The notes beneath the pieces were generated by a model, which was not told the DNA's origin, did no database searches, and worked only from the letters and a program-made list of their open reading frames with translations. This document shows positions 1 through 64,000 of a stretch of 64,000 nucleotides of DNA, piece after piece. Positions within the stretch are counted from its first letter, which is position 1. Each line of letters starts with the position of its first letter. Source of the stretch: Selenomonas sputigena (lineage in GTDB: Bacteria; Bacillota; Negativicutes; Selenomonadales; Selenomonadaceae); assembly GCF_026015965.1 (NCBI RefSeq), contig NZ_CP110383.1:777808-841807 (forward strand), given 5' to 3'. A program made the position numbers and the translations under genes.

Positions 1-11
1 GATGCGTTCCT

Positions 12-287
12 ATGCTTGTATCGCTCGAAGAAATCAAGGGTTATCTGCGCATCGATTCGGATGCCGAAGACAGCCTACTCACCTCCTTTGCCGATACGGC
101 GGAGCAGCTTTCGCTGGCGATTCTGCGTGCCAAGTCGTGGAAGGAAGTCAAGAAGCAGGAAGCGGCACGGACGGCGATTCTCTATGCTGTCGCGTATCTC
201 TACGAGCATCGCGAGGAGGCTGACCATCGGAAGCTCGCACTGACGCTTCGGGCGTTGCTTTTCGGAGAGCGAAAAGAGAGTTTTTGA
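12..287 (+). CDS. Phage head-tail connector (gp6-like)
   Basis: This 91-residue, mostly helical protein resembles the HK97 gp6 / YqbG connector family, which forms the ring joining portal and tail. Support is the small size, a start such as LVSLEEIKGYLRID (typical of gp6-like proteins) and its place directly before head-closure, gp10-like and tail tube genes. The ATG at 12 is the first in frame, but the window begins only 11 bases upstream, so a longer N terminus cannot be excluded. Its stop overlaps the start of the next gene, as in a translationally coupled structural operon. The family call comes from pattern and gene order, not from a profile search. Confidence 0.7.
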   Translation: MLVSLEEIKGYLRIDSDAEDSLLTSFADTAEQLSLAILRAKSWKEVKKQEAARTAILYAVAYLYEHREEADHRKLALTLRALLFGERKESF

Positions 288-628
288 TGTACGTCAACAT
301 TGGCGAACTGCGCCACCGCATCACGGTGCTGCGCCCGAGAAATGCGCCCGACGAGGCGGGCAATCTCGTCGAGCAGAGTCGCGAGAGATATTGTATCTGT
401 TGGGCGAAGGTCTTGCCGTTTGCAGCAAAAATCTCGGACGGGTATGCCGAGCAGGTCAAGGAAGTCGAGTATCGCGTGGTCGTTCGCTATCGGGAAGACA
501 TTCGAGATACGGATTTCATCCAATGGGAAAACAAGACTTTGGCAATCAAAGCGCCGCCTTATGGCATGGACGGCAGGAAGCGTTGGCTCGTGATTGAGTG
601 CAGGGAGTTGGTGGAAGATGAGCCGTGA
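287..628 (+). CDS. Phage head closure protein
   Basis: This 113-residue protein matches the phage head closure/head-tail joining family (SPP1 gp16-like). The N terminus MYVNIGELRHRITVL is typical, with a conserved W in the YCICWAKV stretch and a beta-rich body ending in WLVIECREL. The protein would plug the connector after DNA packaging and receive the tail. The ATG at 287 shares its A with the TGA of the connector gene; an in-frame TTG at 284 is less likely. The next gene starts inside this one at 618. Order and overlaps agree with the head-completion module of HK97-like siphoviruses. Confidence 0.75.
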   Translation: MYVNIGELRHRITVLRPRNAPDEAGNLVEQSRERYCICWAKVLPFAAKISDGYAEQVKEVEYRVVVRYREDIRDTDFIQWENKTLAIKAPPYGMDGRKRWLVIECRELVEDEP

Positions 629-1007
629 CTATATTTCAACACGCGAGCTTTTGAATAGTATGGGCAAGGGCGCTATGAATGTAGCGAAAAAGGCGCTGGC
701 AGAAGGAGCAGAAGCCGTTAAGACGGAGGCGAAAAGCCGCTGTCCCGTCTATCGGGGACGAGACAAGCGTGTCGTGCCGGGTGCGCTCCGGGATTCCATC
801 CACTGCGTCAAGCGCGGGGGCGGTATCTCGTGGCGCATCGTTGCGGATGCCACGGCACAGGACGGTACGGCTTACGGCAAGCTCGTCGAGTTCAGCCCGA
901 AGATCAACAAGCCGTTTCTCTATCCCGCACTCGATGCCGAGCGGGACGCCATCAAGAAGAACATCGTCGAAGCCGTCAAGGCGGCACTGCGGAGGGAAGG
1001 AAGATGA
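618..1007 (+). CDS. HK97 gp10-like phage protein
   Basis: This 129-residue protein resembles the HK97 gp10 family of head-tail completion proteins. It has an amphipathic helix with EGAEAVKTEAKSRCPV, then a P-G-LRDSI motif and a C-terminal FSPKINKPFLYPALD segment, all characteristic of the family. The ATG at 618 lies inside the end of the head-closure gene; an upstream in-frame start at 594 would add eight residues without a better ribosome site. The stop TGA overlaps the ATG of the following gene at 1004. The role in head-tail joining is taken from the family; nothing in the sequence is damaged. Confidence 0.75.
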   Translation: MSRDYISTRELLNSMGKGAMNVAKKALAEGAEAVKTEAKSRCPVYRGRDKRVVPGALRDSIHCVKRGGGISWRIVADATAQDGTAYGKLVEFSPKINKPFLYPALDAERDAIKKNIVEAVKAALRREGR

Positions 1008-1357
1008 GCATAGCCAGCAAGGTTTATCAAGCATTGGCGAGATACAAGCCGCTTACAAGACTGCTCCATCGGAACGGCATCTATCATGGCAGAAGCCCCG
1101 ATGCAGGAAGCTATCTCGTCCTCGTGTATTCCATCATCTCCGACGTTCCCGCGCTGTCGGCGGACGGCATGGAGATGGAGCGGCGCGTGACCGTGCGACT
1201 GCACATTCTCACGAAGGACGGCGCGTATGAAAAAATTGAGGATGCCGCGAGGAAGGTCATGGACAGTCTCGGTTTTCGCCGCTATCAGTCGATGGAGCTG
1301 GCGGAAAAGCATGTCTTTGTAAAAATCATGGATTTCAGAACAGGAGTTGAAGCATAA
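1004..1357 (+). CDS. Putative phage tail terminator/completion protein
   Basis: This 117-residue protein lies between the gp10-like and tail tube genes, where lambda- and HK97-type phages encode the tail terminator (DUF3168 or gpU-like). It has an N-terminal helix (SIASKVYQALARYKPLTRLL), a beta strand block around YLVLVYSII and an alternating strand-helix end, consistent with that fold. Identification rests mainly on position and size. It is coupled on both sides: its ATG overlaps the previous stop and its TAA at 1355-1357 overlaps the next ATG. It would cap the tail tube before joining to the head. Confidence 0.55.
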   Translation: MSIASKVYQALARYKPLTRLLHRNGIYHGRSPDAGSYLVLVYSIISDVPALSADGMEMERRVTVRLHILTKDGAYEKIEDAARKVMDSLGFRRYQSMELAEKHVFVKIMDFRTGVEA

Positions 1358-1953
1358 TGCCAAGTCCAACCGTAACCGCGCCTGCCGCCAATCTCACGAG
1401 CGGGCAGTTTATCAATGTGGAAAAGCTTCATATCGCCAAGATGCTGACGGACGTACCGAACGGCGCGGCGACGTATGAACCGCCCATCAGTCTGGGCAAA
1501 ATTCTGCGAAAAGTGGACATCAAGCCCAAGACGAGCCAGGCAGAACTTTTTGCCGACGGGCAGTCCGTAGATACGGCGGCCAATACCGCCTCGTATGACC
1601 TGACCTTCGATACGTCGGCACTCCCCTTGGAATACGTCGCCTATCTTTTCGGGCACAAGATTGACAAGGGTGTCATGACAGCGAACAAGGACGACGTGCC
1701 GCCGTATTTCGCCGTCATGTTCCAGTCGGACAAGAGGAACGGCAAGAAGAGGTTCACAAAATTTTTCAAAGTCCAATTTGTCGAGCCTTCGGAATCGGGC
1801 AACACGAAGGAAGAGAACATCAAGTACGATACGCCGACCATCTCGGCGAAGGCGATCTATCGCCTGTCGGACGGGCAGTCGTATGCGAAAGCCGACGAGG
1901 AGGCGACGGGCTTCATTGCCGAAACCGGAACGAAGTGGTACGAAAGCGTTTGA
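1357..1953 (+). CDS. Major tail tube protein (phi13-like)
   Basis: This 198-residue protein fits the phi13-family major tail protein of siphoviruses, which polymerises into the tail tube. Visible clues are the N-terminal INVEKLHIAKML segment, the repeated strand blocks with TASYDLTFDTSALPLEYVAYLFGHK, and a closing section with KDDVPPYFAVMFQSDKRNGK that is typical of these tube proteins. Length is normal. The start ATG overlaps the preceding stop. The tail chaperone gene follows 16 bases later, the expected order of tube, chaperone and tape measure. Confidence 0.8.
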   Translation: MPSPTVTAPAANLTSGQFINVEKLHIAKMLTDVPNGAATYEPPISLGKILRKVDIKPKTSQAELFADGQSVDTAANTASYDLTFDTSALPLEYVAYLFGHKIDKGVMTANKDDVPPYFAVMFQSDKRNGKKRFTKFFKVQFVEPSESGNTKEENIKYDTPTISAKAIYRLSDGQSYAKADEEATGFIAETGTKWYESV

Positions 1954-1969
1954 GAGGAGATGAGCCGAC

Positions 1970-2281
1970 GTGGAAACACCAACCATCACGCTCTATGGCA
2001 AAACGTATGCGCCGAAACCGCCCAAGATGAAGGTGTGGCGCAAATTTCTTGCCTTCTTCGACGAGGACAAGAAGAACCTCAGCGTCGAGGAGTTCCTCGA
2101 TGCGGAAATCAACCTCATCCTGCTCGCCTTTGACCGCGAGGAAGTGACAAAGGAAGCCATCGACGACAACATCGAGATCGCGGACATCGTACCGCTGACA
2201 CGGGAACTTTTCCGCTGGATTCAGTCCCTGACCTTCCAGAAACTCGTGAAACTCCCAAACGACGAGGAGGGGAAGGCGTAG
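1970..2281 (+). CDS. Tail assembly chaperone, short form (gpG-like)
   Basis: This 103-residue protein starts at a GTG (1970) with an upstream GAGGAGATGAG region acting as ribosome site. It sits between the tail tube and tape measure genes, the invariable place of the gpG-like tail assembly chaperone that coats the tape measure during tail assembly. The protein is acidic and helical, with KPPKMKVWRKFLAFFDED near the start. It ends at a TAG at 2279. A second reading frame continues without interruption past this stop, and a slippery heptamer lies 19 bases before it, so a longer frameshifted form is expected from the same start. Confidence 0.8.
   Translation: METPTITLYGKTYAPKPPKMKVWRKFLAFFDEDKKNLSVEEFLDAEINLILLAFDREEVTKEAIDDNIEIADIVPLTRELFRWIQSLTFQKLVKLPNDEEGKA
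2254..2260 (+). promoter_or_regulatory. Programmed -1 frameshift slippery site CCCAAAC
   Basis: The heptamer CCCAAAC lies in the chaperone gene in exactly the X_XXY_YYZ register: codons CCA (2255-2257) and AAC (2258-2260) preceded by C2254. A -1 slip here takes ribosomes from the 103-residue frame into the open frame that runs to the TAA at 2452-2454. Such G/GT frameshifts at this genomic spot are a conserved feature of long-tailed phages. Confidence 0.88.
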
Positions 2282-2454
2282 AGCTTTCCCCGTATCAGAA
2301 CATCCTGCGCTACTACGAGCGCCTGCAGTCCTCCTACGGCTGGACGATGCAGGAGGTCGACGCTCATGAGATCGCCTTCCTCTTAGATCAGCTTATTGCG
2401 ATGGTTGAAATCAAGGAGGATGGGCAGAAAATTTTCATTGACGATGTGATGTAA
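2260..2454 (+). CDS. Tail assembly chaperone frameshift extension (T part of GT)
   Basis: This 64-codon frame has no start of its own and is entered by a -1 slip at CCCAAAC. It encodes RGGEGVELSPYQNILRYYER followed by a helical tail ending IFIDDVM. The fused product would be about 161 residues: 97 from the short form plus 64. In lambda the T extension binds the tail tube protein while the G part binds the tape measure; the same role is inferred here. The frame ends immediately before the tape measure ATG (2455), with no space between, as expected for the operon. Confidence 0.8.
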   Translation, partial: RRGGEGVELSPYQNILRYYERLQSSYGWTMQEVDAHEIAFLLDQLIAMVEIKEDGQKIFIDDVM

Positions 2455-3020
2455 ATGGCAAGAGGACAGAAAATCGACGAGCTGTATATCAGCTTAGGAC
2501 TCGACATCGCACGCCTGCAGCTCGACTTCGATACGGCGGGGCGCACGGTGTCCGAGACGATTTCAAGGCTCAACAGCAAGAGCAATCAGCTGAAACTCAA
2601 GATGGATGTCGACCTCGCTAAACTCGACGGTGCGGGTACGGAGCTTGACAAGATCAAGGTCAAGTATGAAGCCATCAACCGTCAGCTGGACATCCAACGA
2701 AAGAAAGAAGAAATCCTCGTCAACGTGCTCAAGGATGTGCAGAAAGCGGACAAGGACGGTGCACGCACGCGCTATGCCGAGATGAATCTCCTCAAGCAGC
2801 AACGGCAAGTTGCTCAATTAGAGGCAGAGCTTAGAAAGCTCAATGCCGAGATGAAGACGACGGGCAGCCGCGCAAAGGCGATGGGGCAGAAACTTTCGGC
2901 GGGCTTTTCAGCTGCCAAGGGAGGAGTTCACAGCCTGTCGGAGGGGATGTCCATCCTCAATGCCAAGACAGCGGCTCTTATGGCAGTATTCACGTCGGGC
3001 GCGGGACTGTTCAACATCTT
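2455..3020 (+). pseudogene. Tape measure protein, truncated 5' remnant
   Basis: The frame from ATG 2455 encodes a tape-measure-like N terminus: a short beta start (RGQKIDELYISLGLDIARLQ) and then a long charged coiled coil, reaching a hydrophobic stretch TAALMAVFTSGAGLFNIF near residue 188. Tape measure proteins are usually 600-1500 residues or more, so only the beginning remains. After about position 3020 the frame turns into low-complexity shadow sequence and stops at 3270. A different frame beginning at the same point encodes a plausible downstream phage protein. A deletion removing most of the gene explains both observations. The product, if made, could not set a normal tail length. Confidence 0.75.
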
Positions 3021-3344
3021 CAAATTGGTGATGTGCGGACTTTGGAAGCGGAGAATTGGCAGGTCTTGTCCGACAACCGTCAGCGCATGGTGGAAATCGT
3101 CGGCGGTGCGGTCGTGCAGGATTTCGGACACGTCGCTCAAGGCGACCGCATCTCCTGCACTGCCACAGTGCTGGCAAGTGACTGGGAGAAAATCAAGAGA
3201 TACTGGGACGCTCGCGAGAAAGTGGACGTTACGGACGAGGCAGGAAATGTTTGGCACAACATGCGCGTGACGATGAAAGCATACGCTTATGTGCCGCACT
3301 TTTCTAAGGCGTATAAACTCACACTGGAATTTTGGAGGGTATGA
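3021..3344 (+). pseudogene. Phage tail-region protein lacking its start
   Basis: This reading frame runs from the deletion point to the TGA at 3342-3344 and encodes QIGDVRTLEAENWQVL followed by a well-folded looking domain with CTATVLASDWEKIKRYW and an ending typical of a complete protein. No ATG with a ribosome site is present; a GTG at 3033 is the only nearby initiator. It is best read as the 3' part of the gene that once followed the tape measure gene, now fused out of frame to it. I do not recognise the family with certainty. The following gene overlaps its stop, so this end is intact. Confidence 0.6.
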
Positions 3345-3346
3345 CT

Positions 3347-3760
3347 ATGGCGAACAAGCTGCACATTTATATGAACAATCCTACGATCCGCATGAAAGAC
3401 GGCACGGAAGCCAGCACGGATACGGAGACTTCTCCTATTGCAGTATTGCTGGATGCGGCGAAGGAAGAGGAGAAAGCCGTCAAATGCGCTGTGCGCTGCG
3501 ATTCCGGCTACAAGGCCGAAGGTGCGGTCACGATCAAGTTCGTCGGCACGAACGCCGCCAAGTGGAAAGCCGCTCAAGATAATAACTACACGGCAGATAC
3601 GGTCTTGGCTTCCGCTGATTGGAAAGACACGATCTCCCTGCAAAGCGTCGGCGAAGGCAACGTCATCTTCTGGGTCAAGGCGACGAGTACGTCGGATGAA
3701 AGCCCAAAGAACGACACCACGGTTGACGTGCAGGCGGAAGGGCTGATCGTAGAAGTCTGA
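3347..3760 (+). CDS. Phage structural protein of unknown family
   Basis: This 137-residue acidic, beta-rich protein starts MANKLHIYMNNPTIRM. The ATG at 3347 has a GGAGGG seven bases upstream; an ATG at 3341 in the same frame is also possible. It contains a region like a small Ig- or lectin-type domain (GAVTIKFVGTNAAKW, then NVIFWVKATSTSDE), which is common in accessory tail proteins. It lies between the damaged tape-measure block and a probable receptor-binding protein. No family is assigned. Composition and spacing match the neighbouring phage genes. Confidence 0.6.
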   Translation: MANKLHIYMNNPTIRMKDGTEASTDTETSPIAVLLDAAKEEEKAVKCAVRCDSGYKAEGAVTIKFVGTNAAKWKAAQDNNYTADTVLASADWKDTISLQSVGEGNVIFWVKATSTSDESPKNDTTVDVQAEGLIVEV

Positions 3761-3772
3761 GGAGGCGATGGC

Positions 3773-4720
3773 ATGGCGTTCAAGTACATCAATCCGGGAT
3801 ATGCCAATCTGCTCGACACCGATACGGGGACGTCGGTGGAGGGCGCGGCATACAGCAAGACGGGTACGGCTTTCTGGCAGCCTGCGGAGAAGCGCGGCAT
3901 CGTGCTCACCGAAGCACCGACGGAGCTTTACGGCAAGTTTGACGTGTATCTGCACCGTGAAAGTGATTCTGGCAAGGATAATTTCGAGGTCAGGGTTGCA
4001 CTCGCAGGGGGGCATGGCGCAAGGATTTCAAAAAGGTACGACAATTGGTACGTCAACGGAACCTTGCATTCGAGTTCTATCGTCAGCGCGACAGGGAGTA
4101 CGGATTATCTGGACTTCAAGGAAAGCTCGCATCTCAAACTGGATGACGTCAATACGCTTTATTTTCACGTCAAGTATAAACCGGGTACTCGCGAAGGGTC
4201 AGTAACCCTCATGGTGAACGGAGCAGAGCTTGGTACACGTTCATACGATGGGGATGGCGTTTTCAAAGAAAGTAAGGTGCTGGAAATTGTGAGCACTGCA
4301 AAACATGGGCTTTTCTCCAATATCATCCTGTCGGATACCGTAATCGATCCGAGGGAACAGGTCATCCTGCTGCCGAGTATGACGGTTGAGACGACAATGG
4401 AGGATTCCGGCAATGGCATGTATACGGCGACATCTCCCGGTCAGATGCTTTTGCAGACTGTGGACACGGCGGCTCTTGCAGCGACGTATGGGGAAGAATC
4501 CCAAGTGACGGGTATCGCACTTGTCGGCAATCCTGCATACCGGACAGCGGAAGGGCTTTGTGCGCTTACGGCGCTTGAGAAAAATGGCGAGACCGTTACG
4601 GAATACGGCAGGCATGTCTTGAAAGAGCAGCCGCCGGGCGGCATCGTGGACAGCCGCGCTGTTTCCTTGCGCTTGGCGGAATTGACAGGGAGAAAGTTCG
4701 GCTGGAAGGCAGGAGAATAG
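3773..4720 (+). CDS. Putative tail/fibre protein with a lectin-like domain
   Basis: This 315-residue protein begins with an ATG at 3773 that has GGAGG seven bases upstream. The middle (about residues 50-190) reads like a concanavalin-type jelly-roll: alternating strands such as GKFDVYLHRES, NTLYFHVKYKPG, GSVTLMVNGAEL and a closing SNIILSDTVID. Such domains occur in phage tail proteins that bind the cell surface, so a role at the tail tip is inferred. The gene ends two bases before the next ATG. The exact family is not recognised. Confidence 0.5.
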   Translation: MAFKYINPGYANLLDTDTGTSVEGAAYSKTGTAFWQPAEKRGIVLTEAPTELYGKFDVYLHRESDSGKDNFEVRVALAGGHGARISKRYDNWYVNGTLHSSSIVSATGSTDYLDFKESSHLKLDDVNTLYFHVKYKPGTREGSVTLMVNGAELGTRSYDGDGVFKESKVLEIVSTAKHGLFSNIILSDTVIDPREQVILLPSMTVETTMEDSGNGMYTATSPGQMLLQTVDTAALAATYGEESQVTGIALVGNPAYRTAEGLCALTALEKNGETVTEYGRHVLKEQPPGGIVDSRAVSLRLAELTGRKFGWKAGE

Positions 4721-4721
4721 G

Positions 4722-6785
4722 ATGGACGCTTCGCTGAAACCGCAGCTTTGGATTTCATGGATTCCTGTGGGCAAGGAAGTTCTCGCCCCGAAGATATACA
4801 TGACATGGATTCCGAGGGGGATCGAATGTCTGCGTCCTCAACTATACGGCACGATCATCCCCGCGTCTAAGCACAGGGAGACGGTGAGTGTAGATACCAA
4901 GCGCCAAGTTGCCGAAACAGCTGAAGCAAGAGCAGACAGTCAAAGGCAGGTTTGCAGCACCAACTGCATTATGGCAGATACGAAGCGCACGGTCACTTCC
5001 TCCGCCATCGACTGGACGAGCGCCAAACTTTTGCGGCGTGTTGCACAAAGAAATACGGCTTCTGCCGCCACGCGAAGATGCGTAGGCGGCATTTATGTCT
5101 GCATCCGCTGTGATACTTACCGCACGCTATCTCCGAACTACTGCATCGTGCGTGGGGCGACAGGGCGCGAAGTCGTCAAGCGGGAGACGGTTTGTTGCGA
5201 CACCAAGCGCACGCCAGGCATGGGGAATCGCGCGGCGGCGAAAACGCAGCGCAGACTCGGCAGGGGAAATGTCGCCAAAGCCGCCTTGCGCCGTACTGTC
5301 GTGGCGCGAGTGCGCGTTCGCTTCGACACCTTGCTTCGCATTCCTCATGTGTTCGAATATGTCACGTCATCGCATGGAAGAAGAAACAAGCGAAGCAAGC
5401 GTGCCGTATCACAGATCGCCGACAACTTTCGCACCCATGGCATCCGTTCCTTTGCTGTCACGCTCGGAGAGATGACGCTTTCCGACAATTTTCAGATGGA
5501 GACAGCACAGCCGCTTGCCATCGGCGATGCCGTGCGCGGTCAGATCTTGGACTATCGCTTCTCATTTTTGGTGGAAGAAACACTCCAACGGGACTTGCTC
5601 CAAACGGTGAAAGGCGCGTACAGCAAGGACGCGACGCTCTACTCTGCCATTCGCATCTTCGTAAAAGAAGCGCAAGCCTCTTATTACGCGCAGTCCATCG
5701 CCGCTGCGCTCGGCTTGCATCTCCATTGGGCGTGCGATGACTTTACGCCGTCACAGAACTTCGAGGACAGCGGCATGACATACCAAGACTTCATCTCTGC
5801 GCTTTTTGGCTGGACGGCGAAACTGCCGCAGCGGCAGGTCAATGTGTTCATCCGCGAAGATACGCTGCATATCGTCCAACGGGGCAGAGAAGCGTCCGTC
5901 CTCGACATCACGGACTGGCCGCACAGTTGCCCAACGGTGGAGCGCCGCCTCGTGCGCTCCCTGTGGCACAGCGGCCACGTTTCCGAGACGGCAGGCAACG
6001 CCTACAACGAGGAAGATACCGAGCCGATTCCTTTTACGGGTACGATCTCTTGGGAAGAAATGAGCCGCACCTACCACAACGGCTTTCTGACAAGCGAAAC
6101 GAATGAGAAAGGCATGACGCGATACACCTACCATGGCGAATATCTGACGAGCAAGCAGACGCACAATAAGGATGGCTCCACTAGCCGCACGGAATACACC
6201 TACGCCGAAACCGAGCGTGATGTGTATCTCGTCAAGGAATGGGAACGCACGACAGAACCCATCAACGATGGGAAGAAGCACACGGAATACGACTGGACGG
6301 ACTGGAACAACGAGCGCGGCACGGAGCGAATCACTTACCACGCGCCACTGGGCTACGGCTGGTACGCGACGACCGTCTACGTTGACGGCAATCTCGAGGG
6401 CAGCACCCTCTCGCAGGGCAAGCCCGGCGGCAAGGCAAGCCGCTTCACGGTCGAGCAGTCCAATCTCAGCCTAGGCTCACGCTACTCAGGCGACGACGAT
6501 GATGCACCCTTCACCTCGCTGATTGATACGGAATTTCCCGTCAAGGGCGAAGCGGTCCTCAAAGAACTGACGCAGGCGATTCTCTGGCTCAACCGCAAGA
6601 CGCAGGAAACCGTCACGTTGGAAGTGTTTGCGAACATTTGCGACGGCGTGCCGGATGTCGGGCATATCGCTGATTTCACCGAGCGCATAAAATTCGAGGG
6701 CAAAGAATATTTCCTGCAGTCGAATGCCGTCGAGCTTACGCCGCGCTCCCTCAAGCAAACCATAAAGATGACGAGGTGGTACTGA
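4722..6785 (+). CDS. Large phage tail/baseplate protein with DTKR-type repeats
   Basis: This 687-residue protein occupies the position of a tail-associated hub or baseplate protein. The first 220 residues carry irregular repeats around DTKR (for example SVDTKRQV, ADTKRTV, CCDTKRT, with variants DSQRQV, DTYRTL, ATRRCV) and many cysteines. From about residue 230 the sequence becomes a folded region with YAQSIAAALGL and VNVFIREDTLHIVQ, resembling hub proteins. Residues near 440-560 include tyrosine- and threonine-rich strands (TYHNGFLTSETNEKG, YTYHGEYLT) that recall RHS/YD-type beta repeats. The C terminus SLKQTIKMTRWY is basic and may enter a complex. The function is inferred from size and place. 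Confidence 0.55.
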   Translation: MDASLKPQLWISWIPVGKEVLAPKIYMTWIPRGIECLRPQLYGTIIPASKHRETVSVDTKRQVAETAEARADSQRQVCSTNCIMADTKRTVTSSAIDWTSAKLLRRVAQRNTASAATRRCVGGIYVCIRCDTYRTLSPNYCIVRGATGREVVKRETVCCDTKRTPGMGNRAAAKTQRRLGRGNVAKAALRRTVVARVRVRFDTLLRIPHVFEYVTSSHGRRNKRSKRAVSQIADNFRTHGIRSFAVTLGEMTLSDNFQMETAQPLAIGDAVRGQILDYRFSFLVEETLQRDLLQTVKGAYSKDATLYSAIRIFVKEAQASYYAQSIAAALGLHLHWACDDFTPSQNFEDSGMTYQDFISALFGWTAKLPQRQVNVFIREDTLHIVQRGREASVLDITDWPHSCPTVERRLVRSLWHSGHVSETAGNAYNEEDTEPIPFTGTISWEEMSRTYHNGFLTSETNEKGMTRYTYHGEYLTSKQTHNKDGSTSRTEYTYAETERDVYLVKEWERTTEPINDGKKHTEYDWTDWNNERGTERITYHAPLGYGWYATTVYVDGNLEGSTLSQGKPGGKASRFTVEQSNLSLGSRYSGDDDDAPFTSLIDTEFPVKGEAVLKELTQAILWLNRKTQETVTLEVFANICDGVPDVGHIADFTERIKFEGKEYFLQSNAVELTPRSLKQTIKMTRWY

Positions 6786-6787
6786 TT

Positions 6788-7012
6788 ATGAACGGCGTGC
6801 AAGGACTAGCCGACGCGCTCAGAAAAAGCGTCAAAGATACACGAGAGAAACAGGAAGGCAAGGCGCAGAGGGGCGTGATTCAAGGCGGCAGAGTCCGCAT
6901 CGGATCGCGCTCCTATTCGTTTAAAGCCGTCGTAGACTGCAGCACGGAAGAAGGCGCTCTCGTCTGGGTGCAAATTTCCAAAGGCGGCACGGCAATCATC
7001 TTAGGAGCGTGA
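6788..7012 (+). CDS. Small phage protein
   Basis: This 74-residue protein starts at ATG 6788, with GAGG about ten bases upstream. It has a basic helical N terminus (LADALRKSVKDTREKQEG) and a beta-rich end with GGRVRIGSRSYSFKAVVDCS and WVQISKGGTAIILGA. The pattern suggests a small assembly or hub-associated protein encoded between the large baseplate protein and a fibre-like protein. No family is assigned. It is spaced three bases from its upstream neighbour and five from the next gene, consistent with one operon. Confidence 0.5.
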   Translation: MNGVQGLADALRKSVKDTREKQEGKAQRGVIQGGRVRIGSRSYSFKAVVDCSTEEGALVWVQISKGGTAIILGA

Positions 7013-7016
7013 GAAT

Positions 7017-8234
7017 ATGCACAGGGCAAGAGTGAGCACTGTGGCGGGTAAGAAGGCACTTGCCGAAGGGAAGTGGCTCACCGTCATCGGAAACCGGAGC
7101 GTCCACAGCGGCGACTGGGTGTGGACGGACGGCCGCTGCATCTACGGGCATGAATCCGCAGGCGGCAGTGCGCCTGTGCTCGGTAAAAGAAGGGAAAGCG
7201 GCGTTCCTCTATACGTTGGCGGATGGCATTGCATCTACCAACGAGGAGAACTGCGATGGCTGTCAAAACTTCCATCGGTCAGTTACCGAGGGCTTCTTTA
7301 TCTGGGGGCGCATGCCGCATATCTTCTGCCGCATCCGTATCCGCGAGACAATAGGCAGCTCCTCGATGCGGATATGGATGCCTACGGAAACATTTTTACG
7401 CTCACGGGCGTTTACTGGGTGGAGGGTGATTTAGGGATAAGGCCGAGCGCTCTGGGCGCTGTCCGTGTAGAAAAGAATGGGAAAGAAATCGCCTCGCATG
7501 ATCTCAGACCGTATTACGGGGTGTTGAAAAATGCCACTTTCACAAGCATCATTACCGGAGGCGGACATGTAGACTGCGAAGGGAACTGGGGCTTCTATTT
7601 GGAAATTGACGCCTCCACAGACGGCGGATATGAAGGCAGAAAACCCGGCAGGGAAATGACCAATACCGTGTATTATGTGGATGCTGAAGGGGCACATCCG
7701 TTGTTCTATGAATATGCACGCTATAACAAAAACGGATTTCTGCGGAAGATAGAAAATTTTACGGGCGCGAGGGGGAAAAAGTTCCCGATTCACGACGGCT
7801 ACTATTATATGTGGAACAGTTATGAGCCAGCGGGCGCCAATGCGCTCAACCGTCCCGAGCGTATCATCTTGACTATTTTTACGCCGGCAGGAGACAAGGC
7901 CGTCACCGGGTGCTTTCGTCTTGGCACGCGCTTTACGATTCTTCGCATCGGCGAAGGGGCATATCTGCTCGGCGTGTATCATGTGACTATACAGAAGCTA
8001 TGGGCGATTAGTAAAGGCTGGGATCAGAATCCGGAAGAACCCTATCCGCAGGAGTGGGACGAAGTGCGTCCTTTCGAGGATGGATTGTACCTATGCAAAG
8101 ACGGCGTGATGAAAAGACTTGTCAAGGGTTATTGCGACACGTTCCGCTTCCGTCGTGTACGGGATATAAAGACGTGGGAAACGACGTTGAAAAATGCAAT
8201 TCAAGGAGGCAGCAAATCATGGAAAACCTTATGA
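7017..8234 (+). CDS. Phage protein, probable tail tip or fibre
   Basis: This 405-residue protein begins MHRARVSTVAGKKALAEGKW at ATG 7017, behind a TTAGGAG ribosome site. It is rich in Tyr, Trp and Gly and strand-like throughout, with stretches such as GDWVWTDGRCIYGHE, GEGAYLLGVYHV and EDGLYLCKDGVMKRL that suggest propeller-like or WG-type repeats. It sits last before the holin, where phages usually encode fibres or host-recognition proteins. It ends 16 bases inside the holin gene. Function is inferred from position only. Confidence 0.5.
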   Translation: MHRARVSTVAGKKALAEGKWLTVIGNRSVHSGDWVWTDGRCIYGHESAGGSAPVLGKRRESGVPLYVGGWHCIYQRGELRWLSKLPSVSYRGLLYLGAHAAYLLPHPYPRDNRQLLDADMDAYGNIFTLTGVYWVEGDLGIRPSALGAVRVEKNGKEIASHDLRPYYGVLKNATFTSIITGGGHVDCEGNWGFYLEIDASTDGGYEGRKPGREMTNTVYYVDAEGAHPLFYEYARYNKNGFLRKIENFTGARGKKFPIHDGYYYMWNSYEPAGANALNRPERIILTIFTPAGDKAVTGCFRLGTRFTILRIGEGAYLLGVYHVTIQKLWAISKGWDQNPEEPYPQEWDEVRPFEDGLYLCKDGVMKRLVKGYCDTFRFRRVRDIKTWETTLKNAIQGGSKSWKTL

Positions 8235-8623
8235 ACCTTCGTTGGTGGTCGACATGCATCGGTGTGCTTGTCGGCGAGTTTCTCGGCGACTTCGACCATC
8301 TGCTCTACGCACTGGTCGTATTCATCGCCGTAGATTACATCACGGGCGTCCTCTGCGCCGTATTGGACAAGAACCTGTCGAGCGAGATCGGCTTTCAGGG
8401 CATCGTGCGGAAAGTCGCCATCTTTCTGCTCGTCGGCGTGGCGAACGTGCTCGACGTCCACATCATCGGCAGCGGCTGCGTCCTGCGTTCGGCGGTAATC
8501 TTCTTCTACTTGTCGAACGAGGGTATCTCAATTGTAGGACACGCAGCGAGAATGGGGCTTCCCGTACCGAAGAAGCTGCAGGAAGCCATGAAGGAGATAC
8601 GGGAAAAACAGATGCTCGGATAA
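8219..8623 (+). CDS. Phage holin
   Basis: This 134-residue membrane protein matches the phage holin family 4-1 (Cph1/toxin-secretion holins), which opens the inner membrane at lysis. It shows hydrophobic segments near residues 9-25, 29-48, 60-78 and 85-105, a DYITGVL motif in the second one (typical of the family), and a charged C-terminal tail KKLQEAMKEIREKQ. The ATG at 8219 has an AAGGAGG upstream and lies inside the end of the preceding tail gene. A terminator follows. No endolysin gene is recognisable beside it, which is unusual. Confidence 0.85.
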   Translation: MENLMNLRWWSTCIGVLVGEFLGDFDHLLYALVVFIAVDYITGVLCAVLDKNLSSEIGFQGIVRKVAIFLLVGVANVLDVHIIGSGCVLRSAVIFFYLSNEGISIVGHAARMGLPVPKKLQEAMKEIREKQMLG

Positions 8624-8632
8624 AGGAACGAA

Positions 8633-8667
8633 GCCCGGCGGGGAAAATCCTGCCGGGCTTATTTTTT
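8633..8667 (+). terminator. Rho-independent terminator after the holin
   Basis: A GC-rich stem (GCCCGGCGGG pairing with CCTGCCGGGC around an AAAAT loop) is followed by TTATTTTTTT. It closes the prophage late operon ten bases after the holin stop. Confidence 0.9.
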
Positions 8668-8785
8668 TGCCCAAAATCCATGAAGTTTCACCTTTGCCGT
8701 GGCTCTCTTATAGAGGTGATTTCATGAAAACATCCGCTAAAAATTCGACTTTCTGTCCTTTCAATAGTAGAAGGGGGACAGCAGC

Positions 8786-9214
8786 ATGACAGAAGAGCAA
8801 AAGAAGCAAATCAAAGACCTTCGCGGGAAGGGCGAGGGCTACAAGAAAATCGCGCAGTGCATTGGCCTATCCGAGAACACCGTGAAGTCTTTTTGCCGCA
8901 GGATGAATGCAGCAAAGCCGGAGGCAGTCAAGCCGCAGGCTGCGGATGTTGGCTTGAGTTGCGAATGCTGCGGCAAGTCGATGGAGCAGATTCCCGGCAG
9001 GAAGAAACGGCGGTTCTGCTCCGATGCTTGCCGCCAGAAGTGGTGGAACAGCCATCTGCAGCTCGTGCAGCGAAAAGCTGTCTATCCATTGGTGTGTCGT
9101 CATTGCGGCAGAACCTTCGAGATTTACGGCAACAGCCACAGGAAATACTGCTCTCATGCGTGCTATATCGCCGAGCGGTTTGGCGGATGCAAGAGCACCA
9201 GAACTCGGAGGTGA
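8786..9214 (+). CDS. HTH and double zinc-finger protein of a recombinase module
   Basis: This 142-residue protein combines an N-terminal sigma-70-region-4-like helix-turn-helix (KDLRGKGEGYKKIAQCIGLSENTVKSFCRR, written here as one helix pair over residues 8-37) with two cysteine-based metal sites: CECCGKS with CSDAC, and CRHCGR with CSHAC. Similar small proteins occur directly before SHOCT-domain proteins and paired serine recombinases in Firmicutes elements, and may act as directionality or expression factors; that role is inferred. The ATG at 8786 follows AAGGGGGA. The next gene starts six bases after its stop. Confidence 0.7.
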   Translation: MTEEQKKQIKDLRGKGEGYKKIAQCIGLSENTVKSFCRRMNAAKPEAVKPQAADVGLSCECCGKSMEQIPGRKKRRFCSDACRQKWWNSHLQLVQRKAVYPLVCRHCGRTFEIYGNSHRKYCSHACYIAERFGGCKSTRTRR

Positions 9215-9220
9215 TCGCCC

Positions 9221-9409
9221 ATGACGAAGGAAGCGTTTCAGCGCGAAAAAATGTACCAAGCCACGATGGGGATGGTGCGCCGTATGCGTTCTGCGGGGCT
9301 GATCTCTTCAGAAGAGTACGCCAAGGTCGAGCAAATCTTCCTCGAAAAATATAAGCCGCTGATTGGCTCGATCTATGCGGAAATACCGTTGACTCCTTGC
9401 CCGAGTTGA
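9221..9409 (+). CDS. SHOCT-type small protein
   Basis: This 62-residue protein has a short helical core with MRSAGLISSEEYAKVEQIFLEKY, which fits the SHOCT domain (a small oligomerisation helix-turn-helix often found as 'L...G.I...EF..K'). It lies between the HTH/zinc gene and the first serine recombinase with only short gaps, so the set is probably co-transcribed. Proteins like this often accompany serine recombinases, but no biochemical role is known to me. The ATG at 9221 has GGAGGTGATC upstream. Confidence 0.7.
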   Translation: MTKEAFQREKMYQATMGMVRRMRSAGLISSEEYAKVEQIFLEKYKPLIGSIYAEIPLTPCPS

Positions 9410-9435
9410 GGGATATATGGTGAAGGGTGATACAA

Positions 9436-11082
9436 TTGAAGATTACACGCATAGAGCCGACCGTGGCGACACTTACGCCCAAAAAGAAAGTGGCAGCTTA
9501 TGCCCGTGTTTCAATGGAATCAGACAGGCTGAACCATTCACTCTCGGCACAGGTCAGTTATTACAGCAATCTCATCCAGAACAATCCCGAATGGATCTAT
9601 GCCGGGGTGTACGCCGACAGCGGCATCTCCGGCGGCGGGATTCGCCGCCGGGCAGAATTCAAGCGAATGGTCGAGGACTGCGATGCCGGGAAAATCGACA
9701 TCGTTCTCTGCAAGAGCATTTCAAGATTTGCCAGAAACACGGTAGACCTGTTGGAAACCGTGCGGCACTTAAAATCTCTCGGCATCGATGTATGGTTTGA
9801 GAAGGAGAACATCCAGTCGCTCTCGGCGGACGGGGAACTCATGCTCGGAATTTTGGCGGGCTTTGCGGAAGAGGAGAGCCGCAGCCAATCCGACAATGCC
9901 AAGTGGTCGATTCAGAAGAAATTCGAGCGTGGGGAGCAATGGCACGCTGCCGCCTATGGCTACCGATGGGACGGCAAGTCCTTCGTCATCTGCGAGGAAG
10001 AAGCAGATGCCATCCGGGTGATTTACAACAATTTCCTCAAGGGTATTCCGCTTAGTCAGACATCCCGCTGGCTGCAGAAACACGGACATGCTTCATCCGT
10101 GCCGTTCATTCGCTACGCCTTGCGGAACATGGTCTATGCCGGAGATGTTCTTCTGCAGCGTTACATCACGGAAAATCCTCGGACGCACAGAATCATCGAG
10201 AACAAGGGACAGCTGCCGCGCTACTACATTACGGACAATCACCCTGCCATCATCGACAGGGTGACGTTTGAGAAGGTGCAAAAGAAAATCCAGGCCAGCT
10301 ACGACTTCAACCTGGCGGCGCATCGCATCGTAAAGCCCAGCTGCTTCTCGGCGAAAATCATCTGCGGCAAATGCGGCGCACACTTCGTCAAGGGAGCGAC
10401 CAGAACCAACGGACATGACGGCTTGCAGGAACATTGGTATTGCTACGACAAAATCCGCAAGCGGACGTGCGATGCGAGGAACATCCGTGGCTATCGGCTG
10501 CGGGAGGCTTCTTGCGAGGTGCTGGGACTGACGGAATTTGACGAGAATGTGTTTGCCAAGACCGTAGAGAAAATCCGCACCACCGATACGGACGTGTTGG
10601 AATTCCACTTCTACGATGGCACGGTCAAGACGGCGAAAATCCACTACTTCAATCAAGCGGAAAAGAAGTGCACCGACCCGCACAAGAAGCCCTTCGGCTA
10701 CCGATGGAGCAAAAACGGTTATGTGCTTGTTCCCAAAGAAGCCGAGGCGGTTCGGCTGATATTCCAATACTATCTCGACGGCTGGCAAATCACCGACATC
10801 TCACGGAAGCTGGAAGCCGACGGCTATGGCAGCATGCGTGGGAAAATATCGCGCAAGCTGATTGCCTATACGCTGGACAACGACTTCTACCTCGGCGTTC
10901 GCCGAATCAAGGCGCAGTTCTCCGAGAGCGGACGGGAGGAAATTATCGAGAACGACCATGAGCCGCTAGTGACGCAGGAGATATTCGATGCTGTTCAAAT
11001 GCGGCGGCAAGCGGAATACAGACGATGGAAAGGACGTGAGCGCGATGCGAAGTGTGACGGTCATCCCGGCCAGCATCCATAG
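9436..11082 (+). CDS. Large serine recombinase 1
   Basis: This 548-residue protein is a large serine recombinase. The N-terminal resolvase domain shows YARVS with the catalytic Ser at about residue 26, and the block SISRFARNTVDLLE. A recombinase domain follows (GYRWDGKSFVICEEEADAIRV), then a zinc ribbon (CGKCG ... CYDK ... CDA). A second recombinase-type segment near the C terminus repeats the pattern (GYRWSKNGYVLVPKEAEAVR), which is unusual. I chose TTG 9436 because AAGGG lies eight bases upstream; GTG 9427 is an alternative. It overlaps recombinase 2 by 38 bases. It would catalyse site-specific integration or excision of the element. Confidence 0.85.
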   Translation: MKITRIEPTVATLTPKKKVAAYARVSMESDRLNHSLSAQVSYYSNLIQNNPEWIYAGVYADSGISGGGIRRRAEFKRMVEDCDAGKIDIVLCKSISRFARNTVDLLETVRHLKSLGIDVWFEKENIQSLSADGELMLGILAGFAEEESRSQSDNAKWSIQKKFERGEQWHAAAYGYRWDGKSFVICEEEADAIRVIYNNFLKGIPLSQTSRWLQKHGHASSVPFIRYALRNMVYAGDVLLQRYITENPRTHRIIENKGQLPRYYITDNHPAIIDRVTFEKVQKKIQASYDFNLAAHRIVKPSCFSAKIICGKCGAHFVKGATRTNGHDGLQEHWYCYDKIRKRTCDARNIRGYRLREASCEVLGLTEFDENVFAKTVEKIRTTDTDVLEFHFYDGTVKTAKIHYFNQAEKKCTDPHKKPFGYRWSKNGYVLVPKEAEAVRLIFQYYLDGWQITDISRKLEADGYGSMRGKISRKLIAYTLDNDFYLGVRRIKAQFSESGREEIIENDHEPLVTQEIFDAVQMRRQAEYRRWKGRERDAKCDGHPGQHP

Positions 11083-12610
11083 ATTTTCGGAAGTGCCGCT
11101 GGCGAGTGCAGAAAAGCGTAAAGTGGCGGCGTATGCACGAGTCTCCACGGACAACGAAGATCAGAAAACCTCCTACGCCGCCCAAGTGGATTATTACACC
11201 AACTACATCCAGAGCCGCTCAGACTGGGAGTTTGCTGGGATGTATTCGGATGAAGGCGTGACGGGAACCTCCATGAAAAAGCGCGAGGGATTTACTCGTA
11301 TGGTGCAGGATGCTCTGGATGGAAAAATCCAGCTGATTGTCACGAAATCCGTGTCGCGTTTTGCAAGAAATACGGTTGATTCGCTCACTACCATACGGAA
11401 ACTCAAGGAACATGGTGTTGAAGTCTATTTTGAAAAAGAGTCCATCTGGACATTTCAGGCTCGCGGCGAAATCCTCTTGACGATTCTTTCTAGCCTATCG
11501 CAGGAGGAAGCGAGGAGCATTTCCGAGAACGTCACATGGGGCTTGCGGAAGAGATTCGCAGACGGCAAGTTCTCCGTCGGATACTCGCGCTTTCTCGGCT
11601 ACGACAAGGGCGAGGATGGAAATCTTGCTATCAACGAGGAGCAGGCCAAGATCGTGCGGCTCATCTTCCGGCTTTTCCTTGAGGGTATGACGGCTTGCCG
11701 AATTACCAAGGAACTGGCCGTACGACATATCTTGACGGTCACGGGCAAGGAGAAATGGAACGCCAAGACCATCCGGGGAGTCCTCGCCAACGAGAAGTAC
11801 ACGGGCTGTGCGAGGATTCAAAAGACCTTCACGCCGGACTTTCTCACCAAGAAAGCCGTCAAGAACTGCGGGCAAGTGCCAAGCTACTTCGTGGAGCAGA
11901 GCCATCCCGCCATCATCGACCCTGCCGTGTTCGAGATGGTGCAGAGGGAGATGGAGCGACGCACACGGGAGGGCGGGAGATACAGTGGTGTGAGTATTTT
12001 CTCGGGGAAAATCCGATGCAGTGCGTGCGGCGGTTACTTTGGAGCCAAGGTTTGGCATTCCACAGATAAGTACAGGCGCACCGTTTACCGCTGCAACAGC
12101 AAGTATGACGGGCAGAAATGCCAGACGCCCCATGTGACGGAGGATGAAATCAAGGAAGCCTTCGTCACAGCATTCAATCGGCTGGTGACGGAGCGGGATG
12201 AGATCATCGCGAATGCTCGGCTCGTGCGACAGGTACTCTGTGACACGACGGTGCTTGCGGAGGAGAAAGCCAAGCTGCAGCAGGAACTGGCGGTGTTGGT
12301 GGAGATGATGGAGAAAGCTGTCCGTGAGAACGCCCGCATTGCACAGAATCAAGAGGAGTATCAGAAGCACTACGAGGGGCTTGTGGCGAGATATGATGCC
12401 GCCAAGGCTCGGTTTGACGAAGTGACGGAAACCATCTCTGCCAAGGAAGCGCAGTCCGAGCGATTGGCGGTGTTCATCAAGTGCATCAAGGAACAGAGTG
12501 TGCCTGTGGCAGAGTTCGGCAGCCAGCTTTGGGCGAGCATGGTAGAGTGCGTGACCGTGGGCAAGGGCATGACGGTGGTGTTTCGGGATGGAACGAAGGT
12601 AAGAATTTGA
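11045..12610 (+). CDS. Large serine recombinase 2
   Basis: This 521-residue protein has the standard large serine recombinase layout: resolvase domain with YARVS (catalytic Ser about residue 34) and SVSRFARNTVDSL, recombinase domain with GYSRFLGYDKG and NEEQAKIVRLIFRLFL, zinc ribbon (CSACGGYFGAKVW ... CNSKYDGQKC), a long coiled coil and a C-terminal MTVVFRDGTKVRI. The ATG at 11045 lies inside recombinase 1, giving translational coupling; such overlapping pairs probably act together. It is closely related to the truncated recombinase at 20432-21586, in the same orientation. Confidence 0.9.
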   Translation: MRSVTVIPASIHRFSEVPLASAEKRKVAAYARVSTDNEDQKTSYAAQVDYYTNYIQSRSDWEFAGMYSDEGVTGTSMKKREGFTRMVQDALDGKIQLIVTKSVSRFARNTVDSLTTIRKLKEHGVEVYFEKESIWTFQARGEILLTILSSLSQEEARSISENVTWGLRKRFADGKFSVGYSRFLGYDKGEDGNLAINEEQAKIVRLIFRLFLEGMTACRITKELAVRHILTVTGKEKWNAKTIRGVLANEKYTGCARIQKTFTPDFLTKKAVKNCGQVPSYFVEQSHPAIIDPAVFEMVQREMERRTREGGRYSGVSIFSGKIRCSACGGYFGAKVWHSTDKYRRTVYRCNSKYDGQKCQTPHVTEDEIKEAFVTAFNRLVTERDEIIANARLVRQVLCDTTVLAEEKAKLQQELAVLVEMMEKAVRENARIAQNQEEYQKHYEGLVARYDAAKARFDEVTETISAKEAQSERLAVFIKCIKEQSVPVAEFGSQLWASMVECVTVGKGMTVVFRDGTKVRI

Positions 12611-12727
12611 AGAAAGATTTAGGAGAAATTGTTTGAAATTTTCTATCAAGAAGCAGGGCTTTAAAAAGTTATGTAGAAATTTTGTAATATATTAAAGAGG
12701 ACTTCATGTGGGAAGTTTGAAATATTT

Positions 12728-13010
12728 CTATCTCATTGCATTTATAGAGGTGGGGAAAGGACTCCCCGACCATCTTTCGTATTGACCGCATTGTTCCTTT
12801 GCAGCGCCAGGGAGTGTTTTCACATTTCTCACGGCGATGAGTTTAGCGACGGCGAAATCTGCAAACGTATCCAATTCGTGTATGTAGGCGAACTGTGCCG
12901 CATCATCTCTGTCGAAGCCATCCACGCCCACATCCCTTCTTAAGAGGAGAATAGCGTCTATTTGATCACCACTGAGGTGTATGGGAACGGGGCGATATGC
13001 GTTGCGGAGT
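12728..13010 (-). pseudogene. Unidentified coding remnant, minus strand
   Basis: The 443-base gap between recombinase 2 and the EEP gene holds a single open minus-strand frame of about 90 codons with protein-like composition (AYRPVPIHLSGDQIDAILLL, then DDAAQFAYIHELDTFADFAV). It starts right after a stop and lacks an ATG; a GTG at 12931 is the only good initiator. I do not recognise it. It may be a gene fragment marking the edge of the element. The remaining bases 12611-12727 are AT-rich and show no gene. Confidence 0.3.
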
Positions 13011-13053
13011 TAGGGAGGGCGGTGCGGGTAGTGAAGTAGAAACGAGGGGAAAA

Positions 13054-14031
13054 ATGAGCTATCGCATCGGATCGTTTAATCTGAAAAATCTTGGACTAAA
13101 AGCTATGGGGAGAGATAATCCAAGAGATTTACGAAAAATTGCGGAAATTATTCGAAAAGAAGATTTTGATGTCGTTGCTTTGCAGGAGGTTTTAAGTAAA
13201 GGTAAAGTGCTTTCTTGGGAGGAGAATGCACGGAAACGCGCTCTTCTATATGAACTAGGTGCATCGGAATGGGACTTTGCATGGGCGGATGCCGAATCGG
13301 AAAATGATCCCCGCTCTGAGGGATATGCTTTTTTGTGGAAGAAGAGGCGTTTACGCTTGCCCGTGGCAAAATTGGAAGACGGTACAATTCGGACGTTCAA
13401 GCCACGCATATGCAGACTAAGAAAAGATTTAATGACGCGTATGCCGTACTATGCGCGGTTCACCCCTGCAGGTCTTGGCGGACCATATTTTGAGATACGT
13501 TTGCTATGTGTACACACGCATTTTACGGATAAAGTTCAGCGGCGGCGAGAACTAGATAATCTTATCAAAGAAGTATATCCGCAGGTGGAAGATCGTGTCT
13601 ATCATGGCAGTAAAACCACGGAGCAGTGGGAAGGAGAGGGGCGAATGCCTTCATATACGATCATCCTTGGCGATTATAATGCTGAACTTCAGAGACCGTT
13701 TAATACATCGGGGTTTTATGTAGAGGATATTGAGATTGCCAAACGATGGGGAAATAAGAAGATAAAGACAGTTCAGTATGAAAAGACTACTCTGAAGAGG
13801 AAATTTGACGATGATATAACGGATGAAGAGGTAGGCGAGTACCAGAATAGAGCTAGCGGGTATGCAAATAATTATGATCATTTTTCTTATGATGTTGATA
13901 GGTTTTTTGGTATTCGAATTTATGTAAAGAAAATTGATGCTGTTAGAAAATATTGTAACGATGATTTTGAAACTTACTTCAAAACAGTATCAGATCATGT
14001 TCCAATTGTTATGACGATGGGGCTTAAATAA
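13054..14031 (+). CDS. Endonuclease/exonuclease/phosphatase-fold (EEP) protein
   Basis: This 325-residue protein has the motifs of the EEP (DNase I-like) superfamily in the right order: GSFNLKNL at residues 6-13 with metal-site Asn9, ALQEV with Glu45, a LCVHTHF strand with histidine, LGDYNAEL with Asp207 and Asn209, and a C-terminal SDHVPIV with Asp314-His315. The active site therefore looks intact; the substrate could be nucleic acid or another phosphoester. The ATG at 13054 follows GAGGGG. It is the first gene of an AT-rich co-directional cassette, and its stop lies 39 bases before the next start. A role in defence is an inference from context. Confidence 0.8.
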   Translation: MSYRIGSFNLKNLGLKAMGRDNPRDLRKIAEIIRKEDFDVVALQEVLSKGKVLSWEENARKRALLYELGASEWDFAWADAESENDPRSEGYAFLWKKRRLRLPVAKLEDGTIRTFKPRICRLRKDLMTRMPYYARFTPAGLGGPYFEIRLLCVHTHFTDKVQRRRELDNLIKEVYPQVEDRVYHGSKTTEQWEGEGRMPSYTIILGDYNAELQRPFNTSGFYVEDIEIAKRWGNKKIKTVQYEKTTLKRKFDDDITDEEVGEYQNRASGYANNYDHFSYDVDRFFGIRIYVKKIDAVRKYCNDDFETYFKTVSDHVPIVMTMGLK

Positions 14032-14070
14032 TTGTCCTGGCTAATTCATGAAGGGAGTATATGGTATATC

Positions 14071-16416
14071 ATGAGCAACAAGGAGTCGTTGTCCAACAGC
14101 AAAAAGGAACAAATGAATATGCTTCAGACAGATGATGCTAAACTACGGGCTGCCTATGCACTGAATATGTGTACGGTGTCTGTGTCGCAGATCATTGACT
14201 ATGATGATCTCAATGTATTGGAACAGGAATATGAAACGATACTAAACAACCTCGATCTTGAGAAAATCCCTAAGGACGATGCGCTTCTCCACATACTCAG
14301 ACAGTTACTGGATGTAATTACCTATTTTAAAATTCAAGAAGGCGATCGAAAATTCATCGAGCGAGAATACCAAGAGAAAATGCGGAATGCCGTTTGGTCA
14401 GCAGTTCCCAACTTTGGCGTTTTTGTCGCAGGTACAGATCCATATACAATGGCGTTTTCGTTGGTATCACAGGTCGGTGTCGGTTATATGAATTATCGTC
14501 GCAACAAGAATGAATATCTGCTTCAGCGGGAAAAGGAGGAATGGAAGCTCCAGCGTGCGGCGATGGAACAATTCAATGCTCTGCGGCGGGAACTGTTCTA
14601 TACAGCGTGGAGACTGGCTGACACCTATGATTTCCCCGATGAGTATCGTTTGACAGAGCGGCAAATCAATCAGTACAATAAGATATTAATGGATTCAGAT
14701 GATATAAGGAAATATGAACGGCTGGATTCCATAAAAGAGAAATTTACCGCATATCCACCCTTCTGGTATTTCTTTGGAAATGCAGCAAACTATATCGCAG
14801 AAAACAGGTCAATTCCTATCAGTGATGAGCTTCGCTGTGATTACAGAAAAAAAGCCTTAGAACACTTTGAAAAATATCAGGGATTTGAAAGCGTTCGTGT
14901 TTTGCGGGAAGATTCTATTGCGGCATCATGTCTGCTGGAACATGTGGATATTCTTATCGGAACTGGGAATTATGAACCCTATCGGGATAAAGTTCTTGAT
15001 ATGCTCCAGCGGGCAATTCGTATTTCAGGAAATACAAACGATGTCCTTGAACTCTGTGCAGTCATGTATTTGCGGATGGGCGAGGAAAAGCAGGCGGCTA
15101 AGATTCTTCGGAACTTGGTGAATGAGGACTACAATAAAGTTCTCAATGGACAACTCTTGAGCGGTCTGTATGTACGTATGCATGATCGTAAAGGGTATGA
15201 AGTGCTCCTCCAGCGTGTTGATCCCCAGTATCTTTACCCCATGCCTATGAACGGTCAATCCGCACCTGAGGCAGAAACAGATTTTATGAATCGGCAAAGA
15301 TTGCTATTAAAGAAAAAATACCAGCGTGTTTTGGCTGACTTGGTGCGCAAGTATTCGATTCGCTGGAATAAGCTGACATCCGTCTTTGATGAGGAGCGCG
15401 TATATCCAGAGAAATTCTTCTGGGATACAAGACAGTCCGAGATGCAGCGTTGTGTTGCTGTCTCCCGCCTATTCCAAGAGAGGCGAGGAAAGGGGCGACG
15501 GTATACCGAGCGTATGCATCAAGTAGAACTTGAACTTGGTATGTTGGATAACTTGAATGACCTCTTCCAAGCCGCGTTTGATATTGACGAATGTTTGCGT
15601 GCTCCTGCTCAGGTTGATCAAGTGGTTCATCAAATCGAGGAGAATCTCGGTCTTGTTCGTAAAGGTATCAGTGAAGCACAGACGGCGATGGATAATGGCT
15701 CCTTTGGCGAAAGGGCATATATTTCACTTCAAAAGGTCAATTTTTCTGCCATTGTAAAACCTGCGATTATCGAGCTGTATAGAAGGATCGCAAAGAGTAT
15801 TGATGGGGATGATATGGCTGTTATCACAGCGAGAGAGGCAAAATTGAATCGTTTCTGTAAGGAGCAGGAGCTTGAGTTGCCGGAAATTGCTGTCAATCCA
15901 GGGTGTGCTGTTGCTGTTGTTCTTCGTATGGAACACGAACTGTTTGCACCTGACTTATTCGGTGGCGGTGCAGTACAGGCTCAGAAGAGGAGGAGAGCTG
16001 AAAAGGCATTGATTGACGATATGAAGAAAGAGATGGATGAGAGTGTCGTTCAATCCAATGCACAGAAGGCTGTTTTTTATAAAGGGGATGAAGCGTTTAC
16101 GCGTTACCTTGACAGGCATTCGAAGATAGAATCACTGGTTGCACGCCATACCTACATGATTATCGACAACGGAGAAAAAGCCCTTTTCTTTACAGGTGCA
16201 GGGATTCTTATTGATGGGCAGCGAACAAAATGCACAAAATACCATGAGGTAAAGCTAATGCGTGGCAAGAATGGTGAAGATGGGATTATTCTTCATGAGG
16301 TTACTTTTGGAGTGTTGTCTTATAAATCGACCTATCGTAATAAATTCTTGGATATGGGAGCATTGTATCAATTCATTCAAAGATTGTCGGATTGTTTTGG
16401 AGAACATGAGGGATGA
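14071..16416 (+). CDS. Helical protein of unknown family in SIR2/EEP cassette
   Basis: This 781-residue protein is not recognised. The first 120 residues are charged helices; residues about 110-140 contain a mildly hydrophobic stretch (FGVFVAGTDPYTMAFSLVSQ) that may contact membrane or pack as a helix pair. The next 350 residues read like helical TPR-type repeats (LELCAVMYLRMGEEKQAAKIL). The last 100 residues turn to strands (YTMIIDNGEKALFFTGAGIL) and may be a separate small domain. The start could be ATG 14071 or ATG 14116; a TTG at 14032 is also in frame. It stands between an EEP enzyme and a SIR2-NTPase, so a sensor, scaffold or regulator role is possible but unproven. Confidence 0.65.
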   Translation: MSNKESLSNSKKEQMNMLQTDDAKLRAAYALNMCTVSVSQIIDYDDLNVLEQEYETILNNLDLEKIPKDDALLHILRQLLDVITYFKIQEGDRKFIEREYQEKMRNAVWSAVPNFGVFVAGTDPYTMAFSLVSQVGVGYMNYRRNKNEYLLQREKEEWKLQRAAMEQFNALRRELFYTAWRLADTYDFPDEYRLTERQINQYNKILMDSDDIRKYERLDSIKEKFTAYPPFWYFFGNAANYIAENRSIPISDELRCDYRKKALEHFEKYQGFESVRVLREDSIAASCLLEHVDILIGTGNYEPYRDKVLDMLQRAIRISGNTNDVLELCAVMYLRMGEEKQAAKILRNLVNEDYNKVLNGQLLSGLYVRMHDRKGYEVLLQRVDPQYLYPMPMNGQSAPEAETDFMNRQRLLLKKKYQRVLADLVRKYSIRWNKLTSVFDEERVYPEKFFWDTRQSEMQRCVAVSRLFQERRGKGRRYTERMHQVELELGMLDNLNDLFQAAFDIDECLRAPAQVDQVVHQIEENLGLVRKGISEAQTAMDNGSFGERAYISLQKVNFSAIVKPAIIELYRRIAKSIDGDDMAVITAREAKLNRFCKEQELELPEIAVNPGCAVAVVLRMEHELFAPDLFGGGAVQAQKRRRAEKALIDDMKKEMDESVVQSNAQKAVFYKGDEAFTRYLDRHSKIESLVARHTYMIIDNGEKALFFTGAGILIDGQRTKCTKYHEVKLMRGKNGEDGIILHEVTFGVLSYKSTYRNKFLDMGALYQFIQRLSDCFGEHEG

Positions 16417-16492
16417 GGTGGGCATCATTTCTTGTTTGTGAATATATTGAAATTGCGTTTTTCCCGTCTTATGAACTTAAGAAGTATAGGAG

Positions 16493-16711
16493 ATGATGCA
16501 TGTGAATGTATTTAAATTTGTATTTCCAGTGGAATACGCTGCTTATCAGTGGGCAAAGAAAAAGCGGCGAAAAGCTGAAGAACATGAGTTCAAGGAAGCA
16601 TTCTCAAAAGATGTAGATACTTCGGAGGATATTGTTGACTCTTCTAGCATGAAATCCGCATACAGTGATGTGTGTGATGCAGATGGGCGTATCAATTTTA
16701 CTGGAGTTTGA
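16493..16711 (+). CDS. Small protein of the SIR2/EEP cassette
   Basis: This frame of up to 72 residues has a hydrophobic, aromatic start (VFKFVFPVEYAAYQW), then a lysine-rich helix (KKKRRKAEEHEFKEAF) and an acidic, serine-rich tail. Initiation could be at ATG 16493, ATG 16496 or GTG 16502; the TAGGAG upstream best suits the last two. It is co-directional with its neighbours (76 bases after the previous stop, 41 before the SIR2 gene). No family is recognised. A small partner or inhibitor of the effector is conceivable. Confidence 0.5.
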   Translation: MMHVNVFKFVFPVEYAAYQWAKKKRRKAEEHEFKEAFSKDVDTSEDIVDSSSMKSAYSDVCDADGRINFTGV

Positions 16712-16752
16712 AAGCCTAAAAAATAAGATAAAGCAAATAGGAGGGTATATTT

Positions 16753-19323
16753 ATGCCATTGGATGAGGTTATTGATTTAGCACTGGGTGGCAACAGTATA
16801 TTGTTTTTGGGATCTGGCTTTTCGGTTGGCGCTGTTAATAAGCGGGGAGAAAAATTTTTGACCGGCGAGGAACTGAAACGTTATTTTGCAAAAAAATGTG
16901 AAGATCTGAGTGATGAAGAGTATGCAAGTTCTAATCTGGCGGATATTACCGAATATTATATAGAACGACAAGAGTTATCCGTCTCTGAAAAAGAAAGTCG
17001 CAAACAGAATCTGATTCACGATTTGCAAGACTTGTTTTGCGTTTCCTGTGTTAAGGACTATCATAATGTTATTTTATCCGTCCCGTGGAAACGGATCTAT
17101 ACAACGAATTATGATGATGTCGTTGAGGTCTCATCTAAAAGGAATGAGAATGAGAGAGTGCCGATTGTTTTGTCTGCGTCCATTCAGGAATATATTAAAA
17201 AGAATATCTGTGTGCACTTAAATGGATATATAAAAAAGCTTTCTACACGAACTATTAAAGATGAGTTTAAGCTTTTGGATAGCAGCTATACAGAAAACAC
17301 ACTTCAAGGAAACCCTTGGTTTGATTACATGAAGGAGGATTTCTTTGCTGCCGATAGAATTATTGTTATAGGTTATTCTTTCTCTACGAGGGATGCAGAT
17401 ATCAATAGGATTTTTGCACTTCCAAAACTTAGGCAGAAAATTGCGATTATTTCTTATGATGGGATAGAGAAAAAGAACCTGACAGTCAGTAGATTGAAAA
17501 AATATGGCGCATTGTATACTCCAGGATTGCCAGGTTTTGCGGAGCGTATAGAAAAATGCAGAAAAAAATTCCGTCCATCACCATTGGCAGAGAAGCCGTT
17601 TCTTTCTTTTTGTGAGTATAAGTCAACAAATCGGGCGCTAAAAAAACCTACACTTGAAGAGTATAATCAGTTTTATGTTTACGGGAAATATAAGCAAAAT
17701 ATTTTTTTGCACAATGATGGACATTCAAGCAATCCATATGAATCCATTGTTTATCGAAAACAGGTGACGGATTTTGTTCAACGTTATCAGGAGCAAAGAC
17801 ATAAAGTGTTTTTAATAACATCGGATTTGGGAAATGGAAAAACAATCTTTTGTGAAATGCTGAAAAGAGAAGTGCATACATTTTGCAAGGTTTTTGTCTT
17901 TTTGCGAGAGACAGAAGGGATTGCAGGGGAAGTCGAACGCATTTCGCAAATAAAAGACGATGTCTTGGTCATTATTGAAGACTGTTATTCCTCCCTGCAT
18001 ATATTATCATATTTTTCTCATCAGCCGATGCAACATATAACGTTTTTGATGACGACGAGAATGTCGCTAGCGAGTCATGTTCGCATGAAGATAAAGGAGA
18101 GATTAGATCTTCGGAAAAAGGAACTTTTGGAGATACCCCTGCAAAAATTGGAGGATGAGGAGTGTAGGGGATTGGCAGAAATTTTTTGCAGAGAACAATT
18201 GCGAAAAGGATATTCTGAAGAAGCACTTTATCACAGATTTACCGAAAAGTGTAAATCCTCCATGGCAGACATTATATTGGATTTATTGGAAGCACAACAG
18301 ATCAAGGATAGACTGGAGAAGCTGATGGCTTCCGCTATGCGTCCGGAAATGAAGAGCGTCCGCGAAGTCGTTATTCTTGGGATGTGTATTTCAACATGGA
18401 AATTGTCATTAACGCGAGATGATTTGTTCTTCTTACTCAAGGTGGACAATTCTGCAGAAACTGAGATTGAAGAGAGAGCTATATTAAAGGAGCTGATTGG
18501 TGGTGATAACACAACAGAAGAAGTTTTTGTAAAATCGTCTATTATCGCCGAATATATGGTAAAGCATGTAGTTGATGTGTGGGATTTGTGTTGTGTCTTG
18601 AAAAAGACGATTGAGGCACTTGATTGCTCCTGCCGTAGTAATCCTCGTTATGTAGAGGCGCTCAAGGCGATTATATCGCATGCAAATTATAGCTCTTTTA
18701 CGGAAACACAAGAGGACAAGCAAAAGATTGGTGCAATAAAAGATTTATATGAGTCTGTACGTAAGTTTAAATTTTACCGGGACAACCCGTTTTATTGGGA
18801 GCAATATGGTTCGGCATGTATTGATGCCGGAGACTTTAATACGGCAAAGAAATGCATTGGTAATGCCTATGATTGTGCAAAGGAAAAAGAAAATTTCGTA
18901 CCCTTTCAGATAGAAACTGTGGAAGCGAGATGTTATCTGGAACAGGCAAAAGCTAACATAGATCAATTCAGCCCCAAAGAGATTCTGTCTGATTATATCA
19001 CTGAGGCGCAGAGGCTCTTGTTAAAACATTATCACCATGAAGAAAATAACAAGAGATATTCTATTTCAATAGCAGAAAAAATCTTTGATTTGTTTGAGGA
19101 GAAAAAGAATACGTTTACAGTTGAAGATTTTTCTCGATATATTGAGATTATGAAGACGTTTTCTGCCAAGTGGGGGATGTCGAAAGATGTGGAGGAGATA
19201 GAGGAGCGAGAACTTGAGAGCTTCCTTAAATCTGCTCAGATGTCAATAGATGATGCAAATAAACAAATTTCATTGAAAAAGAAGAAAGACGCTCGAAAGC
19301 CAAAGAAGACTTTTTCTGAGTGA
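16753..19323 (+). CDS. SIR2-family NADase-like protein with NTPase domain
   Basis: This 856-residue protein has an N-terminal SIR2 domain: ILFLGSGFSVGA at residues 16-27, TTNYDD at 117-122, the likely catalytic His155 in VHLNG, and VIGYSFS at 205-211. A P-loop NTPase follows with LGNGKT at 359-364 and a hydrophobic strand ending in IIEDC (about 406-411) as Walker B. The C-terminal third is helical, with TPR-like stretches. This layout matches SIR2 effectors fused to STAND-type NTPases, which deplete NAD on sensing phage (Avs5 and related families); the exact subfamily is unknown. The start ATG 16753 follows AGGAGGG. It is probably the effector of the cassette. Confidence 0.82.
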   Translation: MPLDEVIDLALGGNSILFLGSGFSVGAVNKRGEKFLTGEELKRYFAKKCEDLSDEEYASSNLADITEYYIERQELSVSEKESRKQNLIHDLQDLFCVSCVKDYHNVILSVPWKRIYTTNYDDVVEVSSKRNENERVPIVLSASIQEYIKKNICVHLNGYIKKLSTRTIKDEFKLLDSSYTENTLQGNPWFDYMKEDFFAADRIIVIGYSFSTRDADINRIFALPKLRQKIAIISYDGIEKKNLTVSRLKKYGALYTPGLPGFAERIEKCRKKFRPSPLAEKPFLSFCEYKSTNRALKKPTLEEYNQFYVYGKYKQNIFLHNDGHSSNPYESIVYRKQVTDFVQRYQEQRHKVFLITSDLGNGKTIFCEMLKREVHTFCKVFVFLRETEGIAGEVERISQIKDDVLVIIEDCYSSLHILSYFSHQPMQHITFLMTTRMSLASHVRMKIKERLDLRKKELLEIPLQKLEDEECRGLAEIFCREQLRKGYSEEALYHRFTEKCKSSMADIILDLLEAQQIKDRLEKLMASAMRPEMKSVREVVILGMCISTWKLSLTRDDLFFLLKVDNSAETEIEERAILKELIGGDNTTEEVFVKSSIIAEYMVKHVVDVWDLCCVLKKTIEALDCSCRSNPRYVEALKAIISHANYSSFTETQEDKQKIGAIKDLYESVRKFKFYRDNPFYWEQYGSACIDAGDFNTAKKCIGNAYDCAKEKENFVPFQIETVEARCYLEQAKANIDQFSPKEILSDYITEAQRLLLKHYHHEENNKRYSISIAEKIFDLFEEKKNTFTVEDFSRYIEIMKTFSAKWGMSKDVEEIEERELESFLKSAQMSIDDANKQISLKKKKDARKPKKTFSE

Positions 19324-19479
19324 CTAATGGCGTTGAGACGTTTATAGGATCATGGATAGAAAAAGAATAAGGCGATGCGTGATCTGATCTACTATAGGAG
19401 GAAACCCGTATTCCTCAGGGGTATACGGGCTTTTAGGGAATGTGGTTCGCGCTCCTGCTCCAACGGGCAGGGGGCGAGG

Positions 19480-19814
19480 TAAAATGGGCTATGTGCTGGA
19501 TATATCGGCAGAAGGTGGGCGCAGGACGTTCGAATAGCTCGGCGTATTGAAGGAGATGTGCGATGTATATGGCGATGTGTGTATTCCTCCTGTGATTCAT
19601 ACGGTTTCATACGGTGTACCGTATTGTCTTTCAACTCGCGATGTAGCAATTGTACGCGATATCTACCGCCAGCTGTCGCAATATTCGCGGCGAATGTGAT
19701 GGCACGGTCAACCCGATCGAATTCGTTGGTATGTTGGATACGGTGTGCTCTGTGCTCTTCGGGATGACGGACAATGTGTATGAGGCAAGGAGTGGCGTGG
19801 GGCTACTGTTGTGA
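19480..19814 (+). pseudogene. Frameshifted coding remnant of unknown identity
   Basis: Protein-like sequence runs through two frames here. The first contains MGYVLDISAEGG, an internal TAG, then MCDVYGDVCIPPVIHTVSYG and ends at a TGA (19697). About ten bases earlier the reading can pass into another frame (CDGTVNPIEFVGMLDTVCSV) that continues to a TGA at 19812. This suggests a short gene broken by at least one stop and one frameshift. The family is not recognised. It sits in the 1.1 kb debris zone after the SIR2 gene. Confidence 0.35.
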
Positions 19815-19853
19815 TATACTAAAATTTTAACAGGAAGGTCTAAAGGCCATTAT

Positions 19854-20160
19854 GTGAAAGGGGATTCGATTCTTGTCACAACAACACTTATGAAACAGAA
19901 GTTCAAGCAACGGAGCGTTCGCATTCATATTGAAGACGGACGCATATACCGAAGCCTGACGGCAGGGTATAGAATTTAAAAAGGAGCATCTGCAATGGTG
20001 CAAAGAATTTAGCGAGGAATGCAGAAAAATGCCTCAAAGAGTCCAACTGTCTAGAATGATTTGGAGTCCATGCATAAGAATCGTCGCTTGCGTGAAGAAC
20101 TTGCAGAAGCACGGAAAGAAAATCTTTTCCTATTTATTCCTCTGTGGAAGCGTACATAAA
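19854..20160 (+). mobile_element. IS3-family orfA remnant
   Basis: Translated piecewise over at least two frames, this stretch resembles the OrfA of IS3/IS150-type elements: YRSLTAGYRI, then KKEHLQWCKEFSEECRK, then a leucine-zipper-like NRRLREELAEARKEN. Several frame changes and the lack of OrfB show that it is a decayed fragment. No terminal repeats are obvious. Confidence 0.5.
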
Positions 20161-20278
20161 ACCTTTTATGTGCATTGAACTCTCCGTTACGGTCTGATCG
20201 ATATCCAGATTCCCATGACCAAATTTTCGATTCTCGTGTCCAGTTTTTCGCACAGGGGTGTGCAAAAAATTCTACTTA

Positions 20279-20298
20279 GGGGGTGCAAATGCACCCCC
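20279..20298. repeat. Perfect inverted repeat of GGGGGTGCA
   Basis: Nine bases (GGGGGTGCA) are mirrored exactly by TGCACCCCC across an AA centre. The same GGGGGTGCA unit recurs three more times within the next 130 bases, so this is part of a small repeat cluster rather than an isolated hairpin. Confidence 0.75.
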
Positions 20299-20363
20299 TT
20301 TCGCTATGCCGAGAAGCCTTGATTTATGCGGCTTTGCGACGGATATTCGCTTAACGATAAGCA

Positions 20364-20413
20364 GGGGGTGCAAGGGGGTGCATCGTTAATCGGGTATAGG
20401 GGGTGCATCGTTA
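20364..20413 (+). repeat. Direct repeats GGGGGTGCATCGTTA
   Basis: The 15-base unit GGGGGTGCATCGTTA occurs at 20374-20388 and 20399-20413, preceded by a partial copy GGGGGTGCA at 20364. TTAACGAT at 20351-20358 is the exact inverse of ATCGTTAA in the first copy. The cluster lies immediately upstream of the broken recombinase. It could be a recombinase or replication-protein binding array, or simply junction debris. Confidence 0.7.
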
Positions 20414-20431
20414 GATTGTATCAAAATCAGG

Positions 20432-21586
20432 GGTAAGACGGAACTCCTTATAACGATTATGTCCAGCCTGGCCCAGGAGGAAAGTCGCAGCATCTCGGAG
20501 AACACCACATGGGGCAAACGCAAGCAGTTCGCCGAGGGTAAGACCAGTGTGGGCTACAGTGCCTTTCTCGGCTATGACAAGGACTTCAAAATCAACGAGG
20601 AGCAGGCGAAAGTGGTGAAGCTCATCTACAAACTATTCGTTGGAGGTCGATCCTTCTATGCCATCACCAAGGAATTGGAGAAGCGCGGTATCAAATCCCC
20701 GTCGGGAAAGGACAAGTGGTATATTTCCACGGTACGGTCAATCCTTACGAACGAGAAGTACCGTGGCGATGCGCTGATCCAGAAGGAGTATACGGTGGAT
20801 TTCCTCGATAAGACGAGACGGAAGAATACGGGTGAGATTCCGCAGTATTATGTGGAGGAACATCACGAGGCGATTATCCCGCCGGACTTATTCGACTTTG
20901 TGCAGTCGGAGATAAAACGCAGAGAGCAGAACGGCAAGCACAGCGGTGTGAGCATCTTCGCAAACAAAATCAAATGCGGCTGCTGCGGCTGTTGGTACGG
21001 AGCGAAGGTATGGCACTCGACCGACAAATACCGCAGGGTGATCTACCGCTGCAACAAGAAATATTCCCAAAAGGGAAAGCCGTGCAGCACGAGGCATCTG
21101 ACGGAAGAGGAAATCAAATGGATTTTCGTCAAAGCACTGAACTCCTTGGTAGAGGTCAAAGAGAACGTGATTGCGGAACTCACGGAGCTGATTGACAGTG
21201 TTTGCCAAACGGAGGAGCTGACGGAGGAACGGGATAAAGTAGAGCAGGAACTCGGCGGTTTGACAGAACACCTTGAAACGCTGATTCGCGAGAATGCACG
21301 GGTGGCACAGGATCAGAATGCGTATCTGAAACAGGAAAACGAGATTCGTGCACGCTATGTGGAAAAGCAGGGGAATTTGGAGAAGTTGGACGAGCAAATT
21401 GCCGAGAGGGAGAGTAAGAGAAACACCTTGGAGACCATAATTCAAGTGATATGTGGTATCAACGAGGAGCAGGCTGAGTTTGACGAGGATTTGTGGAGCG
21501 GACTGCTCGATTACATTGTGGTCAAGAAGGACGGGCAGATTGTTGTTGTTTTTAAGGGTGGGATTGAGAGTGGCGTTGGAGGATGA
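20432..21586 (+). pseudogene. Serine recombinase 3, catalytic domain lost
   Basis: The frame contains everything after the resolvase domain of a large serine recombinase: the end of the catalytic domain (GKTELLITIMSSLAQEES), recombinase domain (GYSAFLGYDKDFKINEEQAK), zinc ribbon (CGCCGCWYGAKVW ... CNKKYSQKGKPC), coiled coil and a C-terminal IVVVFKGG. The first 140 or so residues with the catalytic Ser are missing. Homology to recombinase 2 begins abruptly at about 20432. Translation could start at ATG 20459, giving a 375-residue protein that may still bind DNA but cannot cut it. It has the same orientation as recombinase 2. Confidence 0.85.
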
Positions 21587-21737
21587 CGCTCATTAGATTG
21601 GTACAGTGTATTTGCTCCATCAAGAGAATAAACTGAACAACGATGAAAATTTATTAAGATGGACAGGAAAAAGACAGATAAAAAAGAACTCTTTAATAAG
21701 AATTCTTCCCTAACACATTCTTTTGTCGATATTTTTC

Positions 21738-21766
21738 TTGTACTGCACGGAGAAAAAGCGTACAAT
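21738..21766 (+). promoter_or_regulatory. Promoter of the DyP peroxidase gene
   Basis: TTGTAC and TACAAT are separated by 17 bases and lie 43 bases before the DyP start codon. The match to the housekeeping sigma consensus is good and no other promoter is seen in the gap 21587-21808. Confidence 0.5.
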
Positions 21767-21808
21767 CAAACACAAGGCAGATGTTATTATGAAGTAGGAG
21801 GGGGATCT

Positions 21809-22753
21809 ATGGAGGTCAATGCAAATCTGGCACAGGATGTGTTCAAGGATGCAGGTGAGAGCGTCATTTTCGTCATGCTCTCACTGAAACGCGAGGATAT
21901 TGAGAAGGAGCGGGAGATCATCGCCGATATGGCAGATCGGATGGAGGCGATTCAGCGCTCGATGAACATCCGCGTCGCACCGGAGACGGTGAAGCTTTCG
22001 TTTGGGTTCAGCAACCGTGCGTGGGAATATCTCTTTCCAACGGCAAAGAAGCCGAAGGAACTCGAGGATTTCCAGGGGGTAAACGGCGAACACCACACGG
22101 CACCTGCGACACCTGCCGATCTCTTTCTCCATGTGCGTGCGGGTCAGGCGGCAACAAGCTATCTCGTCGTCGATCAGATCATGAGCTTCCTTCGTCCTGT
22201 CGTGGACGTGGTAGATGAGACACACGGCTTTCACTATCTTGAGGGACGTGCAATCATTGACTTCATTGACGGAACGGAGAATCCCGTCGGTGAGGAGGCA
22301 AAGGAGTGGGCGATCATCGGTGCGGAGGATCCGGAGTTCATCAACGGCTCCTATGCTTTTGCACAGAAATACATTCACGACCTCGACGCGTGGCGGGCAC
22401 TCCCGACCGAGGTGCAGGAGAAGTATGTCGGCCGGAGGAAATACAGCGATCTTGAACTCTCCGACGGGGAGAAGGATCCGCGTGCGCACAACATCATCTC
22501 GCAGGACAACCGCGATGGTGAGGAGCACAAGATCGTGCGCATGAACGTCGTCTTTGCGAATCCCGGCGAGGGGGTGCGCGGCACCTATTTCATCGGCTAC
22601 GCACGCCATTGGAATGTGACACGGCAGATGGTCACCAATATGTTTACGCAGGATGACCGCCTACTCGAATATTCGACCGCGGAAAAGGGGCAGCTCTTCT
22701 TCATTCCGTCGAAGGAAATCTTAGGGCGTATCGCCGAGGGGGAATTGTTCTAG
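21809..22753 (+). CDS. Dye-decolourising (DyP-type) heme peroxidase
   Basis: This 314-residue protein is a DyP-type peroxidase of the YfeX-like group. The signature GxxDG is seen as FIDGTENP, followed by the usual ferredoxin-like second half with a proximal-histidine region (YARHWNVTRQM) and an SKEILGRIAEG end. Family enzymes use heme and peroxide to oxidise dyes or porphyrins and are cytoplasmic here, since there is no signal peptide. The ATG at 21809 has GGAGGGGG upstream; an in-frame start at 21659 would add an implausible AT-rich leader. It is the first gene after the broken recombinase and has its own promoter. Confidence 0.9.
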   Translation: MEVNANLAQDVFKDAGESVIFVMLSLKREDIEKEREIIADMADRMEAIQRSMNIRVAPETVKLSFGFSNRAWEYLFPTAKKPKELEDFQGVNGEHHTAPATPADLFLHVRAGQAATSYLVVDQIMSFLRPVVDVVDETHGFHYLEGRAIIDFIDGTENPVGEEAKEWAIIGAEDPEFINGSYAFAQKYIHDLDAWRALPTEVQEKYVGRRKYSDLELSDGEKDPRAHNIISQDNRDGEEHKIVRMNVVFANPGEGVRGTYFIGYARHWNVTRQMVTNMFTQDDRLLEYSTAEKGQLFFIPSKEILGRIAEGELF

Positions 22754-22863
22754 GGAGCATTGAGTATATCGGTATACACTGGGGAATGTGGTATCAGTCA
22801 AGAAATTTTGTGTTACAATATCGGGTGTTGAAAGATCATTGATCTTTTTGGAGGGAACACAAT

Positions 22864-22951
22864 ATGGAAGAAGTATTAAAAAACAGAAGCTGAGGTAGAG
22901 CATCTGGAAAAGAAGGCTGTACAGCTTGGCAAAGAGGCTGCCAAAAAAAAG
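22864..22951 (+). other. Translation start and frame break upstream of SemiSWEET
   Basis: A strong GGAGGG site stands eight bases before ATG 22864, which opens MEEVLK and then hits TGA at 22891. Skipping one base in the A6 run at 22878-22883 would join it to the frame TEAEVEHLEKKAVQLGKEAA, which continues without a stop into the transporter. Either a single-base indel has separated the ribosome site from the gene, or slippage on the A run restores the frame. Confidence 0.6.
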
Positions 22952-23197
22952 ATGAGCATCGTCGGCGTGATTGCCTCCGGTCTGTCCATTTGTATGTACG
23001 TTTCCTATATCCCGCAGATCCTTGGAAATCTGTCCGGTCATCAGGGAGACTGGATTCAGCCGTTCGTCGCATTCATCAACTGCACGATGTGGGTTGGATA
23101 CGGGTTTTTCAAAAAGCAGCGCGACTGGCCGCTCGTAATCGCCAATTCTCCGGGCATCATCTTTGGTCTGACGGCTGCGATTACCGCTCGTCTCTAA
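22952..23197 (+). CDS. SemiSWEET sugar transporter
   Basis: This frame encodes 81 residues from ATG 22952 with the three transmembrane helices of a SemiSWEET half-transporter: ASGLSICMYVSYIPQIL with the typical P in helix 1, PFVAFINCTMWVGYGFF with the conserved N, and ANSPGIIFGLTAAITA. SemiSWEETs dimerise to move small sugars across the membrane. Length is close to the usual 85-95 residues. The true start is uncertain because the best ribosome site belongs to ATG 22864, one frame away. A strong terminator follows. Confidence 0.8.
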   Translation: MSIVGVIASGLSICMYVSYIPQILGNLSGHQGDWIQPFVAFINCTMWVGYGFFKKQRDWPLVIANSPGIIFGLTAAITARL

Positions 23198-23248
23198 ATG
23201 TGTAAACACAGCAGCCAATACAAATGATGTGAATTTCCGTGAGTTCGC

Positions 23249-23295
23249 GGGACTGTTGCACGAAGTTAGAAAACTTCGTGCAACAGTCCCTTTTT
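23249..23295. terminator. Bidirectional terminator
   Basis: A 19-base stem, GGGACTGTTGCACGAAGTT pairing with its inverse around AGAA, is followed by TTTTT. It separates the plus-strand SemiSWEET gene from the converging minus-strand GNAT gene. A degenerate cousin of the stem (GGGCTGTTGCACGAA) appears after the malic enzyme gene at 25380. Confidence 0.85.
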
Positions 23296-23311
23296 GTCGA
23301 ACGGATTCCAC

Positions 23312-23587
23312 TCAGTCTGCAAGCACGTCGGTGTATTCCTCCCTGCCGCGCATCATCTTCTCTGCATAGGAGCAGACGGGGACGATCTTCTTCCCTGTAT
23401 GGCGCGCCTCGGCGATGATTTCCTCGATGAGGCGGCGGGCGATGCCCTGCCCTCCGTAGGCGGGGTCAACCTCGGTATGTGTGATGACCCAGCATCCGCG
23501 CGCCTCCTCAAGCTCTGCGACGCCGACGCGTGTTTCGCCGTCATAGGCCGCGCTGCGGAAATGTTCGGGTTCAAATACGATCTGCAT
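23312..23587 (-). CDS. Small GNAT-like N-acetyltransferase (YjdJ type)
   Basis: This 91-residue protein fits the short GNAT group (Gcn5-related, YjdJ-like). The acetyl-CoA binding loop is visible as VDPAYGGQGIARRLIEEII, followed by the strand KKIVPVCSYAEKMM that is typical of the group. These proteins act on unknown cytoplasmic substrates. The start ATG at 23587 has GGAGGAATCACC just upstream, which is why I preferred it to in-frame initiators further out. It faces the SemiSWEET gene across a shared terminator and is divergent from the malic enzyme gene. Confidence 0.85.
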   Translation of the reverse strand: MQIVFEPEHFRSAAYDGETRVGVAELEEARGCWVITHTEVDPAYGGQGIARRLIEEIIAEARHTGKKIVPVCSYAEKMMRGREEYTDVLAD

Positions 23588-23738
23588 GGTGATTCCTCCT
23601 TTGCCCGTATTGTAACGCATGAGGAATGTGCCTGTCCAGTATGCGGCAGCAGATTATAAATTGTGCACAGCAGGAAATCGGAGGGCTTTTCTCGAATACC
23701 GAATGCAAGAGTGTTTCGCTGACGAAAAGGAGGAAATT

Positions 23739-25367
23739 ATGGACAAGAAAGGGTATGCTCTGTTGAGCGATCCGTTTCAAAACAAGGGGACGGCGTTCAG
23801 TGCTGACGAGCGCGCACAGTTTGGACTTACGGGCCTCCTGCCGCCGCATGTTGACACGATTGCGGAGCAGGCGCAGCGCATCTATCAGCAGATGGAGCGC
23901 AAGAGCTCGGGGCTCGAGAAGCGCCGCTTCCTGATGGACGTGTTCAACCGCAACCGCCGCCTGTTCTACTATGTGTTTCGTCAGCATATTGCAGAGCTCA
24001 TGCCGATTGTCTACGATCCCGTGATCGCCGAGAGCATTGAACAGTACAGCGAGCAGTTTATCAACCCGCAGGAGACGGCATATCTCTCGATCGATCACCC
24101 GGAGGCGGTCGAGACGACGCTGCGGCAGGCGGCGGGCGACCGGGAGATCCGTCTCATCGTTGCAACGGACGCAGAGGGCATTCTCGGCATCGGCGACTGG
24201 GGGACGGACGGTGCCGATATCGCCGTCGGGAAGCTGATGGTCTATACCGCAGCAGCGGGAATTGACCCCACGTCGGTGCTGCCGGTCATGCTCGACTGCG
24301 GGACGAACCGCGAGAGCCTCCTGCAGGATCCGCTCTACCTCGGCAATCGTCACGAACGCGTGCGGGGCAAGGCATACGACGACTTCATCGATGCCTTTGT
24401 GCAGACGGCGGAGCGGCTTTTCCCACGCCTCTATCTCCACTTCGAGGACTTTGGACGGCCGAACGCCGCGTCGATTCTGCGCCGGTACCAGAAGACCTAT
24501 CCCGTCTTCAACGACGACTGTCAGGGGACGGGCATCATCACGCTCGCAGGACTCCTTGGCGCGATGAAGATCACGGGGCAGAAGCTCACGGAGCAGAGAT
24601 ACATGTGCTTCGGCGCGGGGACGGCGGGCGCGGGCATCACGAGCCGTATTTGCCGCGAGATGGTCGAGCAGGGGCTCAGCGAGGAGGAGGCGCGCGGGCA
24701 TTTCTACCTCGTGGACAAGCAGGGCCTCCTCTTTGACGACATGGGCGACCTGACGCCGGAGCAAAAGCCATTCGCGCGAAAACGCAGCGAGTTCGACCAT
24801 GCGGATTCGCTCACGACGCTTACGGCCGCCGTGATGGCGGTAAAGCCGACCATCCTTGTCGGCACGTCGACAATGCCGGGCGCGTTCACGGAGACGATCA
24901 TGCGAGCGATGGCATCGTGGTGTGATCGTCCGATCATTTTTCCGCTGAGCAATCCGACAGAGCTTGCCGAGGCGACAGCGGAGGACCTCATTCGCTGGTC
25001 GGACGGGCGTGCGTTGGTTGCGACCGGTGTTCCGCGTGATCCGGTCTCCTACCGAGGAACGACCTACGAGATCGGACAAGCGAACAACGCACTTATCTAT
25101 CCGGGACTCGGCCTCGGCAGCATGGCGGTCGATGCGAAGCTCGTGACCGATGAGATGATCTCGGCCGCGGCGCATTCACTCGGCGCATTCCTTACGCCCG
25201 AGGCAAAGGGCGCTGCCGTCATTCCGCCCGTTACGCGCCTCATTGAGTTCTCTGCCGCCGTCGCTGTTGCCGTTGCGGAGTGTGCCGTGAAGCAGGGACT
25301 GAACCGACGCGCGGTCGCGGATGTAAAGGCCGCTGTCGAGGAAATGGTCTGGAAGGCGGAATACTGA
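23739..25367 (+). CDS. NAD-dependent malic enzyme
   Basis: This 542-residue protein is a large-type malic enzyme, which decarboxylates malate to pyruvate with NAD(P). Visible features are the active-site Tyr region ([16 protein letters not shown]), [14 protein letters not shown], the metal-site block [17 protein letters not shown] ending in [10 protein letters not shown], and the nucleotide fold GAGTAGAGI. Length agrees with the MaeA/SfcA family. The ATG at 23739 follows AGGAGG. It connects C4 acids to pyruvate, a sensible function in an organism fermenting lactate and succinate. It is monocistronic here. Confidence 0.92.
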
Positions 25368-25451
25368 CGCATTGAGAAAGGGGCTGTTGCACGAAACCAA
25401 CGTGTAGCAGCCTCAATTTTGTGGAAAAAACACAGAAGGAGGTGTTGCCCC

Positions 25452-25553
25452 ATGAGTGACCGACTTCTCCCCTATGAAACCATTGTAAAGGCACATGAGG
25501 GCGACCCCCATAGCAATAGAATGGTTCTGTTCATCAGTTACCATATGATATGA
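25452..25553 (+). pseudogene. Fragment of a Tn916-type helix-turn-helix protein
   Basis: A good ribosome site (GAAGGAGG) leads to ATG 25452 and MSDRLLPYETIVKAHEGDP, which resembles the start of the small conjugative-transposon regulator family (typically ...YETIVKATEGDPEAI...). After about 20 residues the similarity ends and the frame stops at 25551 inside the 3' end of the converging LysR gene. It looks like the stump of a mobile-element gene. Confidence 0.5.
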
Positions 25554-26449
25554 TCCTTTCTCGTTTTTTTCAGCCAATCCAAGAGGAATTGACGGAATGT
25601 ACGCGCCGCTTCGGTGAGGATGACGGTCTTGTCCTGTATGAGGCATACCTCCTGCCCCATATCTTTTCCGTCGCCAAGTTCTCGCATGACAATGTCTGGC
25701 TGTCTGTTCATGACGGCTGCGTAGTCGTAGCCGAGATTGATCGCAGGATTATGACGCAGCAGATCAACAATGAGGGATTCATCGGCAGTTTCGGCTAGAA
25801 TCTCGATTTTGAGACCTGGCAGGAGGATGTGTTTGTCGATATTGTGACGGAAACAGTGATAGGCGCGTCCTTTACTGATGATCATTTGCCCGTCGAGATC
25901 TGTGTAGGTGATACGGCTCTTTTCTGCCAAGGGATGATGCGCAGAGAGACGAGCACAGTAGCGGGAGAAAAAGAGTACGTCCCCTTGAAAGCGGGTCTGA
26001 TCAAAGGGGGCGGTGACAATGGAAAAATGAGATCGCTTTGTTAGAAGTCCCTCCATTGCATCGTCGTCTGTTGTATCGACAATGCTCAGAATAATGCTCG
26101 GATGAGCAGTATGAAAATCCTGTAGAAATTGTGCCCCCAGATAAGAAAAGACGTGATCCAGTGCAAAAATGGTAACGACACTTTTTGAATGGGTGGCGAG
26201 GGATTTCATGCTTTCGATGGATTGATATTCATCCAGCATACGTTGAACGTGGGGCAGTAGTGCTGCTGCATAATCGGTCGGAATGATTCCGCGTGGGGTA
26301 CGGGTGAAAAGCGGCTGCCCAAGCTCCTCCTCCAATGATCTCATCGCTCTGCTGAGACCTTGTCTTGCAACATAAAGATGATCTGCTGCCGTCTGGATAT
26401 TGCCGCAGCGATAGACTTCAATGAAATACTCCATCTGCTTTCGATTCAT
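25538..26449 (-). CDS. LysR-family transcriptional regulator
   Basis: This 303-residue protein has an N-terminal LysR helix-turn-helix (YFIEVYRCGNIQTAADHLYV, then QGLSRAMRSLEEELGQPLF) and a two-lobed ligand domain. The start ATG 26449 was chosen because GGGAGG lies eight bases upstream; in-frame ATGs at 26455 and 26473 are less well placed. The gene is divergent from the metallo-hydrolase gene, and a perfect 16-base palindrome lies between them, so it probably controls that gene and itself. The effector is unknown. Its 3' end overlaps the stump of a mobile-element gene on the other strand. Confidence 0.9.
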   Translation of the reverse strand: MNRKQMEYFIEVYRCGNIQTAADHLYVARQGLSRAMRSLEEELGQPLFTRTPRGIIPTDYAAALLPHVQRMLDEYQSIESMKSLATHSKSVVTIFALDHVFSYLGAQFLQDFHTAHPSIILSIVDTTDDDAMEGLLTKRSHFSIVTAPFDQTRFQGDVLFFSRYCARLSAHHPLAEKSRITYTDLDGQMIISKGRAYHCFRHNIDKHILLPGLKIEILAETADESLIVDLLRHNPAINLGYDYAAVMNRQPDIVMRELGDGKDMGQEVCLIQDKTVILTEAARTFRQFLLDWLKKTRKDHIIW

Positions 26450-26489
26450 CTTCATACCTCCCGCCTGTTTCATCGGTATCTATTCTACT

Positions 26490-26505
26490 GCAACAATATT
26501 GTTGC
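26490..26505. promoter_or_regulatory. Palindromic operator between LysR and hydrolase genes
   Basis: GCAACAATATTGTTGC is a perfect 16-base palindrome in the 145-base divergent intergenic region. It contains the T-N11-A layout often bound by LysR regulators. Confidence 0.6.
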
Positions 26506-26594
26506 GGCAAGCCCCGTTGTTTTTCTTGTCGTCATGAGGGAAGTACACTATACTGTGAAGCAGATCAACCAAATGATGAACAGGAGAAACACTT

Positions 26595-27407
26595 ATGAAA
26601 CTCACACAGATTCGCAATGCAACAAACCGTTTGGACTATGCAGGGAAAGTCTTTCTGATTGACCCGTGGCTTGCACCGAAACATCAGCTGTCGTTCGTCG
26701 ATATTCCAGGCATGCCGTTCCATGTCCCTGATCAGATGAAGGAGCATCTTCCAATGCCGTTCTATGATTTGCCAATGAATACAGAGCAGATTTTGAGCGG
26801 TGTTGACTACTACATCGTTACGCATCTGCATCCCGATCATATTGATATGGCACCGGACGGGACGGTCGGTGCACCGCTTGATAAGGCGGTTCCAGTCATC
26901 TGTCAGTCGGAGGAGGATGCCTCTGTTCTGCGGAGTTCCGGGTTTTCAGAGGTAATCGTCCTGCCGACAAGCGGTATGGAGTTCGGTGCGGCGAGACTGA
27001 CCCGCGTCCCTGCCCTGCACGGCACCGTTGTTCCTTGCGGTGACGCGATGGGGATTGTGTTTGAGGCACCGGAGGAGAACACCTTCTATTTGGCAGGGGA
27101 TACGGTCTGGTATTCCGGCGTAGCTGAGACACTGCGGAACTATCAGCCTGAGGTGATTGCCCTGAACTGTTGTGCCGCAGAGACCGTGGAAAACGGACGC
27201 CTCATCATGAACGATGAGGATGTTCACTGCGTTGCAATGACTGCGTCTAACGCCCGTCTTTATCTGACGCACTTGGACAACGTCGCACATGCTGCGCTTA
27301 CGAGGCATACACTGCGAGGATGTTTGGCACGTCGCGGCGTGGTGAATTATGATATGCCGTCCGATGGTGCGTCGGTTGAATATAAAGCCGCAACAGTCGG
27401 AGCTTAA
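26595..27407 (+). CDS. Metallo-beta-lactamase-fold hydrolase (UlaG-like)
   Basis: This 270-residue protein carries the metal motif THLHPDHIDM at about residues 75-84 and the later AGDTVWYSG, both typical of the UlaG-like branch of the metallo-beta-lactamase fold; a C-terminal LTHLDNVAHA adds a further histidine. Such enzymes often hydrolyse cyclic esters or lactones; the substrate here is unknown. The ATG at 26595 is preceded by GAACAGGAG. It is divergent from the LysR gene, which is its likely regulator. The stop is followed by a transposon-end-like palindrome. Confidence 0.85.
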   Translation: MKLTQIRNATNRLDYAGKVFLIDPWLAPKHQLSFVDIPGMPFHVPDQMKEHLPMPFYDLPMNTEQILSGVDYYIVTHLHPDHIDMAPDGTVGAPLDKAVPVICQSEEDASVLRSSGFSEVIVLPTSGMEFGAARLTRVPALHGTVVPCGDAMGIVFEAPEENTFYLAGDTVWYSGVAETLRNYQPEVIALNCCAAETVENGRLIMNDEDVHCVAMTASNARLYLTHLDNVAHAALTRHTLRGCLARRGVVNYDMPSDGASVEYKAATVGA

Positions 27408-27455
27408 TTCCTGTCATACGGTAAATTCCACACACAAAAGAGATTCCATTCGCCT

Positions 27456-27510
27456 GTAGTGACCCCCAAAAGTTAGATTCTCTAAGTCTAGCTTTTGGGG
27501 GTCAGGTCAG
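27456..27510. repeat. Collapsed IS-end palindrome
   Basis: TGACCCCCAAAAGTTAGA is followed after nine bases by TCTAGCTTTTGGGGGTCA, so two outward-facing ends of an IS3-type element (IS150-like TGACCCCC tips) lie almost back to back. It may be a minimal MITE-like relic, an IS with its interior deleted, or a terminator derived from one. Confidence 0.6.
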
Positions 27511-27616
27511 CCATACCCAGCGTTTGGACTCTTTTTTTTTGCAAAGAATCGTTAGCCATCTGCCCCCTTTCCTGTGTTATAATTTTCGTATATTTGAAAC
27601 GTGGGAGGGAAGGTCG

Positions 27617-27778
27617 TTGTTTGCAAAGACTTATGGTGCGGTGACTCTCGGGATAGACGGACGGATTATCGACGTTGAGGTGGATGTGTCGCCCGGGCTG
27701 CCGGGGTTTGAGCTGGTGGGGCTTCCCGATACGTCGGTGAAGGAGTCGAAGGAGCGGGTTACAGTCCATCTCGCTTAA
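27617..27778 (+). pseudogene. Divergent 5' fragment of comM
   Basis: From TTG 27617, behind a GGAGGG site and a TATAAT box, this encodes [20 protein letters not shown] and the rest of the first 50 residues of the ComM/YifB family, then stops at 27776. The intact comM with the same beginning starts 136 bases later. The two copies differ at many bases and residues, so this is not a fresh duplication but probably the end of a foreign comM brought in with the block upstream. Confidence 0.8.
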
Positions 27779-27913
27779 TCATATTTGCAGAATACAGAAG
27801 TGGGATTTTGGTATTCGCCGCAATTTTCCATCAAAAGCAGGATTAAATCTCATCAATGGAGAAAAATAACAAACAAAAGAAACACCATTCCAATCAAAAA
27901 GAGGTGCAGCTTT

Positions 27914-29443
27914 GTGTTTGCTAAATCGTATGGTGCGGTGACTTTCGGGGTCGATGGGAGAATCATCGATGTTGAGGTCGATGTTTCTTATGGATTTCCT
28001 GCTTTCGACATCGTCGGGCTTCTTGATACGGCGGTGAAGGAGTCGCGTGAGCGGGTACGCACGGCGATCAAGAATACGGGCGTGAAGCTCAAGCCTGCGC
28101 GGGTGACGATCAATCTTGCGCCTGCAGATATACGAAAGGACAGCTCGGGACTCGATCTGCCGATCGCCGTCGGGCTTTTGGCGGCGTATGGGCTGATTCC
28201 AGCAGAGCGCATGGAGCGTGCCTTGTTTGCGGCGGAGCTTTCGTTGGAGGGGGAGCTTCGGAGTGTGCGCGGCGTGCTCTCCATGACGGTCGGGGCGAAG
28301 GAGCATGGCTTTCGTGAAATCTTCGTTGCGCCCGGCAACGGCAGTGAGGCATTGCTCGTCGATGGCATCCGCGTGTATGCGCCGAAAAACTTGCGCGAGC
28401 TGTACGATTTTCTCTTGGGCAAGGCGGAATTGCTTCCGTTGGAAGCAACACCTGCTGCGGCCTGTGATACAGAAGTGCCTTCGGATGACTTTGCCGATGT
28501 GCAGGGGCAGTTCTTCGCCAAGCGTGCGCTTGAGATTGCGGCGGCAGGCGGGCACAATCTTCTGATGGTCGGCGTTCCAGGCTCGGGCAAGACGATGCTC
28601 GCGCGCCGTCTGCCGTCGATTCTGCCGCCGATGACGCGTCAGGAAGCGCTTGAAGTGACGAAGATCTACAGCATCGCGGGGCTTTTGAAGGACGGCAGCG
28701 GCCTCGTCGAGACGCGTCCCTTTCGCAGTCCGCATCATACGACGTCGACGGTGGCGATGATCGGCGGCGGCAGCATCCCGCGTCCGGGCGAGGTGACGCT
28801 TTCGCATCACGGCGTGCTGTTTCTCGACGAGCTGCCTGAGTTCGGCAAGTCGACGCTGGAAGTTCTGCGCCAGCCGTTGGAGGACGGCGCTGTGACCGTG
28901 GCACGGGTCAATGCCACGCTGACATTTCCTTCTTGTATCATTTTGGTCGTGGCAATGAATCCCTGTCCGTGCGGCTATTTTGGTGACAAGGAGAAGAGCT
29001 GCGACTGCACACCGAATGAGATCAAACGCTATACGCGGAAGATTTCGGGGCCGCTGCTCGACCGCATTGATATTCACGTCCATGTGCCGCGCGTCAAGTA
29101 CGAGGATATGACGTCTGTGGCGAAGGCGGAACCTTCGGCTGCGATTCGTGAGCGTGTCCTGGCGGCGCGTGAGATTCAGATGGAGCGGTTGCGTGAATGG
29201 GGCATATTTTGCAACGCGCAGATGAGCCATGCGATTTTGAAAAAGACGTGCCATCTTGAGCCAGAGGCGCAGAATCTCTTGGCGCAGGCATTTCAAGTCA
29301 TGAATTTATCAGCACGCTCGTATGACCGCATCATCAAGGTCGCACGCACGATTGCCGATCTCGACGGAGCGGCGACGATCGAGGCGAAGCATGTGGGAGA
29401 AGCCATACAATTGAGGGACGATGTGGGGCTGAGTGTGGAATGA
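27914..29443 (+). CDS. comM: ComM/YifB-family Mg-chelatase-like ATPase
   Basis: This 509-residue protein matches ComM (YifB), a ring-forming helicase that promotes branch migration during natural transformation. It has the N-terminal ChlI-type domain ([20 protein letters not shown]), a Walker A GVPGSGKTMLARRLP near residue 220, a Walker B region VLFLDELPEF, a CPCGYFGDKEKSCDC metal cluster and the C-terminal Mg-chelatase helical domain. Length is normal. I use GTG 27914, which has GAGGTG upstream; longer in-frame starts give a non-homologous leader. The N terminus is slightly atypical (SYGFPAFDIVGLLD). It is followed by a TfoX-like gene, another competence-associated family. Confidence 0.92.
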   Translation: MFAKSYGAVTFGVDGRIIDVEVDVSYGFPAFDIVGLLDTAVKESRERVRTAIKNTGVKLKPARVTINLAPADIRKDSSGLDLPIAVGLLAAYGLIPAERMERALFAAELSLEGELRSVRGVLSMTVGAKEHGFREIFVAPGNGSEALLVDGIRVYAPKNLRELYDFLLGKAELLPLEATPAAACDTEVPSDDFADVQGQFFAKRALEIAAAGGHNLLMVGVPGSGKTMLARRLPSILPPMTRQEALEVTKIYSIAGLLKDGSGLVETRPFRSPHHTTSTVAMIGGGSIPRPGEVTLSHHGVLFLDELPEFGKSTLEVLRQPLEDGAVTVARVNATLTFPSCIILVVAMNPCPCGYFGDKEKSCDCTPNEIKRYTRKISGPLLDRIDIHVHVPRVKYEDMTSVAKAEPSAAIRERVLAAREIQMERLREWGIFCNAQMSHAILKKTCHLEPEAQNLLAQAFQVMNLSARSYDRIIKVARTIADLDGAATIEAKHVGEAIQLRDDVGLSVE

Positions 29444-29473
29444 TTGAGAAGTAATGTTGATGGAGGAATGTTT

Positions 29474-29791
29474 ATGGCATCGACGAAAGAGTATCTGGAG
29501 TTCGTATTGGAACAGCTATCCGGTTTGGAAGATATTTCTTATCGTGCTATGATGGGCGAGTACATCCTATATTATAAGAAAAAAATCTTCGGAGGAATTT
29601 ACGATGATCAATTCCTTGTGAAGCCGGTCAAGGCAGCTGTTGTGCATATGCCGGATGCAGCGTATGAACTGCCTTATGAGGGGGCGAAGGAAATGCTGTT
29701 GGTGGATCGTTTGGATGATAAGGCGTTTTTGAGCGAGTTGGTGCGTGCGATGTATGAGGAACTGCCTGTGCCGAGAGAGAAAAAGAAATGA
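29474..29791 (+). CDS. TfoX/Sxy N-terminal domain protein
   Basis: This 105-residue protein is a stand-alone TfoX N-terminal domain: YLEFVLEQLSGLEDISYRAMMGEYILYYKKKIFGGIYDDQ is spread over residues 6-45 with the family's RxMxGEY-like core. In gammaproteobacteria TfoX activates competence genes; in Firmicutes the role of the lone domain is unknown. The ATG at 29474 has TGGAGG seven bases upstream. It follows comM by 30 bases, so the two may be co-transcribed, which would fit a link to DNA uptake. Confidence 0.85.
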   Translation: MASTKEYLEFVLEQLSGLEDISYRAMMGEYILYYKKKIFGGIYDDQFLVKPVKAAVVHMPDAAYELPYEGAKEMLLVDRLDDKAFLSELVRAMYEELPVPREKKK

Positions 29792-29868
29792 AATATTGCT
29801 CTATCCGTAAAATAGTGATATAGTGATAGCGAAAGAGTCGATGATTACTGTATTCTGGGAGGAAACAG

Positions 29869-30495
29869 ATGTTTAATTTCAAGAACAAGGACTCGGAGTT
29901 TTTCGACTTGTTCCTCGAAAGCGCCCAGTATTTCCATAAATGCGCTGTGATGATGGATGAGGTCATGCAGGACTACAGCAAGGCGGAAGCGAAGATGCGC
30001 GAGATCATCGATCTTGAGCATGAGGCCGATGCCGTCAATGACAGGATTATTGACAAGCTCAACCAGACATTCATCACGCCGATCGATCGTGAGGATATCT
30101 ATGCGCTCGCCAACGGCTTGGACGATGGCGTTGATTTCCTGCAGGGCACGCTGCAGCGCGTCGTCATGTATCATATCGCTGGTGTTCGTGACAGCGCGAT
30201 CGCCCTCACGAAACTCCTCATCGAATGTACGGAGGAGATGATGAAGGCGTTCAAGCTCTTGAAACATGTGAAAAAGAACCAGAATGAGATCTTAAAGTGT
30301 ACGCACCGCATCAGCAGTTTGGAGAGCGAAGGGGATCGCGTCTATCGCAATGAGGTCGCCAATCTCTTTGAGAATCTCAAAGATCCCATCGAACTCATCA
30401 AATGGAAGGATCTTCTGGAATATCTGGAGGATACACTCGATCATTGCGAGAAGGTCGCGGACATGGTGCGCGGCGTGGTGATGAAGTATGCATGA
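29869..30495 (+). CDS. DUF47/PhoU-like accessory protein of a Pit transporter
   Basis: This 208-residue all-helical protein belongs to the DUF47 (PhoU-like) family that is almost always paired with Pit phosphate transporters. Conserved acidic and E-x-x-D helices are visible (DLEHEADAVNDRIIDKL and SLESEGDRVYRNEV), which bind metal in PhoU relatives. It lies in the cytoplasm and probably gates or regulates the transporter. The ATG at 29869 follows GGGAGGAAA. Its last eight bases overlap the transporter gene, so the two are translationally coupled. Confidence 0.92.
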   Translation: MFNFKNKDSEFFDLFLESAQYFHKCAVMMDEVMQDYSKAEAKMREIIDLEHEADAVNDRIIDKLNQTFITPIDREDIYALANGLDDGVDFLQGTLQRVVMYHIAGVRDSAIALTKLLIECTEEMMKAFKLLKHVKKNQNEILKCTHRISSLESEGDRVYRNEVANLFENLKDPIELIKWKDLLEYLEDTLDHCEKVADMVRGVVMKYA

Positions 30496-31483
30496 GCTGC
30501 AGTTTCTTATACTGACGGTTATCGTGCTTGCCTTGCTGTTTGACTTCATCAATGGTTTTCATGATACGGCAAATGCTATCGCCACGTCCGTTTCGACACG
30601 CGCCATCAAGCCCGCACATGCCATCATCATGGCGGCTGCTTTAAACTTCCTCGGTGCGATTTACAGCACGGGCGTTGCAAAGACGATTGGCGGTGACATC
30701 GTTGCGAGCGCGGAGATGGTTGATGAGCATATCATCATAGCAGCTCTCATGGGATCGATCGTTTGGAATCTTTTCACTTGGTATGTGGCGATGCCAAGCA
30801 GCTCTTCACATGCGCTGGTCGGCGGTATTATCGGTGCGGTGCTCGTTTCCACGGGAAGCACGGGATTGAATTTCATAGGTATAGGCAAGATCGTCCTGTC
30901 GTTGATCGCGTCGCCGCTCTTGGCGATTTTTTCCGGCTTCATTGTCATGACAGTGCTCTTTCTGTTGTTTGGCCGCTTCGCACCGTCGGCGCTCAATGGG
31001 CGCTTCAAAAAGATGCAGATTCTCTCGGCTGCGACCATGGCTTTTTCACATGGCTCGAACGATGCGCAGAAGTCGATGGGTATCATCACTCTGGCGTTGC
31101 TTTCTGGCGGCTATCTGTCGAGCTTTGAGGTTCCCGATTATGTGAAGTTCCTATGCGCGGCGGCGATGGCGTGCGGCACGGCGCTCGGCGGCTGGCGCAT
31201 CATCCGCACGATTGGCGGTAAGATCTTCAAGCTTGAGCCGATCAGCGGCTTCGCTGCCGATCTCAATTCTTCCATCGTCATTTTTTCGGCGACGCTTCTG
31301 CATCTGCCCGTCAGTACGACACATGTTGTTTCCGGATCGATCATGGGCGTTGGCACGGCGAAGCGCATTCGTGCCGTGCGTTGGGGAGTTGCGCAGCAGA
31401 TGCTCGTGGCATGGGTGCTGACGATTCCGTGTACGGCTGTCATGGGGGCATTGGCATATCAGATTGTTCTTTGGATTTTTTAG
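30488..31483 (+). CDS. Inorganic phosphate transporter (PiT family)
   Basis: This 331-residue membrane protein shows both PiT signatures: FINGFHDTANAIATSVSTRA near the N terminus and FSHGSNDAQKSMGIITLAL in the second half, around about ten hydrophobic segments. PiT proteins take up metal-phosphate with protons or sodium. Length matches the short prokaryotic form. The ATG at 30488 lies within the DUF47 gene and the pair forms a standard operon. A stem-loop with a T run follows. Confidence 0.93.
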   Translation: MHELQFLILTVIVLALLFDFINGFHDTANAIATSVSTRAIKPAHAIIMAAALNFLGAIYSTGVAKTIGGDIVASAEMVDEHIIIAALMGSIVWNLFTWYVAMPSSSSHALVGGIIGAVLVSTGSTGLNFIGIGKIVLSLIASPLLAIFSGFIVMTVLFLLFGRFAPSALNGRFKKMQILSAATMAFSHGSNDAQKSMGIITLALLSGGYLSSFEVPDYVKFLCAAAMACGTALGGWRIIRTIGGKIFKLEPISGFAADLNSSIVIFSATLLHLPVSTTHVVSGSIMGVGTAKRIRAVRWGVAQQMLVAWVLTIPCTAVMGALAYQIVLWIF

Positions 31484-31518
31484 GAAATTACTGCTCATGG
31501 ATTCTTATGTTGCTATCA

Positions 31519-31566
31519 ATGGCTGGAAATGGACGCTTTCGGCGTGCTTTTCAGCCATTTCTTTTT
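31519..31566 (+). terminator. Terminator after the phosphate transporter
   Basis: AATGGCTGGAAA pairs with TTTTCAGCCATT across a loop of about 18 bases that itself contains a small GC pair, followed by TTCTTTTT. It separates the transporter operon from the kinase gene. Confidence 0.6.
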
Positions 31567-31622
31567 ATAGGAATCCCTTATAGTTTGTCGTTTGACTGTA
31601 CAGGATGGTAGGAGGAAGAGAT

Positions 31623-33269
31623 ATGCGCTGGGAGAAGGGAATGGGGCGGGAGATTCCTGCCGAAATGACGCTGTTGGAGCTTGCGCAGGAGGTGCAGAAA
31701 AAAGGGGAGCCGCTTATCGTGGCAGCGCGTGTGGATAATGTGCTGCGCGATTTGCAGACGCCTGTCGGAGATTTTCATACGATCGAGCTTGTTGATACGA
31801 GGAGCGAGTTCGGACGGCGCATCTATCGCCGATCTGTGGTATTCTTGCTCATCATGGCGGTGCGGGAACTTTATTCCGAGACGGAGGTCGTCGTACAGTT
31901 CACAGCGCACAAGGGGCTTTATTGTGCCATACAGTCGCCGTTCGATGTGACAGAGAGCGTGGTGCTTGAGTTGGAGCAGCGCATGCGCGAGATTGTTGCA
32001 GAGAACCGTCCGATCGTCAAGAAGCGCCTGCAGAGAGAGGAAGTCGTGCAGCTCTTCAAGAAATCAGAGCAGATTGAAAAGGCGAATCTCGTCATGTCTC
32101 TTGAGACAGAGAAGGCAAGCCTTTACTACTGTGGCGAGTTTTATGACTATCTGTTTGGCCCGATGGTGTCTGCGACGGGCGTTTTGGATAAGTTCGCTCT
32201 CGATGCCATGCCGGGCGGCGTTTTGCTGCGCACGCCGGAACCGAGCGCGCCTGAGATCGTGCCTGCATTCAAGGAGCAACCGAAGTTCGGCAGCATCCTC
32301 ATGGAGGCGGAGCGCTGGGCGAGTGTCCTGCACTGTGACTATGTATCTGATCTCAACCGTTATATCCGTCGCGGTGAGGTGGCTGACATCATCCATGTAT
32401 CGGAGGCTCTGCACGAAAAGAAGATTGCCGAGATTGCCGATCATATTGCATCGAACATCAAGGAACTGCGTCTCATCTTGATTGCGGGGCCGTCGTCTTC
32501 GGGCAAGACCTCGTTCGCTCAGCGCCTGCGCATCCAGCTTCGCGTCAACGGCATCGAGCCGGTTTCCATCTCGCTTGACGACTACTTCCGCAACTGGGAG
32601 GATACGCCGCGCACGAAGGACGGGGCGTATGACTTTGAAAATATCGGCGCACTCGATGTCGAGCTGTTCAATGACCATCTTGTGCGCTTGTTGAATGGCG
32701 AGGAAGTTATCCTGCCGCATTACAACTTCCTCACGGGGAAACGCGAGGTGGGATCGGAGCATCTTTCCATCGCGCCGACATCGCCGTTGATCGTCGAGGG
32801 CATCCATGGCCTCAACGAGGCATTGACCGCCTCTGTGCCGCGAGGCAAGAAGTTTAAAATCTACATCAGCGCTTTGACGCAGCTCAATATCGACGCGCAC
32901 AACCGCATACCGACGACAGATGCACGGCTTCTGCGCCGCATGGTGCGCGACTATCAGTTCCGTGGCGCCTATGCCTTGAAGACTTTGCGTCAGTGGCCTG
33001 ATGTGCGTGCGGGGGAGGAGAAGAACATCTTTCCATTTCAAGAGGAGGCGGATGCGATGTTCAATTCGGCTCTGATTTATGAGCTTGCTGTATTGAAGCG
33101 CTACGCCGTGCCGCTTCTTGAGATGGTGCCGCGTGATGTGCCTGAGTACACCAAGGCGAACCGCTTGCTCGATTTCTGCCGTTGCTTTTCTGACATCACG
33201 GAGGAATACGACATTCCGAACAATTCGCTCCTGCGCGAATTCATCGGTAAATCGATCTTCTTCAAATAG
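31623..33269 (+). CDS. Uridine kinase-like nucleoside kinase with TGS-like N terminus
   Basis: This 548-residue protein joins an N-terminal half resembling the TGS and editing-like part of threonyl-tRNA synthetase to a C-terminal P-loop kinase of the uridine kinase/phosphoribulokinase fold. The P-loop is GPSSSGKTSFAQRL at about residues 289-302; SISLDDYFRNWEDTP and VEGIHGLNEAL follow as in uridine kinases. The combination is a known Firmicutes family; its substrate is not established. The ATG at 31623 has GGAGGAAG upstream. It stands alone between two terminators. Confidence 0.85.
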   Translation: MRWEKGMGREIPAEMTLLELAQEVQKKGEPLIVAARVDNVLRDLQTPVGDFHTIELVDTRSEFGRRIYRRSVVFLLIMAVRELYSETEVVVQFTAHKGLYCAIQSPFDVTESVVLELEQRMREIVAENRPIVKKRLQREEVVQLFKKSEQIEKANLVMSLETEKASLYYCGEFYDYLFGPMVSATGVLDKFALDAMPGGVLLRTPEPSAPEIVPAFKEQPKFGSILMEAERWASVLHCDYVSDLNRYIRRGEVADIIHVSEALHEKKIAEIADHIASNIKELRLILIAGPSSSGKTSFAQRLRIQLRVNGIEPVSISLDDYFRNWEDTPRTKDGAYDFENIGALDVELFNDHLVRLLNGEEVILPHYNFLTGKREVGSEHLSIAPTSPLIVEGIHGLNEALTASVPRGKKFKIYISALTQLNIDAHNRIPTTDARLLRRMVRDYQFRGAYALKTLRQWPDVRAGEEKNIFPFQEEADAMFNSALIYELAVLKRYAVPLLEMVPRDVPEYTKANRLLDFCRCFSDITEEYDIPNNSLLREFIGKSIFFK

Positions 33270-33316
33270 GAGAGGGGAAGTGAAGAAGAGGTTAAATGGC
33301 ACGGTTCTAAATAACA

Positions 33317-33359
33317 AAGGGGCTCCTCCACAGACTCGAAAGAGTCTGCGGAGCCCCTT
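33317..33359. terminator. Bidirectional terminator
   Basis: AAGGGGCTCC and the inner bases pair with GGAGCCCCTT around GAAA, a long GC-rich hairpin. The 307-base gap 33270-33576 between this converging gene pair holds no other recognisable feature beyond a short GTCCACTTTGTGGAC palindrome near 33386. Confidence 0.7.
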
Positions 33360-33576
33360 CTGCGATAAGTTATACGCACAAACGTCCACTTTGTGGACAG
33401 TCGTCGCCGTCTTTAATAAAAATTTGCCAATTAGTCTGCACCCTTCGGACTTGGCTTCTTGGACTTTCGCTGTCAATTTATTTACAAATGATTATATGGG
33501 GTGTTCCTATGCCGCGCAGTAAAGCGGAATTAAGAACAGAATCATTCGCGTGCAACGAAGAAATGACTTCTATGCA

Positions 33577-34344
33577 TCAGGATTTCGCATTTTGTCGCAG
33601 TCCCTTGTTCTTTTGCATTTTTGCGTGTTCGTCGAGGATTTTCTGCATGGCGTCCGCCTTTTTCTCGACGCGCTTCTCGTAGTACCAGGCGCCGATGACG
33701 AGGAGGACGGCTGCGATGCATACGAGAACGAGGCGCGTTGGGTCGGGATTCTTGAGCACGGTGTCGTGCCCGATGATCGCCTCGATGGCGGTCGAGGGAA
33801 ATTTGCCGACGAAGGAGGAGATGACGTAGTCCCTAAGGCTGATGGCGCTCAGGGCGCCGAGTGCGTTCAAGAGCGCACTCGGCACATAAGGCACCATGCG
33901 TGCGATGAGCATGACGGTGAAGCCGTTCTTGCCGCTGTAGGCGTCGACCTTCTTGAGCCTCGGGTGCTTGGCAATCAGCTGTTCTGCCGAGGCGCGGAAG
34001 AGAAAGCGCAGCAGCAGGAAGCTGATCGTGACGCCGACGGTCTCGGCGATGACGGAGAGGACGATGCCCGGCACAATGCCGAAGATCAGGGTGTTCGCCG
34101 TGGAGAAGATGATGGCGGGCGGAAAGCCGATGGCATTGACGAAGAGCACGAGCCAGAAGCTGAAGAACATCGCCCAAGAGCCGAAAGAGCGGATGTATTC
34201 TGCCGTCGCAAGGAGATCGCCGCTCCTTAAGACCTGCCAGAGTTCGGGAAAAAAGGTCGGATTGGCAAGGTGGATTGCATAGAGGAGAGCGCACGAGAGA
34301 AAGAGGGCGACGAGCTTGACGATGTTCATGGGATTCTTGAGCAT
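33577..34344 (-). CDS. TVP38/TMEM64 (VTT-domain) membrane protein
   Basis: This 255-residue inner-membrane protein belongs to the TVP38/TMEM64 branch of the VTT (DedA-like) superfamily. The core motif appears as YSGKNGFTVMLIARMVPYVPSALLN with FVGKFPSTAIEAIIG after it, and the preceding FGIVPGIVLSVIAETVGV is also typical. Five or six hydrophobic segments are seen and the end is a charged KKADAMQKILDEHAKMQKN helix. Relatives are implicated in lipid flipping; function here is unknown. The start ATG 34344 follows GGAGGCCGTCC. It is divergent from trigger factor. Confidence 0.85.
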   Translation of the reverse strand: MLKNPMNIVKLVALFLSCALLYAIHLANPTFFPELWQVLRSGDLLATAEYIRSFGSWAMFFSFWLVLFVNAIGFPPAIIFSTANTLIFGIVPGIVLSVIAETVGVTISFLLLRFLFRASAEQLIAKHPRLKKVDAYSGKNGFTVMLIARMVPYVPSALLNALGALSAISLRDYVISSFVGKFPSTAIEAIIGHDTVLKNPDPTRLVLVCIAAVLLVIGAWYYEKRVEKKADAMQKILDEHAKMQKNKGLRQNAKS

Positions 34345-34455
34345 GGACGGCCTCCTTCGATCCAATAGAAAAGACGGCTTTATTATAGCAGAGATTCGTT
34401 GGTTTTGCACGCGGCAAACCGCGAGCATCGAATGAATAATCCGTGGGAGAAATGC

Positions 34456-34484
34456 TTGTATTTCCCATTTGAGTATGGTATCAT
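34456..34484 (+). promoter_or_regulatory. Promoter of trigger factor
   Basis: TTGTAT and TATCAT lie 17 bases apart, about 97 bases before the tig start codon, in the divergent gap with the TVP38-like gene. Confidence 0.4.
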
Positions 34485-34580
34485 GAATAGTATGGCAAAA
34501 TGGGATTGCAAGGGGGATGCCCTTGCTTTTGTCCCTTGGAAACCATCGATGAAGGAACATTTAGGAGGGTATTTCATACT

Positions 34581-35870
34581 ATGAAGGTTACTGCAGAGAA
34601 GATGGACAACCACGAGGTCGTGCTGACAATAGAGGTAGAAGCGGAGGTCTTGAAGAAGGCCGAGGCGAAGGCTTGCAAGGACCTTGCAAACCGCGTGAGC
34701 ATCCCAGGCTTCCGCAAGGGCAAGGCGCCGCGCCATATCATCGAGCAGCGCATCGGCAAGCAGGCGATTCTTGATACGGCATTTGATGCCGTGGCGGACA
34801 AGGCGTTTGCCGACGCCCTGAAGGAGCAGGACGTGACGCCTGTTTCGCGCCCCGATATCGAGGTCGTGACACTGGAAGAGGGAAAGGATGTCGTCTTCAA
34901 GGCACGCTTCACGGCAAAGCCCGAGGTAACGCTCGGCGAGTACAAGGGTATCCAGGTTGAAAAGAAGGTCGATGAGATCACGGATGAGGACATCGACAAG
35001 GAAATTGAGAGCATGCGTCGTCGCCGCAGCCAGATGGTCGATGCCGCCGAGGGCGCTGAGGTCAAGAGCGGCGACCTCGTGACGCTTGATTTCAAGGGCT
35101 TCGTTGACGGAGAGGCATTTGAAGGCGGCGAGGGCAAGGACTATCCGCTCGAAATCGGCTCGAACCGCTTCATCCCGGGCTTCGAGGATCAGCTCATCGG
35201 TGCGAAGATCGGCGAGGCGCGCGACGTCAATGTGACGTTCCCCGAGGAGTACCACTCGAAGGATCTCGCAGGAAAGCCCGCAAAGTTCGAGTGCACGATT
35301 CACAGCATCAAGGAGCGTCAGCTGCCTGAACTCGACGATGAGTTTGCCAAGAAGGTCAGCAAGTTCCAGACGGTCGAAGAGCTTCGTGCCGACATCCGCA
35401 AGAACCTTGAGCATGCCGCGCAGCAGAAGGCAGATAACGACTACAAGGTCGCCGTCATCGAGAAGGCGACGGAGAACATCACGGTCGACATTCCTGCCGT
35501 CATGATCGAGAACCGCGTGACGATGATGATTCAGGAGATGGCGATGCGCCTGGAGCAGCAGGGCATGAAGCTTGAGCAGTACCTGCAGTACGCGGGCACC
35601 GACCTCAACCAGATTCGCGAGCAGTACAAGAAGACGGCTGAGGAAAACGTCAAGACCGACCTCATGCTGGAAGCTGTGGCGAAGGCCGAAGATATCAAGG
35701 TCGAAGGCAAGGATCTCGACGACGAGGTTGCGGCGATGGCGCTGACCTACGGCGCGACGCCGGCGCAGGTCCGGAAGGTCGTCAAGGAGCAAGGTCGCAT
35801 CGGCGATCTCATCACGACGGTTCTCAGAAAGAAGACGTCGCAGTTCATCTTGGACAACGCCGCGAAGTGA
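34581..35870 (+). CDS. tig: Trigger factor
   Basis: This 429-residue protein is trigger factor, the ribosome-bound chaperone and prolyl isomerase. The ribosome-docking loop is seen as IPGFRKGKAPRHIIEQ near residue 45, the FKBP domain from about 150 to 240 (GDLVTLDFKGFVDGEAFEGG, then PLEIGSNRFIPGFEDQLIG), and the helical C-terminal cradle after it. Length is normal. The ATG at 34581 has GGAGGG upstream. It heads the tig-clpP-clpX-lon-yihA cluster, coupling folding of new chains to proteolysis. Confidence 0.97.
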   Translation: MKVTAEKMDNHEVVLTIEVEAEVLKKAEAKACKDLANRVSIPGFRKGKAPRHIIEQRIGKQAILDTAFDAVADKAFADALKEQDVTPVSRPDIEVVTLEEGKDVVFKARFTAKPEVTLGEYKGIQVEKKVDEITDEDIDKEIESMRRRRSQMVDAAEGAEVKSGDLVTLDFKGFVDGEAFEGGEGKDYPLEIGSNRFIPGFEDQLIGAKIGEARDVNVTFPEEYHSKDLAGKPAKFECTIHSIKERQLPELDDEFAKKVSKFQTVEELRADIRKNLEHAAQQKADNDYKVAVIEKATENITVDIPAVMIENRVTMMIQEMAMRLEQQGMKLEQYLQYAGTDLNQIREQYKKTAEENVKTDLMLEAVAKAEDIKVEGKDLDDEVAAMALTYGATPAQVRKVVKEQGRIGDLITTVLRKKTSQFILDNAAK

Positions 35871-35919
35871 TGTCACGTTCTTTCACGGTCGTTGACGTCG
35901 TCATATATGGAGTGATTGC

Positions 35920-36540
35920 ATGAACAGCTATATGAACAGTTATGTTCCCATGGTGGTCGAGCGGTCGAATCGAGGAGAGCGCGCCTACGATATTTATTCG
36001 CGTCTCTTGAAGGATCGCATCGTCTTCGTCGGCGGGCCGATCGACGACAACGTCGCGAATGTCGTCGTCGCGCAGCTCCTCTTCCTTGAGTCGGAAGATC
36101 CCGATAAGGACATCCACCTTTACATCAACAGCCCGGGCGGCGTCGTGACGGCAGGCCTTGCCATCTACGACACGATGCAGTACATCCGCCCCGACGTGTC
36201 GACGATCTGCATCGGGCAGGCGGCGAGCATGGGCTCTTTGCTCCTGACGGCGGGCGCGAAGGGCAAGCGCTACGCGCTTCCTTTGGCACGCATCATGATT
36301 CATCAGCCTTTGGGCGGTGCACAGGGACAGTCGACGGATATCCAGATTCAGGCGAAGGAGATTCTGCGCCTCAGGGAAGTCGGCAACGACATCCTCGCCA
36401 AGCACACGGGGCAGCCGCGTGAAAAGCTCATTGCCGACACGGAGCGTGACAATTTCATGACGGCAGAGGAGGCGAAGGAATACGGTCTCATCGACGAGGT
36501 CATCACGCGTCCTGTCAAAATTGAGAAGCCCAAGGAGTAA
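35920..36540 (+). CDS. clpP: ATP-dependent Clp protease proteolytic subunit
   Basis: This 206-residue serine protease forms the ClpP chamber. The catalytic triad is visible: Ser103 in GQAASMGS, His128 in MIHQPLGG and an Asp in the C-terminal third. The N terminus [14 protein letters not shown] is typical, with an alternative ATG at 35932. It lies 49 bases after tig and 11 bases before clpX, so the three are probably co-transcribed. Partner ATPase is ClpX. Confidence 0.97.
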
Positions 36541-36551
36541 GAGGTGGTATC

Positions 36552-37829
36552 ATGTTGAAGTTTGGGGATGAAAAGGGCCAGCTCAAGTGCTCCTTCTGCG
36601 GCAAGTCGCAGGAACAGGTAAGAAAACTTGTGGCAGGTCCAGGCGTCTACATCTGCGATGAATGCATCGAACTTTGCAACGAGATCATCGAGGAAGAGTT
36701 CAGTGAAGATAGCGAAGTGGAACTCAAGGATGTGCCGAAACCGAAGGAGATTCGCCAGATCCTCGACCAATACGTGATTGGACAGGACGAGGCGAAGAAA
36801 TCGCTTTCCGTTGCCGTCTACAACCACTACAAGCGAATCAACCGCACGCAGGGAAAGGCAGACGAGGTCGAGCTGCAGAAGTCGAACATCCTCATGATTG
36901 GTCCGACGGGCAGCGGCAAGACGCTCTTGGCGCAGACGCTCGCCAAGATCCTCAATGTACCGTTCGCCATCGCCGATGCGACATCCCTGACGGAAGCCGG
37001 CTACGTCGGCGAGGATGTGGAGAATATCCTCTTAAAGCTCATACAGGCGGCTGACTACGATGTGGAGAAAGCGGAGAAAGGCATCATCTACATCGATGAG
37101 ATCGACAAGATCGCACGCAAGTCGGAGAATCCGTCCATCACGCGCGATGTCTCGGGCGAGGGCGTGCAGCAGGCGCTCCTCAAAATCTTAGAGGGCACGG
37201 TGGCTTCCGTACCGCCGCAGGGTGGGCGCAAGCATCCGCACCAGGAACTCATTCAGATCGACACGACGAATATCCTGTTCCTGTGCGGCGGCGCATTCGA
37301 CGGCATCGAGAAGATCATCGAGGCACGTCTTGGCAAAAAGAACATGGGCTTCGGCGCGGAAATCGAGTCGAAGGTGGAGCGCAATATCGGGGAAACGCTG
37401 CGCCATATCCTGCCCGAGGATTTGCTGAAGAACGGCTTGATTCCCGAGTTCATCGGGAGACTTCCGATCGTTGTGACGCTCGAAGCGCTCGATGAAGATA
37501 CGCTCGTACGCATCCTGACCGAGCCGAAGAACGCGCTCATCAAGCAGTATCAGAAGCTCTTGGAGATGGACGGCGTGAAGCTCGATTTCGATGAGGAGGC
37601 GCTTCATCTGATTGCAAAGGAAGCCTTGAAGCGAAAGACGGGGGCGCGAGGTCTGCGTTCGATCATCGAGAGCATCATGCGCAACGTCATGTACGAGGTG
37701 CCGTCGGTCGACGGGGCTTCGCACTGTCGCGTCACGAAGGAGGTCATCTCGGACAAGAAGGATCCTGTGCTGACGATTGACAAGGCGAAGGCGAAGACGA
37801 AAGGCACGGACAAGGAAGCATCGGCTTGA
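36552..37829 (+). CDS. clpX: Clp protease ATPase subunit ClpX
   Basis: This 425-residue AAA+ unfoldase has the N-terminal C4 zinc domain ([10 protein letters not shown] ... CDECIELC), Walker [16 protein letters not shown], Walker [12 protein letters not shown], the [19 protein letters not shown] block with the [11 protein letters not shown] pore region before it, and the C-terminal small domain. The ClpP-docking IGF-type loop is seen near KKNMGFGAE. It unfolds tagged substrates and feeds them to ClpP. Its end is followed by a terminator, so lon may have its own promoter. Confidence 0.97.
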
Positions 37830-37837
37830 GCATCGAA

Positions 37838-37870
37838 AGGGGGCGCTGCGGCAAGCAGCGTCCCCTTTTT
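37838..37870 (+). terminator. Terminator between clpX and lon
   Basis: AAGGGGGCGCTG pairs with CAGCGTCCCCTT around CGGCAAG and is followed by TTTTTTCT. It lies in the 63-base gap and may reduce readthrough into lon. Confidence 0.8.
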
Positions 37871-37892
37871 TCTATATTCAGGAGGATTGTTT

Positions 37893-40226
37893 ATGTCGGA
37901 AATACGTAAGCTGCCGCTCCTGCCTCTGCGTGGAATGATTGTGTTTCCATTCATGATCATCCATCTCGACGTTGGCAGGGAGCGCTCCGTGGCAGCCTTG
38001 GAGGAAGCGATGGTGCGCGACCGTCAGATCCTGCTCGTGGCGCAGAAGAATGCCGAGACCGATGAGCCGGGAGAAAAAGATCTCTACGATGTCGGCACGA
38101 TCGCCGAGGTGCGCCAATTGCTGAAGCTTCCGGGCGGCGCTCTGCGCGTGCTCGTCGAGGGGCAGAAGCGTGCGGCAATCGAAGCGTATGAAGAGCTGGA
38201 AACCTTTGCCGAGGTGACGGTCGTCGAATACGCCGAGGTCGTGGAGGAATCCATGGAGATGGAGGCTCTGACGCGCGCCGTCGTGCATGAATTCGAGCAA
38301 TGGGTGAAACTCAGCAAGAAGATTCCCGCCGAGACGCTCGTTTCCGTGGCGATTCTCGACGATGCGGGACGATTGGGCGACCTCATCGCGAGCCACTTGA
38401 GTCTCAAGGTTGAGGACAGGCAGGCGCTCCTTGAGCAGGTCAATATCAAGAACCGCATGGAGCTTCTCTATAAGATTCTGGCACGTGAGCTTGAGGTGCT
38501 TGAGATGGAGCGCAAGATTGGCATGCGCGTGCGCAAGCAGATGGAAAAGATCCAGAAGGACTATTACCTGCGCGAACAGATCAAGGCGATTCAAAAAGAG
38601 CTGGGTGACGAGGACGACAAGGCGGCGGATATCGAAGCGTACCGCAAGAAGCTCGCTGAGGGCGGCTATCCCGAGGATGTGCAGAAAACGATCGAGAAGG
38701 AAATCCACCGCATGGAAGGGCAGGCGAGCATGTCCGCTGAAATGGGTGTCATACGCACCTATATCGAGACATTGCTTGAGCTTCCGTGGATGATTTCCTC
38801 GGAGGACAATATCGATATCAAGGCGGCGGAAGCAGTCTTGAACGAGGATCACTACGGACTCAAGAAGGTCAAGGAGCGCATCCTCGAATACCTCGCCGTC
38901 CACCAGCTCACGAAGGAGCAGCATGCGCCGATCCTGTGCCTCGTAGGCCCGCCGGGCGTTGGCAAGACGTCTCTGGCAAGCTCCGTGGCGCGGGCGACGG
39001 ACAGGAAATTCGTGCGTGCGTCTCTGGGCGGCATCCGTGACGAGGCGGAGATTCGCGGACATCGCCGCACCTACGTCGGTGCAATGCCGGGACGCATCAT
39101 GGAAGGGCTGCGCAAGGCGGGCACGAAGAATCCCGTATTCCTGCTCGACGAAGTGGACAAGATCGCCATGGACTACAAGGGCGATCCGTCGGCGGCGCTC
39201 CTCGAAGTGCTTGATCCCGCGCAGAACACGACGTTCAGCGATCATTACGTCGAGCTTCCCTTCGATCTCTCCGAGGTTCTTTGGATCGTCACGGCGAACA
39301 GTCTCGCGAATATCCCGCGCGCCCTGCGCGACCGCATGGAGATCATCACGCTGTCGAGCTACACGGAGCAGGAGAAGCTTGAGATCGCCAAGCGCTATCT
39401 CGTCGGACGCCAACGCACGGCGAACGGCCTGAAGGCGCGTGACCTGCAATTCGGCGAAGGCGTCATTGAGAAGATGATCGTCGAGTACACGCGCGAATCG
39501 GGCGTGCGCGAGCTTGAGCGCACGATCGGCCATGTATGCCGCAAGGCGGCACGGCTCATCGTCGAGGGAGAGAAGAAGTCTGTGCGCGTGACGAAGAAGA
39601 ATATCAGAAACTTCTTGGAGCGCCCGAAGTTTCTCAGGAAGAAGGCGGAGAAGAAGCCCGAAGTCGGCGTGGCGACGGGTATGGCATGGACGGAGGTCGG
39701 CGGCGACATCCTGCCGACGGAGGTCACGGTGCTCGCGGGCAAGGGCAAGCTGATTTTGACGGGTCAGCTCGGCGACGTCATGCAGGAGTCGGCGCGCGCG
39801 GGGCTTTCCTACATTCGCAGCCGGCAGGAGAAATTCGGCATAGACGGCGACTTCTACGAGAAGCGCGACATCCACATTCATCTGCCTGAGGGCGCGATTC
39901 CGAAGGACGGGCCGTCGGCGGGCATCACGATGGCGACGGCGATGATTTCGGCGCTGACGGGGCGAAAGGTCAGAAGTGACGTCGCCATGACGGGTGAGAT
40001 CACGCTGCGCGGACGCGTGCTCGCCATCGGCGGGTTGAAAGAAAAGGTCTTGGCGGCGTACCGCGAAGGCATGACGCGCATCGTGCTGCCGAAGGAGAAT
40101 GAGCGCGATATCGAAGACATTCCGCAGGAGGTGCGCGAAAAGCTCGCCTTCGTGCCCGTGGAAACGATGGACGAGGTTCTTGCTGAGGCGCTCGTGCCGC
40201 AAAAGGGGGGCGCACATGCCAGATAG
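37893..40226 (+). CDS. lon: ATP-dependent protease Lon
   Basis: This 777-residue protein is a LonA protease. It starts with the LON substrate domain ([20 protein letters not shown]), has the AAA+ module with [15 protein letters not shown] and [12 protein letters not shown], and the C-terminal protease domain with [14 protein letters not shown] holding the catalytic Ser and [14 protein letters not shown] holding the Lys. The ATG at 37893 has AGGAGG upstream; a TTG two codons before is less likely. It degrades damaged proteins in the cytoplasm. The last 11 bases overlap yihA. Confidence 0.97.
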
Positions 40227-40839
40227 GGTCACGATCACGCAGGGCAAGTACATTGCCTCCGCCGTAAAGAAGGAACAGTACCCCGAAGTGCGTCGCAGGG
40301 AGATCGTCTTCATCGGACGCTCGAACGTCGGCAAGTCGTCGCTCATCAACTCGCTTGCACGCACGAAAAATCTCGCTCGCGTCTCGGGACAGCCCGGCAA
40401 GACACAGACGATCAACTTCTACGAGCTTGGCGCGAAGATCGAGGGGGAAGACGAGCGGCGCGACTTCTACCTCGTCGATCTGCCGGGCTACGGTTATGCG
40501 CGCACGGCGAAGAAGAACCGCAAGATTTGGTCGCGTTTCATCGAGGCGTACCTGCTGCAAAGCGAGGACTTGCAGTTCGTTTGCCAACTTATGGACATCC
40601 GCCACGAACCCATGGCTTCGGATATTGAGATGTTCCAATGGCTGGTGGCGAAGGGACTGCCCGTGCTCGTCATAGCGACGAAGGCGGACAAGCTGAGCCG
40701 CAATGAGCAGAAGAAGAGCATCGCTGCCATGCGAAAGGCGCTCGGCGTCGCGGAGCTTGATATCCTGCCATATTCTTCGGTAAAAAATGAAGGGCGTTCA
40801 GAATTGCTTGACGCGATAGCGAACGTTCTGATAGAATGA
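40216..40839 (+). CDS. yihA: Ribosome biogenesis GTPase YihA/YsxC (EngB)
   Basis: This 207-residue GTPase has G1 [14 protein letters not shown], the G2 region [18 protein letters not shown]3 DLPGYGYA and G4 TKADK, all typical of YihA/YsxC, which is needed for assembly of the large ribosomal subunit. The ATG at 40216 lies inside the end of lon, and an AAAGGGGGG serves as ribosome site. The lon-yihA overlap is a common arrangement in Firmicutes. Length is normal. Confidence 0.95.
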
Positions 40840-40888
40840 AGGAAGGGTGTATTGCCAGAGATTCCCCAGAGAAAATGAGGGTGAAAAT

Positions 40889-41341
40889 ATGTTGACAGCT
40901 TTTGACAAGAAGCTCCTCAACGTCTTGCAGGCCGGCTTGCCCATCAGCAGCCGGCCTTTTGCTGACTTGGCGCAAGGCTTGGAGTCGGACGAGAAGACCG
41001 TTCTTTCGCGCGTGAAGGAACTCAAGGAGCAAGGGTATCTGCGCCGCATCGGGCCGTTTTTCGACTCGGCGAAGATGGGCTACCGCGGCACGCTCGTGGC
41101 GCTTCGCGTGAAGCCCGAGGCGATGAAAAGCGTGGCGGAGGCCGTGAATCGCCATGTGGGTGTGACGCACAACTACGAGCGTGAGGGCAGGTACAACCTT
41201 TGGTTCACGCTGCTCACGCCGAACGAGGAAATGCGCCGCAGGATTCTCGCGGAGATTCGAGCGCTTCCCGGGGTCGAGGATCTGTTGAACCTTGCCTCGC
41301 ACAAGAAGTACAAGGTCAACGTGCAGTTCAAGCTCGGATAG
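40889..41341 (+). CDS. Siroheme decarboxylase subunit AhbA-like (AsnC fold)
   Basis: This 150-residue protein has a winged HTH followed by a Lrp/AsnC ligand-type domain. Motifs RRIGPFFDSAKMGY and VTHNYEREGRYNLWFTLL match the AhbA/NirDL family of siroheme decarboxylases, rather than true Lrp regulators. AhbA with AhbB removes carboxyls from siroheme on the alternative heme pathway. The adjacent gene is the matching AhbB-like partner, which supports the enzyme reading. The ATG at 40889 follows GAGGGTGAAA. Confidence 0.78.
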   Translation: MLTAFDKKLLNVLQAGLPISSRPFADLAQGLESDEKTVLSRVKELKEQGYLRRIGPFFDSAKMGYRGTLVALRVKPEAMKSVAEAVNRHVGVTHNYEREGRYNLWFTLLTPNEEMRRRILAEIRALPGVEDLLNLASHKKYKVNVQFKLG

Positions 41342-41353
41342 GGGGGCGTCACG

Positions 41354-41848
41354 ATGGAAATGCTCGATGAAATCGACAGGAAGATCACACGGGCTATGCA
41401 GGGGGATTTCCCGCTTGTGGAAGAACCGTACAAGGAGATCGCCGCCAAGGTTGGCATCGGCGAGGAAGAGCTTCTGCTCCGTCTGCGCCGTTTCAAGGAA
41501 AACGGACAGATCCGCAAGATGGGAGCCGTGCTTCAGCATCGCGCGGCGGGCTTCACGGCAAACGTTCTGAGCGCATGGGTCGTGCCGCCCGAGCGCATGG
41601 ATGAGATCGCGCGATGTATGTGCGAAAGCCCTGCGGTGTCGCATTGCTACGACCGCGATACGGCGGAAGATTGGCCGTACAACGTCTATACGATGATTCA
41701 TGCGAGGAGTCGCGCCGAGTGCGAAGAGATTGCCGCTGCGCTTGCGGCAGAGTGCGGTCTCAGTGAGCGCGTCATGCTCTACTCCGTCAAGGAGTGGAAG
41801 AAGACGAGCATGCGTTATTTCTGTGAGAATGAAGAGGGTTTGGCATAA
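41354..41848 (+). CDS. Siroheme decarboxylase subunit AhbB-like
   Basis: This 164-residue protein is a paralogue of the preceding gene product. The motifs RKMGAVLQHRAAGF and AVSHCYDRDTAEDWPYNVYTMIH match AhbB, whose histidine and arginine residues act on siroheme; the histidine and tyrosine positions are visible. Twelve bases separate it from AhbA and it overlaps the aminotransferase by one base, so the three are an operon. No ahbC/ahbD radical SAM gene is nearby. A regulator of the AsnC type remains the alternative. Confidence 0.78.
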   Translation: MEMLDEIDRKITRAMQGDFPLVEEPYKEIAAKVGIGEEELLLRLRRFKENGQIRKMGAVLQHRAAGFTANVLSAWVVPPERMDEIARCMCESPAVSHCYDRDTAEDWPYNVYTMIHARSRAECEEIAAALAAECGLSERVMLYSVKEWKKTSMRYFCENEEGLA

Positions 41849-43032
41849 TGGTATCGGAAAAGATGCGGGAACTCGGCACGAAGAAGTCGACGATCCGCGA
41901 GATCTTTGAGTACGGCAGGAAGCGAGCGCAGGAGGTGAGGGAGGAAAACATCTGCGATTTCAGCCTCGGCAATCCCAATGTCCCTGCGCCCGATTTCATC
42001 AAGCAGGCGGTTCTTGCAATCATGACGGAGATGGAGCCGCAGGCGGTGCACGGCTACACCATTGCGCCGGGCAATCCCGCCGTGCGCGAAACGCTTGCCG
42101 CGAGTATCAACGAGCGCTTCGGCACGCACTTTTCGGGCAGGAACCTCTTCATGACGGCGGGCGCGGCGGCGGCGATCACCGTGTGCTTCAAGGCGCTCGC
42201 CGAGGAGGGCGACGAGTTCATCGCCTTTGCGCCGTTCTTTCCCGAGTATCGCTGCTTTGTCGAGTCCGTCGGCGCGAATCTTCGCGTCGTGCCCGCCAAG
42301 ACGGAGGATTTTCAGATCGACTTCGTCGCCTTGGAGGAGCGTCTTTCGCCCAGGACGAAGGGCGTCATTGTCAATTCGCCGAACAATCCGAGCGGCGCCG
42401 TATACTCTGAGAAGACGATCAAAGAACTTGCCGCACTCCTTCGCAAGAAGCAGCAGGAATACGATCATCCGATCTTCCTCATTTCCGATGAGCCGTACCG
42501 CGAGATCGCTTACGGCTGCGAGGTGCCGTACATCACGAAGTATTACGAGAATACGCTCGTCTGCTATTCGTACAGCAAGTCCTTCTCGCTTGCAGGAGAG
42601 CGCATAGGCTACATCGTCGTGCCTGATGAGGTCGCGGATTTTTCGAGTGTCTGCGGCGCTGTCGCAGGTGCGGCGCGCGTCCTCACGCATGTGAATGCGC
42701 CATCTTTGTGGCAGCTCGTCGTCGCGCGCTGCGCGAGGCTGCCCTCGGATATAACGCCGTACGAGAAGAACGGCACGATGCTCTACGAAGGACTCGTGCG
42801 CGCGGGCTTCTCGTGTGTCAAGCCGCAGGGCGCGTTCTACCTCTTCCCGCGGTCGTTGGAGGCGGACGACTATGCCTTCTGCGAGCGCGCCAAGAAGTAC
42901 GACCTTCTGCTCGTCCCCGGCACGGACTTCGGCTGCCCTGGACACTTCCGCGCGTCCTACTGCATCAAGGAGCAGACGATCGAACGCTCTCTGCCGCTCT
43001 TTGAGAAGCTGGTGAAAGAATACGGCGTTTGA
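41848..43032 (+). CDS. Class I/II pyridoxal-phosphate aminotransferase
   Basis: This 394-residue aminotransferase (aspartate aminotransferase fold) shows NSPNNPSGAVYS, the ISDEPYREIAY segment with the PLP-contacting Asp and Tyr, the Schiff-base Lys244 in YSYSKSFSLAGERIGY and the carboxylate-binding Arg near CPGHFRASYC. The substrate pair is unknown. The ATG overlaps the stop of the AhbB-like gene (ATAATGG), so it is translationally coupled to it although it has no obvious link to heme synthesis. A strong terminator follows. Confidence 0.9.
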   Translation: MVSEKMRELGTKKSTIREIFEYGRKRAQEVREENICDFSLGNPNVPAPDFIKQAVLAIMTEMEPQAVHGYTIAPGNPAVRETLAASINERFGTHFSGRNLFMTAGAAAAITVCFKALAEEGDEFIAFAPFFPEYRCFVESVGANLRVVPAKTEDFQIDFVALEERLSPRTKGVIVNSPNNPSGAVYSEKTIKELAALLRKKQQEYDHPIFLISDEPYREIAYGCEVPYITKYYENTLVCYSYSKSFSLAGERIGYIVVPDEVADFSSVCGAVAGAARVLTHVNAPSLWQLVVARCARLPSDITPYEKNGTMLYEGLVRAGFSCVKPQGAFYLFPRSLEADDYAFCERAKKYDLLLVPGTDFGCPGHFRASYCIKEQTIERSLPLFEKLVKEYGV

Positions 43033-43050
43033 AATCGGTCGGCATAAACT

Positions 43051-43094
43051 AAAGAGGGTTCGGAGCACCTGGCAGGTGTTCTGAACCCTCTTTG
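43051..43094. terminator. Bidirectional terminator
   Basis: AAAGAGGGTTCGGAGCACCT pairs with AGGTGTTCTGAACCCTCTTT. It ends the aminotransferase operon on the plus strand and the relBE operon arriving on the minus strand. Confidence 0.85.
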
Positions 43095-43114
43095 AGTACA
43101 TCTGGAATAGAATT

Positions 43115-43381
43115 TCAATCATAAATATCACGACGATGACCGATGGATACGATTAGTATGATGATTTTATCGTCTTGAATTTCTGCAATCAAACGATAGT
43201 CTTCAATGCGGTAGCGCCATTGTCCGCTTCGATTTGCGGATAGAGCTTTGCCGTGCAGGCGCGGATTGCTGCACCCCTCAAGGTTGTGTCGAATCCACGA
43301 GGTAATCTTGGCAGATATATGACGATCGAACTTTTTCAGTGATTTTTTTGCTTGTGCAGTGAAAACGACACGATAATTCAC
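43115..43381 (-). CDS. relE: RelE-type toxin
   Basis: This 88-residue protein is a RelE/ParE-superfamily toxin: FTAQAKKSLKKFDRHISAKI at the start, GSGQWRYRI-like core seen as RSGQWRYRIEDYRLIAEI, and a C-terminal VSIGHRRDIYD, the usual RelE end with basic and tyrosine residues of the mRNA-cleaving site. It would act on mRNA at the ribosome. The ATG lies four bases inside the antitoxin gene, giving tight coupling. Regulation probably occurs through the palindromes upstream of the antitoxin. Confidence 0.9.
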   Translation of the reverse strand: MNYRVVFTAQAKKSLKKFDRHISAKITSWIRHNLEGCSNPRLHGKALSANRSGQWRYRIEDYRLIAEIQDDKIIILIVSIGHRRDIYD

Positions 43382-43599
43382 GAAAGTCCGAGCTCCTTTT
43401 CGACTTCATCCAACGTATAGGTAACGGGATTGGCACGAAACTCTTTCATCGCCTCTTCGTATGCTTGTCGGTCAAGTTCATCTTCTATACGTTCACGCAT
43501 GGCTTTTGCGGCGAAATCAGATAAGGTCATGCCGGATCGAGCGGCATGTTTTTTGAAAAGACGGGCATCGCGAGGATTTAGATGTACAGTCACAGTCAT
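43378..43599 (-). CDS. relB: RelB-type antitoxin
   Basis: This 73-residue protein has a ribbon-helix-helix start (TVTVHLNPRDARLFKKHAARSG, split over the beta strand and helix A, then MTLSDFAAKAMRERIED) and a C-terminal toxin-binding tail NPVTYTLDEVEKELGLS. This is the RelB/DinJ antitoxin layout. The start ATG 43599 is followed upstream by GGAGCGG as ribosome site. It should bind the operator palindromes just upstream and neutralise the toxin encoded next. Confidence 0.9.
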   Translation of the reverse strand: MTVTVHLNPRDARLFKKHAARSGMTLSDFAAKAMRERIEDELDRQAYEEAMKEFRANPVTYTLDEVEKELGLS

Positions 43600-43630
43600 A
43601 TATATCCGCTCCTTAATAAGAATATCATGT

Positions 43631-43688
43631 ATATGCCAGCGTGTATATGCTAGCATATACATGATAGCATATATGTGCTGGCATGTAT
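43631..43688. promoter_or_regulatory. relBE operator palindromes
   Basis: GTATATGCTAGCATATAC (43643-43660) is a perfect 18-base palindrome. It is flanked by ATGCCAGC (43633-43640) and its inverse GCTGGCAT (43677-43684), and further CATATA half-sites occur between. Several spaced half-sites of this kind fit binding by RelB dimers. Confidence 0.75.
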
Positions 43689-43795
43689 AGACAGTTGTAT
43701 AAGTGCGGCATTTTATGTATAATGTACCCAATGATATACTTTCAAGGAAGCGCTGAAGCTGTCGGCGCTTCGATAAGAACCAAGGAGGGAAAGCG

Positions 43796-44833
43796 ATGCG
43801 ACGATATACATCCCTGCTCCTCGTGGCGTTCATGCTGGTTCTTTTGATCGCGACGATTTCGGACAATTTGGCGGGGCATGCGGACAGGACGCGACGGGAG
43901 CGGCCTCAGCAGTCCGTCACGGTATATACGACCTTGCCGCCCGAGCATGCGGGAATCCTTGCTGAAGGATACGAGAGGGCAAAGCGCGTGCAGGTGAACT
44001 TCGTTCCCGTAAGTTCGGCCGAGGTTTTGCAGAAGCTGCACCAGGATGCCGCGATCGGCAAGGACGGGGCGGATCTCGTGCTCGCTGATCGTGCGACATT
44101 GGAGAAGGCGGCGGCAGACGGTGCTCTGCAGCCGTACGTTTCGGAGAGCACGGACTCGGTCAGCGCGTCCTTCAAGGATGCGTCTGCTGCGTGGACGGGC
44201 ATCTGGTACGATCCCGTCGTATTCTGCGCCAACCGCGACTATGTGCGTACTGTGCCGCGCGTGCCCAATACGTGGACGGAACTTGCCACGATGCAGGGGA
44301 TGCGCGTCGGCATTACCGACTTTTTTGCGGCGGATGCGTCAGCGAATCTCTTCTTCTCCATGATGTCGCAGTTCGGCGATGCGGCGACGTATGACATCCT
44401 GCGCGGCATACAGCCCAAGGTCGTGCAGTATTCCAAATACCTTTCGACGCCTGTCCGCATGGCGGGCATGGGCGAGGTCGACATTTCCGTCGCCGTGCAG
44501 AGCGAGGTCATGCGCTACATCCATCAGGGCTATCCCTTGCAGATCATCTACCCCGAGGACGGCACGGCGTACACGCTGACGGGTGTGGGACTGGTCGAGG
44601 GAGCAAAGAACGAGGAGCAGGCGGAGGCCTTTGCGGAGTGGCTGCTGAGCGATGAAGCGCAGCTCACCCTGCAGAGCCGGGAGTTCTTCTTCGTGCCGCT
44701 CAATCCTGTGACGATCGCCTATAAGTCTTTTCCAGGGAAAGACGTCGTGCTCTTTTCCAGGTCGCAGGATTTCAGCCCGAGCCAGCGTCACGATCTCTTG
44801 GATCGTTGGGTGAAGGAAGTGCGGCTGCAGTAA
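43796..44833 (+). CDS. Periplasmic iron-type ABC substrate-binding protein
   Basis: This 345-residue protein has a signal anchor or signal peptide (LLLVAFMLVLLIATISDNLAG) and then the type 2 periplasmic binding fold of Fe3+/spermidine-type binding proteins: VTVYTTLPPEHAGILAEGYE, GADLVLADRATLE, YDPVVFCANRDYV and a late GVGLVEGAKNEEQAEAFAEWLLS. No lipobox cysteine is visible. The ligand could be iron or another cation. No permease or ATPase gene is adjacent, so the transporter partner is elsewhere. The ATG at 43796 has AAGGAGGG upstream. Confidence 0.8.
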   Translation: MRRYTSLLLVAFMLVLLIATISDNLAGHADRTRRERPQQSVTVYTTLPPEHAGILAEGYERAKRVQVNFVPVSSAEVLQKLHQDAAIGKDGADLVLADRATLEKAAADGALQPYVSESTDSVSASFKDASAAWTGIWYDPVVFCANRDYVRTVPRVPNTWTELATMQGMRVGITDFFAADASANLFFSMMSQFGDAATYDILRGIQPKVVQYSKYLSTPVRMAGMGEVDISVAVQSEVMRYIHQGYPLQIIYPEDGTAYTLTGVGLVEGAKNEEQAEAFAEWLLSDEAQLTLQSREFFFVPLNPVTIAYKSFPGKDVVLFSRSQDFSPSQRHDLLDRWVKEVRLQ

Positions 44834-44912
44834 AAGATGATGGTGGGAGGAATCCTTGGATTCCTCCCCTTATGCTTGATATACCTTGAATATACCTTGA
44901 GGAGGAAATTTT

Positions 44913-46241
44913 TTGAAAGCAGGATTCATCAGCCTCGGCTGCGCCAAGAATCTCGTCGATACGGAAGTCATGCTCGGCATCTTGCAGGACAACGGCATCG
45001 AGCTTACGCCCGATCCGGCAGAAGCGGAGATCATCATCGTCAATACATGCGCTTTCATCCAGTCGGCGAAGGAGGAATCCATCACGACGGTGCTCAATAT
45101 GGCGGAGTACAAGGAAACGGGCTGCTGTCGTTCGCTCATCGTCGCAGGCTGTCTCGGGGAACGCTATCATCAGGAGCTTTTGGACGACATGCCCGAGGCC
45201 GACGCCATCATCGGCACGGGTGCATGGAACCGTATCATGGAGGCGGTGCGTGAGACTCTGGCGGGCAACCGCATCGTCTTGGCAGGAGAGAATGAGATTG
45301 TCTACGATGCGAAGACGCCGCGTATTCTGACGACGCCTGTCTATACGGCTTATGTGAAGATTGCCGAGGGCTGCGACCATCGCTGCGCTTTCTGTGCCAT
45401 TCCGCTGATTCGCGGACGCTTTCGCAGCCGACCGATGGATGACATCAAGCGCGAGGTCACACGCCTTGCCGCCGAGGGCGTCCGGGAGATCATACTCGTC
45501 GCGCAGGATTCGACATATTACGGCAAGGACATCTACGGCGAGCCGTCTTTGGCGCGTCTCTTGCAGGAGCTTGTGAAAATCGAGAAGGTCGAGTGGCTGC
45601 GTGTGCTCTACTGCTATCCGAAGAATTTCACCGATGAACTCATCACGACGATTGCGCAGGAGCCGAAGATCTGCAAGTACGTCGACTTGCCGCTGCAGCA
45701 TGCGCACAATTCGATTTTGAAGTCGATGCGCCGCCCCGATACGCAGGAGGAGGTTGTGACGCTCCTCGAAAAGATTCGCGCGCGCATACCGAACGTCGCT
45801 GTTCGCTCGACCTTCATTGTAGGGTTTCCAGGCGAGACGGATGCGCAGTACCAGACGCTGCGCCGCTTCCTCATTGAGCAGCGTTTCGAGAAAGTGGGGA
45901 TCTTCACCTACTCGCAGGAGGAGGGTACGCCAGCCGCTTCCATGCCGCGCCAAGTACCCGAGGATGTCGTGCAGGAGCGTTACCATGATCTCATGAGCGT
46001 ACAGTGTAAGATTTCGGAGGAACTGAACCAAGGGCTTGAGGGCAAGGAGCTTGACGTGCTCGTCGAAGGCCGCGACGAGGAGCAGACGAATCTTGCCTTT
46101 GGGCGTTCCTATCGCGAAGCGCCGGGCGTCGATGGACAGATCTTCATCGAAGGCGATGCGGCGAGCCGGCCGGGCGACATCGTGCGCGTGCGCATCGTGC
46201 AGGGATTCACCTACGATGCGGTCGGTGAGCTTGTCGAGTGA
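44913..46241 (+). CDS. rimO: Ribosomal protein S12 methylthiotransferase RimO
   Basis: This 442-residue radical SAM enzyme adds a methylthio group to an aspartate of ribosomal protein S12. It has the N-terminal UPF0004 domain with cysteines in SLGCAKNLVD (Cys10), VNTCAFI and AGCLGERY, the radical SAM cluster Cys154, Cys158 and Cys161 in EGCDHRCAFC, and a C-terminal TRAM domain. It starts at a TTG (44913) behind GAGGAGG; no ATG lies nearby. Length is normal. It is followed by pncC. Confidence 0.95.
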   Translation: MKAGFISLGCAKNLVDTEVMLGILQDNGIELTPDPAEAEIIIVNTCAFIQSAKEESITTVLNMAEYKETGCCRSLIVAGCLGERYHQELLDDMPEADAIIGTGAWNRIMEAVRETLAGNRIVLAGENEIVYDAKTPRILTTPVYTAYVKIAEGCDHRCAFCAIPLIRGRFRSRPMDDIKREVTRLAAEGVREIILVAQDSTYYGKDIYGEPSLARLLQELVKIEKVEWLRVLYCYPKNFTDELITTIAQEPKICKYVDLPLQHAHNSILKSMRRPDTQEEVVTLLEKIRARIPNVAVRSTFIVGFPGETDAQYQTLRRFLIEQRFEKVGIFTYSQEEGTPAASMPRQVPEDVVQERYHDLMSVQCKISEELNQGLEGKELDVLVEGRDEEQTNLAFGRSYREAPGVDGQIFIEGDAASRPGDIVRVRIVQGFTYDAVGELVE

Positions 46242-46318
46242 GGGTACGGTTTGTACGATGTACGGGCGGCGGCGCTTAGGAAACGAAAGGCGGCAGGATT
46301 TTGGAAGGGTGTATAGGT

Positions 46319-46810
46319 ATGGCCGAGGAAAGGGAGTCGTTGGAGGCGCTTGTCGGACGACTGCTGCGTGAGTGCGGCAGAACGATTGCCTGTGCCGAGT
46401 CGTGTACGGGCGGTCTTCTGACGAGCCGCCTGACCGATGTCGCGGGAAGTTCTGCCTATGTCATGGGCGCAGTCGTCTCCTATACGAACGAGGTCAAGGC
46501 TTCGCTCGTCGGCGTGCACGAGGCGACGCTCAAGGCGTTCGGCGCCGTGTCCGAGGAGACGGCGCGAGAGATGGCGGATGGCGTGCGCCGGGCGATTCCC
46601 GCCGATATCGGCGTCGGCATCACGGGCATCGCGGGGCCGGGCGGCGCGACGGCAGAGAAGCCCGTGGGGCTTGTCTATATCGCCGTCGCCACGGCGGGGG
46701 CGGTGCGCGTGGAACGTCATATTTTCGATGGCGTGCGCACGGAGGTCAAGCGTCAGACGACAGAAGCGGCGCTCTCCCTGGTGCGAGATCTGCTTCTAGG
46801 GAATCACTGA
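46319..46810 (+). CDS. pncC: Nicotinamide-nucleotide amidase (CinA C-terminal family)
   Basis: This 163-residue protein is a stand-alone CinA C-terminal domain, the PncC amidase that recycles NMN to nicotinate mononucleotide. The signature CAESCTGGLLTSRLTDVAGSS is followed by GAVVSYTNEVK, SEETAREMA and GITGIAGPGGATAEKPVG. Length is normal. The ATG at 46319 follows GGAAGGG. The final codons and stop lie within the left arm of a long inverted-repeat element, so the C terminus may have been altered by its insertion. Confidence 0.93.
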   Translation: MAEERESLEALVGRLLRECGRTIACAESCTGGLLTSRLTDVAGSSAYVMGAVVSYTNEVKASLVGVHEATLKAFGAVSEETAREMADGVRRAIPADIGVGITGIAGPGGATAEKPVGLVYIAVATAGAVRVERHIFDGVRTEVKRQTTEAALSLVRDLLLGNH

Positions 46811-46963
46811 TAAATTCAGCCACCCATCTTCACACATCTGCGCTGTCCTCTCGTCGTCGACAAATCCTCGACGTAGCACCGCTACGCCTGTGGTTTGTCT
46901 CCTCGATAGATACAGCGCATCTGTGCAAATCTGGGCGACCTCATTTTATCAGCGCTTCCCTAG
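46796..46963. repeat. Long inverted-repeat (MITE-like) element
   Basis: The ends CTAGGGAATCACTGATAAA and TTTATCAGCGCTTCCCTAG are inverse copies with two mismatches. A second inner stem pairs CACATCTGCGCTGTCC with the region ending ACAGCGCATCTGTG, and a third TCGACGTAGCACC-GCTACGCC hairpin sits at the tip. The whole 168-base unit can fold on itself and codes for nothing. It fits a non-autonomous mobile or REP-like element. It spans most of the 329-base gap before the next gene. Confidence 0.75.
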
Positions 46964-47139
46964 ATGATTCACATTGAATGGAACACAATTTTGTCACACA
47001 GCCTTTTAGACAAGTTTCAGCCTTTATCGCTGATTATTTAAGCAAATGTAAGGAGGCTCTAGATTTTTCGTTGTATGATGGCATGAACAGCAAGATGTCG
47101 TTCTGCCGATATTTTGGGAGTTGGGAAAGGAGATTTTTT

Positions 47140-47742
47140 ATGAAGCTGAAGAAGATTTTTGCTGTAGCCCTCGCCTTTTGTGCGATGTTCGCAGTGACAG
47201 CAGTGATGCCGCAGACAGCGGGCGCGGAGCCTTACACCTATACGAACAAGGAGGAAGGCTACAGTATCATGTGTCCGACGAAGCCGCTTGGCGTTCTGCC
47301 CGCAAGTGTGCTGAATGAGGATGAGAAGGGCAGCGTGCTCGTCTTTGCCAACGATGGCTACAAGATCAACAAGGCTTGGATCATCATCCCCGATGGCTTC
47401 GCCAAGGGGGATCTGCCTGATCTCACGAAGCTCTCACAGAAGGATGAGGCGCTTCTTCTGACACAGTTGAAGGAAAACAGCGCTTACGCTGTCGTCGATA
47501 TCATACCGATTACGGCAAAGACGAAGGGCGTCTTCGCCGTGACAGCGAAGACCATCATGGTTGATACGGACGGAGACGGAGAGCTTGACACCGAAGCGAC
47601 GGCGGACACGCAGATGGCAGTCGTTTTCCTGCGCTCGGAAAAGGGTCGCGCCTTCAAGATCGAGTTGATCGACAACCCAGAAATCACGGCGAAAAATGTT
47701 TCGGAATTCCGTGCGGGCATCTCGACGCTCCAAGATTTGTAA
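47140..47742 (+). CDS. Secreted protein of unknown function
   Basis: This 200-residue protein starts at ATG 47140 behind AAAGGAG and has a clear signal peptide (KLKKIFAVALAFCAMFAVTA, cleavage near AGAEP). The mature part begins YTYTNKEEGYSIMCPTKPLG and is a compact beta-alpha domain, reminiscent of small PsbP/DUF1795-like secreted domains. No catalytic motif is evident. The open frame extends upstream to 46978, but that leader is AT-rich and lacks protein character. Location is the periplasm or cell surface. Confidence 0.75.
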   Translation: MKLKKIFAVALAFCAMFAVTAVMPQTAGAEPYTYTNKEEGYSIMCPTKPLGVLPASVLNEDEKGSVLVFANDGYKINKAWIIIPDGFAKGDLPDLTKLSQKDEALLLTQLKENSAYAVVDIIPITAKTKGVFAVTAKTIMVDTDGDGELDTEATADTQMAVVFLRSEKGRAFKIELIDNPEITAKNVSEFRAGISTLQDL

Positions 47743-47757
47743 TTTGTGCGGAGGATA

Positions 47758-47786
47758 TTGACTTTTTGACCTTTATGTAGTATGAT
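47758..47786 (+). promoter_or_regulatory. Promoter of htpG
   Basis: TTGACT and TATGAT are separated by 17 bases, a near-consensus housekeeping promoter. The start codon of htpG lies 70 bases further on. No CIRCE element (TTAGCACTC inverted repeat) is present. Confidence 0.6.
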
Positions 47787-47788
47787 AA

Positions 47789-47831
47789 TGCACGGGATGA
47801 ACGGCGCATAGCGCAGTTTGCCGCCCGTGCA
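47789..47831 (+). promoter_or_regulatory. Hairpin in the htpG leader
   Basis: TGCACGGG pairs with CCCGTGCA, enclosing an inner GGCGCATAGCGCAGTTTGCC that can form a second stem. The structure begins at the predicted transcript start and ends 12 bases before the AAAGGAG site of htpG, so it could be a transcript-stabilising or temperature-sensitive element. Confidence 0.5.
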
Positions 47832-47855
47832 TTTTCATGTAAAGGAGATTTTTTC

Positions 47856-49811
47856 ATGGCAAAAGTACAGCATGAATTTCAGGCAGAAACAAAACAGCTT
47901 CTCGACATGATGATTCATTCCATCTATACGAATCACGAGATCTTTTTGCGGGAGCTTATTTCCAACGCGTCGGATGCGCTCGATAAGCTGCATTTCGCTG
48001 CCTTGACGAACAGCGCATTGCGTGAGGGTGACGAGAGTGCGGAGATCTTCCTCGTGCCGGATGAGGCGTCGCATACGCTTTCCATCTCGGACAACGGCAT
48101 CGGCATGACGGCGGAGGAAGTCGTCGAGAACATCGGCACGATTGCGAAGTCGGGAACGAAGGCGTTCTTGGAGCAGCTGCAGCGTACGAAGGAAGAGAAC
48201 GGAGCGGTTGACGAGAAGGAGCTGATCGGTCAGTTCGGCGTGGGTTTCTACTCCGCCTTCATGGTCGCCGAGAAGGTTACGATCCTCACGCGCAAGGCGG
48301 GCGAGAGGCAGGGCATACGCTGGGAATCGACGGGCGACGGCACCTACAGCATAGAAGAGTGCGACAAGGAGAAGCATGGCACGACGATCGTCATCACGCT
48401 CGCCAAGGAATACTACGGTGCGGAGGCTGAGGAGAACTTCCTCGACAAGTACAAGCTTGAAGGTCTCGTCAAGAAGTATTCGGACTATGTGCGCTACCCG
48501 ATCAAGATGAGCTTCGAGATCGAGGAGACGCCGAAAGACGAAGATGGCAAGCCCATCGAAGGCGCGGAGAAGACGAAGCGCACGGAGGTACGTACGCTCA
48601 ATTCCATGACGCCGCTATGGACGAAGAACAAGAGCGATATCAAGCCCGAGGAATACAACGAGTTCTTGAAGAATCAATTCCACGAGTGGGAAGACCCGAT
48701 GGAGATCTTCCACACGAAGGCGGAAGGCGCGGTCGAGTACACGGCGCTACTCTTCATTCCGGCACATGCACCCTTCAACCTTTATCATACAGACTTCGAG
48801 CCTGGCGTGCAGCTCTACTCGCGCCACGTCTTCATCATGGACAAGTGCAAGGATCTCCTGCCCGACTACCTGCGCTTCATGAAGGGGCTAGTTGACTCCC
48901 CCGACCTCTCGCTCAACATCTCGCGCGAGCTTCTGCAGCAGAGCCGCGAGCTCAAGACCATAGGCAGGAATCTTGAAAAGAACATCCTGAAGACGTTGGA
49001 GCGCACGCTGAAGAACGAACGCGAGAAGTACGAAAAGTTCTGGGCGGAATTCGGCAAGTCGCTGAAGATCGGCATTTACAACAGCATCTACAGCGGCGAG
49101 AACACGGCTGACAAGCTCAAGGACTTGCTGCTCTTCCTTAGCTCGAAAGAAGGCAAGCTCGCAACGCTCAAGGAATATGTTTCGCGCATGCCCGAGAGCC
49201 AGAAGGAAATCTACTATGCGACGGGCACGGACAAGGCGACGATCGAGAAATTGCCGCAGATGGAACTGTTGCGCGAGAAGGGCATCGAAGTCCTCTACCT
49301 GACCGACCCCGTCGACGAGTTCACGATTGAGACGCTGCGCGAATACGAGGGCAAGAAGTTCCACTCGATCAGCCGCGGCGACCTCGACCTTGACGACGCC
49401 GAGTCGCAGGAGGCGAAGAAGGAGACGGAGGACATCCAGAAGAAGAACGACGATCTTCTGAAGGACGTCAAGGAAGCCTTGGGCGACCGCGTGGCAGAAG
49501 TTAAGCTGACCTCGCGTCTCAAGTCGAGCGCCGTTTGCCTCGTGGCGGACGCGATGGGGCCAAGTCTCTCGATGGAGCACACGTTCTCCGAGATGGACAA
49601 CCCGATGTTCAAGGCGCGCCGCATCCTTGAGATCAACCCGCACCATGAAATCTTCACGCGCCTACAGGCCTTGCACGAAGCAGGCAAGGATACGGAGGAC
49701 TTCAAGGACTACTGTGACCTCCTCTACACGCAGGCTTTGATCATCGAAGGCATCCTGCCCGAGAATCCCGTGGACTTCGCGAACAAGCTCGCGAAGCTTA
49801 TGGCGAAGTAA
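47856..49811 (+). CDS. htpG: Chaperone HtpG (Hsp90)
   Basis: This 651-residue protein is bacterial Hsp90. The GHKL ATPase domain is seen as NHEIFLRELISNASDALDKL, SISDNGIGMTAEEVVENIG and LIGQFGVGFYSAFMVA; the middle domain has SLNISRELLQQSRELKTIG with the catalytic-loop arginine; the C-terminal dimerisation domain carries ICHEIFTRL-like helices ending in LAKLMAK. Length is slightly above the E. coli protein. The ATG at 47856 follows AAAGGAG. It is monocistronic with its own promoter and terminator. Confidence 0.97.
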   Translation: MAKVQHEFQAETKQLLDMMIHSIYTNHEIFLRELISNASDALDKLHFAALTNSALREGDESAEIFLVPDEASHTLSISDNGIGMTAEEVVENIGTIAKSGTKAFLEQLQRTKEENGAVDEKELIGQFGVGFYSAFMVAEKVTILTRKAGERQGIRWESTGDGTYSIEECDKEKHGTTIVITLAKEYYGAEAEENFLDKYKLEGLVKKYSDYVRYPIKMSFEIEETPKDEDGKPIEGAEKTKRTEVRTLNSMTPLWTKNKSDIKPEEYNEFLKNQFHEWEDPMEIFHTKAEGAVEYTALLFIPAHAPFNLYHTDFEPGVQLYSRHVFIMDKCKDLLPDYLRFMKGLVDSPDLSLNISRELLQQSRELKTIGRNLEKNILKTLERTLKNEREKYEKFWAEFGKSLKIGIYNSIYSGENTADKLKDLLLFLSSKEGKLATLKEYVSRMPESQKEIYYATGTDKATIEKLPQMELLREKGIEVLYLTDPVDEFTIETLREYEGKKFHSISRGDLDLDDAESQEAKKETEDIQKKNDDLLKDVKEALGDRVAEVKLTSRLKSSAVCLVADAMGPSLSMEHTFSEMDNPMFKARRILEINPHHEIFTRLQALHEAGKDTEDFKDYCDLLYTQALIIEGILPENPVDFANKLAKLMAK

Positions 49812-49867
49812 AGAAAAATGGTGTGATAAGTGACGGATGCGAGTGAAGCAGTCGCTTATATAAAAAT

Positions 49868-49906
49868 GAAAATCCCCGAGAAGTCCAATTTTCTTGGGGA
49901 TTTTTC
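49868..49906 (+). terminator. Terminator after htpG
   Basis: AAAATCCCCGAGAA pairs with TTTCTTGGGGATTTT and is followed by a T run. It is about 57 bases after the htpG stop. Confidence 0.85.
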
Positions 49907-50036
49907 TATGTGAAGAATCGAGTGAGCTGCACGCGCAACCGTTAGTTTTTTGGACATTGTATGCAGGTTGTTGCTGCAGCAATTCTTGGCGGAATGCGGC
50001 AAAATGTAGTATAATACAAATAAGGAAGTGAGGAAG

Positions 50037-50906
50037 ATGTACCGCATCAAGCCGTGGGAAGACTTGACGATTCAAGATGATTACATGTTCAAACTCATCA
50101 TGGGCGTCAAACGGATATGCCTGAACTTGCTGCAAGGAATTCTCCGTGTGGAAATCAAGGACATCCATTATCTGGAAACAGAAAAATCCATGGGCGCACG
50201 CTATCAAGGCAAGGGTGTTCGCATGGATGTCTATGTGCGCGACGATGCTAATACAGTATACAATATCGAAATGCAGGTTCGTATGCTTGAAGGGGAAAGT
50301 CTTTTCAAGCGTACGCGCTACTACCAGTCAATGATTGATGCCGATCTCTTGGCGGCAGGTGCGGACTATGACGACTTGAATAAAACCGTTATCATTTTTA
50401 TCTGTCCTTTTGATCCTTTCAGCAAGGGGAGGCATATCTACACTTTTCGCAATCTATGCGTGGAGGATAAGAAGCTTGAGCTTTCTGATGGAGCAATAAA
50501 AATTTTCTTAAATGCTAAGGGTACGCTGAATGATGTGGATGAAGGAGTCAAAGCGTTTCTCGATTATGTGAACGGTATCGTATGCGACAATCCTCTTGTA
50601 AAGGAAATTGACGAGGAAATTCGGCGAATCAAGAAAGAGAACGAAGAGAGGGTGAGTTACATGACTTTCGCGATGAAAATGATGGAGGAAAGGAAAGAGG
50701 GTTTCAGGGAAGGGGAACGTCAGGGTCTTGCCAAGGGCAAGGCTGAAGGAAAAGCCGAAGGAAAAGCCGAAGGAAAAGCCGAAGGGATGGCGCTTTCTAT
50801 TCGCAGCATGATGGAGAAATTGAACTTTTCCATGGAAAAGGCGATGGATATTTTGCAGATTCCTGCGGCGGAACGTGCCAAATACGCAGCGCTCGTCAAA
50901 GGATGA
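50037..50906 (+). CDS. Rpn/PD-(D/E)XK nuclease family transposase-like protein
   Basis: This 289-residue protein is of the Rpn (recombination-promoting nuclease, PDDEXK_2) family. The active-site region is seen as VRMDVYVRDDANTVYNIEMQVR, with the D and E-x-Q signature; LTIQDDYMFKLIMG is the typical start. The C-terminal part holds four KAEG units encoded by near-identical 12-base repeats (50738-50785), then a helix. The family promotes recA-independent recombination. A TTGGCG/TATAAT promoter pair lies just upstream. ATG 50037 is preferred over GTG 50028 on spacing to AAGGA. Confidence 0.88.
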   Translation: MYRIKPWEDLTIQDDYMFKLIMGVKRICLNLLQGILRVEIKDIHYLETEKSMGARYQGKGVRMDVYVRDDANTVYNIEMQVRMLEGESLFKRTRYYQSMIDADLLAAGADYDDLNKTVIIFICPFDPFSKGRHIYTFRNLCVEDKKLELSDGAIKIFLNAKGTLNDVDEGVKAFLDYVNGIVCDNPLVKEIDEEIRRIKKENEERVSYMTFAMKMMEERKEGFREGERQGLAKGKAEGKAEGKAEGKAEGMALSIRSMMEKLNFSMEKAMDILQIPAAERAKYAALVKG

Positions 50907-50935
50907 GTTGTCCTCCAGCTTGCAGTGATGAAGTC

Positions 50936-50964
50936 TTGTCAAAGCACGAAATTTCCATTATAAT
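50936..50964 (+). promoter_or_regulatory. Promoter of the polyamine operon
   Basis: TTGTCA and TATAAT are 17 bases apart and precede speD by about 100 bases. It is the only good promoter upstream of the six-gene operon. Confidence 0.65.
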
Positions 50965-50966
50965 AA

Positions 50967-51032
50967 GGCAGAGCTAGCAAAAACGAAAATGAACGGCAGG
51001 TGACGCAGCGATAGCTCGTTGTCTGCCTTTTC
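50967..51032 (+). promoter_or_regulatory. Structured leader, possible attenuator of the polyamine operon
   Basis: GGCAGAGCTA at the predicted transcript start can pair with TAGCTCGTTGTCTGCC at 51012-51027, which is followed by TTTTCTT. The stem encloses about 35 bases that include an alternative GGCAGG segment. This looks like a terminator with a competing pairing, so transcription may be attenuated in response to a polyamine or S-adenosylmethionine. It matches no riboswitch class I know. Confidence 0.45.
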
Positions 51033-51064
51033 TTGTCAGCCAAGGGAAGGATGGGACGTTCGGG

Positions 51065-51838
51065 TTGGAAGGAAAGCTGAAGTTATACGGGTTCAATAAT
51101 CTGACGAAGTCTTTGAGCTTTAATATCTACGATATTTGCTATGCGAAATCGCAGCGCGAGCAGCAGGACTACATCAAATATATTGACTCGCAGTACAACT
51201 CAGAGCGATTGACGAAGATCCTCATGCGCGTGACAGAGATGATCGGCGCACATGTCTTGAGCATCTCGAAGCAGGATTACGATCCGCAGGGTGCGAGCGT
51301 GACCTTCCTCATTTCGGAAGAGGATGCAGCAGGGCACAAGAAGCCGCTGATGAATGACGAGATCGTCGCGCACCTCGACAAGAGTCATGTGACCGTGCAT
51401 ACATACCCCGAGTTCCATCCCGAGACGAGCATCGCGACGTTTCGCGTCGACATCGACGTGGCGACGTGCGGCGAGATCACGCCTTTGAAGACGCTCGACT
51501 ACCTCATTGGCAAGTTCGATTCGGATATTATCACGATGGATTACCGCGTGCGCGGCTTCACGCGAGATGTGACGGGAAAGAAGCTCTTCATGGACGATAA
51601 GATGTCGTCGATTCAAGAGTATATCAAGTCGGAGACTTTGGCGACGTACGACGCCATGGACATCAATGTCTATCAGGCGAATATTTTCCATACGCGCATG
51701 CTCATCAAGGAAATCGAGCTGCAGAATTACCTCTTCAATACGGATATTTACGAGATACCGCCGAAGACGCGGCTCGCGATCAGCAACAGCCTGCGGCGCG
51801 AGATGATTGAAATCTACAGCGGCAGCAATGTATTCTGA
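51065..51838 (+). CDS. speD: S-adenosylmethionine decarboxylase proenzyme
   Basis: This 257-residue protein is the long, E. coli-type SpeD that makes decarboxylated S-adenosylmethionine, the aminopropyl donor. Self-cleavage should occur at Ser107 in LDKSHVTVHTYPE, giving the pyruvoyl cofactor. Other conserved blocks are FNNLTKSLSFNIYDICYA and RLTKILMRVTEMIGAHVLSI. It starts at a TTG (51065) with GGGAAGGA upstream; the nearby ATG 51052 is out of frame. It heads the polyamine operon, 42 bases before the arginine-decarboxylase-like gene. Confidence 0.93.
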   Translation: MEGKLKLYGFNNLTKSLSFNIYDICYAKSQREQQDYIKYIDSQYNSERLTKILMRVTEMIGAHVLSISKQDYDPQGASVTFLISEEDAAGHKKPLMNDEIVAHLDKSHVTVHTYPEFHPETSIATFRVDIDVATCGEITPLKTLDYLIGKFDSDIITMDYRVRGFTRDVTGKKLFMDDKMSSIQEYIKSETLATYDAMDINVYQANIFHTRMLIKEIELQNYLFNTDIYEIPPKTRLAISNSLRREMIEIYSGSNVF

Positions 51839-51879
51839 GCGAGGCTTCGCGCTTTGCTCTTTGGGAGGAAAAAGAAGGA

Positions 51880-53349
51880 TTGGAAGCATTCGACTACTAT
51901 ACGCAGGACAGGGCGCCTGTTCTTGAAGCTCTGGAGCGCTTCAAGAGCAGGCGCGTCGTGCCTTTTGACGTGCCGGGGCACAAGCGCGGACGCGGCAACG
52001 CGGAGCTTGTGGACTTTCTTGGCGAGAAGTGCCTTTCCGTCGACGTCAATTCGATGAAGATGCTCGACAACCTTTGCCATCCCGTATCGGTGATTCGCGA
52101 GGCGGAGGAGTTGGCGGCGCGGGCGTTCGGTGCGGCACACGCATTCTTCATGGTCGGCGGCACGACGAGTTCGGTGCAGACGATGATTCTGACGGCGGCG
52201 AAGCGCGGCGAGAAGATCATCCTGCCGCGCAATGTGCATCGAAGCGTCATCAACGCGATGATCCTCTCGGGCGCCGTTCCTGTCTATGTGAATCCACAGA
52301 TGGATCGGCGGCTCGGCATCGCGCTCGGCATGAGGCTCGCCGATGTCGAGCGTGCAATCGAGGAGAATCCGGACGCGAAGGCGATCTTCGTCAACAATCC
52401 GACGTATTACGGGATATGCTCGAACATCCGCGCCATCGCCGATCTCGCTCATGCGCACGGCATGCTGCTCCTCGCCGATGAGGCGCACGGCACACACTTT
52501 TACTTCCACGATCATTTGCCCGTTTCCGCCATGGCGGCGGGCGCGGACATGGCGTCGGCGAGCATGCACAAGTCGGGCGGCTCTCTGACGCAAAGCTCGC
52601 TCCTCTTGATTGGCGAGCGCGTGCACGAGGGCTATGTGCATCAGATCATCAATCTCACGCAGACGACGAGCGCGTCGTACCTCCTCATGGTAAGCCTCGA
52701 CATCTCGCGGCGCAACCTTGCGATTCGCGGGCGCGAGACGATTGACAAGGTCATACGTCACGTCGAGTATGCGCGTTCTGAGATCAACGCCATCGGCGAT
52801 TACTATGCCTATGCGAAGGAACTTGCCGACGGCGACGCCGTATTCGATTTCGATGTCACGAAACTTTCGATCTTCACGCGCTCTTTGGGGCTTGCGGGCA
52901 TCGAAGTCTACGATCTCTTGCGCGACGAGTACGACATTCAGACGGAGTTCGGCGACATGGCGAACCTCCTCGCTTACGTCTCAATCGGCGACCGTCCCAA
53001 GGACATTGAGCGTCTCGTATCCGCGCTTGCCGAAATTCGCCGCAACTATAAGAAGCCGCCGAAAAATATGCTGGAGGTCGAGTACATCAGCCCGAAGGTC
53101 GTCTGCGGCCCGCAGGAAGCGTTCTACGCTGAGAAGGAGGCGCTTCCCATCGCCGAGACGGCAGGGCGCGTTGCGGGCGAATTCGTCATGTGCTATCCGC
53201 CGGGCATTCCGATCCTCGCACCGGGCGAGCTTGTGACGGCGGACATCCTCGATTATATCCGCTACGCGAAGAAGAAGGGCTGCTCGCTGACGGGGCCTGA
53301 GGATATGGAGATCCGGCGGCTCAACGTGATGAAGGAGACTGAGGCATGA
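51880..53349 (+). CDS. speA: Orn/Lys/Arg decarboxylase, probable arginine decarboxylase
   Basis: This 489-residue PLP enzyme is of the short Gram-positive Orn/Lys/Arg decarboxylase type (fold III relatives such as B. subtilis SpeA). The Schiff-base Lys231 sits in SASMHKSGGSLTQSSLLL; DEAHGTHFYFHD and VPFDVPGHKRG are also characteristic. Because agmatinase is encoded two genes later, arginine is the likely substrate, giving agmatine. It begins at TTG 51880 behind GGGAGG and overlaps speE by four bases. Lysine or ornithine remain possible substrates. Confidence 0.87.
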   Translation: MEAFDYYTQDRAPVLEALERFKSRRVVPFDVPGHKRGRGNAELVDFLGEKCLSVDVNSMKMLDNLCHPVSVIREAEELAARAFGAAHAFFMVGGTTSSVQTMILTAAKRGEKIILPRNVHRSVINAMILSGAVPVYVNPQMDRRLGIALGMRLADVERAIEENPDAKAIFVNNPTYYGICSNIRAIADLAHAHGMLLLADEAHGTHFYFHDHLPVSAMAAGADMASASMHKSGGSLTQSSLLLIGERVHEGYVHQIINLTQTTSASYLLMVSLDISRRNLAIRGRETIDKVIRHVEYARSEINAIGDYYAYAKELADGDAVFDFDVTKLSIFTRSLGLAGIEVYDLLRDEYDIQTEFGDMANLLAYVSIGDRPKDIERLVSALAEIRRNYKKPPKNMLEVEYISPKVVCGPQEAFYAEKEALPIAETAGRVAGEFVMCYPPGIPILAPGELVTADILDYIRYAKKKGCSLTGPEDMEIRRLNVMKETEA

Positions 53350-54200
53350 ATCTTTGGTTTACGGAGAAGCACACGAAGAATGCGGGCTTTTCCATCAAGG
53401 TCGATCGGCAAATCTACTCGGGCAGGAGCGAGTTCCAACGTATCGACATTTTTGAATCGCCGGAGTTTGGGCGGTTTCTGACGATCGACGGCTATATGAT
53501 GCTGACGGAGAAGGATGAGTTCATCTACCATGAGATGATCGTGCATGTGCCGATGTGCGTCAATCCCGAGGCGAAGCGCATCCTCGTCATCGGCGGCGGC
53601 GACGGCGGCACGGTGCGCGAGCTTCTGCGCTACAAAAGCGTCGAGCGCATCGACCTCGTGGAGATCGACGAGATGGTCGTCGAGGCATGCCGCGAGCACT
53701 TGCCGCAGACGGCGGCGTGCCTTGCAGATCCGCGCATTCGCTTCTTTTTCGAGGACGGACTGCGTTTCATCCGTCAGCCCGAGGACGAATACGATTTGAT
53801 CCTCGTGGATTCGACCGATCCTTTCGGGCCGGGCGAGGGGCTTTTTACGAAGGAGTTCTACGGTAACTGCTTCAAAGCTCTGCACGAGGACGGCATCATG
53901 GTCAATCAGCACGAAAGCCCCTTTTACAAGGACGACGCCTATGCCATGCAGCGTGCGCACAAGCGCATCGTCGAGTCGTTCCCCATCAGCCGCGTCTATC
54001 AGGCGCATATCCCGACGTATCCGTCGGGGCACTGGCTCTTCGGCTTCGCGTCGAAGAAGCGTGCGCCCATCGAGGGCGTTGATTGGCAGCGTTGGAAGCG
54101 GCTCGGCATCAAGACGCGCTACTACAATACGAAGCTGCATATCGGCGCCTTCGCCCTGCCAACCTATGTGGAGGAGATGCTGCGCGATGTTGAAAGATAA
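53346..54200 (+). CDS. speE: Spermidine synthase
   Basis: This 284-residue enzyme transfers an aminopropyl group to putrescine. It has the SpeE features: LWFTEKHTKNAGFSIKV start, SPEFGRFLTIDGYMMLTEKDEFIYHEM, the nucleotide loop VIGGGDGGTVREL, VEIDEMVV and LVDSTDPFGPGEGLFTKEFY with the catalytic Asp. The ATG at 53346 overlaps the previous stop, and the gene overlaps agmatinase by 14 bases, so translation is tightly coupled. Donor is supplied by SpeD. Confidence 0.95.
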   Translation: MNLWFTEKHTKNAGFSIKVDRQIYSGRSEFQRIDIFESPEFGRFLTIDGYMMLTEKDEFIYHEMIVHVPMCVNPEAKRILVIGGGDGGTVRELLRYKSVERIDLVEIDEMVVEACREHLPQTAACLADPRIRFFFEDGLRFIRQPEDEYDLILVDSTDPFGPGEGLFTKEFYGNCFKALHEDGIMVNQHESPFYKDDAYAMQRAHKRIVESFPISRVYQAHIPTYPSGHWLFGFASKKRAPIEGVDWQRWKRLGIKTRYYNTKLHIGAFALPTYVEEMLRDVER

Positions 54201-55068
54201 TGTAGAAACTTTTCTTGGCTGCGAGACTTCATACGAAGAGTCGCGCATCGTGCTCTTCGGCGCACCTTTCGATTCGACGACGTCGTTTCGCCCGGGCACG
54301 CGCTTTGCGAGCCGCACGATGCGTGCCGAGTCGTATGGATTGGAGACGTACAGCCCATATCTCGACCTTGATATGGAGGAGGCGCACGTCTTTGACGGCG
54401 GCGACTTGGAGCTTTGCTTTGGCGATACGGCTCGCGCTTTAGGGCAGATCGAGGACTTTGCGCGGGACTTGCTCGCCGATGGCAAGAAGCCCTTCATGAT
54501 CGGCGGCGAGCATCTCGTGACGCTTCCCGTCGTGCGTGCGCTCGCTGAGCGCTACAAAGATCTCCATATCGTGCATTTCGATGCGCATACGGATCTGCGC
54601 GATGATTACTTGGGTGCGAAGCTCTCGCACGCGACGGTCATGCGCCGCGCCTGGGACATCCTAGGTGATGGGCGCATTTATCAGTTCGGCATACGGAGCG
54701 GCGAGCGCGCGGAGTTCCTCTGGGCGAAGGAGCACACGCATTTGCAGCGCTTCGATTTCACGGGGCTTGAATGGAGTCTCTCTGAACTCATGGGAAAGCC
54801 CGTGTACTTGACGCTCGATCTCGATGTGCTCGATCCGAGTGTTTTTCCCGGCACGGGCACGCCCGAGCCGGGCGGCGTGAGCTTCCTCGATCTTCTTCGT
54901 GCGCTCCGAAAGACGCTGCGGCTCGACCGCATCGTCGGTTGCGACATGGTCGAACTGTCACCGCACTACGATGCGAGCGGCGCATCGACGGCGGTGGCCT
55001 TGAAGCTCCTCCGAGAGATGCTTCTCGCTTGGGAAGAGCCGGCAATTCGCGGAGCAGAGATGGTTTGA
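54187..55068 (+). CDS. speB: Agmatinase
   Basis: This 293-residue enzyme of the ureohydrolase family converts agmatine to putrescine and urea. The two manganese motifs are visible: GGEHLVTLP, HFDAHTDLRDD and DLDVLDPSVFPGTGTPEPGG. Length is normal. The ATG at 54187 lies within the end of speE. With SpeA it forms the arginine route to putrescine, which SpeE then uses. Confidence 0.93.
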   Translation: MLKDNVETFLGCETSYEESRIVLFGAPFDSTTSFRPGTRFASRTMRAESYGLETYSPYLDLDMEEAHVFDGGDLELCFGDTARALGQIEDFARDLLADGKKPFMIGGEHLVTLPVVRALAERYKDLHIVHFDAHTDLRDDYLGAKLSHATVMRRAWDILGDGRIYQFGIRSGERAEFLWAKEHTHLQRFDFTGLEWSLSELMGKPVYLTLDLDVLDPSVFPGTGTPEPGGVSFLDLLRALRKTLRLDRIVGCDMVELSPHYDASGASTAVALKLLREMLLAWEEPAIRGAEMV

Positions 55069-55111
55069 TGCGGGCGGCGAACGCCCTTGAGTTGACGACA
55101 GGAGGAAAATC

Positions 55112-56311
55112 ATGGGAAAGGCTTTGATCATCGGCGCGGGCGGCGTCGCAAGCGTCGCCGTGCACAAGTGCTGCCAGAACAGCGACGCCTTTGAGGAAAT
55201 CTGCATTGCGAGCCGCACGAAGGCGAAGTGCGACGCATTGAAGGAAAAGCTCGCGGGCGGCAAGACGAAAATCACGACGGCGCAGGTGGATGCGGACAAG
55301 ACGGACGAGCTCATCGCCCTAATTGAGCGGGAGAAGCCCGATGTCGTCTTGAATCTTGCATTGCCGTACCAGGATCTGACAATCATGGACGCGTGCCTTG
55401 CGACGAAGACGCATTACGTCGATACGGCGAACTACGAGCCAGAGGACACGGCGAAGTTTGAATACAAATGGCAGTGGGAGTACAATGATCGCTTCAAGGA
55501 AGCCGGCATCACAGCGCTGCTCGGCTCGGGCTTCGACCCGGGCGTCACGGGCGTCTTTTCCGCTTACGCCTTGAAGCATCATTTCGACGAGATCAACTAC
55601 ATCGACATTCTTGACTGCAACGCGGGCGATCACGGCTATCCGTTTGCAACGAACTTCAACCCTGAGATCAACATCCGCGAGGTTTCGGCGAAGGGAAGCT
55701 ATTGGGAAAACGGCAAGTGGGTCGAGACGGAGCCGATGGAGATCAAGCGCGTCTACAACTTCCCCGAGGTCGGCGAGAAGGACATGTACCTCTTGCATCA
55801 CGAGGAGCTGGAGTCGCTCGCGATCCACATCCCCGGCATCCGCCGCATCCGCTTCTTCATGACGTTCGGCGAGAGTTACCTGCGCCACCTCAAGTGCCTG
55901 GAAAACGTCGGCATGACTTCGATCGAGCCGATAGAGTTCGAGGGCAAGAAGATCATTCCGCTGCAGTTCCTCAAGGCGGTTCTGCCCGATCCCGCGAGCC
56001 TTGGTCCGAGGACGAAGGGAAAGACGAACATCGGCTGCATCTTCCGCGGCAAGAAGGACGGCAAGGAAAAGACGTACTATCTCTACAACGTCTGCGATCA
56101 CGAAGCGTGCTACAAGGAAGTCGGCTCGCAGGCCGTTTCCTACACGACGGGCGTGCCCGCGATGATCGGCGCGATGCTCGTGATGAACGGCACATGGAAG
56201 GGCGCGGGCGTCTATAACATCGAGCAGTTCGATCCCGATCCGTTCATGGATGCGCTGAATCGCTGGGGCTTGCCGTGGCAGGAGAGCTTCACGCCGGAGC
56301 TTGTCGATTGA
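55112..56311 (+). CDS. Carboxynorspermidine/carboxyspermidine dehydrogenase (saccharopine dehydrogenase family)
   Basis: This 399-residue protein has a Rossmann start GKALIIGAGGVASVAVHKC and the saccharopine-dehydrogenase-like body with LGSGFDPGVTGVFSAYA, matching the enzyme that condenses aspartate semialdehyde with a diamine. In Vibrio and Campylobacter this yields carboxynorspermidine or carboxyspermidine. The following gene encodes the matching decarboxylase and shares a TGATG junction with it. The ATG at 55112 follows CAGGAGG. It gives the operon a second, SAM-independent route to a triamine. Confidence 0.92.
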   Translation: MGKALIIGAGGVASVAVHKCCQNSDAFEEICIASRTKAKCDALKEKLAGGKTKITTAQVDADKTDELIALIEREKPDVVLNLALPYQDLTIMDACLATKTHYVDTANYEPEDTAKFEYKWQWEYNDRFKEAGITALLGSGFDPGVTGVFSAYALKHHFDEINYIDILDCNAGDHGYPFATNFNPEINIREVSAKGSYWENGKWVETEPMEIKRVYNFPEVGEKDMYLLHHEELESLAIHIPGIRRIRFFMTFGESYLRHLKCLENVGMTSIEPIEFEGKKIIPLQFLKAVLPDPASLGPRTKGKTNIGCIFRGKKDGKEKTYYLYNVCDHEACYKEVGSQAVSYTTGVPAMIGAMLVMNGTWKGAGVYNIEQFDPDPFMDALNRWGLPWQESFTPELVD

Positions 56312-57474
56312 TGGGCGAGGCTTTCGGGAAATTCGAGAAATACGCAGAAATTTTCCATGCCGTGCCGACGCCCGCCTACGTCGTCATGGAGGAGCTTCTG
56401 CGCAGGAATCTCACCGTGCTGCGCGACTTGCAGCAGGAGACGGGCGCACATGTGCTTCTGGCACAGAAGGCGTTTTCGATGTTTCACTTCTATCCGCTCA
56501 TTGCCGAATACCTCGCAGGTTCGGCGGCGAGCGGCCTCTTTGAGGCACGTCTCGCATATGAGGAGATGAAGGGCAAGGAGAACCATGTCTTTTCGCCGGC
56601 GTTCAAGGAGGCGGACATGGCGGAGATCGTCAAGATTGCCGATCACATCGTATTCAACTCCTTCGCCCAGTGGGAAAAGTACGGCGAGTTTGCCTTGAAG
56701 CACGGCTGCGCGTGCGGCTTGCGCATCAATCCCGAGCATTCGACGCAGGAGCACGCGATCTATGACCCATGCTCGGCTGGCTCGCGTCTCGGCGTCAAGC
56801 TCGGTGATTTTCGCCCCGACAAGATGGAAGGGCTGACGGGGCTGCACTTTCATACGCTTTGCGAGCAAGGGGCGGAGCCGCTGGCGGAGACGCTCGAAGC
56901 CGTTGAGGAGAAGTTCGGCGCATGGCTGCCGCAGCTGGAGTGGATCAACTTTGGCGGCGGACACCATATCACGCGCGAGGGCTACGACATCGACCTGCTG
57001 AAACGGTGCATTATGCGTATGCAAACGAAATACGGACTCAAGGTCTATATCGAGCCGGGCGAGGCGATCGCGCTCGATGCGGGATTCCTCGTCGCCGAGG
57101 TACTGGAAATCGTTGAAAACGATACGCCTGTCGCCATTCTCGACACGTCGGCGGCATGTCACATGCCCGATGTCATCGAGATGCCGTACCGCCCGCCCGT
57201 TCTCGGTGCGGGCGAGGCAGGGGGGAAGCCCTTCACCTATACCTTTGCGGGGCCGACGTGCCTTGCGGGCGATACGATCGGCACATACTCGTTCGATGCG
57301 CCGCTTGCTGCCTCCCGCCGCATCGTCTTCGGCGACATGGCGATCTATACGATGGTGAAGAACAACACGTTTAACGGTATGCCGCTGCCCGCGATCATCG
57401 CCGTCGATGAAACGGGCGCATGGCAGGTCGTGCGCCGCTTCGGCTACGAGGATTTCAAGATGCGCCTGTCTTAG
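56311..57474 (+). CDS. nspC: Carboxynorspermidine decarboxylase
   Basis: This 387-residue PLP enzyme is of the alanine-racemase fold decarboxylases. The Schiff-base Lys53 sits in HVLLAQKAFSMFHF, the glycine-rich phosphate site in WINFGGGHHITREGYDID, and the C-terminal active-site cysteine region is FAGPTCLAGDTIGTYSF. It removes the carboxyl group made by the previous enzyme to give spermidine or norspermidine. The ATG overlaps the preceding TGA. It is the last gene of the polyamine operon; a hairpin follows. Confidence 0.93.
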   Translation: MGEAFGKFEKYAEIFHAVPTPAYVVMEELLRRNLTVLRDLQQETGAHVLLAQKAFSMFHFYPLIAEYLAGSAASGLFEARLAYEEMKGKENHVFSPAFKEADMAEIVKIADHIVFNSFAQWEKYGEFALKHGCACGLRINPEHSTQEHAIYDPCSAGSRLGVKLGDFRPDKMEGLTGLHFHTLCEQGAEPLAETLEAVEEKFGAWLPQLEWINFGGGHHITREGYDIDLLKRCIMRMQTKYGLKVYIEPGEAIALDAGFLVAEVLEIVENDTPVAILDTSAACHMPDVIEMPYRPPVLGAGEAGGKPFTYTFAGPTCLAGDTIGTYSFDAPLAASRRIVFGDMAIYTMVKNNTFNGMPLPAIIAVDETGAWQVVRRFGYEDFKMRLS

Positions 57475-57507
57475 AAGAAGCGCCGTCGTTCGCGATGGCG
57501 CTTCTTC
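57474..57507 (+). terminator. Terminator-like hairpin after nspC
   Basis: GAAGAAGCGCC pairs with GGCGCTTCTTC around a small loop, starting at the last base of the stop codon. A T run is lacking, so termination may be incomplete. Confidence 0.5.
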
Positions 57508-57525
57508 GCGTTCTGTAGGGAAGGC

Positions 57526-57553
57526 TTGACCTGCGGCGCATAGGTGGTACAAT
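57526..57553 (+). promoter_or_regulatory. Promoter of the MFS-crcB pair
   Basis: TTGACC and TACAAT are 16 bases apart, 60 bases before the MFS start codon. No fluoride riboswitch consensus is seen in the leader although crcB is downstream. Confidence 0.6.
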
Positions 57554-57613
57554 AAAAGGCGACGTCCTTTGTTCGGGGCGGAGAAGATATAATTTTATTT
57601 TCAAAGGAAGTGG

Positions 57614-58960
57614 ATGTTTATGCTGCGTCGTTTGGAAGAATTGCCCATTGGCTCTTTTCACTACAAGATGCTCCTTGTCACAGGTCTGGGATGGCTCTTT
57701 GATGCGATGGATACGGGGCTGATCGCCTTCGTTCTGCCGCTCTTGGTCAAGGATTGGGGGCTGAGTCCCGCGCAGGCGGGCTGGATCGGCTCCGTGGGAC
57801 TTATCGGCATGGCGCTCGGTGCGGTCGTGGCAGGATCTCTGGCTGATCGTTGGGGGCGAAAGAAGGTCTTCACTGCGACGGTTCTGCTCTACAGTGTATC
57901 GACGGGGCTTTGCGCCCTGGCTTGGAGCTATGAATCGCTGCTCGTCTTCCGTTTCCTCGTCGGCTTTGGCCTCGGCGGCGAACTGCCCGTCGCCGTCACG
58001 CTCATGACCGAGTATGCGCCGACGCGGTTGCGCGGACGTTTCATCGTCCTTCTTGAGAGCTTCTGGGGCGTCGGCTGGCTCGTCGCCGCCTGCATCTCGT
58101 ATCTCTTCATTCCGACGTTCGGCTGGAAGCTCGCGTTCCTCCTCGGCGCTCTGCCTGCACTCTATGTGTTCCTCATCCGCCTGCACCTGCCGGAATCCGT
58201 TCGCTACCTGCTCGCGAAGGGGCGCGTCGAGGAGGCGAAGGAAATCGTCTGCCATCTGGAGGAAAAGCTCGGCCTTGCAAACCGTCCGTTTACGGCAGAT
58301 GAACTATTGCCGAGAGAGAGCGGCAGAGAGACGGGATTTGCCGCTCTGTGGCAAAAGGGCTTCCGTCTGCGCACGGCGATGCTCTGGCTGACGTGGTTCG
58401 GCATCGTCTTCAGCTACTACGGCATCTTCATGTGGCTGCCGTCGCTCGTCTATGCGCAGGGCTTCGCCGTCGTCAAGACCTTCGAGTATGTGCTGATGAT
58501 GACGCTCGCGCAGCTGCCCGGCTATCTTGCTGCCGCGTGGCTCGTGGAAGTCATCGGACGCAAGTATACATTGTCCGCATTTCTGCTCTTGTCGGGCGTT
58601 TGCAGCTACTTCTTCGGCGCTGCCGAATCGTCGTCGGCGCTTCTCGCCTGGGGCGCGGGTATGAGCTTCTTCAACCTCGGTGCATGGGGCGTCATCTACA
58701 CCTACACGCCCGAGCAGTACCCGACGGCGATGCGCGCGCTCGGCAGCGGCTGGGCGGCGGGCTTTGGACGCATCGGCGGCATGATCGCGCCGATGCTCGT
58801 CGGCGTGCTGCTCGCCGGCTCCGTCGGCATTGGGACGATCTTCGCTCTGTTCGCGTCCGTATTCGTGCTGATCTCGATCGTCGTCATCGCCTGCGGCAAG
58901 GAAAGTAAGCAGAAGACGCTCGAAGATCTCTCCGATGTCCGCGAGGCGCACGGAGCGTAA
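57614..58960 (+). CDS. MFS transporter
   Basis: This 448-residue protein has twelve predicted membrane segments and the MFS loop motif GSLADRWGRKKVF between segments 2 and 3, with a second copy-like VEVIGRKYT in the other half. The region DAMDTGLIAFVLPLL and RFLVGFGLGGELPVAVTLMTEYAP place it with the sugar/aromatic-acid symporter group that includes NiaP-like carriers; the substrate is not known. The start could be ATG 57614 or 57620. crcB follows after three bases, so they share a transcript. Confidence 0.85.
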   Translation: MFMLRRLEELPIGSFHYKMLLVTGLGWLFDAMDTGLIAFVLPLLVKDWGLSPAQAGWIGSVGLIGMALGAVVAGSLADRWGRKKVFTATVLLYSVSTGLCALAWSYESLLVFRFLVGFGLGGELPVAVTLMTEYAPTRLRGRFIVLLESFWGVGWLVAACISYLFIPTFGWKLAFLLGALPALYVFLIRLHLPESVRYLLAKGRVEEAKEIVCHLEEKLGLANRPFTADELLPRESGRETGFAALWQKGFRLRTAMLWLTWFGIVFSYYGIFMWLPSLVYAQGFAVVKTFEYVLMMTLAQLPGYLAAAWLVEVIGRKYTLSAFLLLSGVCSYFFGAAESSSALLAWGAGMSFFNLGAWGVIYTYTPEQYPTAMRALGSGWAAGFGRIGGMIAPMLVGVLLAGSVGIGTIFALFASVFVLISIVVIACGKESKQKTLEDLSDVREAHGA

Positions 58961-58963
58961 GCG

Positions 58964-59353
58964 ATGGGAGCACAGTATATCTTTGTCTTTCTTGGCGGCG
59001 GCCTCGGCGCTGTCTGCCGCTATTTGGCGACCTCGTTTTTCGCCGTGCGCTTCGGGGCGGCATTTCCTTACGGCACGCTCTTTGTCAACGTGTTGGGCAG
59101 TTTCCTTATGGGGCTTCTTATCGGCGTTTTGCCGTTTTTGCCGCGCGGCGCGCTTTTGCCTGAGAACCTGCGCTTTCTGCTCGCCGTCGGTTTCCTCGGC
59201 GGCTTCACGACGTTCTCGTCCTTCAGCATGGAGACGTTGACCTTGCTGCAGGGCGCGAATGCGCTTTCAGTGCTCTGGAATGTACTGGCGAACGTCGCCT
59301 TCGGTGTGGCGGCGGCATGGGCGGGACTCTTGCTCGTGCGCGCTGCACTGTAG
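58964..59353 (+). CDS. crcB: Fluoride channel CrcB/FluC
   Basis: This 129-residue membrane protein is a CrcB (Fluc) fluoride exporter. It shows the signature GGGLGAVCRYLAT at the start, GTLFVNVLGSFLMG with the key Asn, and GFLGGFTTFSSFSMET with the phenylalanine box. Four helices are predicted; two copies form the dual-topology channel. It is coupled to the MFS gene, though the two have no evident shared function. A hairpin terminator follows. Confidence 0.93.
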   Translation: MGAQYIFVFLGGGLGAVCRYLATSFFAVRFGAAFPYGTLFVNVLGSFLMGLLIGVLPFLPRGALLPENLRFLLAVGFLGGFTTFSSFSMETLTLLQGANALSVLWNVLANVAFGVAAAWAGLLLVRAAL

Positions 59354-59365
59354 GCGAGGAAAATA

Positions 59366-59407
59366 GAAACGGCTGCTGCAAATTTTTGCGGCAGCCGTTT
59401 CTTCTTG
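59366..59407 (+). terminator. Terminator after crcB
   Basis: GAAACGGCTGC pairs with GCAGCCGTTTC around a TGCAAATTTTTGC inner stem, followed by TTCTTGT. Confidence 0.8.
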
Positions 59408-59465
59408 TCACGACAGACGTTGTATAGTATAGTTATGATTAGGGAACAATGGGGAGGGGATGTAT

Positions 59466-60206
59466 ATGGAAACGAGAGTGGATCGCTGGTACAGCGAGCG
59501 GCTGCAGAAAGAAATGACTGTCCGAACGTATGGGGCAGACGGCACGCCCGTGCTCGCCTTCCCGCCGCGAGAGATGCTTTCCGATGCCTATGAAGCGGCG
59601 GGCGTGACAGAAACGCTCGCACGCTGGCTCGACGGGCGCATGATCCGGCTCGTGACGGTCGATACGATTGACTCCGAGAGCTGGTTCAGTGCGGATGATC
59701 GTGAGTGGCGTGCCAATCGGCAGGAGGCTTACTATGAATATGTTGCCGAAGAAGTCGTGCCCTTTGTGCGCTCGCTGAGTGATTGGACGCGTCTTCCCGT
59801 CTCCGTCGGTTGCGGCTTCGGCGGCGCTCACGCGGCGATCCTCTTCCTGCGTCGCCCCGATCTCTTTACGGGACTCATCTCGCTTGCCGGTTCCTACGAT
59901 GCCAAGACATTTTTCGGTGGTTGGCTCAATGCACAGCTCTACGACAATTCACCGCTCGACTTCCTGCCCAATATGGCGAACGAACATCCCTATATCGAGC
60001 TTTACAACGAGAGGAAGATGGTCTTCTGCACGGGGCAGGGCGAGGGGCTTGACGAGCCGCGTCGCACGACGGATCTCCTGCGCTCCGTGCTGCACGAGAG
60101 GGGCATAAATGCATGGGTTGACTTCTGGGGGGCGGACGTCGACTATGGCTGGGAATGGTGGAAAAAGCAGCTCATGTACTTCCTGCCCTACGTGCTCGGC
60201 AGGTGA
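59466..60206 (+). CDS. Esterase-like alpha/beta hydrolase with altered nucleophile site
   Basis: This 246-residue protein resembles the COG4947-type esterase group: VRTYGADGTPVLAFPPREM, a long middle with VEVVPFVRSLS-like helix, and a late WGADVDYGWEWWKKQLMYFLP containing the usual acid and aromatic cluster. The nucleophile elbow, normally GxSxG, reads GCGFGG at residues 115-120, so a Gly replaces the Ser. It may therefore be a non-catalytic or re-purposed homologue. The ATG at 59466 has GGGAGG eight bases upstream; ATG 59460 is too close. Confidence 0.75.
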   Translation: METRVDRWYSERLQKEMTVRTYGADGTPVLAFPPREMLSDAYEAAGVTETLARWLDGRMIRLVTVDTIDSESWFSADDREWRANRQEAYYEYVAEEVVPFVRSLSDWTRLPVSVGCGFGGAHAAILFLRRPDLFTGLISLAGSYDAKTFFGGWLNAQLYDNSPLDFLPNMANEHPYIELYNERKMVFCTGQGEGLDEPRRTTDLLRSVLHERGINAWVDFWGADVDYGWEWWKKQLMYFLPYVLGR

Positions 60207-60282
60207 AGGAAGACTTTGTTCGTAGGGAAGAGAGAAACAGCGGCAATGCGCCGCATTTTCTGAAAGAAAGAGAAGTGAAGAA

Positions 60283-61236
60283 ATGGCGGACATCATAGCG
60301 GAAAATTTGCACGGCGTCATCGGCGACATCCTCGCCGACTACAAGACGGATCGCATCATCGACAAGATGGATGTGTTCTGTCGTCCCGACAAGAAGTCGG
60401 TCATCGACATTCTCGACAAGCTCGTGCGCATCGTCTTTCCCGGCTACTTCAAGGACGAGCACTACCGTGTCTACAGCGTCGAGAATAATATGACGATGGT
60501 CATGGAAGATGTGGCTTATCTGCTGAATAAGCAGATTGCTATCGCCTTGCCGTGCAAATGTGCGTCTATGCAGTCGGAAGAGGTCATTGCTGATCGTGCG
60601 CAGGAGATCACGCTCGCCTTCTTTCGTGCCATACCGAAGATTCGCTCCTACATCGAACTGGACGTTCATGCGACGTTCGAGGGCGATCCCGCAGCGTCGA
60701 GCGAGGCCGAGATCATCTACTCCTATCCGGGTCTTTACGCGATCTGCGTGCATCGCCTCGCGCATGAGCTTCATGTGCTCGGCGTGCCCGTGATCCCGCG
60801 CATCATGTCGGAGCACGCGCACAGCCGCACGGGCGTCGACATCCATCCAGGCGCGACGATCGGCAGGAGCTTCTTCATCGATCATGCGACGGGCGTCGTC
60901 ATCGGCGAGACGACAGAGATCGGCGAGCATGTGAAGATATATCAGGGCGTGACCTTGGGGGCGCTCTCGACAAAGGGCGGCCGCTCCCTGAAGGACAAGA
61001 AGCGCCACCCGACGATCGAGGATCATGTGACGATCTATTCGGGCGCCTCGATCCTCGGCGGCAAGACCGTCATCGGCAGGGGGGCAATCATCGGCGGCAA
61101 CGCCTTCATCACGAAGTCCGTCGCGCCGGGCACGCAGATCAGCGTGAAGAATCAGGAACTGCGCTACGACAAGTCACGCGACGAATTGGAACAGGTCGAT
61201 TTCGAGGGAGAAGCTCCGTGGTTTTATGTGATATGA
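60283..61236 (+). CDS. epsC: Serine O-acetyltransferase (EpsC type)
   Basis: This 317-residue protein is a serine acetyltransferase of the longer EpsC group. A helical N domain leads to the left-handed beta-helix of hexapeptide repeats (GVDIHPGATIGRSFFIDHATGVVIGETTEIG) with the catalytic histidines in that stretch, then GVTLGALS and the C-terminal tail ending WFYVI. It makes O-acetylserine for cysteine synthesis. The ATG at 60283 follows AGAAAGAGAAG, a weak ribosome site. No cysteine synthase gene is adjacent. Confidence 0.93.
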   Translation: MADIIAENLHGVIGDILADYKTDRIIDKMDVFCRPDKKSVIDILDKLVRIVFPGYFKDEHYRVYSVENNMTMVMEDVAYLLNKQIAIALPCKCASMQSEEVIADRAQEITLAFFRAIPKIRSYIELDVHATFEGDPAASSEAEIIYSYPGLYAICVHRLAHELHVLGVPVIPRIMSEHAHSRTGVDIHPGATIGRSFFIDHATGVVIGETTEIGEHVKIYQGVTLGALSTKGGRSLKDKKRHPTIEDHVTIYSGASILGGKTVIGRGAIIGGNAFITKSVAPGTQISVKNQELRYDKSRDELEQVDFEGEAPWFYVI

Positions 61237-61374
61237 GCGGCGAGAGGGCGGCATGTGCTGCGACCCTCTCGCATGAAGGCTTTATGGATATTTTTCATAA
61301 AAGGTGTTGACAAGGGACGCGCGTAGTGCTACCATAATACATGAAGTTCATGAGAACATAAAAACTTCATATCG

Positions 61375-61560
61375 ATTGGGTTAGGTGTCGCAAGACTTAA
61401 TAGGGAATCCGGTCAATGCCGGAGCGGTCCCGCCACTGTAACAGCGAGCGAATCTGCATGATGTCACTGGGGAGTTTTCCTTGGGAAGGCGCAGAGGAGC
61501 GATGACCTGGAGCCAGGAGAACTGCCTAGCTGACAATCACCGTTTGACCTGCGAGTGATG
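61375..61560 (+). ncRNA. Cobalamin (B12) riboswitch
   Basis: The leader contains the conserved core: TTAATAGGGAATCCGG, the GCGGTCCCGCCACTGTAA box (61424-61441) and a downstream GGAGCCAGGAGAACTGCC (61508-61525). These match the adenosylcobalamin riboswitch class. It is followed by two hairpin terminators and the exported CbiK gene, so B12 should switch that gene off by transcription termination. Confidence 0.92.
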
Positions 61561-61591
61561 GGGAAGGGGATTATTGCGCAACGCAATGAAT

Positions 61592-61617
61592 CCCGGCTGA
61601 AGGCCGGGTTTTCTTTT
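61592..61617 (+). terminator. Riboswitch expression-platform terminator
   Basis: CCCGGC pairs with GCCGGG around TGAAG, then TTTTCTTTT. Located about 30 bases after the riboswitch core, it is the likely off-state terminator. Confidence 0.75.
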
Positions 61618-61762
61618 GTAGTGCCTCCCCTCCGAAACCCCTTCCCCTTCGCGGGCAAAGGGGATCAATTTCGGCGGAGAGTTTTCCCTGCGGCTTGGGC
61701 TACAGGGGAAAGCATTGCTCATATATTATTTCCGATCCAGTTCTCTTTTGCTGCTCTGCAGC

Positions 61763-61797
61763 AGCTCCGTGTGTGGAGACACGGAGCTTCCTTTTTC
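61763..61797 (+). terminator. Second terminator in the cbiK leader
   Basis: AGCTCCGTGT pairs with ACACGGAGCT around GTGGAG, followed by TTCCTTTTTC. A second barrier lies between the riboswitch and cbiK. The remaining leader to 61924 shows no gene. Confidence 0.7.
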
Positions 61798-61924
61798 AAA
61801 GACTGGCTTTACGTCTCTATGCCTTGACATCGAGCGCGAGGTCTGCCATAATTCTTCTAGGGAACATCCTTCGGGGGTCGTTTCCTGAAGCCTTATTTTT
61901 CAAGATTCAAAGGAGAGATATTGA

Positions 61925-62923
61925 ATGAAGAAGAATTTCAAGAAAATGCTAGCCATGTCGCTCGCGTGCGGCGCTGTTTTCGCTTTGAGCGCACCCTCCG
62001 CCGACGCTTCCTACATGCTGAATCCCGAAGTCAAGGATGCGACGCCGGCTCTCCTTGAGGCGTCGGAAATCGGCGTCTTGAAGTATGAAAACCCCAAGAT
62101 GCAGAATCTCCCGAACAAGGACGCCATCCTCGTCATGAGCTTTGGCACGACCTTCAAGGATTCGCGCGAAAAGACGATCGAGGCGACGGTCAAGGCGATT
62201 CAGGCGGCTCATCCGAACGTGAAGGTTGAGCTGGCATTTACTTCGCATATCATCGTAGACCGCATCAAGGCGAAGGAAGGTCTCGATATTCCAACACCGG
62301 AGGCGGCGCTGCAGCAGCTCAAGAAGGACGGCTATACGCGCATTGCGCTGTGCTCGCTCGATGTCATTCCGGGCATGGAATATGCCTATGACAAGGCGAT
62401 CTTCAATGAGTACAAGGGCAACTTCAAGAAGATGACGCTCGGCACGTCGCTCATCTACTGGCAGGGGCAGGAAAAGCAGCGCGATGACGTCGAATCTGCT
62501 CTGAAGGCGCTTTCGACGCAGTTCCCCGAGGTTGCTGACGATGAAGCCGTCCTCGTCATGGCGCATGGCACGCCGCATCCGGCAAACGCTTATTATGCCG
62601 TAATTCAGGATGGCATCAACAAGATGCAGCTCAAGAATACGTTCATCTATACGGTCGAGGGCTGGCCGAGCCTTGAGGACATTATCCCCGAGCTTAAGGC
62701 GAAGGGCATCAAGTCCGTCACGCTCATGCCGATGATGATGGTCGCCGGCGATCATGCGAACAACGACATGGCGGGCGATGACCCGGATTCGCACAAGTCC
62801 GTTCTCATGAAGGCTGGCTTCAAGGTCAACACCTACATTCATGGTCTTGGTGAGAACAAGGCGATTCGCAGTCTCTTTGTCGAGCGTGCGAATGAGTCGT
62901 GGGATATGCTCGAAGCCAAGTAA
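61925..62923 (+). CDS. cbiK: Exported sirohydrochlorin cobaltochelatase (CbiK)
   Basis: This 332-residue protein is CbiK, the class II anaerobic cobalt chelatase. The chelatase body has ILVMSFGTTFKDSREKTIEA at the start, VMAHGTPHPANAYY and MMMVAGDHANNDMAGDD carrying the active-site histidines. It is preceded by a signal peptide (KNFKKMLAMSLACGAVFALS, cleavage near ADAS), so it should be exported, like the periplasmic CbiK of Desulfovibrio. The ATG at 61925 follows AAAGGAGAG. Control by the upstream B12 riboswitch agrees with a cobalt or tetrapyrrole role. Confidence 0.92.
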   Translation: MKKNFKKMLAMSLACGAVFALSAPSADASYMLNPEVKDATPALLEASEIGVLKYENPKMQNLPNKDAILVMSFGTTFKDSREKTIEATVKAIQAAHPNVKVELAFTSHIIVDRIKAKEGLDIPTPEAALQQLKKDGYTRIALCSLDVIPGMEYAYDKAIFNEYKGNFKKMTLGTSLIYWQGQEKQRDDVESALKALSTQFPEVADDEAVLVMAHGTPHPANAYYAVIQDGINKMQLKNTFIYTVEGWPSLEDIIPELKAKGIKSVTLMPMMMVAGDHANNDMAGDDPDSHKSVLMKAGFKVNTYIHGLGENKAIRSLFVERANESWDMLEAK

Positions 62924-62951
62924 GAAGCCTAACACATCTCCTTTCAATAAA

Positions 62952-62988
62952 AGAACGCCGCTCGGCTTGCCGAGCGGCGTTCTTGCGT
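62952..62988. terminator. Terminator after cbiK
   Basis: AGAACGCCGCTCGG pairs with CCGAGCGGCGTTCT around CTTG. The T run is short on the plus strand (TTCTTGCG) and there is an A-rich stretch on the other side, so it may serve both directions. Confidence 0.75.
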
Positions 62989-63043
62989 CAATTGTGGAAA
63001 CGGGAAATTATCGGTCTTGCGCGGCCGAGATTTGCGGTTTCCC

Positions 63044-63436
63044 TTAAATGTGGAAGAAATTCATCATCCGCATCGCGAGCTTCTTTGGTTCGGCGTCCTT
63101 GTTGCGCAGCAGGTAGGCGAGGGAGCCGGCAAAGAAGAAGGCAGAGATGGGGACAAAGCGCCGTCCCTTTCTGAAGTTCGCCCAGACGAGGAGCTTCTGG
63201 AAAAGCGTCTCAATGTCCGTGCGTGTACCGTTGTATCTTTTCATGATGCGCCGCAGCCGCCAGTCCGATGTGCAGTAGGCATAGATCGTGTCGATGAGCG
63301 CAGGATCGTTAGGCCGGTCGATGTACTCGTTGATGAGCGAGTTGACGAGCGTCGAACGCTTGAGCGAGCGGCGCATCTGCAGAATGAAGAGGGCGGTGAG
63401 GAGGCCGAGGGCTATGAGGAGAAGTGTGTTCAGCAT
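63044..63436 (-). CDS. Small membrane-anchored protein of unknown function
   Basis: This 130-residue protein has one N-terminal membrane segment (LNTLLLIALGLLTALFILQM) and a second hydrophobic stretch (FVPISAFFFAGSLAYLL), with a helical middle (SLINEYIDRPNDPALIDTIYAYC). No family is recognised. It lies downstream of the toxin pair on the minus strand and faces cbiK across a terminator. The ATG at 63436 is the only clear start. Confidence 0.6.
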   Translation of the reverse strand: MLNTLLLIALGLLTALFILQMRRSLKRSTLVNSLINEYIDRPNDPALIDTIYAYCTSDWRLRRIMKRYNGTRTDIETLFQKLLVWANFRKGRRFVPISAFFFAGSLAYLLRNKDAEPKKLAMRMMNFFHI

Positions 63437-63460
63437 ATGGATTCCTCGCGTGTGTTCGGA

Positions 63461-63649
63461 CTATACGGGAATGACAGTTCGGCTCTTGCGCGGTGGGTGC
63501 GGAGCGTTCGAAGCCGTGGGCTTTTCGGTATGGGCGAGTGCGTCCTGTCGTGCAAGCTGCTCCTGATACCAGCCTTCGAGTGCATCGTATTCACGTTTGA
63601 AGGCTGGGTCTTTGAGCTGTTCTTCAAGAAATTCTTCCCAAGTTGTCAT
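63461..63649 (-). CDS. Stunted antitoxin-like protein
   Basis: This 62-residue protein begins TTWEEFLEEQLKDPAFKREYDALE, which matches the first helix of XRE-type antitoxins (HigA-like, usually ...LKNPEFRKEYEALEPEFAI...). After about residue 26 the expected helix-turn-helix is absent and the sequence becomes basic and proline-rich (HPPRKSRTVIPV). It may have lost the DNA-binding domain. Its ATG shares a base with the stop of the toxin gene, the toxin-first HigBA order. Confidence 0.55.
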   Translation of the reverse strand: MTTWEEFLEEQLKDPAFKREYDALEGWYQEQLARQDALAHTEKPTASNAPHPPRKSRTVIPV

Positions 63650-63990
63650 TAGGGATTCCTCCTTTTATAGTCATCACGATATCGTTTTGCTCGTTCAAGT
63701 TCATGCAATGGCGTTTTCTGTGTTTTTTTAGCAAAGCCATTTGTTAGAACGGCGGTGTTTCCGATAAAAAAGAAGTAGAGGATGCGTGTCGTATTATTGC
63801 CTAGAATCGTTCGCAGCTCAAAGATTCCATCGCCCAGACTTTTTGATGCCGGGGCACGGAGATTATGACCTTTTGCTCGCAGTTGGTCTACGGTACGGGC
63901 GACTTTCGCTCGCATGTTTGGTTCTAAAGAGAGTAGAAATTCTTTTGCAGGCTCAGAGCCGTCCTCTTTCTGATAGAAAGTGATGTTCAT
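63649..63990 (-). CDS. RelE/HigB-type toxin (Gp49-like)
   Basis: This 113-residue protein fits the phage-derived Gp49-like/HigB branch of RelE toxins: ITFYQKEDGSEPAKEFLLSL, KVARTVDQLRAKGHNLRAP, the LGDGIFELRTIL core and the basic HELERAKRYRDDYKRRN end. It should cleave mRNA at the ribosome. The start ATG 63990 is chosen over an adjoining TTG. The partner downstream is unusually short. Only ten bases of window lie upstream, so the promoter is not visible. Confidence 0.8.
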   Translation of the reverse strand: MNITFYQKEDGSEPAKEFLLSLEPNMRAKVARTVDQLRAKGHNLRAPASKSLGDGIFELRTILGNNTTRILYFFFIGNTAVLTNGFAKKTQKTPLHELERAKRYRDDYKRRNP

Positions 63991-64000
63991 CAAGAATCTC

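Follow-up and report, generated by a model that had tools for sequence, protein, structure and literature searches.

A truncated comM start upstream of the intact comM gene of Selenomonas sputigena is probably the decayed remnant of a gene module carried by temperate phages

The DNA analysed in this study, referred to as the window, is a stretch of 64,000 nucleotides of Selenomonas sputigena corresponding to C1:777808-841807 of a 2.61-Mb genome assembled in one contig (G000). Two starts of comM, a competence-associated gene, lie on its forward strand, to which the LSR genes, the prophage part and the imported block described below were also assigned. The downstream start belongs to the intact comM-2 (27914..29443; 509 aa; PF01078, PF13541 and PF13335), whose likely start codon is the GTG at 27914. 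The upstream start, the comM-1 stub (27617..27778), is an open reading frame of 53 codons with a TTG start and a TAA stop. A preliminary description had presented it as 53 codons of a comM relative; the reading frame is real, and Pfam recognized in it the start of a ChlI domain (PF13541, E 4.5e-9), but the comM homology ends at 27759, so that only codons 1-48 are comM and the last five are unrelated to it. The same description had drawn the fragment as far as 27911, which has to be corrected, since 27779..27913 is the leader of the intact gene. This leader, which separates the stub end from the comM-2 start by 135 bp, shows homology from 27822 onward to another comM place of the same genome (locus C, described below), and no forward promoter-like site was listed in it. 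The proposed divergence of the two starts and the stub's own expression signals were both borne out. The stub shares 75% DNA identity with the downstream comM start over 142 bp, and an extended -10 element, TGTTATAAT (27575..27583), and a ribosome binding site, GGGAGGG (27603..27609), were read from the sequence. Further upstream, at the edge of an imported block, a 47-nt palindrome also read from the sequence (TGACCCCCAAAAGTTAGA...; 27460..27506) interrupts the terminator hairpin that belongs to these signals; its ends are, by appearance, presumably IS3-like. A similar 47 bp is present in S. infelix (L270, 3083-3128).

The position and orientation of the two starts would suit a local tandem duplication of the comM start. 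However, in a tree of 144 columns, 28 of whose 36 inner branches were weak, the stub fell among the comM-1 starts and was 96% identical to the comM of G026, a genome of genus g6, which we take to be the oral Selenomonas group; comM-2 grouped with its counterpart in G001 and with locus C of its own genome (100/99). The preliminary description had named clustering of the two starts as the outcome that would speak for duplication, and a constraint placing both window starts in one clade was rejected (p-AU 0.0003). The two starts are thus not nearest kin, and a tandem duplication is hardly conceivable. A constraint uniting both stubs with the three comM-2 rows in one clade was not rejected (p-AU 0.335). 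An assembly artefact is likewise unlikely as the source of the stub, since G001, the only other genome of the same genus that was compared, carries the identical succession of stub, codon-48 junction and comM-2.

Two further places with comM starts were found in the same genome. Locus B (C1:2232 kb; L108) has a frame-shifted comM-1 copy that is cut exactly after codon 349; behind it comes a nucleotidyltransferase/HepT-like gene pair, whose name derives from a near relative in L160. The frame of this copy shifts near codon 110, and its last part looks, by eye, like comM-2, which makes it a mosaic at a large distance from the comM locus; its phage junction is clean. In locus C (C1:712-713.6 kb), the comM-1 promoter and six codons are fused to a methyltransferase-like ORF, which was named by eye and is split by a frameshift; the first ORF of the locus had no Pfam match. 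Downstream lies a comM-2 start of about 78 codons, again followed by a nucleotidyltransferase/HepT-like pair. This fusion of promoter, six comM codons and methyltransferase-like ORF (L107, 6355 onward) has the same junction on the minus strand of L254 (18233; G027, S. felix), and its comM start may perhaps be reused as an expression start. The nucleotidyltransferase/HepT-like toxin-antitoxin pair, whole or in part, appears repeatedly after comM scars (L107, L160, L108, L142 and L242), with a Pfam basis for L107 7697-8374 and L160 14387-15051 and by eye in the other three.

Such starts are dispersed widely in oral Selenomonas. Across 189 Selenomonadaceae genomes, with at most the best three candidates per genome scored, members of genus g6 each had several copies of the promoter and comM start, about 90% identical. 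With all candidates scored, eight genomes had 1 to 6 module matches each, those on one contig all pointing the same way. The 5' region of clpX, used as a control, gave a single true match in 8 of 9 genomes and none in G028, with one extra short match each in G032 and G037; the multiplicity of the comM module is therefore beyond chance. Among 50 aligned copies, a set from which six loci repeating other loci were left out, TATAAT was kept in 46, GGAGGG in 46 and a recognizable terminator hairpin in 35. Their similarity rises near -125 on average, and some pairs share the gene further upstream as well. Copies within one genome were as divergent (90.8% identity, 11 pairs) as copies of different genomes (90.2%, 67 pairs). 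All 13 copies examined were free of stops over 348 codons, and the copies of one genome probably arrived separately. Shorter comM pieces tend to lie farther from comM (Spearman -0.50, n 20, p 0.025, from a hand-entered table pooling five of the eight genomes of the all-candidate search), a trend suggestive of an age gradient along the arrays. Junctions between a comM piece and its downstream sequence were common to different genomes at codons 6 (locus C and G027), 43, 143, 23, 35, 92 and 216, and the simplest reading would be that decayed modules travel between species together with their neighbours.

Undecayed modules stop at codon 349. Seventeen distinct places end at comM base 1046, within this codon, in a set that leaves out at least two codon-349 sites, G027:C17 and G035:C1; in 16 of the 17, the sequence continues with a shared CGAMGTAACGTC-like arm, close to CGAMGTAACGTCRATAACGATACAATG, and the remaining place (L265) has the junction at base 1046 with a different downstream sequence. 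Genomes thus have in common a precise junction inside comM, as befits a prophage with a large serine recombinase (LSR) in this gene. The exact arm pattern was present in 9 of the 189 Selenomonadaceae genomes at 14 sites, namely in 8 of the 14 g6 genomes and in G000. A dyad has its midpoint at the arm junction (13 of 25 positions; p 0.005 for the predicted centre, 0.14 over all centres), and the intact comM site has no dyad (6 of 25). This is the form expected for a predicted serine-integrase attP with the core AA. In the window, the stub lacks the codon-349 junction; the site in comM-2 is uninterrupted, its predicted LSR core dinucleotide AA being placed at 28958..28959 by alignment with the junctions and by the dyad test. 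Several stubs, including that of the window, end near codons 43-51, and one might invoke an element that integrates site-specifically and has another attachment site around codon 48. Such a site was sought among the junctions, but the stubs end at different bases and run into different sequences, apart from those whose downstream sequence is common to several genomes, and this origin is very improbable.

The suggestion that comM is an island target, made from knowledge of other bacteria, found a counterpart in Selenomonas, where LSR phages have these codon-349 junctions. In one element (G038), the approximately 48 kb between two codon-349 copies encodes a terminase, portal, head protease, major head protein, DNA polymerase and endolysin. 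In G036, an intact LSR of 549 aa (L141) with resolvase, recombinase and zinc-ribbon domains lies directly upstream of full comM. An empty site is represented by Selenomonas sp. F0473, in which yraN adjoins comM; in several array genomes yraN is on the other side of comM, which indicates that these genomes have been rearranged. The elements are, as far as genome sequences reveal, apparently temperate phages with LSRs that join comM at codon 349. Four stretches with the junction and five loci with a comM 5' part were also found in viral contigs, which may be integrated prophages and were left out as proof of free phage. The PHROG matches of ComM were confined to generic families (ATPase or helicase) and a single family without a known function. 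The window itself includes the right part of a resident prophage (1..8623), with tail genes and a tape-measure gene (2455-3270) cut to 271 codons, the PHROG profile having 848 positions; this prophage is probably defective because of the cut. It has a complete LSR (10988..12610; PF00239, PF07508 and PF13408) and a second LSR-like gene (9427..11082). A truncated LSR without the N-terminal resolvase domain (20459..21586) is 88% identical in amino acids to the intact LSR beside comM in G036.

The comM genes of oral Selenomonas indicate what these phages bring. In ten such genes (45 pairs), the 5' part was on average 90.5% identical and the 3' part 77.8%, with differences from -3.0 to 21.5 points. 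After 7 of the 45 pairs outside a 3' identity of 69-82% had been dropped, the best change point lay at bp 1049-1073 in 33 of the 38 pairs and at bp 1127-1183 in 5, the core being at 1045-1046. In 15 genes presumed to be without a phage allele (105 pairs), the difference between the parts averaged 4.3 points (-0.9 to 9.8), and in the nine of these pairs within the same 3' range it was 2.0 points. The 5' part of comM in the empty-site strain F0473 is 77.9% identical to the phage alleles. Furthermore, G025, which is probably S. artemidis, holds a 349-codon copy followed by the arm that is 90.2% identical to the F0473 allele and 78-79% to the phage alleles; the working comM of S. artemidis, taken to be that of the same strain, has a phage 5' part. 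The displaced copy also has the module promoter region upstream and so is not a purely native end; apart from this promoter, a displaced native-type copy would be what lysogenization with restoration of the gene predicts. Given the working genes that are chimeric at the junction and the displaced native-type 5' part, the phages evidently bring codons 1-349 of comM. An open chimeric comM, a displaced native-type 5' part and the presence of comM 5' sequence in supposedly complete phage genomes (see below) are together the marks of a gene-restoring element. Between G000 and G001, comM-2 differs at 36 of 1046 positions in the 5' part and at 37 of 484 in the 3' part (p 0.0007). The change point lies at 983, and the pattern would fit an exchanged 5' part in the S. 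sputigena lineage too.

On these grounds, we propose that the stub is, with good probability, a decayed remnant of the comM 5' module of temperate LSR phages that integrate at comM codon 349. Such a phage would carry a terminator, a promoter, a ribosome site and comM codons 1-349; its attP core would coincide with the end of the last of these codons. Upon integration, the old comM 5' part would end up at the distal (left) side of the prophage, and the phage-borne 5' part would join host codons 350-509, leaving comM whole. With comM itself as the left arm of attP, the right junction would recreate a full attB, at which further phages could integrate to form arrays of one direction. Older modules would then decay to stubs of various lengths, and stubs with adjacent cargo would cross between species. 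In the window, one comM-1 module would have been trimmed to 48 codons ahead of the comM-2 native to the lineage, and later the block at 21.8-27.45 kb would have replaced earlier upstream DNA. Against a phage origin, the stub ends at codon 48 and not at 349 and has no attP arm there; for this reason its assignment depends on kinship with the module, and since the same codon-48 junction is found in G001, the junction must be old. A decayed module is nevertheless the most likely account of the stub.

The block upstream of the stub (21795..27451) encodes a DyP peroxidase, a SemiSWEET-like protein, a GNAT protein, a malic enzyme, a LysR regulator and a metallo-hydrolase, named from their domains, and is 96.4% identical to a stretch of S. 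massiliensis (L043/L271) that lies directly upstream of the comM of that species. In view of the much lower likeness of comM-2 to the S. massiliensis comM (65-68%) and of the clpX start to that of g6 genomes (73-76%), the block evidently crossed species recently. Its part 25500-27450 is 93-96% identical in G027, G028, G029, G030 and G032 and 90% in G177, which belongs to another genus. In a search of the 189 genomes with this part, scoring the best two candidates per genome, 65 matched in all, the rest mostly at 63-73% or over a very short length. At 27451-27454, within the terminator that immediately precedes the comM promoter, the identity to two donors (L043 and L149) falls from 97-99% to 89-91%.

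The preliminary description had suggested that the block may have entered by recombination from a related species with one end in comM. Entry by recombination and a related donor agree with the identity to S. massiliensis, but the end lies in the terminator and not inside comM; on the whole, that account foresaw recombination and donor and overlooked the LSR phages with their 349 comM codons. Plain homologous recombination could have brought the block and the comM piece from a related chromosome in one event, without phages. The position of the S. massiliensis counterpart beside comM agrees with such an event, as does the presence of a comM-1 copy within approximately 120 bp of the block end in G028, G029, G030 and G032. 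However, no match to the block was found in G001, with the best two to three candidates per genome scored, and this genome has the stub and its junction, so that the stub is probably older than the block. Furthermore, the identity drop at 27451 precedes the stub, the nearest comM piece to the block is 3.6 kb off in G027 and 4.5 kb off in G177, and the codon-349 junctions would be left unexplained. A single event without phages is accordingly rated unlikely. The block evidently entered by recombination, one of its ends falling at the module and the stub probably being there already; homologous recombination may have moved it.

The stub may also have been kept for its function, its promoter and perhaps its short ORF driving comM-2, which would be compatible with its being a phage remnant. 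The same junction is present in G000 and G001, and the differences between the two stubs are synonymous in 7 cases and non-synonymous in 2 (P 0.003 against neutrality), an excess that would be unexpected of a dead scar. In addition, a sigma-70 consensus scan listed no forward promoter-like site in 27350-28100, so that the stub promoter may serve comM-2. However, the extended -10 promoter of the stub likewise escaped the scan, the differences number only nine, and overwriting of the stub by intact modules would give an equal signal. The synonymous excess might thus mean either that the stub has been overwritten or that it is useful, and we regard a retained function as possible but rather unlikely.

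Among known systems, the SXT element supplies a new start to prfC. The SXT/R391 ICEs at the 5' end of prfC resemble the Selenomonas phages in insertion on the 5' side, tandem arrays and hybrids formed by homologous recombination (PMC2791158, PMC4489591). They differ in being conjugative, with a tyrosine recombinase and insertion at the 5' end itself (PMC2791158, PMC4489591), whereas the Selenomonas phages would enter at codon 349 of 509; a serine recombinase and a comM site were found here instead of the tyrosine recombinase Int and the prfC site that define SXT/R391. The magnesium chelatase gene is the target of 12.4% of predicted site-specific LSR integrases, a strong enrichment (PMC10083194). 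These elements are alike to ours in enzyme family and, as the annotation was read, in target gene; in the available part of that report the genes are disrupted and restoration is undescribed (PMC10083194), whereas the Selenomonas phage would carry 349 codons and restore comM. Phage WO sr1, likewise an LSR phage with the same kind of target, disrupts the magnesium chelatase gene of Wolbachia, portions of which lie on either side of the prophage (PMC9203015); in Selenomonas, comM is kept open. In the accretion of ICEs, IMEs and CIMEs, newcomers use the att site of a resident and decayed elements keep att sites, much as proposed here, but site-specific IMEs with serine recombinases disrupt dispensable target genes (PMC5704250), and the Selenomonas phages would rebuild comM. 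PHASTEST has been reported to list a single prophage region in each of the genomes of S. lamontii and S. sputigena ATCC 35185, with comM unmentioned in the sections available (PMC13339959). Searches of the open-licence literature turned up no account of a phage that both carries comM and restores it.

A related arrangement is present in two records of Evtepia phages from human faeces (PV036445.1 and PV036427.1), which were deposited as complete genomes and carry comM codons 1-299. They are counted as one case because they are 99.5% identical in the comM stretch. The comM ORF stops at codon 299, although a weak tblastn match runs on past this stop as far as 338; upstream of the comM part, a ribosome site and a terminator-like hairpin were seen by eye. 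PV036445.1 encodes an LSR of 610 aa that is 48% identical to the Selenomonas LSR, and no match to an LSR was obtained in PV036427.1 within the 15 kb searched. Most proteins of these records are labelled hypothetical in the parts shown. Seven of the 31 phage records with a ComM match were looked at, and the other five were set aside since their comM is of nearly whole length and probably host DNA.

Taken with the Selenomonas elements, these records allow the tentative suggestion of a phage class in at least two bacterial groups, oral Selenomonas and Evtepia, with a self-contained comM 5' part (terminator, promoter and 299-349 codons) that ends in attP. Each lysogenization would rebuild the gene, regenerate attB, make attL a copy of attP and permit tandem lysogeny, and excision might proceed without a directionality factor; the modules could also act as handles for the exchange of cargo across species and genera. 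If this is true, the phage would be the effective owner of the comM 5' part. Phages that overwrite two thirds of comM and yet keep it open would help to explain how so many insertions are tolerated, and the arrangement bears on how serine integrases keep their direction when attL and attP share sequence. For oral Selenomonas, it would explain the dispersed comM fragments and suggests a route of gene exchange between species.

Cargo of another kind lies in the window between the prophage LSRs and the truncated LSR (12997-19323). It encodes an endonuclease/phosphatase-like protein, a 794-aa protein for which no Pfam match was obtained and a SIR2-like protein of 856 aa (PF13289), which has approximately 89% DNA identity in G002 (L158/L159); it is possibly a defence cluster. 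Outside the window, at G000:C1:735-748 kb (L167, L168), a type I restriction-modification-like cluster with HsdM domains lies between two prophage remnants of the array.
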